A stretch of 64,000 nucleotides of DNA from Trichaptum fuscoviolaceum (Eukaryota; Basidiomycota; Agaricomycetes; Hymenochaetales; Trichaptaceae). How positions within the stretch are numbered: the stretch's first letter is position 1; each line of letters starts with the position of its first letter. The stretch spans positions 186,001 to 250,000 of the forward strand of contig CAJSYZ010000005.1 of assembly GCA_910574455.1 (NCBI GenBank), written 5' to 3'. Below are positions 1 to 64,000 of this stretch, in pieces. The notes under the pieces were generated by a model that worked only from the letters and a program-made list of their open reading frames with translations, searched no databases and had not been told where the DNA came from. Both the position numbers and the translations under genes were made by a program.

Positions 1-657
1 TGTCGGCGAGCCAGCGTAGATACCCAACGATAGACCTGATGTAACGTAAATTTGATTATAAGGAGTACTAATTTGTCATCGGAGCCGGCAGTCTGATGTC
101 ATTTGTAACTAAATATAAACTATATATGGCCTAGAATTCATGATCAGGGCCCATCATTCATTGGCATCGCTGTCATGACGTGGTGCCTTGTATCTAAAGA
201 TAGCTCCCAGCATCACTATCATGCATTATCATCGACACATTACGGTGTCATCGCTACCATGCTGTTAGACATTACAATGAAAGCTAGAGTATGTAAACTA
301 CATAATCCCATTAACTGCGGCAGAATTAATTACATAGGTCACCATAATGACAGCATATATACTAAATTTTAGTCACTATATGCGCAATACAAACACTGAA
401 ATCCGGTACAAACCCTAACAGGCTGCTAAGCCATGTATTGCATTCTACGGAATAAAAGAGCCATAATGCTGATTGCCTAAGATAGTAGCTGTAATCATGG
501 CACACTTTGTATTGAATTTTACGTGCCTGATAAGGTCAATATATTTGATACTGGAACCCGAGATACATTAGGGACGATTTTACCTGTTATATTGTATGTT
601 ATCGTATGTATTCATATTATCATTTTAAAAACTTTTTCCTGATGTACCCTATACTCG
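1..657. other. AT-rich intergenic stretch
   Basis: No convincing coding exon, RNA gene or repeat was seen. The short reading frames here show no family resemblance. The 5' part expected for the truncated gene that follows (658-1449) is not present, so a breakpoint probably lies near 600-660. Confidence 0.4.
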
Positions 658-1449
658 ATGACCAGTCGTAAAACGTTTGACCTCAGTCCTCTAATAAAAG
701 ATTCTCGGAGGTCGGAACATCTGAGATCGTTGAATGTACGAAGAGCAACTTTCACCAACGTAGCCCCAGAGAACTTGAAAGCAATGCAACTTGAAGGGCC
801 ATGCTTCACACGCTTGAGTAACGTGAAGATCACAATTTCCTTCGGGTCGGAACACGACTTTGCGATCTTGCACGTCCTGTCTAAACAACCAAATGCTCAC
901 CTCAAATCGTTGGGCATCGTATATGAATACGGGTTAACTTATCCTTACGAAAGATTTATGCGAGATTTTACCGATGCACAGTGTGCGGCACTTTTCGGGA
1001 AGCTGAGTGCGCTGCGCATTGAGATTGAGCTTGGATCGAGCCAATGGTTGAAATGGATTGGCCCATTTTGTCCTGGTCTACAATCCTTGACGCTCTCGAC
1101 AACAGCATCGCCGGAACCGAGCCCTGGAATACTGTACCAGCTACCCACTGCTATTCAACACCTAGACCTACGGCTCACGTCCTCGGAAGGAGTTCAGCGG
1201 ACGGATGTCGAGAAAATCAATATATGGATGATGTACCTTCGAGAGGTCTCCTCCTCCAGGCACTTTTCACGACTTAAATCGCTCACATTCTCTCTATCGA
1301 GGGAGTTCATCCAATACTTGGAGAGTGGTGGGAAATATTCTCAACAGGAAGCGCAAAAAGTTCGCAACGAAATGCGAGTCTTCGAGAAGGAGATGGAAGG
1401 TCTTTGTCGAGGTGCTGGGGTCGAGTATAATATCAATTTGGTGAGCTAA
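658..1449 (+). pseudogene. 5'-truncated copy of the QPFID (F-box-like) gene family
   Basis: This 263-residue frame corresponds to the C-terminal half of the gene family seen complete at 50699-52342. Family landmarks are LRSLNVRRATFT near residue 23, SQWLKWIGPFCPGLQSLTL near residue 127 and a terminal block ending in CRGAGVEYNI. The family N-terminus, with the QPFID motif and the LHDVPC-like segment, is absent upstream, and the sequence before 658 is AT-rich non-coding DNA. The first ATG is therefore simply the first methionine in the surviving frame. The C-terminal half has the irregular leucine-rich spacing common in fungal F-box-type proteins, but I cannot name a function. It is probably a relic, although a short transcript cannot be excluded. 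Confidence 0.7.
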
Positions 1450-2009
1450 CTCGGGGCCATACTAAAATATAAGCTATAAGAGCCATTGTTATTGTTCAAT
1501 TTAGACTGAAGAAGTTATATATGTTATACCGGTACTCACTTTTAAGAATGGTTGTCTTCTCGGGATTGATGTGTCTAAGGATCGCAGGTAGCAGATAAAT
1601 ATCTGACGTGTACAGTAAAGTGCAAGTCGGGAGATTGGTTACTACGTGACCCATACTATCATTGATGCAGGGAATGTTTGCAATAAATATCAATAATTAA
1701 TCAAATAATGAGCAGGTACAGGCAGATGTATGAGATGATCGTTATTGCAAATTTCTCCTATTTCGTTCTGAGACCGTGTAGTTATTAAGTCTTGAAGTTG
1801 TTAATGTGGTCGATGATCACAAGAAATGCGTCACGCGACGCGTTTGTGTTGAACTGGTTGTCACGTGAACTTGAACGCGACAGCCTGCCAGTGAGGATTC
1901 AAGCGGCGCGTCGCGGTGCACCACTCACCACACGCGCGATATCTTCCTCCTTTCGCGTCCATACCACTTCACTTACCTCTCATTACCAACAACCCGCTAG
2001 ACATCTTAA
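1450..2009. other. Intergenic, promoter side of the 2010 gene
   Basis: No coding exon recognised. The last 150 bases (about 1880-2005) are pyrimidine-rich with short CT runs just before the ATG, as is usual for basidiomycete promoters and 5' leaders. Confidence 0.35.
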
Positions 2010-2798
2010 ATGAAGTCAAATAACAATCAGCCGTTCATCGACTCTCGTGCTTACAATAAGGCAAACTCCACTTATGTTTCGTTCCCATCGCAGACCGACG
2101 CCATGCTCGCAAGCCTCCAGCTCTTCCACGACGTGCCGTGTCGTGTCATGAACCTCATCTTCTCCGTAGTCACTCATCCTGACTTTGATTCCAGACAGGC
2201 GGCGCTTCGCAACTCGATGGATGTTATTAACGTTGTGGGAGAGAGTCAGCTGAAGGACAGGATGGATCCCGACGATCTAGCTCTCTTATCTTCTGTCTTT
2301 TCCTCACATCCCAATCCCGGCCTCGATTTGACAGTATATGCTATTTCTAACGACGACTTGGAACGAATCGACTCCTCATTCCATGGCGTGCGCACGCTGT
2401 ACGTTGGTGGGTCAGGCCTGTGGAGCATGACGGCATGGATGGAATTAACCGCGCCGCATTGCTCTAATCTGAAGGCTCTCATTCTCTCGATAGGGATATA
2501 CGAAAAGAGCGACTTTCTGGACTTTATACCCAGCACAGTTCAGAGCCTGAGCATTCGCCTTTATATGCCTTGGCCATGGCATGCGGAGTATTACAAAAAA
2601 ACTGTAATTTTGGGGAAAAGCCTTCAAAGTTTGCTTCCCTTTGAACGCCTCTCGGAACTAAAATCATTGTGCATTTCTTTCTCTGAAGATTGTATACAAT
2701 CCAAATACAACTCAGATGATGGAGATAGCTGTAAGTTGCACGCTGTGGTTCGGGAATTCGACAAGGGGACGAGGGACATTTGCGCAGCTGCTCTATGA
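2010..2798 (+). CDS. QPFID-family protein with an internal deletion
   Basis: The 262-residue frame starts with the family signature (NNQPFIDSRAYNKANSTYV) and runs through SLQLFHDVPCRVMNLIFSVV. Directly after the LKDRM segment (near residue 85) it jumps to sequence (DPDDLALLSSVFSSHPNPG) that matches the region after residue about 350 of the full-length relative at 50699-52342. About 265 central residues are missing, including the LVHRTWT...ALGR block, yet the frame is kept to the stop. The jump has no GT...AG signals, so it is a genomic deletion. The C-terminal part retains the PHCSNLKAL and IPSTVQSLSIRL blocks. It may still be expressed as a short protein, or be a fortuitously open relic. Function unknown. 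Confidence 0.65.
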   Translation: MKSNNNQPFIDSRAYNKANSTYVSFPSQTDAMLASLQLFHDVPCRVMNLIFSVVTHPDFDSRQAALRNSMDVINVVGESQLKDRMDPDDLALLSSVFSSHPNPGLDLTVYAISNDDLERIDSSFHGVRTLYVGGSGLWSMTAWMELTAPHCSNLKALILSIGIYEKSDFLDFIPSTVQSLSIRLYMPWPWHAEYYKKTVILGKSLQSLLPFERLSELKSLCISFSEDCIQSKYNSDDGDSCKLHAVVREFDKGTRDICAAAL

Positions 2799-3508
2799 TC
2801 TCAGAATCTTGTCCAAAGAAAAAATTAAACTACCATATAATCTCCGCCTTATATTTATACAATCTAAAATCTATGAAGGCTGCTTATTACATATATGTAT
2901 CAACGTGTGTTTTGACCTCATTGACCTCAATATCTCTTGAGTTCTATATCGAATTGTGACACAAGGTAAATATTTTCATTGACAGTCGCAATTGGCTCTT
3001 AGACTGCAGAAGGGGTTCGATTGAAGGATAGGGTGGCTAACTTGGACTCCGCACCACACTACATCTATGCATACCAGAGATTATCTACATAGTATTAAAG
3101 GTGATATTAACTCGATATAAAGGATAGAGGTTCGAGCGAGAAAGACTCTGGCCAGGAGTCAGTCTTCTACCCAAAACCACTACGAAGAAATACCACTTGA
3201 AGCGCCGCGGAAGCCTGAGCAAACGACGCGCGTCAAGTTGCGTCGTGCCTCTTCATCATCGACCAATACAACAAGACTCCTTCGAGCCTAATACGGTGGC
3301 CACTCACGATGAAGACCGCGAATATTTTGCAATAGTTTGTCAAAAACAGAGCGGGAGCGCAAGAACGAGCCCTTCAACTTAGCGCATCGAAAATCACGGG
3401 GGAATATGTCATTGATGGAATTACAGGCGTCGGCGTCGATGAAGGACACGCAGGTGAGACTAGGGGTGAGACTAGGAAAGGAGAGAATAAGGAAGGCAAG
3501 GGTGATGA
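2799..3508. other. Intergenic stretch with a possible orphan exon
   Basis: Mostly non-coding. Between about 3180 and 3451 there is codon-like sequence ending at a GT donor (cacgcag|gtgagac), but no frame is free of stops and I do not recognise the product. The large KDZ element begins just downstream, so this could be a decayed exon. The 7-bp target duplication GTGTTTG occupies 3509-3515. Confidence 0.3.
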
Positions 3509-3515
3509 GTGTTTG

Positions 3516-3770
3516 CGATCTCCACAGCTCATAAGTTGTATCGTAATCTGTCATTACAGTGTATCCGATTCATTTCCTTATTTGGACTTGTATCCGTTTC
3601 CGTGTATCCGTTTCTTCCTGTATCCGATTCATTTCTATATTTGAACTTGAAGCCAATTCCTTGTATCCGATTCTTCCCGTATTTGGCAGTTGTGGCGAGA
3701 ATAATTTCGTTTCCCTATATGGCAGTTGTATCCGTTACAACCTCCTTTAAGAATGTGTGACATGTCCTTA
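3516..3770. repeat. Left (type A) terminus and subterminal TATCCG repeats of the KDZ element
   Basis: After the terminal CGATCTCCA come the shared inverted block and then at least six copies of a TGTATCCG(A/T)TTC-like motif between 3558 and 3745. The same motif recurs at the opposite end of the element, so these are candidate transposase binding sites. Confidence 0.75.
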
Positions 3771-4172
3771 TGCATGGCGCTTAGCTCACACGCTATCATC
3801 ACGTGTTGACTTAATGTGCACACTTGCGTTGTTCACACGTACTATTAAGCACGTGCACTTTGCGCGCGACACGGAGAGTAAAGTCACGTGCCATCAGCAC
3901 TGAATCGATTTGCGCGTCCGTTGCAAGCATGCGCCGCACGCATGCACACTCAAATAAATTTGATGTTTTATTGGAAATCTCTCTCATATAATGTTTAGAC
4001 TCAGTAAAATTCAGCTCAGAAGATCATGCACAATATTTAAATTAAATTAATGAATTAACTGTAGATTAGAGGTAGACAGACAAAGACAATGAGCGAGACA
4101 ACAAATGAATGGAGACATGTGATTAATAAGTGCCGCCACAGGGATTAAGCGCCGACGCACTGCGACGACAGT
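3771..4172. other. Non-coding stretch inside the KDZ element
   Basis: Lies between the type A terminus and the 3' end of the HMG-box gene. It contains several CACGTG-like and GCGCGC-rich words around 3800-3950 and AT-rich DNA after 3950. No exon recognised. Confidence 0.35.
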
Positions 4173-6806
4173 TTAGCCTACGCAATAATCATATATTAGC
4201 ATGACATTAGAGTTGCCCGTAATAAACTCACCGATGTTGTTTGCGGCTTCACGCCAAGTTGATTCCGTCACAACCCGCGTGCTTCGTCTAGTAGCGGGCG
4301 GTGTCGGTTTAGGCACGGTCTTTTTCAGGGACTTTGCAGGCGGTTTGGTCTTCGTCTTCGTCTTCGTCGCCGCGGGCGGCTTGACTTTCGTAGCTGCATT
4401 CTTTGCAGGGCGGCCTCTATTACTAAATGTATTAAATTCAAATAGAATGCAATAAATTAAATCATACCTCTTTTTCTTCGATGATACGTCGTTCGTTGTC
4501 GATGTAAAGTCGGGTTGAGTCATGGGAGGGCCAAGGTCAAGTGTGGCCACTCGAGACGAAAGCCCAGGCGTGGCTTGCGATGTCGTCGTGCCTGTATAAG
4601 AGAATGTAAGCAAGTGATACAAGATAGAGTAATTAATAACATACCCTCAATGAAATCCGAAGAATCAATGTTCATCTGATCCACATTGTGATCCACATCC
4701 ATTGCAGAAGCAGAAGCAACCCCCGTGATGACTTGAATCCCACCAATGCTTGTGTGCGAGTGCGACTCGACGACAGCATTGTTGGCTACACTTGGGGCTG
4801 GCGGGGCCGCACTTGCGCCCGTAGACAGCACACGGACATCATGGTCTTCGGTTGCGGAAACAGGTGCCTTGTCGAGTTCTATGGGAACGGGAGCTGCGTC
4901 GGAAGCAGGTGCTGTGACTGCGACGGGGACTGCGACTGCGTCAGATGCAGGGACTGCGGAAGCGTCGGCAATAGGGACTGCGTCAGATGCAGCTGCGTCG
5001 GCAACAGGGACTGCAACTGCTGCTGCAAGCTCATCTACTAACACATATTAGAGGTGTTGCGAACAAATGAATATGTTACGAACCTTGGTATAGTTTTGCA
5101 GTTGCGTAGTTTGCCCAAGTATCACCTATGTTGTGCAGCTTGAATACACTTGAGGTGGTATACTCGGCCTCAACAGTACTGACTGCCAAACTATATGATT
5201 GTGTCAGTAGCTGAAGCGACAACGAAACAGACAGCTTACCTGTGGACAATAGGTCCAGTAGGGCCCTTCAGTGCATATTGCAAGTGAATCATCCCCTCAC
5301 CGACTTTTGATCTACCTCGGCCCAACAAGGCGACGGCAATCTTTTGCAAGACATCCGTCAGGTGAGTCTGGTTTCTATTAAGTATTGTTAGCATACAGTA
5401 TCAACGAATATGAGAGTACGTACTCGAAGATCACTTGATCAGGAACATGGTCGTCGAAAAATGCCTTGTTCTCAGCATTTATCGCTGCAGCCTCCACTTC
5501 GTACTCCTTGCGCTTTTCGTCGGACAATCTATTAAACATATCAGATCGAATACGTTGGCGCTCGCTAGCAGTCTTCGAGGGGTCGCCGATGTCCTCCATG
5601 CGGACTGCGAGTACCTCGGCAATTTCGTCTTGATAATCGACACAGAAAACGGCGAACGGTGTCGCCTTCGTGGGTTTCGGTGCTCTACCGAATAGCTCGG
5701 CCAGGACTGCTGCGTCCGCGCTGTTCACATCGATGCCCAGGGAGTCGGTCGATGTCGTGAATATGCCGCGGCGCGCAAGCTTCGTCTTCCGTCGCGCATC
5801 CGACATTGCCTGGTTCCAGAAGTAGCGGTTGAGACGCTGGCAAAAAAGTCATGTCAGTTAAAGGAGATGAATTGACGAAGACAACTCACCTGCGTCAGCT
5901 CGCTCACGTTGTACGATGGGCCCAAATCGTCTGCAAATCGAATCACAAATTCGGTCAGCGCCGTGGCAAAGAACGTGCGGCGAAGGGTATTTTTCCTGCG
6001 CGTTGGGAGCGCTAGGAACGTAGGCACCATCGACTGCAGGAAATCAACCTGCGGGCCAGTAAAGCACATCACTGGGCGCCCAGTCTGGAGAGGTCGGAGA
6101 GGGGCCGGACGCGCCTTCGGCGAGCCATGCAGAGGGGATCTAGCGCGCAAAAGCATGGTGGACAGGTGAATTGCGCGAAGACAAGAAGAAACAAAAAAGG
6201 GGGTGGGGTGGGGGGCGGAGATGGAGGACAGGCTGCTCTACTTACGACTTTTAAATATCTCGAATCCCCCAACCTTCCGTCTATCGGCCCCAGTCCCGGT
6301 AGAACCTCGTACACAGGCATACGCGCCCGCGATGGCTTCAGACGCGCCAGTCATCTGTAATTACCCAAATATTGAATTGTAGTTAAGAAGAAAAAAACCA
6401 AATGACTTAGCCAAGGATTCAAGCTCATCGGACCCCTCGCCTTCGTCACACAACATGCCAGTAAGCGCTATCACTATATTCTAGATAAATCGTGGTTGAG
6501 AGGGAAAAAATACGAATGAATTACCCTATAGTATCAAGCTCATCGGACACCTTGCCTTCGTCACCTAATCTGCCAGTAAGCGCTGCCAGTCGTCTCTCGA
6601 CTAGCTTCCCTAGCTCATCGGATTCTCTTTTTTCCACTAATTTAGCTTGCATGCGATTGCTTTAGCATTCAGGAACTAACTTGGCGTGCACAGCATTGCA
6701 TCGGAAGCATAAAGAATAGAATTGGAGTTAGTTGCGCAATGTTAGACCATTGTCATGAACAGCTTACATTTTCGCCTTCTACTTCGTCTGACATAGACGA
6801 AGACAT
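4173..6806 (-). CDS. HMG-box-like protein with AT-hook, cargo of the KDZ element
   Basis: A multi-exon gene read leftward. The exon 5836-5424 encodes a helix-rich block with an HMG-box pattern: ATPFAVFCVDYQDEIAEVL, then RIRSDMFNRLSDEKRKEYEVEA. It is preceded by a segment at about 6085-5890 (VDFLQSMVPTFLAL...FADDLGPSYNVSELTQ). Downstream exons give a GEGMIHLQYALKGPTGPIV segment, a long Ala/Val/Asp low-complexity stretch (about 5035-4800) and a Lys/Pro-rich basic tail. Removing the intron at about 4470-4422 creates KKRGRPAKN, a textbook AT-hook. Short acidic exons of the form DEG..SDEL (about 6468-6418 and 6585-6534) and an ATG at 6806 suggest the true 5' end; ATGs at 6354 or 6156 are alternatives. 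A role in DNA binding or chromatin is inferred. Exon borders at the 5' side are uncertain. Confidence 0.6.
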
Positions 6807-7300
6807 GTGGCAAGGTGGCAAGACTTAGGTCCCATTGTTTGATAGTGAAGAAAGAATCATTTATTCTTTTTTACGGAGCGAATTAGTGTCACAAAAGTAC
6901 CCGAAATTCAAATTCACTCACCCAATGGTTTCAGAATACATTCATGTACATCGTGTACCTGACAGGATAAATATTTTTAGTGTGCGGTCAAAGAGATAGA
7001 CGTAGACGACTTTACTCAATAAGGTACTGGATAGATCCCGGTGACTTCTTGCCCCGGATTTTTTAACTCTATTGCGAGTTTCGAATTACTCTTTGGCGAT
7101 CATTCATCACAACTAATTGAAAGATTTGACAGCACTGCATTAAGGGTAGTTACTAATTACAGGAAATGGTGCCGAAAATCGAGAAAAGTGGAAGAAATTT
7201 TTGGGAAAGGATCGAAGACGGCGTATTACACGAGGGAAGTACAGTAACGGAAGAGTGTAATTCATCGAGAGAAACTGAAGTGCATTGCATGACATGAATG
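6807..7300. other. Non-coding stretch inside the KDZ element
   Basis: AT-rich, with no frame resembling the neighbouring genes. It probably holds the promoter of the HMG-box gene (reading left) and the 3' end of the gene at 7301-8368. Confidence 0.4.
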
Positions 7301-8368
7301 TCAATCAAGGGTTATTGGGTGCTCAGCGCAATCACCAAGCCCGACATACGGATTAGCTTCGACGTCCGAGTCCGTCAAAGATATCATACTGTCCTCATCC
7401 GACTCGACCTTTGTACCATCGTCAACGGAGACAGCAATGGATGATGTCTCTGCCTTCTTCGTCCCTAGAGCTCCCTCCACCTTGTCCATCTCTTCAGCTG
7501 ACATAGCCGCTTCGTTGATCTCTGACATCGAGTCACCCTCCATATCTGAATCAGACTCGCCATCGTCGTCTGTATCGCTGGTGGATAGACTTTTGCTGCC
7601 TGACTCGTACACATCGAGTGCCGGATAGTAGTCGTCGTCGCTTGTCGTGATGCTGACGTCGCTGACAATGAAGTCGGAGACACCATCATCAAAGCCATCG
7701 TCTGAGCTATCTTCATCATCAGAATGGGGCGGAGAAGACAATGGGGTCAAAGTCGGAGGCTGGCGGCAAGGAGGGAAAGGCAGTGGTGATGTCGCCGCTG
7801 CGCTAGGCAACGAATCCATCAAGTCATTGAGACTTCGCAGCATTTCGGCGCTGGACACCTCCCCGTCCACCTGTTTCGGATTGCCTGCGTAAATCAATAC
7901 GAGCTTCGAAATAAGTTCGCGACGCTCTTGTTGGAGAAGCTGGAATTGAAAGGGTTTTGCCTCTGTCGCAGGCTTGGAATCACACTATACGTCGACGAAG
8001 TCAGATCTTTCGCTTCCGTCACATAGTCAATCAGAACTTACTACAAAGTATATGATACCCAAGTTGGCGAAGCGGATGGCGCCGACTGACACAATGAGGC
8101 TGTGTGAACCGTTGTCACAAGTACATTCGGCGACCTCACGTTCGAAAGAACAACGGAGTAGGTCAAGTATGGGCTCGACCGCGTCGAACGCAGCCATTGC
8201 GATCTCTATACTGCGTCCTTCGCCCGTGAAGCTCACCTCAGGCAAAAGCTGTAGCCCGCGGCGCTGAAGTCGTATAGCACCCACACGCATAGTCCAGAGA
8301 TTCAGACGAGACGGCAGCAAAAAAAAAAGGATAGAGGGAAGGGTGAGCAAAGCGATCTGTCGTGCCAT
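7301..8368 (-). CDS. Small acidic-tailed protein, tandem paralogue 1 (KDZ cargo)
   Basis: Two exons read leftward, 8368-8042 and 7984-7301, joined over a 57-nt GT-AG intron (gtaagt...tatag). Exon 1 has a C.C..G.H.LIVS.GAIRF..LGIIYFV core preceded by an FDAVEPILDLL helix. Exon 2 has FQFQLLQQERRELISKLV and a GE.SSAEMLRSLNDL segment, then a very acidic Ser/Asp tail of more than 100 residues ending at 7301. The next gene (8594-9269) has the same exon pattern and conserved landmarks, so the two are tandem duplicates. I do not recognise the family. The two cysteines plus histidine could bind metal, but this is a guess. It lies between the HMG-box gene and the Spt5-like gene, all on the same strand. 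Confidence 0.6.
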
Positions 8369-8593
8369 TTGTATTATGGCTTACCTCTATTCATTTGCCT
8401 TGTCCAGGGTCGGGCACTTGCTAGGTGACTAAAGAGTTGATTTGGGAATTTCAGAAAATAATTGAGTAGAGATCCGTAGCAACGTACCCATCGCGAAAAA
8501 TTTCCCGGGACATTAAGTATCAAGCTAGAGTAGAAATCCGAGTAAATTCAATTAGAATTGAAGTGAAAAAATAGTAAGCTAGTCTACGAACAT

Positions 8594-9269
8594 CTACTGT
8601 GCCATATCATCATCGAATTCTGATTCGGCTTCATTATAGTCAAGTGAGGTCCAACTTTCATTGTCGCTCACGTCGCCGTCGTAAGCACTTGTCTCAGCTC
8701 CGACCCTTCCGGTATTCTCCGCCATAAGAATGTTAGGGGGATTCGGCGGCATCAACTCGGGCGCGTACCGTCGAGGTTCAGGAGGACCCCCCAACAACGC
8801 AAGCAAATGGTTGAGACGCCCTAACATTTCTGCGTTCGGTAATTCCCCGGGTATCGCTGTGGGGTTCAATTGGTACAATCGAACAAGACCGGCCACAAGA
8901 CGCTGGCGTCTGACCTGCGCAAGCTGGCGAGAAAAGAGTGTTTCGTTTGATGTCAATGGCGAGTCGACCATGCACTGTATATCACGCGTTAATGTCGCAT
9001 ACAATATACTCCTATAATGTACTTACTATCATGTAAAGTAATCCCATTTGACGGAAAGTGACTTCTCCGCTCGACATGATAACGATATGGCGTCCGTTGC
9101 ACGGACAATGGGCCGATTGCGTGTAGAACGCCCTTCGAAATCGATAAAACGTGATCTCGTCCATGAGCGCGTCGAAACACGCGTATGCAATGTAATCATT
9201 CGCGCCGGGTAGGATCCGAATGGCAGGCATAACTTGCAAGACACTGCGCGTTACTGTAATGGATTCCAT
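8594..9269 (-). CDS. Small acidic-tailed protein, tandem paralogue 2 (KDZ cargo)
   Basis: Two exons, 9269-9027 and 8974-8594, with a 52-nt GT-AG intron at the same place as in the gene next door. Exon 1 begins MESITVTRSVLQVMPAI and contains CFDALMDEITF, then HCPCNGRHIVIMSSGEVTF and MGLLYMI. Exon 2 contains FSRQLAQVRRQRLVAGLVRL, GELPNAEMLGRLNHLLALL and a shorter acidic tail. The shared pattern with 7301-8368 is clear at the C-C/H segment, the Q..RR/ER..L helix and the GE...AEML motif. Function unknown. Placement inside the KDZ element suggests either an accessory protein or captured host genes that duplicated. Confidence 0.6.
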
Positions 9270-9484
9270 GTTAATGGTGAGGTGAGGAAGTGTAGAGACT
9301 AAAGGCTTACGGAGAAAGGTCGCGCCCTATACACATTTATGAGTCCCGCGTCGTATCTTGCTTATGGTGGACCCTTGTTTACCAAGACAGTCACCTATTC
9401 AAATGTCAGTGAATGTATTGAACGGCCTCTAATTTCGTAACTTACGTTGTCCTAAACAGCCTCGGCGTTCAGACCTCCACCGCA

Positions 9485-9870
9485 TTACACTGCACTGTTA
9501 CGCAAAGTCGAAACCAGAGGGTCAAGGAGGGGATCAGACGTGTCCTCAGACTGCGTCCGGGTGGCCTCAGCCGCAGGAAGGGGATGGACGCTGTCCTCAG
9601 ACTGCGTCCGGGTGGCCTCAGCCGCAGGAAGGGTTTGCTGAATGGAATAGTTTGTCAATATGAATTGCAACAGATCGCATAGTCAAGATCACTCTCCTTT
9701 CCAGTGCATATACTCTCATACATCTCTTTCTTGTACCTTATGTCGACTCGTGAACTCGCACATGAATCCATCCACTTTACGAGCATCTGCCTATGTCTTA
9801 CAACAACTCGGACATCACTGAGAGAGTTTGCATTTCTTCCTTTGCCGCAAATGTAACAGGCGGAATACAC
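9485..9870 (-). CDS. Possible small gene with a duplicated LPAAEATRTQSED segment
   Basis: Weakly supported. A leftward frame from 9870 (start MYSACYICGKGRNANSLSD, with a CxxC pair) meets a second frame ending at 9485 that holds two copies of LPAAEATRTQSED, encoded by a 53-bp direct repeat at about 9541-9635. Whether the two are joined by an intron is unclear. I do not recognise the product. Confidence 0.3.
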
Positions 9871-10359
9871 CTAGTTTGTGAAAGGTATGCATCAGTCTTT
9901 GAGTCGATCCACACAAAAGGTAGATTGACTTACTAATTTGTAAGTAGAGTTGGCGCTCTGTCATTAAGTTGATGAGTTCAATGTCTTCAGGTCACAAATG
10001 AAATTCCAGAAACAAGAGTGCATTGAGCGTATCTACAACACATACAAGAAATTCTACTAAATATTACAATAATTTACATGCATGAAGTCCAAGATACTAT
10101 GTGATCCACAATGTTCGAATAGTAGAAATGAATGGAATGAAGGAAGGAAGAGGGCAAAGTGTAACGAGGGTGGGGACTGAGACGTCACGGGTAAACGAGT
10201 GACTACGGCGGCGCATATAGACCGAACCGCGTGTGCGGCTTGAGACGCCGAGGAATGCGAGTGGATCAAGGTCCTCGTCCTTGTTTGAAGTGTCGAAACG
10301 TGCATCCAAAACGAATAGGAACGGACGTCGAGCTGCGTCGATCGAAATCCGGCATGAAG
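9871..10359. other. Non-coding stretch between cargo genes
   Basis: Contains a few splice-like signals near 9900 and C/T-rich DNA around 10100-10250, but no exon that I can defend. It includes the 3' flank of the Spt5-like gene. Confidence 0.35.
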
Positions 10360-11539
10360 TCAGTAGTTCGGGTAATAGTCGATGAACTTCAGGAGCTTGG
10401 GATCAGGGTCGAGCTCGTTCTCGGGGAGTCTCGCGATAGATCTCTCCGCGTGCTGCTCCTCGGGTACCTCGACCTTCGTCACTTCATTAACCTTGACGAA
10501 GATTGTCGGTGCTCTCCCTACGAAAGGATCCCGCTTTGCCTTGAATCCAGTGATGACGCCCTTATTGCGGACGATCTCCGTGATCTTGACTAGCTTCTTC
10601 CTGTGCTCACCACGCACTACATACGCCATGCTTTTGCACTTCAGTCCCCTGTATGTAAGGTACCTATTAGGTGTAACTATGCCTGCATATAGTTTGTCCA
10701 TTTAGGACCCTCCAAGCCCATTTTTGGGCGTGCCCATGTAACGGGGCAGTCCCACATCTGGGCGCACCCTAAATGATATAGCTTATGAATAAATATATTT
10801 TATACTATACGTAGCCTAGTTTGGTGACTCTACCTACAAGTCAGGCTATCCCTGGGAAAGTATAGTATCTACTAATACATCATAGGAAATCGAGATTGAA
10901 CATTGCAAGTGACAGGTAGGGTAAGTTCTGGGGCAGGATCCTAGACAGAGCTGCAAATGAGATCTTCCATTGAACTGCACATCCTGAGGATGAACACAGA
11001 CACTCAGCCTACACAAAATGCAAATCTAGAGATGATCTATCATCCAAGGGACATGACATCAGAGGAAGATCAAGAGCTGTATTGAAGAATCCAATTGCTA
11101 TATCAACTTCGAGACCCAAGACTTCGGCCCCATTTGTAAAACCATCTCTCATGTCTTCTCAGAACTGCAATGCTAAACAACCAACACTCTTGTTCCACTT
11201 TGTTGAAACATCCCAATCCTTTGGAAAACATAGGACCTTTGCTTATTATCCCAGTGAACACCTGCACACATCAGACAACTGATATACTTAGTATTCTGGC
11301 CATCAGCCACATTGAGCTCAAGCGGAAGATCAATGGGGTCAGACGAAGAGTGTTTGCCTAGATCCCGGTTGTCATCACCTATTCTTTGCTTCAGTTATGA
11401 GCTTTCCTTTAAGCTATAACTTCCGAAAGCATTAGAGATGAGTAGGCTGCCGTAAAGTAAGACAAACCGTGCATGCTCTTTGCAAGTGTACCATCGAGAA
11501 AGGAGATAGATTGCACCCAGATATTGCCTAGCAAGGGTA

Positions 11540-11895
11540 CCCCAGAGGTAAAGAGGGATCGCCCTTGCGAGGGTGCGCCCAGATGTAAGGGATCGCCCTT
11601 TGAGGGTACACCCAGATGAAAGGGATAGCCCTCGCGAGGGTGCGCCCAGATGGAAGGGACCGCCCTCGCGAGGGTGCGCCCGAAGTAGGCAAGGATGCGC
11701 CCTCGCGAGGGTGAGCCCAGATGAAAGGGATAGCCCTCGCGAGGGTGCGCCCAGATGGAAGGGACCGCCCTCGCGAGGGTGCGCCCGAAGTAGGCAAGGA
11801 TGCGCCCTCGCGAGGATGAGCCCAGATGAAAGGGATCGCCCTCGCGAGGGTACACCCGAGGTAAGCAAGGATGCACCCTCGCGTGGGCCCGCCCG
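11540..11895. repeat. Minisatellite with palindromic CCCTCGCGAGGG core
   Basis: About ten units of roughly 34-37 bp, each with CCCTCGCGAGGG followed by GTGCGCCC-like and GATG-AAGGGA-like words. A higher-order period of about 111 bp (three units) is visible, because the block with AGTAGGCAAGGATGC recurs twice. Open frames across it on both strands are only repeat translations. Confidence 0.85.
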
Positions 11896-12044
11896 GAGGC
11901 CTTTAATAGTTGGAATCCGCATCAGAGAAGCGAAATTTGGAGTGGTGCAGGTTTGGCAAAATTTATGGCTGATCGGGTGGACTTTAAGGCAAAGCAAAGA
12001 ATATCATATACGAAAAAAAAAAGGATACACATAGCGGCGGAGGG

Positions 12045-12730
12045 ACTAGTTTTGGGCTATGTAAATGAAAGGAGGAAAGACATCCAAAAAGCTCCTATCT
12101 TGCACCCTAAATGCATTTGCATAACCATCCACGCTAAAAATCATCCCTTCCGCTGGACCTCGATTAACAACAATCGTTGTCGCGTTGTAGTTGAACGTCC
12201 GATAAAGCTGGTAAATCAAAATCAGTTCGAAATCAGATTCACAATCATTTTGCGCTCACCCTATGATTGTCAGCGTATACCTCTTGAACCAAGTGAACAG
12301 TCGCTTGTAAGCCATCGTGCCCCCACAATTCGAGATGGAGATGGTTTCGAGGCTCTGCGCGGGATGTATGAATGGCCCCACTGTAAACCGATGGTCAGTC
12401 GATGCTCAAAGACCCGAGAAAACAAGAAAAAAAGCGCACCTGATGGACACCACCGATATCCCTGTTCCCCAAAGCTTGTAAAGCAAAAACCCTACCCCAG
12501 CCTCACAAAACGCCCGCGTATACGCGTCGTTGGCGTATGAAGTACCATCCCTCCACACGATGTGTCCAAGGTACGCGAAAGCAGGGTAAAAGATCGCTGG
12601 CTGATCCATTCGTCCCGTCGAGTGTGTCAATCCTTGCTGTTTTGGCGTAAAAGTGTCGTAAGAAACGGCCCTTGTCGAGAGATCTGCCGTGATTCCGACG
12701 TTTTGGAGTGACGAGGACTTGAAGAAGAGA
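12045..12730 (-). pseudogene. Captured multi-exon gene fragment inside the nested element
   Basis: Leftward translation gives a continuous coding-like segment: GITADLSTRAVSYDTFTP, then MDQPAIFYPAFAYLGHIVWR and FCEAGVGFLLYKLWGTGISV. A GT-AG intron (gtgcgc...tttacag) joins it to GAIHTSRAEPRNHLHLELWG and LQATVHLVQEVYAD. A second intron (gtgagc...ttaccag) joins that to LYRTFNYNATTIVVNRGPAE. Frames match across both introns, which supports a real gene piece taken up as genomic DNA. No start or proper stop is visible and I do not recognise the family. Confidence 0.5.
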
Positions 12731-13544
12731 ACGAATAGTCCAGAGAGAGCACGACGTCGTCCTTGAACGCTGAACTAAGCCGTGGGCAACACAGCATCGA
12801 TGATTCGAGATGGCGGGAGATAGAAGTTTAATGAAGAGGCCTATAATTAGTTAGCAGTCTCGTGCAGGTAACGCGTCGTTAGACGCGTACTGCGCGCACT
12901 GAAGTCGCAGATTTCGACGCCTGTTGATAAGTTCAAGTTAGAAATAAGAAATAATATTACAAGACACATGTATTATAGTACAATGTCAGAAAAAAAGGAG
13001 GGGAAGGGTAGGATCTCATGTGCAATTACACTCCGAATATCTTATAAGTAATCTCGCTTATCGAACGACTGAAATAAAAGTTTATATTAGCACGTTTCCC
13101 AACGTCGAGCTCCTATCTTAAAAAGGGGGGGCCGTAGATGTTATTGAGTAAAGAGATCTCCTTGAATGCAGGAAGGACATACGAAGATGAAGAGTAGATT
13201 CTTTCCAAAATCCGCGCCATCGAAAGACACTCGGAATGAAGTGCTTTAGCGATTCCTCGTTCTCTATTATCTTCTTAACATTGTCGATGGTGTCCTATGA
13301 CACAAGTATTGATTCACGTCTAGACAACTCGAATTTAAAGTAGGCAATTATCAACTTATGCTAACGATACTCACTTTGAGTTGACGGTCAGCATATGACT
13401 AAGCTATTAATTGCCAGACCGAAAAGGGTAAAATATTCACAACACATGAAATGCTTAAAATAATTGTCAAGGGCTCAAAAGAACTATACTTATATATAGA
13501 GTTTGTACATTGAGCCTGCTAATATATAGACATGCTCATCATAG

Positions 13545-13770
13545 GGTCTGCCTATGTACAGGGCGCGCCCATCTGTAGGGCCTGCCCATGAACAGGGCGC
13601 ACCCATCTGTAGGGCCTGCCCATGAACCGGGTGCGCCCATTGGTAGGGCCTGCCCATGAACCGGGTGCGCCCATTGGTAGGGCCTGCCCATGAACAGGGT
13701 GTGCCCATTGGTAGGGCCTGCCCATGAACAGGGTGCGCCCATTGGTAGGGCCTGCCCATGGACAGAGCAC
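13545..13770. repeat. Minisatellite of 34-bp units (GGGCCTGCCCATGAACAGGG type)
   Basis: Six to seven head-to-tail units of about 34 bp containing GGGCCTGCCCATG and GGGTGCGCCCATTGGTA. The two words match the style of the element's TIR (GGGCGTGCCCA, GGGCGCACCC). The 70-100 residue frames here are translations of the repeat. Confidence 0.85.
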
Positions 13771-15060
13771 ACTTATATGTTAGCATTAGCCTCATGACCA
13801 GGTTAGATGTAGCATTTTTGTATGTCTGCTGTAGCAGACCAGTGCTAGCCAGCCTGGATTATAACATTTGTGCCTATAGGGAGGTGCCACGGACTTCAAA
13901 ATCTTCCCTTATGTTTAAAGCCAGGATATGCAGGTACCTGATGATGCAATTTAGTAGTTAAAAGCAAAAAATCTAGTTCCTGTTACATTACTGAGACCGT
14001 AACATGTACTCACATGACTACATATTTCTTACACAGCTAGAGCTCTGCAACTGTACCATATTATATGTTTTACAGTATAGTATGATATGAGGCTATATAT
14101 ATACTGTATAAAGATTTTTGGGGCTTATATTATAGCCATAAATAAACAAACCATAACTGTATATGGTTCTTCATTTTCAGCTGTATATGGTTACAGTATA
14201 AGTTTAACTAGAATAGTGAGACTTTATGTAAAATTACTATATATATGCAGAACTATAGCTACTTATGGATGTCTTCTATAGATTCTACTTAATGAAATAC
14301 TTACTGTGGCCTTTTTGGTAATTAAACCCATATTACCATTTACAGCTCTAAAATGGCTATCCCGTACCATAAAAGAGGCTAGAATTGACTATTTACGGCC
14401 ATAAACTAATGTCTGTATGGGGTAATATACTATACAGCTGTTACTATTTAAGATACAGTGCGGAGCCCTATACACAGCTGTCAATGCATGCTAAGGATGA
14501 TAAGTTTGTCACAGTTGACCAGTGGGCAGGCAGCACAAACAAAACTCAGCACCTCTTGGCAAGAAATAACTTTTCTACAATTACAAGTAGACAGACAATC
14601 CAGCTTGTTCCATTGGACACAATAAGTATGGAAGCAAGTCTTGAACTCTCTGCTAAGACAGCAGAACAAAGAGACAGAAAAGCATATGCTTGAACTATTG
14701 ACAATTCAGACACATGAATGAGTCTATCAATCCCGCAAGCAACTACTAGAGGTGACTCAAAAGTCCACAAGCAACAAGACCATGACAGATGATATGCTTT
14801 TTTGAGAGTTCCTCTTGTTGCCAGATCTTGAAAGTTACTTTCATTTAATTATTGACAAAGCTCAGAAGCAAATATTAAGTACAGACATATTATTTGCCTT
14901 ACAGTCATTCATGGTGGGGACAAGACTACTAGTAGTAGACTGGAATGATGTCTGTAATATGTCTGTAATATACTTGGAATAGACAATATTAGCATTAATC
15001 TAACAAACGGTCTGGAAAATTTACAATTTATAGCAATTTATATACCCAAACTTTATTAGT
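13771..15060. other. AT-rich interior of the nested element
   Basis: No coding exon recognised. Frames up to 102 residues (14385-14693) lack family resemblance. Tracts rich in TATATA and TACAGT occur throughout. Confidence 0.4.
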
Positions 15061-17002
15061 ATTATATAGGGTGTGCCCAGATGTGGGACTGCCCACCTTA
15101 TGTGGGCACGCCCGGAAATGGGCTTGGAGGGTCCTAAATGGTCAAACTATATATAGGCATAGTTACACCTAATAGGTACCCTACATACAGGGGACTGAAG
15201 TGGCTTTTGATGCCCGGTCAATGGACGTCAATCTCAGTCGGACAGGCGTCGAAGTCCGCATCCTTCCTGCTGTTCTTGCAATTGAACTTCATAGGCGCAC
15301 TAAACGCGACATAGTCCGGTCCTTCCGCGGTTGACCTCATATGCGGCGCAAGCTCGGGAAGCGTCCAACATGCTTGACCCGCAACTGCACCGTTCTTGGG
15401 GGATACGACAGTCGCAAAGACCTTGTATTGCCGTAGAATGGGCAGCAAGGTGTGCGCCCAAAGCCATACCGCCGACGTATCTGGGTCTAATAGTCTTTTG
15501 TTAGTACTTCATTTCGTACGTCTTACATAGCAGGAACTCACCTGGGACTTCTTGTCTAGGTGGTGCAGGGACGACAACGTTCTCAAACGCCTCCTTCAAA
15601 GTGACCGGTGCTTCCATCTCCGTATCGCGATTCGCCAGGAAGACACTGGCAACCTCAGTCGCTTGCAGACAGGCCGGACTGGGCTCGGAGGCGTCGAGGT
15701 ACAGCATGGACTCCCTACACAAACGTCGTCAGCACAAATCATAGCGCATATATGAGACGCTCTATTGGAACTCACAGATTCACGGCATCCCTTAACTGCA
15801 CCTTATGCTTCACCTGAGTCCCGTCGAATACCACAGTCGCCGACTTCGACCCAACGCCAATCGCACGTCCAATGCGACCCTTTCCCGAGCCCTCCAGAAC
15901 ATACACGTCTTTGTCGACGAAGGATCTCACCAATTCGTCGTCATCCGCCAGTCCCCACGTGCGCGCGTACTTTCGACTTTCTGCCGTTAACTCGGCCTCG
16001 GTGCGGAGTCGACGACTCGACGGGTACTGAATGGGTGCTGCCGATCTCTCGACGAGTCCGTGATGGATGTCATAGATCTACATTGAATATTAGAACTGTA
16101 ATCTATTGCATTGGATATACAATACGTACCATTTGCCTGACATCACGGTTAGCCACCGTCAAGTATGGCCCGTCGATAGCCCCAACTGCCCCTGATCGCC
16201 CAGCCTCCGGACCCAGCCTGATCGTCACCCACTCACCCATCTCGAACAACCGTTCGAAGTCACCGGCCTCCACCTCCTCAAGAGCCTTGCCATCGGTATC
16301 CCAATCGAGCCGAACGGTGAACGTCGACGTAGACGACAATATGATTGTGCCGGTACTATTTTTTTTGGTCCGGACACGATCTCCTACTCGAGTATATGCG
16401 CCATTCGTGACGCGGATCGCGGTCTGGCTGACGCCGATATATGGAGCCACCTCCTCCGGCGAAGGTCGAAGAATAGGCTTCACTGCATGTATGCCGAATA
16501 CGTGCAGTCTCTCGAACCCGTGTTCAAATGTTCTGCCCAAAAACGTCCACTTCCCCTCGCTTTCCTCCACCAGCGCGTATTCCGGATCGTCGACTAACTG
16601 CTGACGGCGAAGACAATCCTGTACGTTTTTAGGGTCGAACGGCGTGGCCTCTGGCCGTTTCATTACATCCGCCTTCCCTTTCCCTTCAATGCGCCGCCGC
16701 TTAGCTGCACGAACTTGGTAATCGGAGAGCAAGGGCTTCGGCTTCGTAGTGAAGTCCAAGTCCAGACGAGGCACCAGCCACAACACGAGTAAGTCGTCCT
16801 TCACGATGTCGTGGTCCGCCAACGGGCGGTGATCCTCATGGGTCATCGGAGGGAGTGTAGAGTTGGCAGCCAAGGGCACGTATGCGATGTCACCCTTATA
16901 CTGGCCTGATCGCATGCGCACGAAGGAGTCGCGCTCCACGACAGGAATGGCCTGTCTACGACGCATTAGGTCCCAGACCGCTCGCCTATCTTCTTCCGGT
17001 AC

Positions 17003-18400
17003 TAGAGCATGACACGGGTGCAGGTCATCCGTGGGTACCTGCAGGTACCTGCGCTCAAATACCTGCGGTTCCAGGTGCACCTGTGCGCAGGTACCTGGTT
17101 CCCACGGTTACCTGCAGATCCAGGTTTGGATTTTTTGGGCCCAGGTACCTGACCGGGTACCTGCAGGTACCCGGTCAATCACGTGCGCTCACCTTGAGCG
17201 CGACGAACGCAACGATGTGCCATTACTTTTTACTCGACATGACCACTTCCGAGCTATCTCGAAGCTCCCTATGGAAGTTATACTTGATTTCTTGACCCCT
17301 GCCAACTTCGATGACAACCTCGAGCCCGATAATTGCCTCCCTGCCAAGTGCGCGCTCGCCAACTGGGCGGCGGACTCGACTCTGCGCTCAGAGACCGCCT
17401 GCAAGTCGTCCGTCCGCGCTGGCGACCGCAAGACAGAATAGGACCGCGAGCACGGCGAGGCCGGTGCGCGGCGAAGACCAAGCAAGAATCTCGTACTGCA
17501 GAGGTTGAATCGGTCTGCTGGTACGTCTTTTTATCGCTTTTTTCATCTCCTTTCCGTGCTGATCTCCCTTTCCATCGACTCCGCTCGTCGCCCTCGACAT
17601 GCTGCTCGTTCAGCAACCGTGACACTCACTATCGTCCACACTCATGACGCCGCCTCACAAGTGGTATGCGTCGTCAGCCAACTTCCACCGCCGCAACCCC
17701 TTGGTGCCCGTCGCCGTCGCCCAATGTCGCCCGCCTCCTCGCCCTCTCCAAGGCCATCCAGATCCGCCAAAGCGGAGGCCCATCATCGTGATTGCGTTGA
17801 CGGAGAGGGCCACCAGAGTCATCTTCACGAGGGCGATGGTGCGATTTATCGTCTTCATGGTGCCTGCAAGGCGGTCTGTCGTCGAAGCTCCTATGATCCC
17901 TATCTCTGTCTCGCCGATCATCCTTGCGCGAATCATGTCCCCTTCCCCAAATCCCCTGGCGGCACGGCACTTGACGCGCGAGGTGCCCGCGCTCGTAGCA
18001 GCGCAATCAAAAGCAAGCGCAGTCGCCGGAGATTGGTAACGGCAGCATCAGGCGCGGCAGAGGCAGTCCAGCAAAAGACAAGGTGCGCCTTCTCCCATCT
18101 TATTCTCCGAGCAGGCATCGAACGATGGCGCACCCACGCCCATCCCCACTCCTGCTACACCCCCATCTCTTGGATACATGGTATGTTCTTATTTATGTTT
18201 TTATCTTATCACTACACTACTTACTGTTAACTACCTGCGGGTCCTATCAGGTACCTGCAATACCTGCAGGTAACGGGTCCAGGTAGACCCGGATCCGTTT
18301 CCCACGGTTCCGGGTCGGATCCAGGTATCAGTTTTTGTGCGCAGGTACCTGTGCTTCACGGGTCCGGGTGCACCTGCAGGTGCACCCGTGTCATGCTCTA
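17003..18400. mobile_element. hAT-type DNA transposon (non-autonomous) inserted in the NGN domain
   Basis: The termini are 20-bp perfect inverted repeats, TAGAGCATGACACGGGTGCA, flanked by an 8-bp target duplication TCCGGTAC at 16995-17002 and 18401-18408. An 8-bp TSD and a TIR of the form YARNG are hallmarks of the hAT superfamily. Subterminal zones at 17036-17175 and 18235-18390 are packed with CAGGTACCTG-type palindromes, which in hAT elements usually act as transposase sites. Removing the element and one TSD rejoins KLVP with EEDRR in the Spt5-like frame. The interior shows no transposase; it contains a frame with KLPMEVILDFLTP (F-box-like start) near 17265 and an Arg/Asp-rich stretch on the minus strand. 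Confidence 0.85.
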
Positions 18401-19386
18401 TCCGGTACCAACTTCATTTTGCCGGTCATAATCCCTACGATGCCAGCACTAGCGCATGCCTTCTCGACGTCGATGCGTGTATGTGCGTACGCATATATGC
18501 GTCCGCTCAGACCGGGAATAGAGAAGGCACGCGCGCCAGATGGAAGGCAGGTGTTGACCCTCTCTACATACGCCTTCTCTTGATGATACTGTCAATGTAT
18601 TAGTTTATTTCACTCCGATAAAGTAGACTCACTTACGAAGGTCGGTAATATCCACATGGGCTTTAACCCATCGTATTCTTCCCTCATGCGCTCGTCGACG
18701 ACCCTCGTATTGCCCAGAAATTCGTAGGAGACGGACTGAACACCGGGCACTTGGCGTCCAGCCCTCTTGTTCGCTTGGACAGACGCCAAGGAATCACCTC
18801 AAGCCCGCTCCCGGAAACGGCATGCGATAGCGTCCGCAGCCTCGTCCTGCTCCAGATCGGCGGCCTGGTCGCGCAGGAACTGCGCTATGTCGAAAGAGGA
18901 GGCAGAGGTACGCTGCTCCGGCTCGTCCACTAGGAAATCTATGCGCATACAATGAGTGTATGTTCTAACATTTCTGTTGCCTTTACTCACCATCTTCACC
19001 ATCCTCTTCGTCTTCCTCGTCGTCCCTCCCATCTTCGATGGCTGCGTCGTCAATGAAGACACGAGCCGCGTCCCTTACATTGCGCGACCTCATCTGTTTC
19101 ATGCCCATTATTAGTTACTTCTTCATCATTACTCTCTTCTCATTTCGTCTCACTTTAATAACTTTTAATCGTTAAAAGAATGCGAACGTCACTCGCTTTT
19201 TTTTTCTTTCAAATAATTAGTTATAATTTACAATCAAGTCCAAGATCAATTTGCTATCTAAATAATGAAAGTGGGGACAGAGTACTATCTAAATAATGAA
19301 AGTGGGGACGACCGAGACGACGTCGTACGCAAAGGGAAGATAATGGGACGGGTAGAAAGAAAATTTCCCACAATACGCTGCAAAGG

Positions 19387-19550
19387 GTCTTGAAGTGTTA
19401 CTTTTTTGGGGGTATTTCGGGTAGGCTTGTTGGCGTCGAGGGCGGAATACGCCCTCGGTAGTTCGGTAGCACAACGTCCTTACCGAGTTACCGAGCCTCG
19501 ACGCCAAAAAGCCTACCCGAAATACCCCCAAAAAAGTAACACTTCAAGAC
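19387..19550. promoter_or_regulatory. Large palindrome between the divergent Spt5-like and transposase genes (copy 1)
   Basis: Arms of about 55 bp start GTCTTGAAGTGTTACTTTTT and end with its complement, with only one or two mismatches. The centre holds smaller nested palindromes (GAGGGCGgaataCGCCCTC and a CGGTAGTTCGGTA pair). It lies about 280 bp from the Spt5-like ATG and 270 bp from the transposase ATG. The same structure is at 63013-63176, and a decayed form lies at 47834-47925. No target duplication flanks it, so it looks built in. Confidence 0.75.
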
Positions 19551-19820
19551 TGGCGGAAGCCAAAGGGCCGAATTTCCTTCTTGCTCTCGTTCCTGTACGA
19601 GCCCTACGACTCCCCTCCCCTCCCCGACTCCTATGGCTTGATCGCCTTGACGGCGTTGTTCCTTTTGTCTGGGTTTGAAGTGACTTAGAATTAGATAGAA
19701 ATTAATGTACAATAATTGCCAGTCTAATAAACTTGTTCCGTTCTTTGGCAGACTTGAAATTTCGTAGAGTATTCTGTGTAATTTGTTCTGAAACAAAAGG
19801 AAAAAGAGTCGGAAATCTCA

Positions 19821-22800
19821 GTGACCGAGACGACAAGAAGAGCAGTTTGGTATTGGGAAACAGTGATGGACGACAAAAAAAAGAGGTCGAGCCTCAGAGA
19901 CCGGTTTCGAGACTCTGCGAGCAACGGCAGCAACGACAGGCCTTCCAGAACGCGTCTGCGAATCCTTCAGGACGCCAAAACTCCAGGCAGCCCATTTTTC
20001 GTGTCGCAACAGCAACATATCGTCCCAACTCTACTGCGACAACAAAATACATCCACAGTATTCGACGCGAACGCGGACACGACGACGACGACGACGACCC
20101 ACGAGTTCTTACGAACTGATGCAGCCAAGAGACAACGACTCAATAGTGAAGAGGAGGAGGAGGAAGATGAGGAGTTGGACAATGTGGACACTGCTGAGGC
20201 AGAGGAGGAGCGACGTGACCAGGTAAGCCACTCTGCGAACGTACTGCAATCTACAAAACTGACAATTCTTAGACAGCACAATATCATCTGCTGCAGTTTC
20301 TGGCCATGCAGCGGGACATTCAAGATGCTATCCTGCATTATGAACGTCCTCCTGACATTGGTATCGCGTGTTCATGCAATAGAGGCGGGCGTCGGCTATT
20401 CCGATGCCATGACTGTCCTCAGCACCCGCCTGTATGCGCGCCCTGCCTATTGGAGACTCATCCTTATGAGCCGCTTCACTGGGGCGAGGTGTGGACAGGT
20501 CAATGCTTCCGCAAGGTGGACCTGAGTACCATAGGGAAGCATATTTTCCTCGGGCATGGCGGTCTTCCTTGTCCGGTCGCTGCGGGCAATGCTGCGGGCA
20601 AGAAGTTGACTGCGATAGATACGAATGGGGTGCATGAAATTGTGGTCATGTTTTGCGAATGCTCTGACAATATGGGAGTCAACTCTCATGTCCTGCAGCT
20701 CATCCGAGGTCGGTTGTTCCCGTACACGACTGTGAATCCCGAGACCGTGGTCACTTTCCGGTGCTTGAAGGATTTTCATGTCCATACGAACGCATCGCGC
20801 AAGTCCGCTCACGACTTCATGAAGGCGGTATTGCGCATGACATCGGAGGACACGAGAATCAAGTATTCGGTGAGAATTTCATTTGTATTTGTATTTGTGC
20901 GCAAGTTGATTCTGACTTCACTGCATGTAGCACCTTTCGCAGCATTTCATTCGGCTTATGCGCCTATGGCGATTCCTGGCGGCGGAAAGGGAAAGCGGGC
21001 AGTTTATGGGCCTGGACGATCTGATGACTTGCCGACCCCGCGGCTCGTTCGCAGACGTTTGTTTAGCATGTCCAGTGCCTAACGTGAACATGGCTGACGC
21101 GCAGTCGTCGAAATGGCCAATATCCAATGTGTCAGATCGCCTTTATGCGAGGCTGCGAGGTCCGGATTCTCAAAAGTAAGTAATTAGATTCTGATATATA
21201 CTATGTACTAACTTATGCGACAGACATCTGAGAACAATTTTCCTCGCAATGGACGGAAACTTCAAGCTAATCAATTTGGAGAAAAAGAACAACTTGAACG
21301 ACCCTTCACTGTGGAACGGTCGAGGGTATTTTAGAGCGCGTCAACCCATGGAAGAACATATGAAGAAGCATTACAATATTAAAATTGAAGTGCGTCGTCC
21401 ACTAATTCTAACTCTACATATACTGATGTCTTTTCGTACACAGAAAGGGAAATGTCGAAAGTTTGCTGCCATCGAGAATTGGAATTCTCTGAAATATAAG
21501 GGCCAGGTAGTGACGGGGGTCATGATGGTATTTTGTCGACACGGACTCGTGCGTCCTGATAGCGCAACGAACCTCGTTCGAGGGGAAAAGTGAGTGGTCC
21601 AATACCCGTCACGTTCATTGTAGACTAATTGCTTCGAAGATTTGTGTGCGGTGACTATAGCTTATGCGGCGCTCTTCAAAATACGGATGACATTGAGGAA
21701 ATATGTCTTGCATATGACATTATGTGCATGTACATCGTGAATCTCCGTCAGAGGTGGGCTATCCAATTCCCGGAGCGACCTCTACTTTCCTTGATGGACG
21801 TCATTGGCAAAATGCATGGACAGACCCATGTCGACACGTGCCAGTATTGCCACAGTTTATATTACACTCGCGGGGTCGGAAGAACGGATGGCGAAGAGGC
21901 GGAGAGATTTTGGGCGGAGGCCAATCAAGTTGCGGGGAGCACAAAGCAAATGAATCCGGGGCATCGATGCGACACGTTGGACGATGTCATTAATGACTGG
22001 AATAAGACGAAGCTTCTACAACACGGTATGTTATCGGTTACTATTTCAAGTACACTTTACTAACTGTTCTACACAAAGCTATGATGGTAGAGAAGAAGTA
22101 CCCTCGCACTCGAAAGCGAGCAGAAAACCTTGGATTGAAGTTCGATGCAACGGATGCAACACTTAGGACTCGTTACACGGATAAGGTGGTCGATGAATGG
22201 GTGAAACGGGGTACCGAATGGAATCGGACTGCGTCTGGTGAAGTAGACAGCCCCTTCAAATCGCAGAACGCAGGTACGCGTACTACTGACTATTATATGA
22301 CCATTAACTAATAAACATGAAGCCCTCTCTCTCGAAGACCAGTTAAACGCAATGACGATCTCTTTGGTAGATCAAAGTCCGGATGGTTTTGATGAAGAGG
22401 CCAGTCGTATGCCACTTATAATTGCGGCAGGCATAAAGCTACAACAAAGACAGTAAGTTTCTTGTATTCTCATTTGTGCTTCATACTCAATCTTGATTGC
22501 GTAGACGCATTATGAAAGGAAATGTGACCTTTTTGTCTGACGACATTCCGGTATCAGCCTCTTCATTACGCCACGACATCTTGAAATGGCGAGCGCACTT
22601 ATATGATATCTGTCCTGGTCTTCAATCTTATCTCGACGAAGAGGAAGTAGCAGATGCTGTCGAAGACATCCGATTACGCCTGCCTTCGGACTTCAAGACA
22701 GAGGACCGCCTCAAGTACGCGCTTGAACATCACGCCGCGACAGAACTGAAGCTCAGACAGGGCGAGGCCTTCGATGTCATAGGGAACTTGCGCACGGCCC

Positions 22801-23587
22801 TTAGGCTTATGGCGCAGCATAACCATAAGGCGAAGAAGCATGGTGGCATTCGATCTACGAAGACTCGTACTGGGAAGGCTTACTCGGAGGCGCGGAAAAT
22901 GAAGCTGTTCTGGAATAGCGAGTACGACACAGTCTATAGTGCCATGCTATGTCTGGGTCTGCAGTCTTCGGCTGACACGTTTCGACAACTCACCGAGGAA
23001 GATATGTATCGACCAGATAATTTGGAGCCTGCAGAATTTTGTGCGAAGGAAATTGGGTGGATTTGGACCGTGTCTGGAAGCGGGGGGACTTCTTCGAATT
23101 CCTCGATTCTTCAATGGGAGAAAGAAGGTGAGAAGGTTTTATTAGTCGTATAGATTACAAGCCTTTCTAATAACCCCTGTAGACGATCGTGTGCAATGGT
23201 ATCGACAATGGGCTGCACGCGATCGATGGAGAGAGGAGGTTGACCTGTTGGAAGAGGAACTTAAGAGACTTGTGCGAGGGTTCTGTGCCTTCGCCAGGGC
23301 TTGGAATACGTTGTCAGAAACGGCAGCCCTGGATGGGAATCCCGGCAGAGCATCTTTTGCGGCCAGCAAGGAAATCTCGTACAGGATTGCATGCTATGAT
23401 GCGTGGGCCATCCATGAAGGTCTTGGACTGACGTGGAACGCCAATGAGACACCAGAGGTTAAAGAACCGCAGGTAAGTTTTTTTTTCGTGTCTAAACTTC
23501 AATATTTAATCCGCTTCTTTGCAGAATATGTATCGTATACTTGCATCGAACACTCAAGCTGCTGCAGATACATCTACCGCGGCTTGA
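19821..23587 (+). CDS. KDZ transposase with CxC2 cysteine cluster (copy 1, apparently intact)
   Basis: Eleven exons with short GT-AG introns encode about 1,080 residues. Order: an acidic head with a poly-Glu run; a CxC2 cluster from about 20375 (CSCNRGGRRLFRCHDCPQ, CAPC, then HWGEVWTGQCF); the KDZ catalytic part with AMDGNFKL (about 21250), a YDIMCMY motif (about 21713) and HGQTHVDTCQYC followed by the acidic DGEEAERFW motif (about 21885). These carry the expected D, D and E catalytic residues of this RNase-H-fold family. A C-terminal helical part ends with NTQAAADTSTAA at a TGA, 23585-23587. The ATG at 19821 or the in-frame ATG 45 bases later may be used. No stop or frameshift was seen. The protein should cut and paste the element by its type A and B ends. 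Confidence 0.85.
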
Positions 23588-23820
23588 GTGTCCGATGCAC
23601 CTGGTATCCGATGCATCTAGCATATGATTCCGTTGGTATCCGTTGCACCTGGTATCCATTGCACCTGGTATCCGATTCACTTGGTATCTGTTGCACCTGG
23701 TATCCGATTCACGTGGTATACGATGCACCTGGATTCACTTGGTATACGATGCACCTGGTATACGATTCACCTGGTATCCGATTCACTTGGTATACGATGC
23801 ACTTGGTATCGAACTCATCT
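23588..23820. repeat. Array of 16-bp GGTATCCGATTCACTT-type repeats behind the transposase
   Basis: About fourteen degenerate 16-bp units (GGTAT-C/A-CGAT-G/T-CACCT) start right after the stop codon. They share the TATCCGATTC word with the element termini. The stop codon itself lies in a hairpin: CACTCAAGC at about 23554 pairs with GCTTGAGTG at 23582. Confidence 0.8.
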
Positions 23821-24358
23821 CATGGTCAATGATGAGCTTCGACATCACTTGTAAGTATCTAGTCTTATTCTTTTCCAAGTCCATATGCTTGTTTCCTTAC
23901 AAGTGTCCGATACAAGTTAGATACCCGCTGCAAGTCGAGCCTGTCCTCTGTCTCATATTTTCGTGAGTCCCTGGTCTGTATCTTACTGTACTATTACTGA
24001 ATCAAGTACGACTTATAGTTATCTTTATGCAATAACTCTCTATTTGGACATATAACGTTCGTGCCTCTAATGACATTGTTGTTAACTTAAGCTAATAGTA
24101 ATACTTTTTACCTTTTACTTTTATGATCTACTTTACGACACGACTCTGTCTCTTTTGTCTTATAATTCTCACGACTACTGATGTATAACGCAATCCAATT
24201 CGTTCTGTAAATACTAAACTATGACATAACCTGACATAATAAACCTCTTTATATGGAAATGCATCGTATGTGTGAATCGGATACAAGTCCAAATAAGGAA
24301 ATGAATCGGATACACTGTAATGACAGATTACGATACAACTTATGAGCTGAGGTGCCTG
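23821..24358. repeat. Right (type B) terminal region of KDZ copy 1
   Basis: Non-coding DNA running to the inverted terminal block. It ends with AGGTGCCTG at 24350-24358, followed by TSD GTGTTTG at 24359-24365. Nearly identical to 57585-58125 read in reverse. Confidence 0.75.
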
Positions 24359-24365
24359 GTGTTTG

Positions 24366-25046
24366 TAAAAGACTTGATCTACCAGTGTAGGGTAAGTGGT
24401 TTCATTCTGTATCGCACCCCACCAGATAACGAGCTTCTCTCGTCATCAGCCAAGCAACCCCCCGTCATTGTCAAGTTGCAACAGCCTTGCTCAAATTCTT
24501 CACAATAACTTACTTCAAGCGTGCCACTTCATCCCTCCGTCCAATGAATAGCTTTGTTCTGGACCATCATGCGCTACTCAAGCTGCAATGTGATGATGAC
24601 CCAACAGACCTAGCAATGCCGACTTGTGAAAGGCTTTTACGTCAGATGCCTACTAGCAAAGCTCATTGACTCTAAAATGCCGACGGTCACGTCAAACATC
24701 TGACTACGAGCGCGATGACTGGTGCGTACGCCCTCTCTTCCCGGATCTTAGTGACTCAAATACCTCTTCTTGCACGCGAGATCGCTGAACAAATGCATTC
24801 TGGGAGGACATCAGCAGGAAAGAAGGGATCCGAGAGTGAGAGACAGTCGGTTCGACATCGCAACGAGGATGGGTCCCCTCAACAGGCTCAACTTCAACTT
24901 GGACCCTGAGGCCTCGGCCTCTTCCGACTCGGAACCGTGGGAGGGTTTGGGTACTAGTAGGAGACTGCAAATAACTTAATAAGTCACAACAACATTTAAA
25001 TTCAAGTTGAGGCCCACCGTGACTACGACATCAATTCTCCTGGAAG
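24366..25046. other. Intergenic, upstream of a QPFID-family gene
   Basis: No exon recognised. Originally continuous with the DNA before 3516, since the KDZ element split this intergenic region. The last 80 bases form the 5' leader of the gene starting at 25047. Confidence 0.4.
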
Positions 25047-26653
25047 ATGTCTATGGAAACCCAACAATCATCTAAAGACTCTCGAATATCCAGCAAGGCG
25101 AACAACAGTCATGTTTCGTATCCATCACAGGCCGATGCCATGATCGCAAACCTTCAGTTGTCCCATGACGTTCCGTGCCACATCATGGACCTCATCCTCT
25201 CCGTAATCACTCGTCCGGACTTTGACACCAAACAGGTGAAGCTACGCAAATCGATAAATGTGGTAGAGATTGAGGAAGAGAGTCGTTTAAAAGATAGGTT
25301 GACGGTCGTGCACCAAAGGACTTTCGGTGAAGATGGTCGAATCGAGCAGGCTGGCTTTCCCGAGTTCGTTTTGCATGAAGTCTTGGACATTCTCCACGCT
25401 GAGCGTTTGGCCGCGATCTGGTCTAGCTTCAAAAGAGGTTACGATAAGGAGTCGGTTTATAAATCAGGGGACATATACGAGGACCGGGTCCTAAAGGAAA
25501 TGAGCCTTGTTCATCGATCTTGGACCATTCCTTCTCAGAAAGCACTTGGCCGGATTCTCTTTGTCAATAAGCCGGCAAACGAGATGCGCCTCCCAGTCCG
25601 GAAATCAATCTTCGGTCCTTGGACGACTGTTGCCGCTCTTCATCTGTACTGCGGCATGGATGACGAGGCAGCATACGATGAATATTACTTCTCTTACGAT
25701 TTCCGGGAGGAGTACCTCCAATGGTTCGAAACCTTGCACCGCATTCTTGTGGGCTTCACGAATCTCAGAAGCATCTGGATCCAGAGCTATGCCCTATTCT
25801 TTACCAAGTGGGCTAACTTCACGATAAGGGAACTGCTTCACCGAAACACATATCTAAAGGATGTTACGCTATACGTGGAAGACGAGAAAGAGCCCTTTAT
25901 TCTCGATCCTCTGGCGGTGGTCTCCAATAATTTAAAGCATCTCAAGACTTTGAATATAAGAGGAGCGAGGTTCTCTGATACAGCCCAGGGAAAGCCGATG
26001 CAAGGAATGGATCTCTTGCATTTGAATAGTCTGACGATAAAGTGCAGTTTTCCGTCACCCGAAACTGACCTGGAAACGCTGCGTGTACTATTTACCCTCT
26101 CAAAACCTTGCTTAGAATCATTGTGCATCGTCTGTAGCTACCACCACGACCTCAAACTCGAAGAGATCACAACACGATTGTTTCCTTCTGCACAATGCGC
26201 CGACACCTTCGGGCAGCTCCGCTCCCTGCGCATCAATAACGATGATACAGAGTTCCAATGGTTAAAATGGATTGTCCCGTATCATATGATTCCTCTAACC
26301 TCAAGGACATCACTCTTGACGTGGATATGTCCTTTACCGCGAACGCTTTATCCCTCATACCCATGACTATCCGGAGCCTTAACTTACGAGTTACGAATGC
26401 AAGATGGTGGGAGGTTGAGGCAATTACTGTTTGGATGAAGGATATCCGGGAGCCATTTTCCTCCAATCACTTTTCTGACCTGAAAGCATTTTCATTACGC
26501 GTTTCGCAGGGGCACTACCAATACTGGGGTTTTGTGTTCGATGAATCACTCCAGCAGGAGGCACAGAATATGCGCGATCGAATTGATGAATTCGAGGACT
26601 CATTGCAATGTCTTTGCCGCAGCGCTGGTGTAGAGTGTTCCCTAGAGCTATAG
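25047..26653 (+). pseudogene. QPFID-family gene with one frameshift
   Basis: Begins MSMETQQSSKDSRISSKAN and follows the family through SQADAMIANLQLSHDVPCHI, GFPEFVLHEVLDILHAERL, LVHRSWTIPSQKALGRIL and SIFGPWTTVAALHLY. The frame is lost between about 26278 and 26296, in the WLKWIVPY...SNLKDITL block. The remaining C-terminus continues in another frame (26258-26653) to the family ending CRSAGVECSLEL. No intron signals explain the shift, so a small indel is likely. About 530 residues would be expected. It is closest to the neighbour at 26994, which suggests a tandem duplication. Confidence 0.75.
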
Positions 26654-26993
26654 GTTCATCAAAGTTCACTGCATGTACAGAGAGGTTAATGATTTTGTTG
26701 TGCCTCCGGATAATTAATTATTAATAGCCGTGTTGGCTTTATGACACGATGCGCTCTGGGTTCTTGACCCGTGCTCGGTGAAGCAAGTTCACGACGCCGC
26801 AATTTTTCACTGCTACCGAGTACTAGGTGCAAAGAGAACGAGACTCTGAGAGGGGCCGAAGCGCCGAAGCGGAAGAAATGTCAGTGTTGAACGTGGGAAA
26901 ACGTGCTGCCATCAACTTGAAGATGACTCGACACTGTCTTCAAGTTCCTTGTCTTACAGATTTGAAAATTCAACAACAGTTCTTCTCTAAAAG
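26654..26993. other. Intergenic between two tandem family members
   Basis: 340 bases with no exon. Contains the 3' flank of one family copy and the promoter/leader of the next. Confidence 0.4.
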
Positions 26994-29112
26994 ATGTCCT
27001 CTGACAACCAACAGCCATTCATAGAATCTCAGGCTTATAACAAGGCAAATTCCAGCTATGTTTCGTTCCCGTCGCAGGCCGATGCCATGATTGCAAGCCT
27101 TCAGCTATCCCACGACGTTCCGTGCCATATCATGGACCTCATCTATTCCGTGGTCACTCATCCGGACTTTGATTCCAGAGAAGTGACACTGCGCAACTCG
27201 ACAGACGTGATTGACATCGTGGAGGAGAATCGGATGAAAGATCGGATGGCTGTTGTGCACAACAGGTCCATGAGTCGTGATGGTCGGATGGTGCAAGCAG
27301 GCTTTCCCCAACTCGTTCTGGACGAGGTACTAGACATCTTCCACGCCGAGCGTATGGCTTCCATCAGGTCTAGATTCGAGAAGCTCCTATCTGCCGAATT
27401 GGCGCGTTCATCGATGTGTATTGAAGAGGACGGCATCCTAAGCAACATGAGTCTCGTCCATCGATCCTGGACGTTTCCATCACAGAAAGCACTGGGCCGG
27501 ATACTATTTTTCAATAGACCAACAAGTGAACTTGCAAACCTCATTTCGCCGGTACGAAAATCAATTTTTGGTCCGTGGACAACAGTTGTCGCTCTACAAT
27601 TGTTCGCTCGTATAGACCAGTCCGAGTACGATGACTTCTATTTTCGTGAGGAATACCGGGAAGAGTTCCGTCAGTGGTTCGAAAACCTGCATCGCATTCT
27701 AGTTGGTTTCACGAACCTCAAATGCGTTTTCATACAAAGCTATGCCTCGTTTTTCACCAATTGGTCTAATCACACGATAGGGGAACTATTTCGACGAAAC
27801 ATATATCTGGAGTGGGTTACCCTACACGTCTCGACTTACAGCGAACCATTCATTCTCGATCCTCTATTAGAGAACTCCAGAAAATTAGAGTTTCTAGAAA
27901 CTTTGGTTTTAGAAGGTGCCAGGTTCTCGGATAACACCCGAAGAAGAGCTTTGCAAGAGGCAGGCTTCGGACACCTAAGGCTGCGCTCGGATCCGTTGCT
28001 TGACGGAGCAACGATAGCTTTATAAGGCAATCCGTTGCTTGGGGGGGTCGTGGGAATTGTTGCTTGAGGAGAAAGGTGCTCGGTGCACTGTTGCTATGAT
28101 GTAATTGCTACAATGTGACATCCTCGGGTTCGGACATTCCACTTCTAGAAATGAGTGACTCGTTATATGCTATCTTCTTGCTGATCATTCTTATCACAAA
28201 CTCTCAAGATTTCTCATATATATCTTAATTTATGTAAACAATATACTATAAAAGCTTAGAAACCAAATTACAGTATCCTAAAATTGAGAAATAAAATTCA
28301 AGATGAAACCAAGCTCCGTGACATGTGTGACTGCCATTCTCGGAGCATTACCGGAGCAATAACTTGTTGCTACGAGAAACTCCGGAGCACTTCCGGTGAC
28401 CCCCGGCGAAGCAACAGGAGTCGTTGCTCCGTCAAGCAACGGATCCGAGCGCAGCCTAAAGAATTTGACGCTGAAGCGTTCCCGATCATATTGCGCAATT
28501 GACCTGGAAACGTTGTTACTACTGTCCACTCTCTCCATCCCTCGCCTGGGATCGTTGTGCTACAATGCTGACTCCAATATAGGACGCATTTTTGTCACAA
28601 TATCGGAAATAAAACGGTTATCTGCTACTCAGTGCACCGTCGCGTTCGGTCAGCTCCGCTCACTGCACATTATCGACGAAGAATCAGCAGACGAATTGTT
28701 GAAATGGATTGGTCCATACTGCGCACTGCTCAAAGTCTTCACTCTCGATACAAATTTAACCTTGTTTGCCAAATCACTGCCCCTCATACCCGCGACAATC
28801 CAGAGTCTTAACCTACGAGTCGTACCTACGGAATGGATGCGGGTCGCACAAGTTGCTGATTGGATGAAGTGCATCGTGGAGATCATTTCCTCCAGATACT
28901 TTTCGGGACTGAAATCACTTTCGTTATCTCTCTCGGGAAAACTCTTGAAACCCCGGGAGAGAGATGAATCTCACCAGCGGGAGGAGCACAGTCTGCTCGA
29001 CCAACTGCAAGGATTCGGGGAATCGATGAAATGTCTCTGTGAAAGCGCTGGGATAGCATGCTCCCTCAATCTACAACTTCAGTGTTCATGCACAGATCAT
29101 TTGCTTCCATAA
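26994..29112 (+). pseudogene. QPFID-family gene split by a MITE
   Basis: The N-terminal part (26994-27978) reads MSSDNQQPFIESQAYNKANS through MASIRSRFEKLL, LVHRSWTFPSQKALGRILFF and SIFGPWTTVVALQLF to EAGFGHL. A 478-bp element then interrupts it. The frame resumes after 28459 with NLTLKRSRSYCAIDLETLLL and runs to the family C-terminus (CLCESAGIACSLNL) and a stop at 29112. Taking out the element and one 3-bp TSD leaves an open frame over the junction (GFGHLKNLTLKRS), so the gene was intact when hit. As it stands the translation stops inside the element at 28025. Function of the family unknown. Confidence 0.8.
27979..28456. mobile_element. 478-bp MITE, PIF/Harbinger-like
   Basis: Terminal inverted repeats of 36 bp start GGCTGCGCTCGGATCCGTTG. 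A 3-bp direct repeat TAA flanks it (27976-27978, 28457-28459). Three-base TWA duplications are typical for PIF/Harbinger. There is no coding capacity. GTTGCT and CTCCGGAGCA words recur inside the arms. Confidence 0.8.
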
Positions 29113-30005
29113 TATTGGCTTTCATGTATGTATGTTGCTTCAAATATCCCTTCGAAACACACGGGTCGGGTTTTATTACAGTGCTCTCCTGCGTTTCGAC
29201 TTTGTTTTATGTACTTTGGAAACTGAGTCATGGTGATTCGAGTCAAGTCTTTCACAACTTTATTTTGGTCGTCGTGATGTCGTACAGCCTGAGAGAGCAA
29301 GAATGATAGAATGACCTCCGAGCCATCTGCACTTAGTACTTTAGGGCAGGCTGCAACATTCTCGCACAACTTCAGGAACTCCAATTTCTTCTCCGTTTCT
29401 TAACCTTGAACCACGATCATCCCGCCTCAAGATCTCTACGTCAAGGTGTATCGATATACCAAGTGTTAATGCACAAGTCCGTTGATCTCATTTGACATTT
29501 TAAGGCGTTCGGCGACTTTCTCAGGATGTCAGCGCCCTCAATTCATCTGGCACTGCGCGATGATCGCTCTACAGCCACTTTACGTTTCCTTTCTGGAGCC
29601 TTGTTATTGGCAGGCTGCTCCTAAAGTCACAGATATCCAGTTCAAATTGCTCTCGACGCTGAGCTCATTTTTCTTCCATGTTTTGCACAATTTCCGCAGC
29701 GCTCACGAGGACTGCCTCGTGGGGTCACTGCCTCCAGGTCCGGAAGTATTTAGTGCGCTTGTGGCCAGACGCCGACGCCCGTTTCTCGCTTTCTCAACAA
29801 ATGGTGACCTAGCGGCCTTAGAGAGCGAATTCGGTCCGAACAGTCGTCATTCATAACACTCTGACCTGGCAAGCGAAATCAGCAGGCGAAACGGATTGCC
29901 TTATGGGCGGCGCTCATCATTGACTATGCAGCTAATCGCGTCCTGCCCGGACCCGGTTTTATCTATCTACCCCTTGGCGCCTTCGTCTCTTGTACATCGA
30001 CCATC
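29113..30005. other. Intergenic, upstream of the GT90 gene
   Basis: No exon that I can defend. A 124-residue frame at 29482-29856 shows no recognisable domain. The last 120 bases contain the promoter and leader of the glycosyltransferase gene. Confidence 0.4.
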
Positions 30006-32310
30006 ATGCCAGAGAAGTCGTCGACGGCGTCGATGCAGTCTGCAATCCCACATTCTCGATGGCAAGGCCTGCTCTTCTACATCTCTGTGCTTGTCGTATT
30101 CTTCCAAGTCGGTATCTACGCGGCCCAGAGGAAGTCACCATATCCAGCTCCTCATGCGGGTCCAAGCGCTCTTCGAACCCCTATTGTGCCTGGTCAGCAG
30201 GTGACAGACCATCCTATCCCGTCTCTCATGGCCGATGCGGAGGACAAATTTCGGAGCAAGTTAGCTAGGCAGAGCAAGACACTCGAAGAGGCCGTCGAGG
30301 AATACAAGAGGCGATACAGCCGTGACCCACCGAAGGGCTTCGACGAGTGGTACAGCTTTGCTCGTGCAAAGAGTTTCAAGCTCATCGACGAATTTGATGC
30401 GATCAACGAGGATCTCGCTCCATTTTGGGCCTTCTCGGGTGAGGAAATGCGAAGACGGGTAGATCAGGTAAGCATGCCATAGCTTTTGTTTCAATCTATC
30501 TTACGACTAGCGCAGGTCGGACATCTCCCGTCCATTAATCTTGTACGGGTCAGGAATGGCACCGTCACAACTCTAAGGCTTGCGAACAACATCGGTCAGG
30601 ACAGAGAGGTCAGTGCACGTGCACACGGTTTCAGACGGATGATCGAAAAGGTTGGGGATAAGGTGAGTTTTTCAATCTGCGCATTTTATAGGATTTATCC
30701 GAACTGTGTGCAGCTCCCAGATATGGACTTTCCAGTCAACGGGAAAGCAGAAGGACGTATCCTTGTACCATGGGAGCACAAGGAGTACCCAGAGCTTTCT
30801 GCGCAGGACACGTCTGGTGGGCGGCTATCTTTTGCGTGTTATTCGGTTCACTAACAATGTTTCTGCCCAGGCGGAATTGAAGCGGTCCTGGGCAAAGATT
30901 TCACTGCAGATTGGCGGGGTCGAGGAAATGTCTGGGAACAGTGGCGGCGCACTTGTCCTCCGAACTCAAAAGCCCGGAAGCATTTTGCGTCGATCAAGAA
31001 TCACAACCAGGCGCTTCGCGTTACAAACCACTTTCAGTCGCTGGACACAAGGTTCGCCGGTCAAAGCCCTTCGTCTTCCGCCACCGACGACGTGACATTC
31101 GCTGAGCGCGTCGATGACAAGTTCGACTTCTGCGAGCACCCCTCGACGCACTACCAGCAGGGGCATTTCTTCTCCGACTGGCGCACGATCTCCGTTCTCT
31201 ACCCGGTGTTCTCCCCCGCGAGGGCGCAAGGATACGCAGACATCCGTATTCCCAGTCATTACTATCATCAGGCTACTCCCTCGTATTCTTATGGATGGGA
31301 TACGCTCAATCTGAGGGGAAAGGAAACGGATGCCATGGAGGTGGCTTGGGAGAACAAATCGGACATCGTGTTCTGGCGTGGGGCAACAACGGGTGGCGGT
31401 AACTCACCCGCTGGGTTTACCGCCCAATATCAACGCCACAGGTATTTTGTTCTCACCCATTTGTCATTTCACTGATTCTCATTAAGCGGTTCTTTTTTTT
31501 TTAAGATTTGTGCGCATGGCGAGCTCGAAGAGCACAGAAAACCGGACGATTGTGTTCCCACTGCCACAGAACAGAGCATCATCCGAGGCGTATGCGACAG
31601 CGCAGGTGCCGATCGAGAAGCTGAATGAAGAGATCATGGATGTTGCGTTCGTGAAGCATCTTGGGCGTGACACCTACCCAGGCGGGCGCGCCGCCCTGCG
31701 AAAAGACCATCGCTTCGCCAAATCTGTGCCGCTCGGGCATCACTGGCAATACAAATACCTCGTTGACGTGGATGGGATGGGCTACTCTGGGCGCTTCTTC
31801 GCGTTCCTGGCGTCTGACAGTGTTCCTTTGAAGGCGACTGTGTACGAGGAGTTCTGTTCGGACTGGTTGCAGCCCTGGTGAGCGCCGACTCGAATGGTTG
31901 GACTTGACTTCATTTGAGCTGACAGATGTCCAGGCTGCATTATATTCCGCTCTCGCAGAAGTACGATGAGATATACAATATCTTTGCGTTCTTCTCCGGC
32001 CCAACGCCGTCGATGCTCGAAGCTGCTAACAAACTCTCGACATCGAGTGACGACCAGACGCTTAAAGACAACCAGATCCTACTGCGGCGCATCGCACGCG
32101 CGGGGAGGACATGGAAGAAGACGATGGGCCGCCCAGCAGATATGGAAGGTACGTGTACAAGGTAGCGTTCTGACAATTTTCAATCGTGTCTAAATCGACC
32201 TTTTTCCTTAAATAGTCTACGTATATCGTCTTGCTTTAGAGTGGGCGCGGCTATGGGCTGATGATAGAGATAGCATGGCTTATCATCCTGACCAAGACGC
32301 GCAGACATGA
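30006..32310 (+). CDS. CAP10-type glycosyltransferase, GT90 family
   Basis: Seven exons (30006-30467, 30516-30662, 30714-30816 approx., 30869-31441, 31506-31877, 31934-32148, 32216-32310) encode about 650 residues. A short cytosolic head is followed by one hydrophobic segment at residues 21-40 (LLFYISVLVVFFQVGIYAA), a type II signal anchor. A coiled stem with KTLEEAVEEYKRRYSRDPPK leads into the CAP10 domain: GFDEWYSFARAKSFKLIDEF, then SDIVFWRGATTGGGNS and the family signature YKYLVDVDGMGYSGRFFAFL followed by SDSVPLKATVYEEFC. Such proteins are Golgi enzymes; cryptococcal relatives transfer xylose to capsule or glycans. The exon 5/6 junction makes the conserved Trp before LHYIPLS. A partial duplicate lies at 52900-53810. 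Confidence 0.85.
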
Positions 32311-33448
32311 TCTTCAGTTTGATGATGCTGTAGACGATGGGCTTGCGTAAGACACTGATATGGTATACATAATATTCATAATTATCTGTAGCGTTCCTTT
32401 TTTTATTCCGACGGTGATCGTGACTTCGTTCGTGCAAAACGAGAGACTCTGCTATATACTACATGTATATGCAATGAAGTCGAGGTATCCAGTAGACGAG
32501 ATATATTTTTGCGCAATTGCCTGTACTATCTGATTGATTTCCTTGCTGCTTTCGCGATCCGGGACAGGCACTAGTCACTTTGCGACTACTTCCCTAGCCT
32601 GGTCGTAAGTTTGAATCGACAATATTGATATTGGTGATAATCTCGATACATTGGCAAAAGATCTCAGTTTACTCCATGTGCATATTGTTTATGTACTTCT
32701 GCGAACTTACGACATCAAATTCCTTAATTCTTGCCTTGAAAGTCAGTTCATTTGATAGAGTTGAGTAGCACCAGTACGTCTGCTCGTCTTTGAATGAGGA
32801 TATGTAGTACATACATATTGTATATATATTGTCTCACGATTAAGCAATGCCAGCAACTGAGTTGACACAAGATATGTCAGGACTAAGTCAGATTGATCCT
32901 TCAGACACGACTTGGAGATTATATGGATCGTAACACGACTTGCCGCGACTCGAACTCGCGACTCGCTTCGAGCTCTGGGCCGCTTTACGGTCTTCTTTGC
33001 CGGGGCCAATGCGTACCCTCGCTCTCGCTCAAATAAATTCGGGGGCTTCGAGCTCGACTGCGTTGAGAAAAAGGAAAGCAGAGAGAGGACGGGGGACAAA
33101 TGAAGTTGGGGTCTGTAAGTTGGGCCCGGGTCCTCGGGAAAGATGAAGTCAGTCTCAGGCTGCCACAGGCAGTGAAAGGAAGAGTGGACCACGGTCGCGG
33201 ATACGCGCAGAGTTTGGGCAAGCCATAAAACACCAACAAGCCATTTGTCCATCATGATTCTGTACTTCGCTGCTGCAAAGCTCGCCCGGGACCCAGAAAC
33301 CTGAGTTACAACTAGTAACGCAGGTCGCCTTTCTCGGGCAATGGAAAGCCGTGCTCTCGCATGATTGGGATGATATGAGTTTCGCCCGCGAGGATTCGTC
33401 GATTCGTGCTCACTGGCACCATCATTGGCAGGGAATGATGAAGGGCGG
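32311..33448. other. Intergenic, after the GT90 gene
   Basis: The first 150 bases share the GT90 3' flank with the duplicate near 52900. Otherwise no exon is supported. A 302-residue minus-strand frame (32743-33651) overlaps the SKT5-derived repeat and looks like a chance frame. Confidence 0.4.
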
Positions 33449-34430
33449 GGCGGGGCGTTCTCGGGAAGAAGGAATGGCTGGGCGGGGACGATAGCACAGG
33501 GGACGAAAAGCATGTACGCTATAGTAAACACGACCGTGCCACTACCTTTGTCCGGAGGCGGGTCACCTCCACGCCAGCGGTATTCTCCTCCTGCAGGTCC
33601 TTCAGCTTCGTCGTCAAACGGCCAGCCAAGCTTGACCGCCCCCTTGCCCACTGTCGCTTCTCTTCAAGCCGCCCTCCCTGCCATCCAAAATCTCAGCGCA
33701 GACCCACAAAGCAAGGTCGCATGGTGCTGGGTCGTCCAACAGCTCGTCAACCGCGTGACCGTCGCGTCCAACCATCTCCTAACGCGTCTGCAAGCGCATC
33801 GAGCGGCACAGGAACCGACCTCCCCACAGGGCCTGCACGCACCGCAGACCCAGCGCTGGCGCGTCTCGCAGACATCGCCGTACCGCTCGTCATCCAGCTC
33901 TCCTCCTCACCCTCTACGTCTGCTTTACCTGCGCGCCTCGCTAAGCGCGTCGGGCGCCTTCAAGTTCCCCGCACACCTCCCGCCCAACGATCCGGAAGTT
34001 CGAGCTCGTCAAGCACGCGTCGTCGCGTCCATCTCGTCTCCAAACGCGTCGAGCAGTATCCACTGTACACGAATCCACCTCATTCATCCCCGCGGCCGTC
34101 CCGATCCTCCACAACGCCACAACGCCACAACGCTCGCGCACGACGTCATATAAATCCGGTGCAGTAAGCACTACCCGCCAGCGAGCGAGCCATCAAGATG
34201 GGTATGGCGTCGAGTGAGAGGGTCTCGTCTGGTGCGGAGGGAAAGTTTGAGTGAGGGCTGGCGTATCCGTTATCCGTTTGCGAAGGAGGCGGCGATGCCG
34301 GTCTTGCCGAGCGCGGAGTTTGCGATGGCGAAGGGGGAACGGGACGCAAAAAGATGTGCACAAGGGCCAAGGCTCGGGGGCGGTACAAGATGTTCGGTCG
34401 TCGCTTCTTATACTGATATCCATTCAGGAA
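33449..34430 (+). pseudogene. Decayed partial copy of the SKT5-like gene
   Basis: From 33449 the DNA closely follows 42140-42760 of the gene at 40327-44370: SMYAIVNTTVPLPLSGGGSP, SPPAGPSASSSNGQPSLTAP, ASLQAALPAIQNLSADPQSK and LVNRVTVASN. Frameshifts follow, and scattered pieces of later Sel1 repeats appear near 34080-34130 and 34240-34350 (LPSAEFAM). The N-terminus, most Sel1 repeats and the CaaX tail are missing. It is a duplicated, non-functional fragment. Confidence 0.8.
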
Positions 34431-34439
34431 TAACTACAC

Positions 34440-36010
34440 GACTTTCTCTGTGTCCCACGTCAAGCTCGGTGTTTGGAACACTGTAGTCCTTTCTGACCTC
34501 CCTCGCCTAACTGACTCCGACTCCGGCATCTGCGATACCCCTCAAGCTAGCGCACCGCGTACATCCGTTGCCTCAGTCACGGTGATCCGCGCTTTCCCCT
34601 GCTTAGTGTCCTCAACCAAGCATGTGAATGCCCGTATCACACGTCAACCCCATGTTGCGCGCCCGAATGCAGTCAAAATCAAAATGAAGGACAACTTCGA
34701 TCCTCAGCTTACTTATGAGACTGCATGGACGCAGCAATATCTCACGGTTTTTGAATGCCTCGCTGAGCAATTCCGACGGGAAGATAGCCAGTGTCTGAAA
34801 CGGAGTCAGGGTCCAAATGAGTCCGGGGTTGAGAAGAATGATGGTCATAGTTCCAACTTCGGAAGGTCTGTCTGTCTTTCTTTCTTTCTCTCTTTCATTC
34901 AGACAATGCTGACATCCGAGTCTCGAGTCTCTGGGGCCCGGCGACACGGGATTCGGGACGGGACTCGGATTGGCTGAGTAACTTGGATGCTGTCTCGTGA
35001 GCTTCGACCCAGTGCTTGGCACTCTCCACGCAGCCAGCATCCATAGAGCCGTCTGTCCGACTCTGTCGCGCTCGCCCGGGCCTTCTTTGCACTCGGCCAT
35101 ACACGCACGCACGATCCACGTGCCATTCGTCTCTTCACCTTCACCTCCGCGGTCGCGGGCAGAATCTCAATGAGAATACACCTTACTTCCTCTCCTCTGT
35201 ATATCAGAGCTCTGATTCGCGGACATACAGCATTGAGCTGCGAGATCAGTCTCCCGCGCATGTCTATGTGCTTACAGCTTTGTACGTTCCCAGCCTTGGC
35301 CCTTCTCCGCGCATGTCTACCTGCATTCCTTCACTTCATCCACCAACCTCGAAACCACTATTCCGTTCAAAGAGGAGAGGTTTGCCGAGCACGGAGTTTG
35401 CGATGGGCTATAATCTCGAGGTGGAATTTGGGATGCGGACGGATGTACCAGTGGACGCGGGGGGTGGTATGAGAAGGTGCGATTATCAATTGCTTATTTC
35501 ATTTCTTATACTTTTATTTACTCAGGCAGCGGTGGTCAGCACTCTGCAGTCCTTGCTAGCCTCTGTCGGCCACTCAAGCTAGCGCAGCACACACAACCTT
35601 TGCCTCAGCGATCCTTACCTTTCCCTGCGCATGAGCCTAGTGTCCTCAATCTGGCGTGCATCGACTTCAAGTCGCCATCCAAGTCAACTCCACCCCTCAA
35701 CTTGAAGACTACTGTATGTATGCCGACGCCTCAAAACCTCATGCTTTTTCGCAACGCCTTGCTAAGTGATTTACGGGCAGCCATCAGAGACTCGGAGTAC
35801 CACTGACAAAATCAAGCCAGGTCGAAATACAGGGTGGAGAAGAATGGTCACAGTGCCCCTGCCGACTTCGAAGGTCCGTCCGTCCGTTCGTCTTTCTTTC
35901 TTTCCTTCTGACAACATTTACACGTCTCTGCCAGTGGGCGGTGTTCGTCTGAGTAACTTGAGATCTGTCTCGTGAGCTTTTGCAAATGCTTGTCAGCCTT
36001 TGAATCTCTG
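34440..36010. repeat. Two diverged direct repeats with a second SKT5 fragment
   Basis: The blocks 34440-35050 and 35525-36010 share many words in the same order: CACTGTAGTCCTT/CTCTGCAGTCCTT, CTCAAGCTAGCGCA, TTGCCTCAG, TAGTGTCCTCAA, GAGAAGAATGGTCA, and later CTGAGTAACTTG...TGTCTCGTGAGCTT. Just before the second block, at 35370-35480, is another small SKT5-like scrap (LPSTEFAMGYNLEVEFGMRT). So a unit consisting of SKT5 piece plus flank was duplicated in tandem and has since decayed. Confidence 0.65.
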
Positions 36011-36127
36011 TATACTGCCAGTGATCTACAGTATGAGTCTGCTACACGCTGAGACTGTGTCAGCCCTCCGATCTTCCCTGTCATTGTGCTCACACCTAGT
36101 CTGACTCTCTGATCATATTGCAATTTG

Positions 36128-36840
36128 CATCTCCTACTTGCATTACTTGCATCAGGCCGAGGCCTTATTCATTCATTGTGTGTGATTGCGGCCACCATAT
36201 AGAAGTCTTGTATTTATCAACAAGAGTCGGTCAGAGTCGGCTTGGGATACTTTGTGACTTTTTTGCCAAGGCTGAGGCTGCTCCTTGTTAGAGTCTGCCG
36301 CACCGTTTCCTCCATTACTAATGGGCTGGACCGGCGAACATCGTCGCCCCTTCCACGGTCCAAGTCACTCCACTGGGTGAGGGAAATGACCTTGTCAGCC
36401 AGCCCTTGCGGACCTTCTCCTATATACAAGAACCTGCTAGCTCTCATCTTTCACCTGTAGTCTCGACTCTCCGCAGACACCTTCTCTAATCATTGGCAGG
36501 CACTCTCTGCATCTCCTGCTTGCCATTACTTGTGTCAGGCCGAGGCCTTATTCACGATGTTTGATGTACCTGATAGACAGAAGTTTCCGTGTTCTTCGAC
36601 AAGCATCGGTCATCGGTTGTCGGTTGGAGTCGGCTTGGGATACTCTGTGCCAGTGCCAGTGGTTTTGCCGACGCTGCGCTTTCCTGCATTGTAGACTTGA
36701 CCCGTGGACGCCGTCGCCCCTTCAATGACCCTACTACTTACATAGTCAGTAAGGACCTTTTCAGCAACTTGCTCTCGCGCTGCACGCTTCCTCCCACGAG
36801 AATCTACCAGCTCTCATCTTTCTCACCTAATCATATGGAG
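36128..36840. repeat. Diverged tandem duplication of about 375 bp
   Basis: Segment 36128-36470 and segment 36505-36840 align along their length: TGCATCTCCT..TTGC, CAGGCCGAGGCCTTATTCA, GTCGGCTTGGGATACT, CGTCGCCCCTTC and TGACCTTGTCAGC/GGACCTTTTCAGC, in the same order. Non-coding. Confidence 0.65.
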
Positions 36841-37655
36841 GCCGGAAGCGTTCGGCGGATAGAAGAAGAGTAAGAACCAGAAAAGCCAAACAACGGAAGA
36901 AGATGGAGGCGGGAGAGGTGGATGGCTTGGAAGCGCCCGACGCGAAATAATTCAACCTGCAGGATGAGGAAGTCCGACTTCATTGCCGGAAATGCTGTGA
37001 GCAGTTCGGTGGAGAGGCCAATTCTGAGTGAACGCGAGCCGGTGGAGATGCCATGGATGTATGTAAATATGGATATTGAAAGCGATGTGGAAGAATATTC
37101 AAATATATAATGTACTCTCCTAGATCATACTCCTTATCTCCTTGCCAAACTCCTGAACCCGACTTCGCTGTCTTGTAGGTGCTGTATCTCCGATGGCATA
37201 CATTGATATATCTTTTGAAAAGAGCTATGCAGAACAATCTGAGTGTGTCTACTAGAAAGGAAATCAATTTCAGCAGGTTTTTGTACCCATATTACGATTA
37301 TCCCCATACAAATGCATGTGGAGAAGGCAAATATCTAGGTTCTGAATTGTGCCCTGTATGAGGTTGAGTAGAGCGGGCGTTTTATTCACGCTTATCGAGG
37401 GAGTGATATCCCTCAGATTAAAACAGTAGGATGCAATTAAATGCATCCATTGACCCGCGTTCCTGTCACTGGCATGAAGAAAGCTAGAACCATAGCATGC
37501 AACGTCGCTACATTCACAAGGAGGCAGACCAGTGGTTCCATCAAAGCAACCATATATTGACCGAGAATCTAAAATACAGAAAGAACACTTAAAACAACAA
37601 ACAAAACTATATTATCGTCAAGCACTCTCCAAGGTCCACATGTATTGATGGACAA
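36841..37655. other. Intergenic
   Basis: No exon or element end recognised. A 95-residue minus-strand frame at 36980-37267 shows no family resemblance. Confidence 0.4.
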
Positions 37656-38688
37656 TTAACGCCTGACTTCCTCAATTTCGTTCCCTTCGGCAGAGAATAC
37701 CGCCACCGTGTGTGGCTTCTCCAATTGTCCAGTTATTCTCCTCCAGAAGATCAAGAATGTACTGCCAATCCTCAGTGTCACTATTGTTATTGTTCCCGTA
37801 CAGCAGAACCTCCTCCAGGCGCGTATTTTGACAGAGCATGACATCAATTGAGGCGGTGGCCCACTCCGTAAATAACAAAGAATAACTTTTGACGTAGAGG
37901 CTTTTGAGGCGGGTGAAACCAACGATAATTCGATGCAGGGCTTCAAACCACTCGCTATACGATTCCCGAACGATATCGTCATACTCATACACCGTATCGC
38001 CAGAGCGTTCAATGTACACCCTTTTCACAGGACGGAACAGCTGGATGGCAACGACGGATGTCCAGAGACCAAAAATGGACTTCCGGATGGGATCAAGGAG
38101 GACATCCATCGAACCCTTATAATATGGATTTTCCGGTTCATGAGTGGGTCTTCCGATGAGAAAGACCCGGCCAAGTGCTTTCTGAGCTGGCCAGGTCCAG
38201 GTCCGATGAACAAGCGCCAGTGACTTGAAGATGTTGTCCTCCCAACTGGTGATTGGTCCCCAGAAACTGACTCGGATCATCTCTTTATTACTCAGAGACT
38301 CCTCGAACCATTTCTTGACGACGACCATCCTCTCCGCGTGAATAACATCCAGGACCTCGTACAGAACAAACTGGGGAAACCCTGCCTGCTTCGTATGCCC
38401 ATCTGCACCATGAGCCCGCTTGTGCACGACGGCCATCCGATCCTTCAGCCGGCTCTCTTCCACAATGTTGATCACGTCCACCGAGTCGCGTAGCGTTACT
38501 TGCTTGGAGTCGAAGTCCGGATGAGTGACCACGGAGAAGAAGAGGTCCATGAAACGGCACGGGACGTCGTGGAACAGCTGGAGGCTTGCGAGCATGGCGT
38601 CGGCCTGCGAAGGGAACGAGACATAGGCTGAGTTTGCCTCGTTGAATGCTCGTGAGCCGATGAAGGGCTGTTGCTGGCCTTCAGACAT
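37656..38688 (-). pseudogene. C-terminally truncated QPFID-family gene
   Basis: Starts at ATG 38688 (MSEGQQQPFIGSRAFNEANS) and follows the family through SLQLFHDVPCRFMDLFFSVV, GFPQFVLYEVLDVIHAERMV, LALVHRTWTWPAQKALGR and SIFGLWTSVVAIQLF to the LEEVLLYGNN block. After NNWT the frame shifts: family-like residues (VAVFSAEGNEIEEV) continue in the next frame and soon hit a stop at 37656. The C-terminal 200 residues are absent. The upstream methionine at 38811 would add 41 residues unlike other members and is not favoured. Confidence 0.75.
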
Positions 38689-38811
38689 GATGGAGAATGG
38701 TGTTGTTGTCGAGAGTGCAAGATGAGAGAGGGGAGAGAGGACCAGAACGTCGTTTGCTGAAGACACGAGCTGAGTGTGAATCCAAATGGTGTTTGAGTCA
38801 CTTTGACTCAT

Positions 38812-40326
38812 TCAAGTAGTGCTATAATTAGTATCATCTCGAAGTGAACTCAGGCTCCGATTGGAAGCCGAGTGCAATACTACTAGTAGTAGTAAGAAAA
38901 GCAACCAGTGTATAATTTTGAAAAGAGATACTAACAGATCGGCAGACGCGAGCGCTTATCGGATTTAAGAAATGGTGAAGGTGATGTTCCTTCTAGCGCG
39001 GTGCAATGTGCGTGGTGCTCTGCAAAGTGGCCTAGGGTGAGGCGGGATTGAAAATGAAGCTGACGACCCTCGCGAACTTGAATGGGTAGCGCTCTGCCAA
39101 CGCCGTGATTGTACCATCACCAGTGAACAGAGGCGATACCGACATCGCGCGCTCTTGTGCTCGAACTTAGCGGTGAGGGAACTTGAATGGAGGCACGCGC
39201 GGTACGATACTACCAGATGATTTTGAACGTGATGTTGAGTCGATTCCTTCTGCAAGTGATAAGACTGCCTGCGCAGGTGCGGGAGGATTCGAGCCTGCTC
39301 GTCTGTGCTGGTAAGCCTGATTTCAAGTTGACGTATCTTCCCCTCCGCATTCAATTGTGTCGTCGCCGCTTGCACCATTGCCATGCGAAGCGTGCACCAA
39401 GAGTCAGACCAAGCAAAAGGACTCCGAAGAACGCAGCGCAGGTTTCTCCTGTACGAAAATCAACTTACCTAATAATAAATGCATTGATCAAGATAGGGCT
39501 AAGAATAGCTAGTACATATTTGGGGTGGGTCGTGGCCGTCGACTGGTTTGGAATATCAATATGAGCGTCGGCGCTGCGCCCATCATCGAGGAGACCGTGA
39601 CTGCCAGCGTCGAGAACACTTTCAATTTCTAATCAAACATGCCTGGGGCCCAACAAACGTGTCTTGAGATTGATTCGGAGGGTCTGATACGCGACGGGGC
39701 GTAGTCGAGGGGCACTGATGCCAGATCACTAATTATACCTCGCTAGACTTATCATCTCGCCTACTTATTAAATAAACCCCGGCTACCCAAGAACGTATGT
39801 TACGAGTTTAAGGAGGACTCGGAAGCTTTCCGGGGAACTCGGACCCGTGTCTCCAGTACACTTGAACACTGCGCTGGTAATTCGTGTTGTGCATGTCGGG
39901 CAAAGGGGTCACGGGCAATGTAACAAGACAGGGTGGTAGGACACCGGTTTATACGATAATCAGCAAGATCAATGCACAGTTGCTGAGCAGTTTTCTGGGC
40001 ATAGGCGGTAATGCAGTGTATCTGAAGCATCCGGCGCGCGCAAGGGCAGAGGCTGAGCAGGCCACCGTGCTGCGGGCGGACCAGCCGTGTAACCTCTAGG
40101 GTTGTAATAGCCCAAATTGGGATACAATTATAAGTGATAAGACCCAAAGTGGATAGATCTGATGTGATATTCTCACGATAACCTAGCGATGGCGGTGTAA
40201 GAGGACTGTTGAGATGTCATGGCGTAGATGGTACTTAGTATTCGCAAACAGTGAGGAGGGATAGACGACCATCACTCTCTCAGTTCTCCCACGTCTCCAC
40301 GAACGTGACGACTAGCTATTGCAGCA
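38812..40326. other. Intergenic
   Basis: Frames of 115-139 residues occur on both strands (38965-39384, 39800-40147) but none resembles a family I know. A CT-rich leader precedes the SKT5-like ATG at 40327. Confidence 0.4.
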
Positions 40327-43300
40327 ATGGCTGCCCTCCGCCCGCCTGTCCCTCCTCGCCCTCACTCCTCTCAGGCCAACCCCCACGACGTCGGCGCACC
40401 CCCGCCCATCCCGCCGCTCCCGCCCAACTTCAGGCCTGACCTCGAAGCCGACAACGAGGCCCGATATTCTTACGGCGGCTACGACTCAGTCAGCGCGCCA
40501 CCCCCACCGCCCGCACCAGGTTTCTACCCACCGCCGCCGCAGATTGCGCTGGACGCAGGCTCCGCTCCTCACTACGCTGACCCGCTCGTGGCACCGCGAC
40601 CACAGAGACTAACACCAGACGTTCCTGCCGATGTGAGTGTTCTTGCACGTTTCATCATCATTCTTCTCTCTTCTTCGGCTTGGATATGGGTCGGATTTGG
40701 GTTCTGGGTAGAAGGTTCTACGTCGTCGTTTGGGCGATCGAAAGATCAGAAGCTCGTCACTGCTCGAAGGCGCCATCGCAAATATCGACGACATTGGCCG
40801 TCACGATCCATCTCTTGGTCCTAATGAACTCAACAGTATTGATGTATACGCCAGTCGAGTGGATGATCATATTAGTGCACTAAGGGTGTGAGTCGTCATA
40901 TGCATGAAAGCTGCATGCCGAGAACTAGCACGGCGCTCGTCTTGTGTGGCTTATTTTTGATTTTGATTTTGTTTGGTTCTTGGATGGTCATATTCGTTTG
41001 GGGATTCAAAGATCAGCGAGATCAGCAGCTTGTTCTAATTGCTAGACTTAAGCGTTTATCTGTTGGGCAATGCCTAGCACCTTTGACGGCACGCTGAGAC
41101 AGTATGTGGAATGGCCAAATGGCCCGTGTTACGCGCAGTAAGCTTGCGTCTCTTGAGACGTTCTGTCTAGCGATGGGAATTTGTGGTTGGGAAGTAGGGC
41201 ATTCGTGCTTCGTGTTGCAAATACCGTGTCAGCGATGCGCATATACATAGGATGGAAGGACGCGATTCTTGCTCTTGTCTACCTTCGTTCCCTCCTTCCT
41301 CCATCCCCACACCGTTAAGCTACACCCGAAATCGTTTCTTTCACTCATTTCTAATTTCGTGAGTTTCGCCATTCGGGTCTCATTTTAATCTACCGAATAT
41401 CTTCTCGTTCTACATTATTTCGCTTTGTTTTGAGTTACCTTTTGGTGGAAAGTTGGATCTCTTCATTTGCCGATATAAGATCAGAGGCTCGTCTGGGATG
41501 CTGGTTTGACCGTTTGTTGTGCGCGCACTCAGCGCTCATTGTTCCCTCTTTCCTCTTTTCTCGCACCTTCTGACTGGCACTTGTCCGTGATGCGCGCGCC
41601 TGATGGCGCCATGCCTTTCGATTCCGCGCCTGACCGAATGCTATTCTACCACCCCGGGACGTAAGACTTTTGTACGTTCATTGATGCTGCCGTCGGGTAC
41701 ATCAGTAGAATAAACATATGGAGGCGGCTATCACGCCTCGATTTGCGCGTCTGCCTAGCTGCCGACAATGTGCTCCACATTTTGTCCGGCCTCCTTCGCA
41801 TATTTTTTTCGTGATGAAACGAACAACAGGCTGACCCACGCGGTTTGATTCTTAAAGATGGCACGTACACTTGACGAACAAATTTACACCAGCCAGCAGA
41901 CCCAGTCTCCTCCACACTTCCACCAACACCGACTCACTACTCCACAACCTCCGCCGCTTCCATATCAGCAGCAGGGACAGGGAGGGTACAATCCAGGCGG
42001 GTTCATGTTCCGTGCGCCGTCTACGGGACCTGGGATGCAACAGCAACAACAACAGTATCAAGGCGGGCCAGTTCCTGCGCCTCCACCGCCGCCTGGAGCA
42101 GGATGGGCAAGTCCGCCGCTACCGACGCCTCAGAGGCCGGGTATGGAGGGCGGGGCGTTCCCGGGAAGGACAAGCAGCTTGACGGCGACGATGGCAGGAA
42201 TGAGTCTAGGGCCTGGTGCGAATGGGAGTGTGGGTCAAGCACCGAGGGTACAGAGCATGTACGCTACAGTGAACACGACCGAGCCGCTGCCGTTACCTGG
42301 GGGCGGGTCGCCTCCACGCCAGCGGTATTCTCCTCCTGCAGGTCCCTCAGCTTCATCGTCAAACGGCCAGCCAAGCTTGACCGCCCCCTTGCCCACCGTC
42401 GCTTCTCTTCAAGCTGCCCTCCCCGCCATCCAAAATCCCAATGCCGACCCACAAAGCAAGGTCGCATGGTGTCGGGACGTCCTGCAGCTCGTCAACCGCG
42501 TGACTGTCGCATCTAACCCATCCCCTAACGCAAGCGCGAGCGCGGCAAGCGGCACAGGAACCGACCTCCCCACAGGGCCTGCACGCATTGCAGACCCTGC
42601 GCTCGCGCGTCTCGCAGACATCGCTGTACCGCTCATCATACAACTCTCCTCCCCACCCTCTACCTCGGGCACGAAGCTGCCGCCCTACGCCTCCGAAGCA
42701 CTTTACCTGCGCGCCTCACTAAGCGCATCGGGCGCCTTCCCCACACACCTTCCGCCCAACCCACGTGTTGCGTTCCGTGAGTTCGAGTCCGCCGCACGCG
42801 CTGGGCACCACGCATCTTGGTTCCGGCTCGGGCGCGACTACGAGACATTCGGGGACGAGGCGCATGCGCGGGAGTGCTTCGAGCGCGGCGTGCGGCATAA
42901 CGTTGAGAGCTGTGTGTACCGCATGGGCATGGCGCACCTTATGGGCCAGCTCGGTCTCCCCGCGTCGCCTGCGCAGGCCGTCCCGCTTCTTCACAAGGCG
43001 GCGACTTTAGCGAGCGTGGCCGTCCCGCAACCTGCGTACGTCTATGCGCTGTTGCTCTTAAACGACTTCAACCACGTCGCGATCCCGCCTTCGCTGTTTG
43101 CGCCGCTGCTCCCGCCCGGAGCGACACCGGAGAGCGAGGCAAGGAAGCACCTTGAGCGTGCTGCCTACCTCAACTTCGCCCCGGCGCAATACAAGCTCGG
43201 ACATGCGTACGAGTTCGCAACGCCGCCGTACCCATTCGACGCACTATTGTCGGTGCAGTACTATTCGTTGGCGAGCCAGCAGGGCGAGAGTGAGGCGGAT

Positions 43301-44370
43301 ATGGCGCTGAGCAAGTGGTTTTTGTGTGGTGCGGAAGGGAGCTTTGAGAAGGACGAGGGGCTGGCGTATACGTTTGCGGAGAAGGCGGCGAGGAAGGGCT
43401 TGCCAAGCGCGGAATTCGCGATGGGTTATTATTTCGAGGTGGGGATTGGAACGCGGAAGGACGTGGACAAGGCGCGCGGGTGGTATGAGAAGGTGCGTGT
43501 GATTATTCAGTCGTCTCTTCGTCTCTTACAATTTTCTTTGTTCAGGCTGCAGCACACGGAAACGCAGACGCGTCCGATCGTCTGAAGGCGCTGTCGCAGT
43601 CGTCGCCTCAGGCGCTCTCACGGCAACAGCACGAATCGCTGGCGGACACAACGCTCGTGCGGAAGCGCACGCAGGCGAAACAGCGGTCGGATGCTGGTGG
43701 GTTGCCGAGTGGGCCGGGAAGGAGGCAAGCGCAGGACGCGACGCAGGTGGTGGAGGTGATACGGAGGAACTCGTTGATGTATCAGCAGCAGGCGCAGTCG
43801 GGTCCGGGTGGACAGGGAGGGGGAGGAGGCCCGCCACCGAGTGCGTTCAACCCGCCGAGGAAGGCGTCGATTGGGCAAGGATTACCTATGGGTCCCGGAC
43901 CTCAACAGCAACAACAGCAACAGCAAAGACCGCCTGGCGCTGCAGGGGCCGGATTACCATACCCTCAACAACAACAGCAGCAGCAGCAGCAGTTGCAGCC
44001 ACAACCCGTAATGCAGAATCCCAATCCGACTGCTCAGCGCTTCCAAGACCGTCACCGCTACACACTTTCGGATGCCGGGCCCATTGAGGGCGCAGTCCCC
44101 GTTTCCGGCAGCGGTGGGCGGACACAGAGCCCATCAAGACCCGGTGGGGGCGTCGGGCGCGGGGGCGGGCGGATCGTTTCTGGTGGTACGGGGGCGGGCT
44201 CGCCGAAGTTTGGCAGCCCGCGCATGGGGGATGCGCCGTTGCCCAATTCCGCGCAATCAGGTCAGAGCCAAGGCCAAGGGCAGAGTCAGGGAGGGGTGAA
44301 GTACAACACGTTCGCGGAGATGGGCTTCCAGTCGACGAAGCTGGAGGAAAAGGAGTGTGTCGTTATGTAA
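40327..44370 (+). CDS. SKT5/CHS4-like chitin synthase activator with Sel1 repeats
   Basis: N-terminal exons 40327-40633 (MAALRPPVPPRPHSSQANPH, ending LTPDVPAD) and about 40736-40886 (SSSLLEGAIANIDDIGRHDP) appear to join the main exon 41858-43492 and last exon 43546-44370, which is separated by a 53-nt intron. The region from about 42750 to 43540 holds six to seven Sel1-like repeats (AARAGHHASWFRLGRDYETF; AARKGLPSAEFAMGYYFEVG). Pro/Gln-rich flanks follow, with poly-Q runs near 43905 and 43968. The last four residues, CVVM, are a farnesylation CaaX box, as in yeast Skt5. Such proteins recruit and activate class IV chitin synthase at the membrane. The intron of about 970 nt between the 5' exons and 41858 is unusually long; a missed exon or a separate start at 41858 is possible. 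Confidence 0.75.
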
Positions 44371-44859
44371 AGAGTGCCTTTTTTGCTGTATAACTCAATG
44401 GTTTCTTTTTCTTTTTCTTGGACATTCGTTCGTATATCCCTATTTATTCACTTTGCGTTTGATTTTTGTTTTCTGCTTCTCAGTTTGTTTTTTGCTAAAG
44501 ATTGCCTTGACATATATAGAATACTCATGAGTCCATGACTACTTAGTAGCATACACCATACACCACATCGTTCTTATACCACTCGCGTTATACATATTTT
44601 GATTTCTTGCATGGATCTTCGTCAACTTCGAGTTGCACATCACACTCGAATCTCTCCTATTTATCTAACCAATGCCTCGCTTGATTTGATTTTGTGTCCT
44701 GTGCGTGCTGTACTATGCTTTGTATGACTGTGCAGTATAGACTTGCAAAGTTCAAGCTACTTTTCGGAATGGATATTATGTGGATACTATTACATAATAC
44801 ACTATGGCCATCGAGTTCAAAGCCAGTTGAGTCCGAGACTTTTCATCACTTTCACTACT
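44371..44859. other. Intergenic, promoter of a QPFID-family gene
   Basis: T-rich downstream region of the SKT5-like gene, then the leader of the gene at 44860. No exon recognised. Confidence 0.4.
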
Positions 44860-46967
44860 ATGTCTCTACACGATCCTCAGCCGTTCATGGACTCTCTGGC
44901 ATTCAACAAGTCTACAAATGTGTATGTGCCGTTTCAAACGGATTCAGATGCGATGCTCGCCAGCTTGCAGCTGTTTCACGACGTCCCGTGTCGCTTCATG
45001 GACCTTTTCTTCGCTGTGGTCACTCATCCGGACTTTGACCCCAGGCAGGTGACGCTGCGTAACTCGACGGACATGATCAAGGTCGTTGAGGAGACTCGAT
45101 TGAAGGATAGGATGGCCGTTGTACACGAGAGGTCTGCGAACAGGAATGATCGCGTTGCGCATGCAAGATTTCCGCACTTCGTTCTTTATGAGGTTCTGGA
45201 CATCATTCATGCTAAACGGATGGATAAAAGAAAATCGCGTTACTACTGGATTAATGACAAACAACATGCTCTCTTATCGAACATAAGCCTTGTCCACCGA
45301 TCCTGGACGCTTCCAGCTCAAAATGTGCTTGGTCGGATCCTATATCTCCGTAAAACAATGAATAACACAGACAACACAGAATTTCTCCATAGCCCGGTGA
45401 AAATGAGTATTTTTGGCCCGTGGACGTGCTGTCTTGCCATGGTGTTCTCCGGTTCGGGGTATGACAGACATGACAATGAGAACGATGATGATGACGAATC
45501 CGGGAGCGAGCCTGAGGCTGGCCCGGGCAGTGGCTCAAACGATGATTTCGAATACTTCGCGCTGCGATTTGAACTGCTCCGCCGCCTTCTCCTTACCTTC
45601 ACAAACCTCAAATGCATCTACATTGCAAGCATTCGCTCCTTCCCGCTTTATACGAGGTTTTTTACCCCCATAATAGCCGACCTTATGCAACAAAACAAGC
45701 AGCTGGAAACCCTTTTTCTGTACAATAACCATTCTCAAGAGCCCTGTGATCCATTTATCCTTGATGCTATTGCCAACAATGAAAATCTGACGGAAACCAT
45801 CCGGACTCTGAACATCATTGGACCTGTTTTTCATACCTGTGACGAAAACCAGTCGTGGAAGACAGCCTTTAAAGGTCTACGCCACTTGAAGATAGAAAAC
45901 CCCGCACCCTATGGGTGTCGACTCACGTCACCGGTGACAATTTTATCAATCCTTTCGACACATTCATATCCTCATCTCACCTCTCTGAGCATGGTTTATA
46001 CCTCGCCTCGCCAAGAGCCTGAGTTATGTCAAGACCCGTGTCCGGAATAGGACAGGAAAGGGTCTGGAGCCCAAATTAGGAAACCGGCAGTGAGATGCCG
46101 GATCCTGATCGTCAAGATCGACGAGTGATGTCGAGCAAGGCGAGTTCGAGTTTGCGAGGATAGTTACTAGAGTAGGACGAGGACGACGAGTAGATTGTGG
46201 GGAATCAACCTGTGTTGCTAGTACGAGAGATTCTGTACCAGAATCTCTCAATTTAAATACATGTCTGTATCTACATTGTCTAAGACATACTAGCGGTCCG
46301 TTATTGTGAAACAAAGAGATACGGAGTGTATGAACACATCCGTTCGTACAATTTATATCTCAGAGACGATCCTTCATAGGATCGTCTTAGATCTACATCA
46401 TAGGAGAAAAAGAAGAAGGAAAAGCTTCCGAGAGGTTTTGGAAGCCATATATCCGGCAAGTACCGCGTGTGAACTTGGTCTCGGAATGGAGACCACTCCG
46501 TGGGAATGGTCCCGTGACTTGGGTACCATTACAAGTTAGAACTCACAGCTGAACAATGGGCCACGGCATTCGGACAGCTCTCTACATTGGACATCGACGA
46601 TAGACGTGCAGATCGATGGATCAAAAGAACTCCTCACTGCCCCAATCTAAAAGACCTAACTCTACAATGCCACTCATTCGACTGGTACCACCTTTCGCCC
46701 GAAAGCTTGAGTTGCCTTCCGTCTACGATCGAAAAATTAAAACTTGCAGTCGGGCACACGGATGAAATTTTACATGAGTGGAGGGAACACTTTTCAGCAG
46801 CTTTTCGTGCCAATAACTTTCCGGTATTACAAGAGCTTTCCATAATTATCGAAGTCAGTCATTGGAATACTGACGCTAAAACCGCTGTTGCACATTTTCA
46901 TAATGCTATGGGTACCATTTGCATGAATGCGGGTGTCAGATACAATGCTCTATACTATCATGGATAG
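44860..46967 (+). pseudogene. QPFID-family gene split by a solo LTR
   Basis: Begins MSLHDPQPFMDSLAFNKSTN and keeps the family blocks SLQLFHDVPCRFMDLFFAVV, LVHRSWTLPAQNVLGRILYL and SIFGPWTCCLAMVFS, with an acidic insert (NENDDDDESGSEPEAG) not seen in its relatives. The frame is interrupted at 46026 by a 507-bp solo LTR and resumes at 46534 with ELTAEQWATAFGQLSTLDID, ending MNAGVRYNALYYHG at 46967. Excising the LTR plus one 5-bp TSD gives an uninterrupted frame of about 530 residues. In the present state translation ends inside the LTR at 46050. Confidence 0.8.
46027..46533. mobile_element. 507-bp solo LTR
   Basis: Starts TGTCAAGACCCG and ends CCATTACA (5'-TG...CA-3'), flanked by 5-bp direct repeats AGTTA at 46022-46026 and 46534-46538. 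No internal retrotransposon sequence is present, so the element was lost by LTR-LTR recombination. A perfect GATCCT..AGGATC hairpin lies near 46370. Confidence 0.85.
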
Positions 46968-47527
46968 ATATTGTGTACCAATAGTTACTAACCATTTGCA
47001 ACCATTCCATTCTCCATTGCGCACAATCCACTTTTGAATACGGAATACTTTTCTTGACTTATTGTTAACCTGCCAGGCACCTCAGCTCATAAGATGCATC
47101 GCATTCTGTCATGACAGTGTATCCGATTCATTTCCTTATTTGGACTTGTATCCGATTCAATACCATATTTGGAAGAATGTTCTCATAGTTATTTCAGGTG
47201 TCAATAGATATGTACATGAATAGTACATAGTATGTAGTACAGTACAGCAAGTAGATTTCAATAAAATTGTGTCGTAAAAGAAAAAGGAAATAAAGAAATG
47301 AAATAAAGTTGTAGTAGCATGTAAGGAAAAGAAAAGGAGAGTTAAATTAGTTTAAGATTAGAGTTGAGACATATATATCAGTTACTTAACTGAAATTGGA
47401 TTCAGAGCTGGAATCGGATGCATGACTTGTATCTGATGCATGGATTGTATCGCATGTTTGAATACTACTGAATATTAGTTGACAGCTCTAAAATAGAGCA
47501 GAGACAAGACTTACATTTGTAGGAAGG

Positions 47528-47767
47528 TCAATGTCGTCTAAGAATGGCCCGAACAAGCTCTGGAATCCTAGCGTTCCTCATAGATGTTAGTGAATGCAGT
47601 TGAAGCAGCATAAAAGAAACACTTACTAGCACAATACTCTTCGGCGCCGTTGCGGAGCCATATTGGACACTGATGGAAGCAAACAGTGGGCCCGACATGT
47701 CTACGTGACCCTTGAGCTTGCATAGATAATTAGAGTATGTTATATTCAAGAATAAAATACATACCAT
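47528..47767 (-). CDS. Possible short gene divergent from the kinase
   Basis: A 79-residue frame with the core VDMSGPLFASISVQYGSATA. Candidate GT donors lie at 47764 (ATG|gtatgt) and after KSIVL (agtaagtg), so it may be a small spliced gene. No family recognised. It takes the position that the Spt5-like gene has in the large elements but shows no resemblance to it. Confidence 0.3.
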   Translation of the reverse strand: MVCILFLNITYSNYLCKLKGHVDMSGPLFASISVQYGSATAPKSIVLVSVSFMLLQLHSLTSMRNARIPELVRAILRRH

Positions 47768-47833
47768 TATGCTACAACGTAGGAGAACGAGGGAGAAGAA
47801 GAACTTCGTGATCTGTCTTCAGAAGGCCTTAAA

Positions 47834-47925
47834 TGTTACTAAAATCACCATATTTCGGGCAGGCTTCGGCGGGTCAGGGCATACCATAAATGGAATATTT
47901 GAAGCCTGCCCTCATACAAGCACAT
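47834..47925. promoter_or_regulatory. Decayed form of the KDZ palindrome
   Basis: Contains CTTAAATGTTACT...ATATTTCGGGCAGGCTTCGGCG, which matches the left arm of the palindrome at 19387 (CTTGAAGTGTTACT...TATTTCGGGTAGGCTTGTTGGCG). An inverted GAAGCCTGCCC lies 40 bp further on. The position, upstream of the rightward gene, is also equivalent. Confidence 0.6.
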
Positions 47926-48005
47926 GACTGACGCGTCCTTGTTTGACAGTCACAAGACCGTGTTACTCCCACGGTCGTCTGAAGTTACTCTGAGCCTTGC
48001 CGCCA

Positions 48006-49390
48006 GTGAGCACCAAGAGCTCGTGTTCACAGAGAAGAGCATCTTTTCTCTTTTGACAACGTAACAACTCACCTTATCTTACCCCTTTGATAGAATCTTT
48101 CGCAGATCCGCTCATCTTCACGATCATACAAGGTCTTGCTCCCGGAGGGACGCCATGTAGCACTCCGAGACTTTATTCCGGATGCACAAGGTCAAGTTCC
48201 TCATGGCACAGCTCGTACGTCCTTCCTTTCTCTAATCAAGTTTGTTCTTCCAGCTGACTTCCTACATTGTCACACCGTGAGTGTCATGCAGGATGACAAC
48301 ATTGTCCACCACGATTACAATCCCGAGAACATCTTTCTGGACGAACACGGGCGGCCGGTCGTTGGCGGTTTTGGACTAGGGCACGTGTACCGACACGTCA
48401 TGGGCAGCTGTCTCGAGGCAATGAGGACCGAAGACTTCTGGCATTGTACGGCAGGTGAGTGTGGCACTCCTGGGTATATGGCACCAGAGATGCTTCGCGA
48501 CGAATACTACTCGTATAAGGCCGACAATTTCTCCGTCGGAGTTATCTTCTACAAACTTGTCTTCGAAAGAGTGAGTCCTTCTTTTTTTATCCTCATGGTC
48601 TTCGTCACTCACTGATTGACCCTCCAGCATCCGTTCCGTGGCCGTGATCGGAACTACCTTCAGGAAAGGGTGCTCTTGGACAACCCTCTTTTTCCCGATT
48701 GGTTCAGCAAAGACTTCTACCCGGCATACACTTTGATGCGAAGGTTACTTGCCAAAAACCCCGACCATGGCATCTCGATGAAAGACGCTAAGGATAGCAT
48801 CTTTTTCAATGATGTGTAAGTAGCTTGTCCTTTGAAATATGCTCGTCACTGAACTTCACTGCAGGAACTGGACTGTTGCGAACAAGGAACAGCCTATCCC
48901 TGCAGGATGGGAGCCACAGGCTCCAAAAATCAAGACTGAAGCCTACATCAGCAAGCGTGTTCTCGTCGACGATCCCTATCAGCTTCAGCGCTTGCGCCCC
49001 ATCCTAGCTGACTACGCCTTCGTGTCAGCAGTCCGATTCGACAACGAGAAGGAGTTAAAGGTCGAACAGCCCCCACCCATGCCCGCACCCGCCGACTCGG
49101 TAGACATGCGTATGGAACGCCTCGCCGTCGGTATGCAGATTGTGGAGATGCACGAGCGTGACGGCCAACAGACACTGAGCAATGTTCCATTGGAGAACCC
49201 GACCTCAAGTACATTGGCGGTTCGGGGCGACTGCGAGATGTCAAGCAAAGCAGAGTTCTCGAACGCCTCAGCGGAGCGTCACAGTTCGCCTTACGACTCA
49301 ACACGCGTTGATGATCTATACGCCGACGAAGAGTCTGTTGATATCATCCTCAACTACGACGGCAAAGCAGGTTTGGTCACTGATAAGTAG
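48006..49390 (+). pseudogene. Captured AGC-type protein kinase gene, probably inactive
   Basis: Exon pieces give a partial N-lobe (PLIFTIIQGLAPGG near 48106, then MHKVKFLMAQL in another frame) and a clear C-lobe from 48250: DFLHCH...NIVHHDYNPENIFLDEHG, VVGGFGLGH, then CGTPGYMAPEMLRDEYYSYK and ADNFSVGVIFYKLVFER. Introns at 48571-48627 and 48817-48864 precede HPFRGRDRNYLQERVLLD and an AGC-like extension (NWTVANKEQPIPAGWEP), ending at 49390. The catalytic loop reads HHDYN instead of HRDLK and the DFG position reads GFG. The glycine-rich loop and the VAIK lysine were not found, and the frame breaks near 48160-48250. It is therefore predicted to be catalytically dead. Introns show it was captured as DNA. 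Confidence 0.7.
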
Positions 49391-49608
49391 CTAGATTCCT
49401 GTAAGGCTGTAACTATCTACTTGTATATCTTAAATATATCATTATATTCGACTTCAGACGTGCACGCACCAGCCAATGAGCTGGTTGAGATAAATATTTA
49501 ATGAATGCACATGATTGTATCGGATACAAGTCCAAATAAGGAAATGAATCGGATACACTGTAATGACAGATTACGATACAACTTATGAGCTGTGGAGATC
49601 GAACCTGC

Positions 49609-50698
49609 AGATAGTGAAGAGCAACATAACTTGTTTTTCTGGTCTACATTATGTTGAGCAAGTCGATGGTAAACCATTTACATGTATGTAGGTAGACTCC
49701 GGAAATTTATACCCAACGTCGGGCCAAGGCCGACATGACATAAAGTCATCTCCATCACATTTACTATGATTCCGGCTATTTGAGCACACGGCGTGGAAAA
49801 GCACAAACCAGTGCTCTTGGATTTCGCTATCAAATGAAGCAAGAACACAATGGTCAGGCATTGAAGATTTCCCGACCTAGCAATGGTAGATGCCGCAAAC
49901 CCCAAGATTGCACCCTGGCAGCCGAAGACTTGCAAGTTATTCGCGAAGGCATGGCTTTTCATTGTCCGACAAGGTGGACTGAGTAGTCTAGATTTTTCAG
50001 TTCAGCTTTTCCAGTTGCCAACGAAGTAGAAATGAATAATATACCAGATGTTTTGCGTCAATCTTCAGGTGGAACTCTGCGAGTACCGTGGTCTTTATCT
50101 CCTTCAGGGTAACCCTGCCTAGCCCGCCCGCTGACATCTGCTTGAGGCTACACAGGGGTGACACAGCTCATCCAATGGCACGCATCTTGCAGCAGACTAC
50201 ACCATTAGAAAGGACTCAGAAATTTCAGATCACTGCGGCGGTGCGCTTGCTTGAGACCTTCATACGACAGAGTTTGATCAAGCAAGGCTGCAAGGGAGGT
50301 CAGCAAAGACTGTGCGGAACAACGAGGTTGCCAATGTCATTCCTTGCAGCTGAGTTTTGGGCACTGAGGTGAAAAGATAAGGTGAGAAGCATTTAGTATT
50401 CTTCGAGGCCGACATCCAAAGAGCAATATTGAACACACCCGAATTCCTCGCCCTCACCCTCTCACCCTTCCTTCCTTCTGACACAGCAATCGATGCTACT
50501 TTTATTGACGTGTAATTATGTCCGAAATTATTGTAGCAAGAGTAAACGTCGGTGACGATCGTAAACAATGTGATGAAGAGGCAACTCGGATGACGGCGGG
50601 GCTGACTCTCGATGCGCGTGCCACTGCCACTCAGGCTTCCGGTGGCTCAGCGCGTTCCACCTTTCACTCTCACTCTCGACAACACCTCCTTTATCATC
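49609..50698. other. Intergenic between the small KDZ element and the intact family gene
   Basis: No exon recognised. The last 90 bases form a CT-rich leader before ATG 50699. Confidence 0.4.
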
Positions 50699-52342
50699 AT
50701 GTCTCAAGGCCAGAGACAACCCTTCATTGACGCACGAGCATACAACAAGGCAAGCTCAACCTATGTCACGTTCTCTTCGCAGGCCGATGCCATGCTCGCA
50801 AGCCTTCAGCTATTCCACGACCTTCCATGTCGCACCATGGACCTCTTCTTCTCTGTGATCACTCATCCAAACTTTGACGCCAGGCAGTTGACTCTACGCA
50901 ACTCGGTGGACGTGATCAACGTTGTAGAACAGAGTCGGCTGAGGGATCGGGCGGCTGTTGTCCGCAATAGGGCTTTGAACAGCGATGGTTACGTGGAGCA
51001 GGCAGGATTCCCCCAGTTCGTGCTAGACGAGGTTCTGGACATTATCCATGCTGATAGAATGGTCAACATCGAAGCTCGATTAAAGGAGAACCTGGAGGAT
51101 AGGCAGATGTGCCGTGCAAGAATTAACATTGCAGAGGACAACATCTTAAAGTCACTGGCTCTTGTACATCGGACCTGGACGTTGCCTGCTCAGAAAGCAC
51201 TTGGTCGGGTCCTTCATATCGGAAGGCCGACACGCGAGATGGATGTCCTCCTTTCCCCTATCCAGAAGTCTATCTTTGGTCCTTGGACCTCCGTCGTTGC
51301 CGTACACTTGTTTTGTCCAATCAACGCTTCGACTGACTCCGACACTAGTTGGACGGAGTATGAGAGAGACGATAACGCTCGGGAAACGTATCGCCAGTGG
51401 TTCGAAACCATGCATCGTATTCTCGTCAGTTTCATCCACCTCAAATGCATCTACGTGAAAAGTTATGCTTCGTTCCTTACGGAGTGGGCTAACGTCACAA
51501 TTCGAGACATGTTCCGCCAAAATACCCGCCTGGAGGAGGTCATTCTGTATGCTCACAAGGCGCACGTTTCCATTCATCCTTTCAATCTTGATTGTCTGAT
51601 TGAAAACCATTGGACAACTAGAAATCTACGCTCTTTGAAGATAGAAGGGGCTGTATTCTCTGACGATGTCCTAGAGAACAGATTGGAGGAAGTCCAGTTT
51701 ACGCATTTGCGCGAGTTGACCATCAGATCGTACAATAATTCGTGGGCTTCTGACGATCTAGTGCTTCTCCCAATCCTTTCCGCGAATCTTAATTCCGGCT
51801 TCGAATTGAAACTGAATGGCATCGCTGATGACGCTGATGGCTACCTGAGACGATGCGGCGCCTCCTTCCATGGCGTTCACGCGCTTTACGTTTCTAGCTC
51901 GAACACGAAGGAACTGATGGAAATGATGATACCCCACTGCTCTAACTTAAAGAATCTCACTGTTGCGGTGAACGTGTATCTGACTCCTGATTTACTCAAT
52001 GTGATACCCAGCACGATTCAGAGCCTAGACATCCGCATTCGCGACACAATCTGGGATGGACCTTTTTGCGACGAAACTGAAAGATGGAAAAGCAGCCTCT
52101 GGAAATTACTTTCCTTTGGGCACCTCTCGGAGCTGAAATGGTTCCGTATATCACTTTCAGAAAATGATACACACGGTTACTACGTGCCAGATAAGCGAGA
52201 TATCTGCAAGGCGCATAAAGGTGTTCAGGAGTTCGACAAGAAGATAAAAGACATTTGCGTTGTCGCTGGGGTTGACTATAGTCTCCAAATCCTGTCAGAG
52301 GAGCATATTGAATTTCTATGTACACTCCGCTGTATCTTTTAG
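50699..52342 (+). CDS. QPFID-family protein, full-length, single exon
   Basis: The only complete, uninterrupted member in the window (547 residues). It starts MSQGQRQPFIDARAYNKASS, which fits the starts of the other copies better than the upstream ATG at 50612. Landmarks: SLQLFHDLPCRTMDLFFSVI (residues 38-57), GFPQFVLDEVLDIIHADRMV (about 102-121), SLALVHRTWTLPAQKALGRV (about 152-171), KSIFGPWTSVVAVHLF, and a C-terminal half with leucine-rich spacing (HLRELTIRS, PHCSNLKNLTVAV, IPSTIQSLDIRI). The VLDEVLDII...LVHRTW..PAQ pattern resembles divergent F-box heads of mushroom proteins, which would make it a ubiquitin-ligase adaptor, but I found no canonical F-box and the call is tentative. No introns. 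Confidence 0.75.
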   Translation: MSQGQRQPFIDARAYNKASSTYVTFSSQADAMLASLQLFHDLPCRTMDLFFSVITHPNFDARQLTLRNSVDVINVVEQSRLRDRAAVVRNRALNSDGYVEQAGFPQFVLDEVLDIIHADRMVNIEARLKENLEDRQMCRARINIAEDNILKSLALVHRTWTLPAQKALGRVLHIGRPTREMDVLLSPIQKSIFGPWTSVVAVHLFCPINASTDSDTSWTEYERDDNARETYRQWFETMHRILVSFIHLKCIYVKSYASFLTEWANVTIRDMFRQNTRLEEVILYAHKAHVSIHPFNLDCLIENHWTTRNLRSLKIEGAVFSDDVLENRLEEVQFTHLRELTIRSYNNSWASDDLVLLPILSANLNSGFELKLNGIADDADGYLRRCGASFHGVHALYVSSSNTKELMEMMIPHCSNLKNLTVAVNVYLTPDLLNVIPSTIQSLDIRIRDTIWDGPFCDETERWKSSLWKLLSFGHLSELKWFRISLSENDTHGYYVPDKRDICKAHKGVQEFDKKIKDICVVAGVDYSLQILSEEHIEFLCTLRCIF

Positions 52343-52899
52343 CAATCTCTATGTAAACTTGTGAGTGGATTTGTACAATCTGAAATCTAACAAAGTTAAG
52401 CTTGATGAAGTCGGGCTTGCACTAGTTGTTTTTATTCATGTAGAGTACAAATCTAGGACTGGTGAGACAGACAAACATGTTCATACAAGTGACTGATGAA
52501 TGTAAAAAGAATAGTTACGGTAAAAAAACGACGTAAGGTTACTTATGAGTGTATCAAGTATTATGTTCAGTACGTTCACGCTTTTTGTTAGAAGCGCAAG
52601 TCCCACACCAACCAAATTGGCTAATGGGAAGGGAGGCATTACATTCACCCCCAACATGATCTATGTACTAAGATACTCAGCCATGAGCATCATGAGACAA
52701 TGTATCATGATTCTCCGGGGGTCACCTCTTTCTTGACAATAGAACTGCGGAAGGGACTCATGAACTGATCAGACAGTGATAGAAATAATATGTTATTGCT
52801 CTCAAAGTTCAAGAATATGAGAAAATATATTACACGATGCCCGAAACCTGTAGCAGAATCCATCGTTTTGTATAGATAGAATGACAGTATATACTGCAT
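52343..52899. other. Intergenic
   Basis: No exon or element end recognised. AT-rich towards 52899, where similarity to the GT90 3' flank begins. Confidence 0.4.
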
Positions 52900-53810
52900 C
52901 AAGTTAAAAAAGGAATGCCATAGATAATAATGAATATATGTGTAGCATATCCGTGCGCTACACTTTTCCATTGTCTTCGGCGATGACAATCTGCAAAATC
53001 ATGTCTATGCTTCTTGGCCAGGACGATAAGCCATGCTATCTCTATCATTAGTCCATAGACGCGCCCGCTCTAGAGCGAGACGATATACGTAGACTAGACA
53101 AGCAAAGGGTTTGGATTAGAAACATTTGCCAGAACGCTATCTGTACACGTACCTTCCATACCGGCCGAGCGACCCATGGTCTTTTTCCACGTCCTCCCCG
53201 CTCGAGATATACGGCGCAGTAAGATCTGGTTGTCTTTCAGCGTCTGGTCGTCACTCGAGACTGAAAGTTTATCAGCAGCTTCAAGCATTGACGGTGTCGG
53301 TCCGGAGAAGAACGCAAAGATATTATAGATCTCGTCGTAGTTCTGCGAGAGCGGAATATAATGCAGCCTAGACGCCCGTCAGCTATAATGAAATCAAGTC
53401 TAATCATCCAAGTCGATGCTCACCAAGGCTGCATGAACCAGTCCGAGCAGAATTCCTCATACACAGTCGGCTTCAAGGGCACACTGTCAGACGCCCAGAA
53501 CGCGAAGAAGCGCCCAGAATCGCCCATCCCATCCCCGTCAACAAGGTATTTGTATTGCCAGTGATGCCCGAGCGGTACTGATTTGGCAAAGCGATGGTCT
53601 TTTCGCAGGGCGGCGCGCCCGCCTAGGTAGGTGTCACGCCCAAGATGCTTCACGAACGCGACGTCCATGATCTCTTCATTCAGCTTTTCAATCGGCACCT
53701 GCACCGTTGCGTACGCCTCCGATGACGCTCTGTTCTGCAGCAGTGGGAACACAATCGTCCGGTTTTCTGTGCTCTTCGAGCTTGCCATGCGAACGAATCT
53801 GAAACATTTC
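52900..53810 (-). pseudogene. Partial duplicate of the GT90 glycosyltransferase gene (last three exons)
   Basis: Read leftward from 53800, the sequence matches exons 5-7 of the gene at 30006-32310: VRMASSKSTENRTIVFPLLQ, YKYLVDGDGMGDSGRFFAFW, then LHYIPLSQNYDEIYNIFAFF and SMLEAADKLSVSSDDQTLKD. Both introns are retained in place. Exons 1-4 are absent, so there is no signal anchor or start. Changes such as V to G and Y to D in the KYLVDVDGMGYSGRF signature hit a conserved motif. Similarity continues into the 3' flank to about 52900. Segmental duplication, not expressed as a functional enzyme. Confidence 0.85.
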
Positions 53811-55101
53811 ATTCATAATAAGTCATTGACAGGTGAGTGAGAACTAAATTACTGTAAGGCTGCCATATCACTATTTGTTGAGAAAGCGGGTAGTAGGCGT
53901 TGGCGCCTGGCGACAAGATAGTAGCAGTGACCCCACGAAGTCGTATTCACGAGGGTTGCGGAGAATTCATAGAATACAAAAGAAAATGTATTGAGTATCC
54001 AGGTGCATTCGTATTGAAAGTAAGGAGCAGTCTGCCGTTAAGCAGGCTCCATATAAGAAACGTAAAGAAGGTGTAGAGCGACTACAGCGCGGTGCTAGAC
54101 GACGGCGCTGACATCTCCTGAGAAAGCCGCCAAACACCTCAAAGTGTCAATTGAGACTCAAGCAGTTGTGCAGCAGTTCTTGATCTAACAATGTACACAT
54201 CATCTTAAAGTTGACGTGCCAGTGGGAATCTTGAGTTGGGTTGGTCATGGTTCAAGGTTGAGAGAAGAAATTGAGTTCAAGTTCTTGAAGAAGCATGTTG
54301 AAAAATCGCAGCCTGCCCTGAACTAATGACTTGTGTCAGTGTATAGTATAATGAGAGCTACGTTTTGTAACCCTTCGGCAATATGTCCACTGCAGATAGA
54401 AAATGTGGAGGCAACATTTTGAGATTCTATTTCCATCTATCCTTGTTTTAGTCTCTAACATGTATTATGTTTCTACGTAGTAATAAAGGATTGTCTATGC
54501 ATATGTGCACTCCCTCTTCTTTCAGCAACTTTTTCACTATACTTTATGCCCATCGTACTCATAGCTTCACACATCATAGATAATCCCTCTTTTCCGTGAG
54601 AGCTACTGCATTTCATTCTCGTAACAATCATCTTCCCATTTTGTGGTGCATTAGACGTGCCACCATGGCCTTAGAGAGCCCGGCCTGCAGTCACCATTAT
54701 GGAGTACACATCGGGAGAAAGGGAAACAGATTATGTAGGATTACGGAAGATTGCAGAGATTATAAGACAGCTGTCATGCTCATTATAGATTACAATACGG
54801 CATCCGGCTTATCCCGTGATTATAATTGCGTCATAAAGCTTACACGGTTAATATAATCCTTCATAAGGCTTACGCGGAGATTATAATCCTGCTATCATGC
54901 TTATGTCCTCTTGTAAGAATGGCATCCTGCTTATGTCTATCATATAATGTAGCTAAAATGTCATATAATGTTCTGAAAGGTATATAGACCTATTATAAGA
55001 GTGATACAAGCTAGATGCATGTCTTACAAGGTATTACTTGTAATGTATGTTTCAGAAGTCATTATACTTTTCATTCTCAATTTATCAAATTATACAGTTA
55101 G
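53811..55101. other. Intergenic, AT-rich with short degenerate repeats
   Basis: No exon recognised. Between about 54740 and 54960 short words such as GATTATAATC, CATAAGGCTTAC and ATCCTGCTTATG recur in loose order, a decayed repeat of unknown origin. Confidence 0.4.
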
Positions 55102-57165
55102 CTAAGCTACACTACATAAGTTACTAGCAGGTTTCGTGACACCATCCCAATCACCTATTGTCAGCAGGAGGTGCATGAGCACACTCAGGACTCCCGCATT
55201 CTCAAGCATTCCCGTGCGAGGTCGAAGCGCCACGGCCAGCGTGCGGACGCTGACGGCTCTCCCCTTCGTCTCCGCGGGATTTTCCGCGAGCTCGAGCTCA
55301 TGAACGGAATCTGTTGTAACCTGTAATGCAAGCCCTTTAAGATCTGTGAAAATGAAAGCAATTGAGTCAGTTTTTCTGTTAAATTCGATGATTATCAAAG
55401 ATGCACCCCGAGCTTCTAGGAAACGAGCGTCTTTACTCCGCTGCTCTTTCGGTACAGTCGGCAGAATCTTCTCCGCAGCCTCCATATCTCCACGTAGGTT
55501 TGCACTCACTAGATGCGGTTCAAAGACAGAGAGGACCAAACACTTTAATGTCTTTATCAGCAAGATAAACGCGGTTGTGAGCGGGGATGTAGGCCAGCAG
55601 GCACATTGGGCTATCATTCCATAGCAGCCTTCAGAAGTCGAGGAGGATGAAAAAAAGAAACTTGCTTATCAAAATGTGCTACGGTCTGTGTTTCACTGCC
55701 AATCAAGTATTGAAGCGCTTGGCGGCATTCATGTAGATAACGCAGTCTCCGATTTCGAGGTCTTGACGCTAAAATTTTAAGTTCAATTGAGATACCCAGC
55801 GAAAGAGAGAACAAGAAATCATACCTTTCAGAAATCTCTGTCACGACGTCAAATGCCTCTTCAACACCTTCATCTCCTGTGTCTACCCCAGACTCCAACG
55901 CCGCGTTGTACGCCTCATGGTTGAAGCTCAGGACGGAGAAAGAGTCGTCTCCCAGAAGACAACGAAACCGCTTCCACGAGCACCTAGACGGCCAACATGC
56001 AATTCTTCAACTAGCCACGATCCCAGCACCCTTCATTACCCGGACTACTCCTCTTCTTGAAGTTCTTGTACACCCACACCTTCGTCCGCCCCTCTAGCAC
56101 AGCGTACGTGTTCGAGTCTGTTGCCCGTGCGAAGGAAGAGCGCTGCTGGACACCTTGTTTCGCCAGGCCAGCACAGTGTAGATGATATACTCTCTATCTG
56201 CGATCACGGTGATGAAGCGCCCGTGGGGAGAATGTTGAAGGAACGTTGCGAAAATTTCCGTCGTACTGAGTTCCCGCACAGACAGCGGGATGCGTTGTCC
56301 TTCGGGCGTCTCGTCTTCCGCCGCGCCTTGGAGATTGGCGGACAAGACTTCTGTGTTGCTCGTCACGGCCAAGTTTGACCACGACTACACCTTCGTCTTA
56401 CTCTACGGCAGCATCACTCCCCTGCGGTCCGATGTTAATGTACCATGCGCGTACAAGAGCGTAGCTCGAGGTATTTTCGAGGCGGTACGTGCCCGAGTTC
56501 CAGATCTTAATCGTACTATCCTCCGAACGACGATCAAGGGCAGACTAGGGTGGAATACGGCAAACGAGACATAGTTGGTGTTTCCCTCCATCGCATGTAC
56601 ACAACTTTGCTGAGGTAGTCCCAGATTTTGATAGTTCGGTCGTCACCGCTCGTGACAAGATACAGCTTGTCACCGGGATAAAAGTCGACATAGTTCACGC
56701 CGCCCTTCTGATGTGCCTTGAGGGTGAAATTCGGCGTCGAGGAGCAAAGCGAAAACATCTTCACGGTGCAATTAATGAAAGAGGAGGCGAAGGTGTTGTT
56801 ATCCTTGGGATTGAATAAAAGGTTCATGGTGTAGTGCGTGTGTCCTTCGAGTATCTTCAGAGATAATTAGACGAAGTCAAATTTTGGAGCTGTGGATGTA
56901 CGCACCCGAATACACTTCCACTGTTTGTCCCAATCCTAAGCCTTGATTGTCATATCATCGCAGTCCGGCAGTACAATGCTAAATACTGGGTGGAAAACAA
57001 GGCATCGAATGTAGTCAGGATGGGCCTCGCATGCAGTCACTTTCTCGTGAGTGTTGTGATTGAAGACCCGTAGCAGGAAATCGTCCGAGTTGGTGAGGAA
57101 CCAGTAACTTCGAGGGATGAATTGCATGCATCGGACAGGAACTTCAGCGACTTCGTGTTGAGGAA
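55102..57165 (-). pseudogene. SEC27: Decayed copy of SEC27/COPB2 (beta'-COP coatomer subunit)
   Basis: Leftward translations in several frames match beta'-COP in order: EVAEVPVRCMQFIPRSYWFL, RVFNHNTHEKVTACEAHPDY and DDMTIKA (WD repeats, 57165-56936). Then come FNPKDNNTFASSFINCTVKM and GGVNYVDFYPGDKLYLVTSG with DDRTIKIWDYLSK (56825-56620), TPEGQRIPLSVRELSTTEIF and FITVIADREYIIYT (about 56320-56180), ESGVDTGDEGVEEAFDVVTE (55898) and GDMEAAEKILPTVPKEQRSK with ARFLEARG (about 55490-55410). A TAG replaces the Trp of the conserved KAWDWDKQWKC at about 56937. There are many frameshifts, and both ends are missing. The essential working gene must lie elsewhere. Confidence 0.85.
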
Positions 57166-57577
57166 CGTTTTCTGTCTTTTAATTACTTTAGTCTATTTTA
57201 TTATGTCAGCTCGAAATCATGTAAACAGTCTCACTCGGCATATTCCGTGTGAGGCTGGTACGAGTATATTATGCTCGTCTCATCCTGTATGCCACCTCAG
57301 TTCTTCTACCACGAACTGAGGTGAGCACATTCTTGCTTCTTCTATTTTCATTCACTCTTTATTAACATAAACTAGTGTCTTTATTTTAGGTATTTACACT
57401 GCAAATACACAGTTCTTCTACCACGAACTGAGTGTCTTTATTTTAGATCTCATTAGGTTATGAGCCTATCTGCGTTCTAGTAATTGTGCCACCCAGCCCT
57501 CACACGTCAACACGAACTCTACGTCCATAGTCTATGTCTCAGCGCTCTCTGCGATCTCGTACTATCCCCCCCACTCA
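57166..57577. other. Intergenic with two copies of a short hairpin repeat
   Basis: AGTTCTTCTACCACGAACTG occurs at about 57299 and 57411 and can fold on itself (AGTTC...GAACT). GTGTCTTTATTTTAG also occurs twice. This may be a remnant of a retroelement end. No exon seen. The 7 bases 57578-57584 (AGTCAGC) would be the TSD of KDZ copy 2. Confidence 0.4.
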
Positions 57578-58124
57578 AGTCAGCCAGGCACCTCAGCTCA
57601 TAAGTTGTATCGTAATCTGTCATTACAGTGTATCCGATTCATTTCCTTATTTGGACTTGTATCCGATTCACACATACGATGCATTTCCATATAAAGAGAT
57701 TTATTATGTCAGGTTATGTCATAGTTTAGTATTTACAGAACGAATTGGATTGCGTTATACATCAGTAGTCGTGAGAATTATAAGACAAAAGAGACAGAGT
57801 CGTGTCGTAAAGTAGATCATAAAAGTAAAAGGTAAAAAGGATTACTATTAGCTTAAGTTAACAACAATGTCATTAGAGGCACGAACATTATATGTCCAAA
57901 TAGAAAGTTATTGCATAAAGATAACTATAAGTCATACTTGATTCAGTAATAGTACAGTAAGATACAGACCAGGGACTCACGAAAATATGAGACAGAGGAC
58001 AGGCTCGACTTGCAGCGGGTATCTAACTTGTATCGGACACTTGTAAGGAAACAAGCATATGGACTTGGAAAAGAATAAGACTAGATACTTACAAGTGATG
58101 TCGAAGCTCATCATTGACCATGAG

Positions 58125-58350
58125 ATGAGTTCGATACCAAGTGCATCGTATACCAAGTGAATCGGATACCAGGTGAATCGTATACCAGGTGCATCGTATA
58201 CCAAGTGAATCCAGGTGCATCGTATACCACGTGAATCGGATACCAGGTGCAACAGATACCAAGTGAATCGGATACCAGGTGCAACGGATACCAGGTGCAA
58301 CGGATACCAACGGAATCGTATGCTAGATGCATCGGATACCAGGTGCATCG
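58125..58350. repeat. 16-bp TATCCGATTC-type repeat array, copy 2
   Basis: Reverse complement of the array at 23588-23820. The unit number looks the same in both copies. Confidence 0.75.
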
Positions 58351-58485
58351 GACACTCAAGCCGCGGTAGATGTATCTGCAGCAGCTTGAGTGTTCGATGC
58401 AAGTATATGATACATATTCTGCAAAGAAGCGGATTAAATATTGAAGTTTAGACACGAAAAAAAAACTTACCTGCGGTTCTTTAAC

Positions 58486-59100
58486 TGTTACGACCTAGAG
58501 TGGTTCCTTCGGACTCGAGACCCCGAATCAGACACGGACGACTTTCATGGACGCTTTGAGCGGTGGTTCTCACTCTGAGAAGCACTTTACAAGTCAATTA
58601 AGCTATTCTACACATCAGAGCTAAAGATAACACATCACCTGAGAAGCACTTTACAAGAGGCCAAAAGTGGAGTGCTTCGCAGGTGCTAGAATGGTTTTAA
58701 CAAGCTGAAATAAAAACTGTACAGTAGCAAGCCACTGAACCCTTAAGGACCCTTAAGGACCTTGGTCCGCGAGGGTCCGATGGTAGTCCGCACGCAATGC
58801 TAGTAAGTCCGTGAGAAAGTCCGTAGAAAGGTCCGTGGACGTCCGTACGGCCGTACGAGTCCGTAGGACGAAAGAAAAAGAAAGGATTGTCCGCAGGACG
58901 CTTGTCCGTACGTCCTGCGACATACATGCAGCTATCCTAGATCGAAAATAAGAAAGGAAATGAATCAGTGTCCTTGCCAGTCCGTGCTGCTCACGGACAT
59001 GTCAGGAATTCCGCGGCAAGGGGCCGTGACCCTCACGGACCCTTCCGCAAAAATAAAGAAAAATAAAAAGAAATTAAATACCCCGGGTGGATTCCTGACA
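58486..59100. mobile_element. 615-bp solo LTR in the KDZ transposase
   Basis: Starts TGTTACGACC and ends TTCCTGACA, with a 5-bp TSD TTAAC on each side (58481-58485, 59101-59105). KDZ copy 1 shows the empty site with a single TTAAC. Rich in GTCCGTAC/GTCCGTAGGAC words around 58770-58920. Confidence 0.85.
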
Positions 59101-62100
59101 TTAACCTCTGGTGTCTCATTGGCGTTCCACGTCAGTCCAAGACCTTCATGTATGGCCCACGCATCATAGCATGCAATCCTGTACGAGATTTCCTTGCTGG
59201 CCGCAAAAGATGCTCTGCCGGGATTCCCGTCCAGGGCTGCCGTTTCTGACAACGTATTCCAAGCCCTGGCGAAGGCACAGAACCCTCGCACAAGTCTCTT
59301 AAGTTCCTCTTCCAACAGGTCAACCTCCTCTCTCCATCGATCGCGTGCAGCCCATTGTCGATACCATTGCACACGATCGTCTACAGGGGTTATTAGAAAG
59401 GCTTGTAATCTATACGACTAATAAAACCTTCTCACCTTCTTTCTCCCATTGAAGAATCGAGGAATTCGAAGAAGTCCCCCCGCTTCCAGACACGGTCCAA
59501 ATCCACCCAATTTCCTTCGCACAAAATTCTGCAGGCTCCAAATTATCTGGTCGATACATATCTTCCTCGGTGAGTTGTCGAAACGTGTCAGCCGAAGACT
59601 GCAGACCCAGACATAGCATGGCACTATAGACTGTGTCGTACTCGCTCTTCCAGAACAGCTTCATTTTCCGCGCCTCCGAGTAAGCCTTCCCAGTACGAGT
59701 CTTCGTAGATCGAATGCCACCATGCTTCTTCGCCTTATGGTTATGCTGCGCCATAAGCCTAAGGGCCGTGCGCAAGTTCCCTATGACATCGAAGGCCTTG
59801 CCCTGTCTGAGCTTCAGTTCTGTCGCGGCGTGATGTTCAAGCGCGTACTTGAGGTGGTCCTCTGTCTTGAAGTCCGAAGGCAGGCGTAATCGGATGTCTT
59901 TGACAGCATCTGCTACTTCCTCTTCGTCGAGATAAGATTGAAGACCAGGACAGATATCATATAAGTGCGCTCGCCATTTCAAGATGTCGTGGCGTAATGA
60001 AGAGGCTGATACCGGAATGTCGTCAGACAAAAAGGTCACATTTCCTTTCATAATGCGTCTACGCAATCAAGATTGAGTATGAAGCACAAATGAGAATACA
60101 AGAAACTTACTGTCTTTGTTGTAGCTTTATGCCTGCCGCAATTATAAGTGGCATACGACTGGCCTCTTCATCAAAACCATCCGGACTTTGATCTACCAAA
60201 GAGATCGTCATTGCGTTTAACTGGTCTTCGAGAGAGAGGGCTTCATGTTTATTAGTTAATGGTCATATAATAGTCAGTAGTACGCGTACCTGCGTTCTGC
60301 GATTTGAAGGGGCTGTCTACTTCACCAGACGCAGTCCGATTCCATTCGGTACCCCGTTTCACCCATTCATCGACCACCTTATCCGTGTAACGAGTCCTAA
60401 GTGTTGCATCCGTTGCATCGAACTTCAATCCAAGGTTTTCTGCTCGCTTTCGAGTGCGAGGGTACTTCTTCTCTACCATCATAGCTTTGTGTAGAACAGT
60501 TAGTAAAGTGTACTTGAAATAGTAACCGATAACATACCGTGTTGTAGAAGCTTCGTCTTATTCCAGTCATTAATGACATCGTCCAACGTGTCGCATCGAT
60601 GCCCCGGATTCATTTGCTTTGTGCTCCCCGCAACTTGATTGGCCTCCGCCCAAAATCTCTCCGCCTCTTCGCCATCCGTTCTTCCGACCCCGCGAGTGTA
60701 ATATAAACTGTGGCAATACTGGCACGTGTCGACATGGGTCTGTCCATGCATTTTGCCAATGACGTCCATCAAGGAAAGTAGAGGTCGCTCCGGGAATTGG
60801 ATAGCCCACCTCTGACGGAGATTCACGATGTACATGCACATAATGTCATATGCAAGACATCTTTCCTCAATGTCATCCGTATTTTGAAGAGCGCCGCATA
60901 AGCTATAGTCACCGCACACAAATCTTCGAAGCAATTAGTCTACAATGAACGTGACGGGTATTGGACCACTCACTTTTCCCCTCGAACGAGGTTCGTTGCG
61001 CTATCAGGACGCACGAGTCCGTGTCGACAAAATACCATCATGACCCCCGTCACTACCTGGCCCTTATATTTCAGAGAATTCCAATTCTCGATGGCAGCAA
61101 ACTTTCGACATTTCCCTTTCTGTGTACGAAAAGACATCAGTATATGTAGAGTTAGAATTAGTGGACGACGCACTTCAATTTTAATATTGTAATGCTTCTT
61201 CATATGTTCTTCCATGGGTTGACGCGCTCTAAAATACCCTCGACCGTTCCACAGTGAAGGGTCGTTCAAGTTGTTCTTTTTCTCCAAATTGATAAGCTTG
61301 AAGTTTCCGTCCATTGCGAGGAAAATTGTTCTCAGATGTCTGTCGCATAAGTTAGTACATAGTATATATCAGAATCTAATTGCTTACTTTTGAGAATCCG
61401 GACCTCGCAGCCTCGCATAAAGGCGATCTGACACGTTGGATATTGGCCATTTCGACGACTGCGCGTCAGCCATGTTCACGTTAGGCACTGGACATGCTAA
61501 ACAAACGTCTGCGAACGAGCCGCGGGGTCGGCAAGTCATCAGATCGTCCAGGCCCATAAACTGCCCGCTTTCCCTTTCCGCCGCCAGGAATCGCCATAGG
61601 CGCATAAGCCGAATGAAATGCTGCGAAAGGTGCTACATGCAGTGAAGTCAGATTCAACTTGCGCACAAATACAAATACAAATGAAATTCTCACCGAATAC
61701 TTGATTCTCGTGTCCTCCGATGTCATGCGCAATACCGCCTTCATGAAGTCGTGAGCGGACTTGCGCGATGCGTTCGTATGGACATGAAAATCCTTCAAGC
61801 ACCGGAAAGTGACCACGGTCTCGGGATTCACAGTCGTGTACAGGAACAACCGACCTCGGATGAGCTGCAGGACATGAGAGTTGACTCCCATATTGTCCGA
61901 GCATTCGCAAAACATGACCACAATTTCATGCACCCCATTCGTATCTATCGCAGTCAACTTCTTGCCCGCAGCATTGCCCGCAGTGACCGGACAAGGAAGA
62001 CCGCCATGCCCGAGGAAAATACGCTTCCCTATGGTACTCAGGTCCACCTTGCGGAAGCATTGACCTGTCCACACCTCGCCCCAGTGAAGCGGCTCATAAG

Positions 62101-62742
62101 GATGAGTCTCCAATAGACAGGGCGCGCATACAGGCGGGTGCTGAGGACAGTCATGGCATCGGAATAGCCGACGCCGGCCTCTATTGCACGAACACGCGAT
62201 ACCAATGTCAGGAGGACGTTCATAATGCAGGATAGCATCTTGAATGTCCCGCTGCATGGCCAGAAACTGCAGCAGATGATATTGTGCTGTCTAAGAATTG
62301 TCAGTTTTGTAGATTGCAGTACGTTCGCAGAGTGGCTTACCTGGTCACGTCGCTCCTCCTCTGCCTCAGCAGTGTCCACATTGTCCAACTCCTCATCTTC
62401 CTCCTCCTCCTCTTCACTATCGAGTCGTTGTCTCTTGGCTGCATCGGTTCGTAAGAACTCGTGGGTCATTGTCGCTGTCGTCGTGTCCGCGTTCGCGTCG
62501 AATACTGTGGATGTATTTTGTTGTCGCAGTAGAGTTGGGACGATATGTTGCTGTTGCGACACGAAAAATGGGCTGCCTGGAGTTTTGGCGTCCTGAAGGA
62601 TTCGCAGACGCGTTCTGGAAGGCCTGTCGTTGCTGCCGTTGCTCGCAGAGTCTCGAAACCGGTCTCTGAGGCTCGACCTCTTTTTTTTGTCGTCCATCAC
62701 TGTTTCCCAATACCAAACTGCTCTTCTTGTCGTCTCGGTCAC
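58965..62742 (-). CDS. KDZ transposase, copy 2, with LTR-altered C-terminus
   Basis: Exon-by-exon match to the transposase at 19821-23587, including the CxC2 cluster, AMDGNFKL, YDIMCMY and DGEEAERFW, with few amino-acid changes. The solo LTR sits just after TPEV in the penultimate exon. The last 25 or so residues of copy 1 (KEPQ plus the final exon) are therefore replaced by an LTR-encoded tail (NVRNPPGVFNFFLFF...) that stops at 58965. The catalytic part is intact, so activity might be kept if the C-terminus is dispensable. Start at 62742 or the in-frame ATG 45 bases further in. Confidence 0.8.
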
Positions 62743-63012
62743 TGAGATTTCCGACTCTTTTTCCTTTCGTTTCAGAACAAATTACACAGAATACTCTACG
62801 AAATTTCAAGTCTGCCAAAGAACGGAACAAGTTTATTAGACTGGCAATTATTGTACATTAATTTCTATCTAATTCTAAGTCACTTCAAACCCAGACAAAA
62901 GGAACAACGCCGTCAAGGCGATCAAGCCATAGGAGTCGGGGAGGGGAGGGGAGTCGTACGGCTCGTACAGGAACGAGAGCAAGAAGGAAATTCGGCCCTT
63001 TGGCTTCCGCCA

Positions 63013-63176
63013 GTCTTGAAGTGTTACTTTTTTGGGGGTATTTCGGGTAGGCTTTTTGGCGTCAAGGCTCGGTAACTCGGTAAGGACGTTGTGCTACCGA
63101 TCTACCGAGGGCGTATTCCGCCCTCGACGCCAACAAGCCTACCCGAAATACCCCCAAAAAAGTAACACTTCAAGAC
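63013..63176. promoter_or_regulatory. Large palindrome between divergent genes, copy 2
   Basis: Same 55-bp-armed inverted repeat as at 19387-19550. It keeps near-perfect complementarity although the centre differs at a few bases. Confidence 0.75.
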
Positions 63177-63455
63177 CCTTTGCAGCGTATTGTGGGAAAT
63201 TTTCTTTCTACCCGTCCCATTATCTTCCCTTTGCGTACGACGTCGTCTCGGTCGTCCCCACTTTCATTAATTTAGATAGTACTCTGTCCCCACTTTCATT
63301 ATTTAGATAGCAAATTGATCTTGGACTTGATTGTAAATTATAACTAATTATTTGAAAGAAAAAAAAAGCGAGTGACGTTCGCATTCTTTTAACGATTAAA
63401 AGTTATTAAAGTGAGACGAAATGAGAAGAGAGTAATGATGAAGAAGTAACTAATA

Positions 63456-64000
63456 ATGGGCATGAAACAGATGAGGTCGCGCGATGTAAGGGACGCGGCT
63501 CGTGTCTTCATTGACGACGCAGCCATCGAAGATGGGAGGGACGACGAGGAAGACGAAGAGGATGGTGAAGATGGTGAGTAAAGGCAACAGAAATGTTAGA
63601 ACATACACTCATTGTATGCGCATAGATTTCCTAGTGGACAAGCCGGAGCAGCGTACCTCTGCCTCCTCTTTCGACATAGCGCAGTTCCTGCGCGACCAGG
63701 CCGCCGATCTGGAGCAGGACGAGGCTGCGGACGCTATCGCACGCCGTTTCCGGGAGCGGGCTCGAGGTGATTCCTTGGCGTCTGTCCAAGCGAACGAGAG
63801 GGCTGGACGCCAAGTGCCCGGTGTTCAGTCCGTCTCCTACGAATTTCTGGGCAATACGAGGGTCGTCGACGAGCACATGAGGGAAGAATACGATGGGTTA
63901 AAGCCCATGTGGATATTACCGACCTTCGTAAGTGAGTCTACTTTATCGGAGTGAAATAAACTAATACATTGACAGTATCATCAAGAGAAGGCGTATGTAG
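63456..64000 (+). CDS. Spt5-like gene of KDZ copy 2 (5' part, runs off the window)
   Basis: Starts MGMKQMRSRDVRDAARVFID (ATG at 63456, a second at 63462). Exon 1 is 63456-63573, exon 2 63626-63927 and exon 3 begins at 63976. The head is strongly acidic (DDEEDEEDGED), followed by a helical region with FDIAQFLRDQAADLEQDEAA and the VRSYEFLGNTR-type stretch that leads into the NGN domain. No stop or shift was seen up to base 64000, unlike copy 1, whose NGN exon is broken. The acidic head and order match Spt5, whose N-terminus is also acidic. Transcribed divergently from the transposase. Confidence 0.7.

Follow-up and report, generated by a model that had tools for sequence, protein, structure and literature searches.

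The window analysed here, a stretch of 64,000 nucleotides of Trichaptum fuscoviolaceum DNA, contains a complete KDZ element (copy 1), which occupies exactly 3516–24358 on the plus strand and is bounded by terminal inverted repeats (TIRs) of about 80 bp (3516–3600 on the side of an HMG-like gene and 24274–24358 on the transposase side, both plus) and by the 7-bp target-site duplication GTGTTTG (3509–3515 and 24359–24365), both ends placed by the preliminary description being exact. The transposase-side end is identical in 12 fetched loci, the flanking DNA of which differs in each, and the length of copy 1 minus its two nested inserts is 14.9 kb. Target duplications of 7 bp, GTGTTTG in copy 1 and AACCTGC in a small element, are as in Kyakuja (PMC12730594); however, the same source gives Kyakuja of Laccaria 5'-CA..TG-3' termini without TIRs, whereas copy 1 has the termini CG..TG and carries TIRs some 80 bp long, and the element is thus filed under KDZ only.

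The spliced transposase gene (19866–23587, plus strand; start and end approximate, set by eye, with support from Pfam and a genome search) contains a CxC2 cluster (about 20522–20845; PF18803, E 3.3e-27) and a KDZ core in separate exons (about 21237–22003; PF18758, E 6.7e-15 and 4.7e-32), which confirms the CxC2-KDZ type assigned earlier. A palindrome with two 55-bp arms and a 54-bp spacer (19387–19550) separates it from a divergent Spt5-like gene (10360–19108, minus strand); this palindrome occurs in KDZ families A, B and C and was not found when looked for in families D and E. The six exons of the Spt5-like gene are interrupted by two nested TIR inserts, at 17003–18400 (8-bp duplication TCCGGTAC) and 10637–15202 (7-bp duplication GCTTTTG), and by two in-frame stops, so that the gene is not functional and cannot be expressed in its present form. 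The element carries a third cargo gene (4180–6100, minus strand, limits approximate; exon 5381–5836), which is HMG-box-like with a Pfam HMG match under the cut-off (E 0.056), and which accompanies family-A copies and also families B, C and D. Two short ORF groups (7304–9326, minus strand) resemble each other by eye, and a Pfam search of them gave no match below E 0.1.

The second copy is cut by the window end (57585–64000, 99% identical) and repeats the arrangement claimed for both copies, with the KDZ transposase on the minus strand, a palindrome (63013–63176) and the first exons of the divergent Spt5-like gene on the plus strand (63456–64000, start set by symmetry with copy 1). The main Spt5-like exon of this copy is situated shortly past the window end, at C5:250168, and an end search, in which 40 of 76 candidates were scored, places the whole copy at C5:243585-268423. 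The gene is thus seen in both copies, as had been stated, but the one in copy 1 is broken.

The preliminary description had left the Spt5 likeness of the divergent gene to be settled by a profile search, and this search supports homology: a profile of five diverged transposon-borne versions, with host Spt5 excluded, matched solved Spt5 chains with E 2.7e-31 over positions 24–314 of 328. A PDB search with A1 was left out of the evidence, as A1 contains host Spt5. The single window sequence gave Pfam matches under the cut-off (Spt5_N, E 0.003; KOW, 0.012) and a marginal match to an Spt5 structure chain (E 0.0023), while in the relative L036 KOW passes the Pfam cut-off (2.2e-9) and NGN (PF03439, 5.8e-4) falls just below it, with 20.2 of 22.4 bits. 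The profile match runs NGN, KOW1, KOW2-3 in the order of Spt5, with NGN as its weakest part, and is preceded by an acidic head (21 D/E and 7 K/R within the first 60 residues), the same order as in host Spt5; the acidic head, NGN-like and KOW motifs noticed at the outset are thereby borne out. As the Pfam NGN search of the genome matched host Spt5 alone, a Pfam scan by itself would wrongly refute the finding. Judged from its sequence, the product is a true Spt5 relative, with a predicted acidic head, NGN, KOW1 and KOW2-3, followed by further KOW-like parts and by a C-terminal module.

When folded from its single sequence, the window exon reached a mean pLDDT of 30, too low to be informative, and P0002, a relative of family B, folded with nine sequences, reached 42.5. 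With the P0002 model, Foldseek listed 23 matches in the PDB with E ≤ 0.001, of which the best had 3.9e-11. Judged by entry titles, these are mostly complexes of Pol II or domains of Spt5; two concern cap-snatching by influenza polymerase, and in both the matched chain is presumably Spt5. As the TM-scores by query length are 0.14–0.24 and the amino-acid term helps the matches, the model lends weak support to the homology. Protein searches for relatives gave 3, 9 and 19 matches, known as sequences without genomic context; among the relatives, P0003 (65% to the window exon and 67% to P0002) fits none of the families found by the Spt5-like searches of this genome. No relative turned up when viral contigs were scanned with one exon.

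The glutamate by which Spt5 binds Spt4 is present in host Spt5 and absent from all 12 aligned diverged transposon versions, which have Y, Y, V, Q, L, S, G, S, Q, C, S and I at this position (Gln in two of the 12); in the profile alignment residue 338 of an Spt5 chain, a Glu, falls in the same column, and P0009, a relative known from its protein sequence alone, keeps the Glu. The missing Glu could also be a sign that the usual Spt5 function is lost. Spt4 itself gave one match in the genome, away from every Spt5-like locus. Host Spt5 has eight C-terminal motifs of TPAW/TPNPY type and the 834 residues of element A have none. KDZ-E shares the C-terminal module firmly with two Plavaka versions and one of Helitron (98.7%); the case is moderate for KDZ-D (66%) and weak for KDZ-B/C (19%), and the module found no match in host Spt5 over the 130-residue stretch compared.

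These features bear on a reading in which the protein is a decoy that replaces host Spt5 on the polymerase or binds its partners, thereby blocking co-transcriptional silencing instead of aiding elongation. Its nearest model is plant SPT5L/KTF1, a silencing-pathway Spt5 paralogue, with the sign reversed, and RDM3 (8hyj_W), which we take to be SPT5L/KTF1, is the second match of the single sequence (E 0.0034) and a profile match at 9.6e-14; an incomplete competitor would also be expected to lack the Spt4-contact Glu and, as element A does, the C-terminal repeats. However, canonical Spt5 chains are far stronger profile matches than RDM3, a GW/WG array of AGO-hook kind is absent (one WG in the 834 residues of element A), and the sharing of the C-terminal module by several families suggests an added activity. 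The decoy reading is considered unlikely.

Two genome searches gave 57 and 72 Spt5-like matches, which merge into 73 loci; removal of host Spt5 and of seven second fragments inside Helitrons leaves 65. A transposon gene lies within 20 kb of 61 of these (22 KDZ, 15 Plavaka and 24 Helitron), and no partner was found for C2:352330, C9:1645684, C4:2149147 and C4:3229441, the last with a helicase fragment 27 kb off. The Spt5-like gene is thus cargo of DNA transposons, as had been proposed for KDZ elements, but no KDZ speciality, as 43 of the 65 loci lie elsewhere, 39 by Plavaka or Helitron genes and four by none found. No Spt5-like locus lies within 100 kb of any of the three TET/JBP matches in the genome.

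The pairing with a KDZ transposase first noticed in the window recurs within this genome at 22 loci, and in 20 the two genes are divergent. The KDZ carriers form five families whose Spt5-like exons are down to 22% identical. From 115 KDZ matches 61 KDZ loci were obtained, of which 39 lack an Spt5-like match out to 10 kb; transposition is therefore not always in need of the gene. Orientation goes with the carrier: most KDZ-linked genes are divergent, and all 15 Plavaka-linked genes lie downstream on the same strand. The Plavaka counts rest on a fragment search with linkage by coordinates, which gave 18 loci, three of them (C6:642576, C12:1451968 and C3:31761) with no Spt5-like match near; one link spans 16 kb. 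A Pfam search, in which 123 of 834 candidates were scored, identified the Plavaka transposase (PF18759, 4.6e-17 and 1.7e-19) beside the Spt5-like gene at two loci. The Helitron Rep domain (Helitron_like_N, PF14214) occurs at 27 loci, 23 of which have a same-strand Spt5-like gene within 20 kb; these make up the 24 Helitron links together with C1:1204682, linked via a helicase only. In 18 of the 23 Rep-linked copies the gene is downstream of the RepHel helicase, and at one fetched locus a PIF1 helicase (PF05970, 2.9e-24) stands beside it.

The presence of the same gene in elements as chemically different as KDZ, Plavaka and Helitron would fit a job outside catalysis, such as that of a targeting factor that would link the transposition machinery with elongating polymerase and thereby direct insertion or excision to transcribed, open DNA. 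The HMG-like, possibly DNA-binding protein alongside in KDZ families A–D points the same way, but no transposase fusion was noticed among the loci read, and we give this explanation little credence.

Purifying selection is seen in three comparisons between diverged families (dN/dS 0.16–0.30), namely KDZ A versus B (0.283/0.956 and 0.230/1.42) and Helitron L042 versus L043 (0.227/1.36), and the Spt5-like gene is thus kept by selection in its KDZ and Helitron versions. Among 13 assessed family-A copies, two have an open frame, and in 11 the coding frame is interrupted by stops, gaps or insertions. The broken window copy, these 11 decayed copies and the failure to find the palindrome in KDZ D/E were weighed against the best reading given below; with the window copy broken and most assessed copies decayed, present-day activity of the element gene is a supposition. 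Such decay, together with the 39 KDZ loci that have no Spt5-like match, is what would be expected of a passenger captured once and of no benefit to the element, an explanation disfavoured as improbable by the dN/dS values and by the presence of the gene beside 23 of the 27 Helitron Rep loci and in three classes. That the loci are host Spt5 duplicates with transposons inserted nearby by chance would account for the homology to Spt5 and nothing beyond, and is extremely improbable, as the gene sits between element ends bearing a target duplication, the 12 fetched loci share one end with different flanks, and 62 of 72 places have a carrier gene no more than 10 kb away against 2.6 expected (maximum 9 in 1000 draws, an estimate that used guessed lengths for contigs C4 and C10); for KDZ family A this reading is refuted.

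In a tree of 13 rows, KDZ families A, B and C group firmly (100/99). The grouping of Plavaka with Helitron is weak (80/87), one row of Plavaka falls next to two of Helitron (80/83), and the long branches of KDZ-D, KDZ-E and the host are left unplaced. Transfer of the gene between transposon classes appears likely from these relationships, though unproven on account of the unplaced long branches.

The reading we moderately favour is that the protein is an element-encoded specialised elongation factor, like RfaH and the plasmid NusG paralogues, which would promote transcription of the element under silencing. The factor may bind the clamp of host RNA polymerase II via NGN and KOW, as Spt5 does, although the retained NGN/KOW similarity is not in itself proof of polymerase binding; it would act without Spt4 and be free of the C-terminal repeats by which the host controls Spt5, and could make the long, intron-rich and probably silenced genes of the element processively transcribed, with the palindrome between the divergent genes of KDZ families A–C as a possible starting point. 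Such a function would agree with the purifying selection and the Spt5 anatomy. A broader proposal, that three unrelated eukaryotic transposon classes share a dedicated, Spt4-independent counterpart of RfaH that moved between them and overrides host silencing, is tentative and rated slightly less likely than not. The findings suggest that mobile elements may arrive in a hostile genome with a transcription helper of their own.

Compared with host Spt5, the large subunit of DSIF, the element protein has the same acidic head, NGN, KOW1 and KOW2-3, but differs in the loss of the Spt4-contact Glu, in the lack of TPAW-type repeats in element A and in a C-terminal module unmatched in the 130-residue host stretch; natural Spt5 relatives of this kind would be useful for probing the purpose of Spt4 and of the C-terminal repeats. 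Plant SPT5L/KTF1 (RDM3) likewise exists as an additional Spt5 paralogue next to the general factor, and its NGN + KOW1 stretch aligns with the element protein; unlike the latter, it is not known to be transposon-borne and bears an AGO-hook repeat region. In the Helitrons of Pleurotus ostreatus, the 'captured' genes capA-capF sit downstream of the RepHel helicase, the same place as 18 of the 23 Rep-linked Spt5-like copies, a likeness of position; for capA, capA2, capB and capC no conserved domain is reported (PMC4289320). TET/JBP genes ride fungal KDZ, Plavaka, Helitron and other DNA transposons, likewise as one epigenetic or transcriptional accessory gene common to unrelated classes, for which an anti-silencing role is proposed (Kojima 2025, PMC12730594). 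The cargo there is a dioxygenase and here an elongation factor, and 'Spt5', 'KOW' and 'elongation factor' are absent from the main text of that paper; TET/JBP-type accessory genes act on DNA marks, while the target here would be the polymerase itself, a step at which no transposon–host conflict was found described in the limited literature searched. The NusG/Spt5-family paralogues RfaH and plasmid-borne NusG-SP are tied to long or otherwise silenced operons, and NusG has Gln in place of the Spt4-binding Glu (PMC7593976). The element protein differs from them in having several KOW domains and the domain order of eukaryotic Spt5, and its function is proposed with no ops-like site shown; if the proposal is true, the same solution would be found in bacteria, with NusG paralogues on plasmids, and in fungi.

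The Spt5 match of a single element-borne sequence was borderline, and an NGN search across the genome returned host Spt5 as its sole match. The decisive profile was built from five transposon versions of the Spt5-like gene (one each for KDZ element families A, D and E, plus a pair from Plavaka) with host Spt5 omitted; against the PDB it matched twelve long Spt5 chains (E 1.2e-22 to 2.7e-31), KOW1 and KOW2-KOW3 fragments and the plant Spt5 paralogue RDM3 (E 9.6e-14), the next-ranked matches being chains of ribosomal uL24, a known KOW family, at E 0.013. The homology to Spt5 claimed in the preliminary description is thus borne out by a host-free profile. The precomputed Pfam family PF23042 (KOW1_SPT5) was present in 3/3, 8/9 and 18/19 of the proteins found by three protein-set searches.

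The window covers C5:186001-250000; the presence of KDZ, Plavaka and Helitron elements, together with the style of the introns, points to a probable basidiomycete. The first KDZ element copy (window 3516-24358), flanked on both sides by GTGTTTG repeats, encodes on the plus strand a KDZ transposase that includes a CxC2 cluster (Pfam), opposite which lies, in divergent arrangement, the six-exon Spt5-like gene, and farther left, on the minus strand, an HMG-box-like gene whose Pfam assignment is under the cut-off (E 0.056). An HMG-like exon search of the genome gave 22 matches, found by every Spt5-like locus of family A (15 in all, of which 14 have the match within 19 kb and one at 44 kb, one locus yielding two fragments) and in families B (C1:50098 and C1:440772), C (C1:742176 and C3:827576) and D (C11:3863550; 27% identity, E 3.3e-4), with an extra match at C7:5811112, where a KDZ match lies 29 kb away and no Spt5-like match is nearby; none of the 22 lies beside family E. 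As HMG-like matches accompany families A-D, the three-gene cassette (transposase, Spt5-like, HMG-like) appears to be an old one. The contig C12 copy of the Spt5-like gene splices to an 834-aa protein through GT-AG introns. Among the 15 family-A genes compared (14 loci plus the first window copy), two disrupted or cut loci (L014 and L027) were left out of the frame count; the open frame and all splice sites are kept in two of the other 13 (L015 and L017), and 11 have stops, gaps or insertions, the first window copy bearing two stops and two inserts.

The transposase-side end falls at an identical base in 12 fetched loci, including the second window copy (57585 onward; L018), the outside DNA being different each time. 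Across the genome (12 contigs, 59 Mb), the element-end search gave at least 52 matches, with 40 of 76 candidates scored, and pairing these by position yielded at least 15 copies with both ends, which range in length from 14.9 to 60.7 kb; six of the 15 measure 14.9-15.4 kb, and the first window copy minus its two inserts would measure 14.9 kb. These nested TIR inserts occupy window 17003-18400 (ends TAGAGCATGACACGGGTGCA, 8-bp duplication), fragments of whose repeat are present in L018 and L027, and 10637-15202 (4.6 kb, ends CACTTCAGTCCCCTG, 7-bp duplication), which holds tandem repeats of 105-nt and 34-nt spacing. Close to the transposase-side end, at window 23578-23833 and 58094-58365, a 16-nt motif (..CACCTGGTATCCGATT..) is repeated in tandem and may provide transposase binding sites. 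A non-autonomous 2.5-kb relative with the same termini, a 7-bp target duplication (AACCTGC) and no KDZ match lies at window 47074-49601. Elsewhere in the window, diverged repeated ORFs (25023-28025, 37672-38811, 44728-46050 and 50606-52342), with stretches 72-83% identical and no Pfam match at E 0.001, perhaps form a local gene family, and a Sel1/TPR-repeat protein (41849-43585; Sel1 E 3.6e-20) is partly duplicated some 8.7 kb upstream (33493-33920).

Two Spt5-like queries located 72 places in the genome besides host Spt5, of which 65 loci remain once second fragments inside Helitrons are dropped, and these were compared with KDZ, Plavaka, Helitron helicase and Rep (Helitron_like_N) matches. 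A carrier gene lies within 20 kb of 61/65 loci (22 KDZ, 15 Plavaka and 24 Helitron), and within 10 kb of 62/72 places, against 2.6 expected and a maximum of 9 in 1000 random draws; carrier identity was established by Pfam on fetched DNA at two Plavaka loci and one Helitron locus, and by search coordinates for the rest. The divergent arrangement with the KDZ transposase, noted earlier in the window, recurs at 20 of the 22 KDZ-linked loci in this genome, two being tandem. The Plavaka transposase is upstream on the same strand in 15/15, and the Helitron Rep shares the strand in 23 cases; in 18 of these the Spt5-like gene lies downstream of Rep, and in the other 5 upstream. The gene is carried at 22/61 KDZ loci and 23/27 Helitron Rep loci. 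At seven Helitron loci, among them C1:1262870, C4:3360474 and C8:1344262, the opposite strand holds an additional Spt5-like fragment some 6-8 kb away from the helicase; one such fragment sits inside a 3466-aa open frame (C1:1217255).

In KDZ families A, B and C the divergent genes are separated by the same inverted repeat, whose core reads GGGGGTATTTCGGG(T/G)AGGC; it was looked for but not found in D and E. Its arms are nearly alike within each family despite differing between families, which argues that the palindrome is maintained; our guess is a two-way promoter or recruitment site.

Comparing the Spt5-like genes of KDZ families A and B gave a dN/dS of 0.30 for one segment and 0.16 for another; two Helitron versions gave 0.17, and dS was saturated in a fourth comparison. 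In an alignment of 12 transposon versions and host Spt5, the column of Spt5-chain residue 338, located via profile alignment, has glutamate in the host alone; we take this residue to be the Spt4-contact glutamate, yeast E338. It is retained in P0009, a metagenome relative with NGN and KOW domains. Spt4 has one match in the genome, away from the Spt5-like-bearing elements. TPAW-type repeats are present in host Spt5 and absent from the family-A protein. The C-terminal module, with no Pfam match up to E 0.01 and no clear PDB match (best E 0.081), links KDZ-E firmly with Plavaka and Helitron versions, while its match in KDZ-B, C and D is weaker.

Our literature search did not find Spt5 joined with KDZ and transposon; an earlier mention may exist in a paper on KDZ from 2014 or in a fungal transposon survey from 2017. 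The publication closest in subject, which deals with TET/JBP transposons, has no Spt5 in its main text, nor do the main texts of PMC12062965, PMC9674265, PMC12810828, PMC10799480, PMC7473861 and PMC4289320. TET/JBP matches in this genome number three (C3:5436268, C8:4246 and C9:1760512), one lying 4 kb from a contig end. Literature co-mentioning Helitron and Spt5 seems to concern plants. In Pleurotus Helitrons, PMC4289320 describes genes that follow the helicase and have no assigned function; they are possibly, but not necessarily, equivalent to the Spt5-like genes here.

With NGN and KOW parts under selection, the Spt4 contact and regulatory tail lost and a C-terminal module added, the Spt5-like protein resembles an elongation factor of a specialised kind. 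It is established that NGN attaches to the clamp of the polymerase and that KOW domains contact RNA, DNA and partners. The elements carry long spliced genes and, being repeats, are likely targets of silencing; the simplest reading is a putative role in which the protein would drive transcription of its elements' genes. In bacteria, specialised NusG-type paralogues act against silencing that would shut down foreign operons, and certain plasmids bear such a paralogue of their own (PMC7593976).
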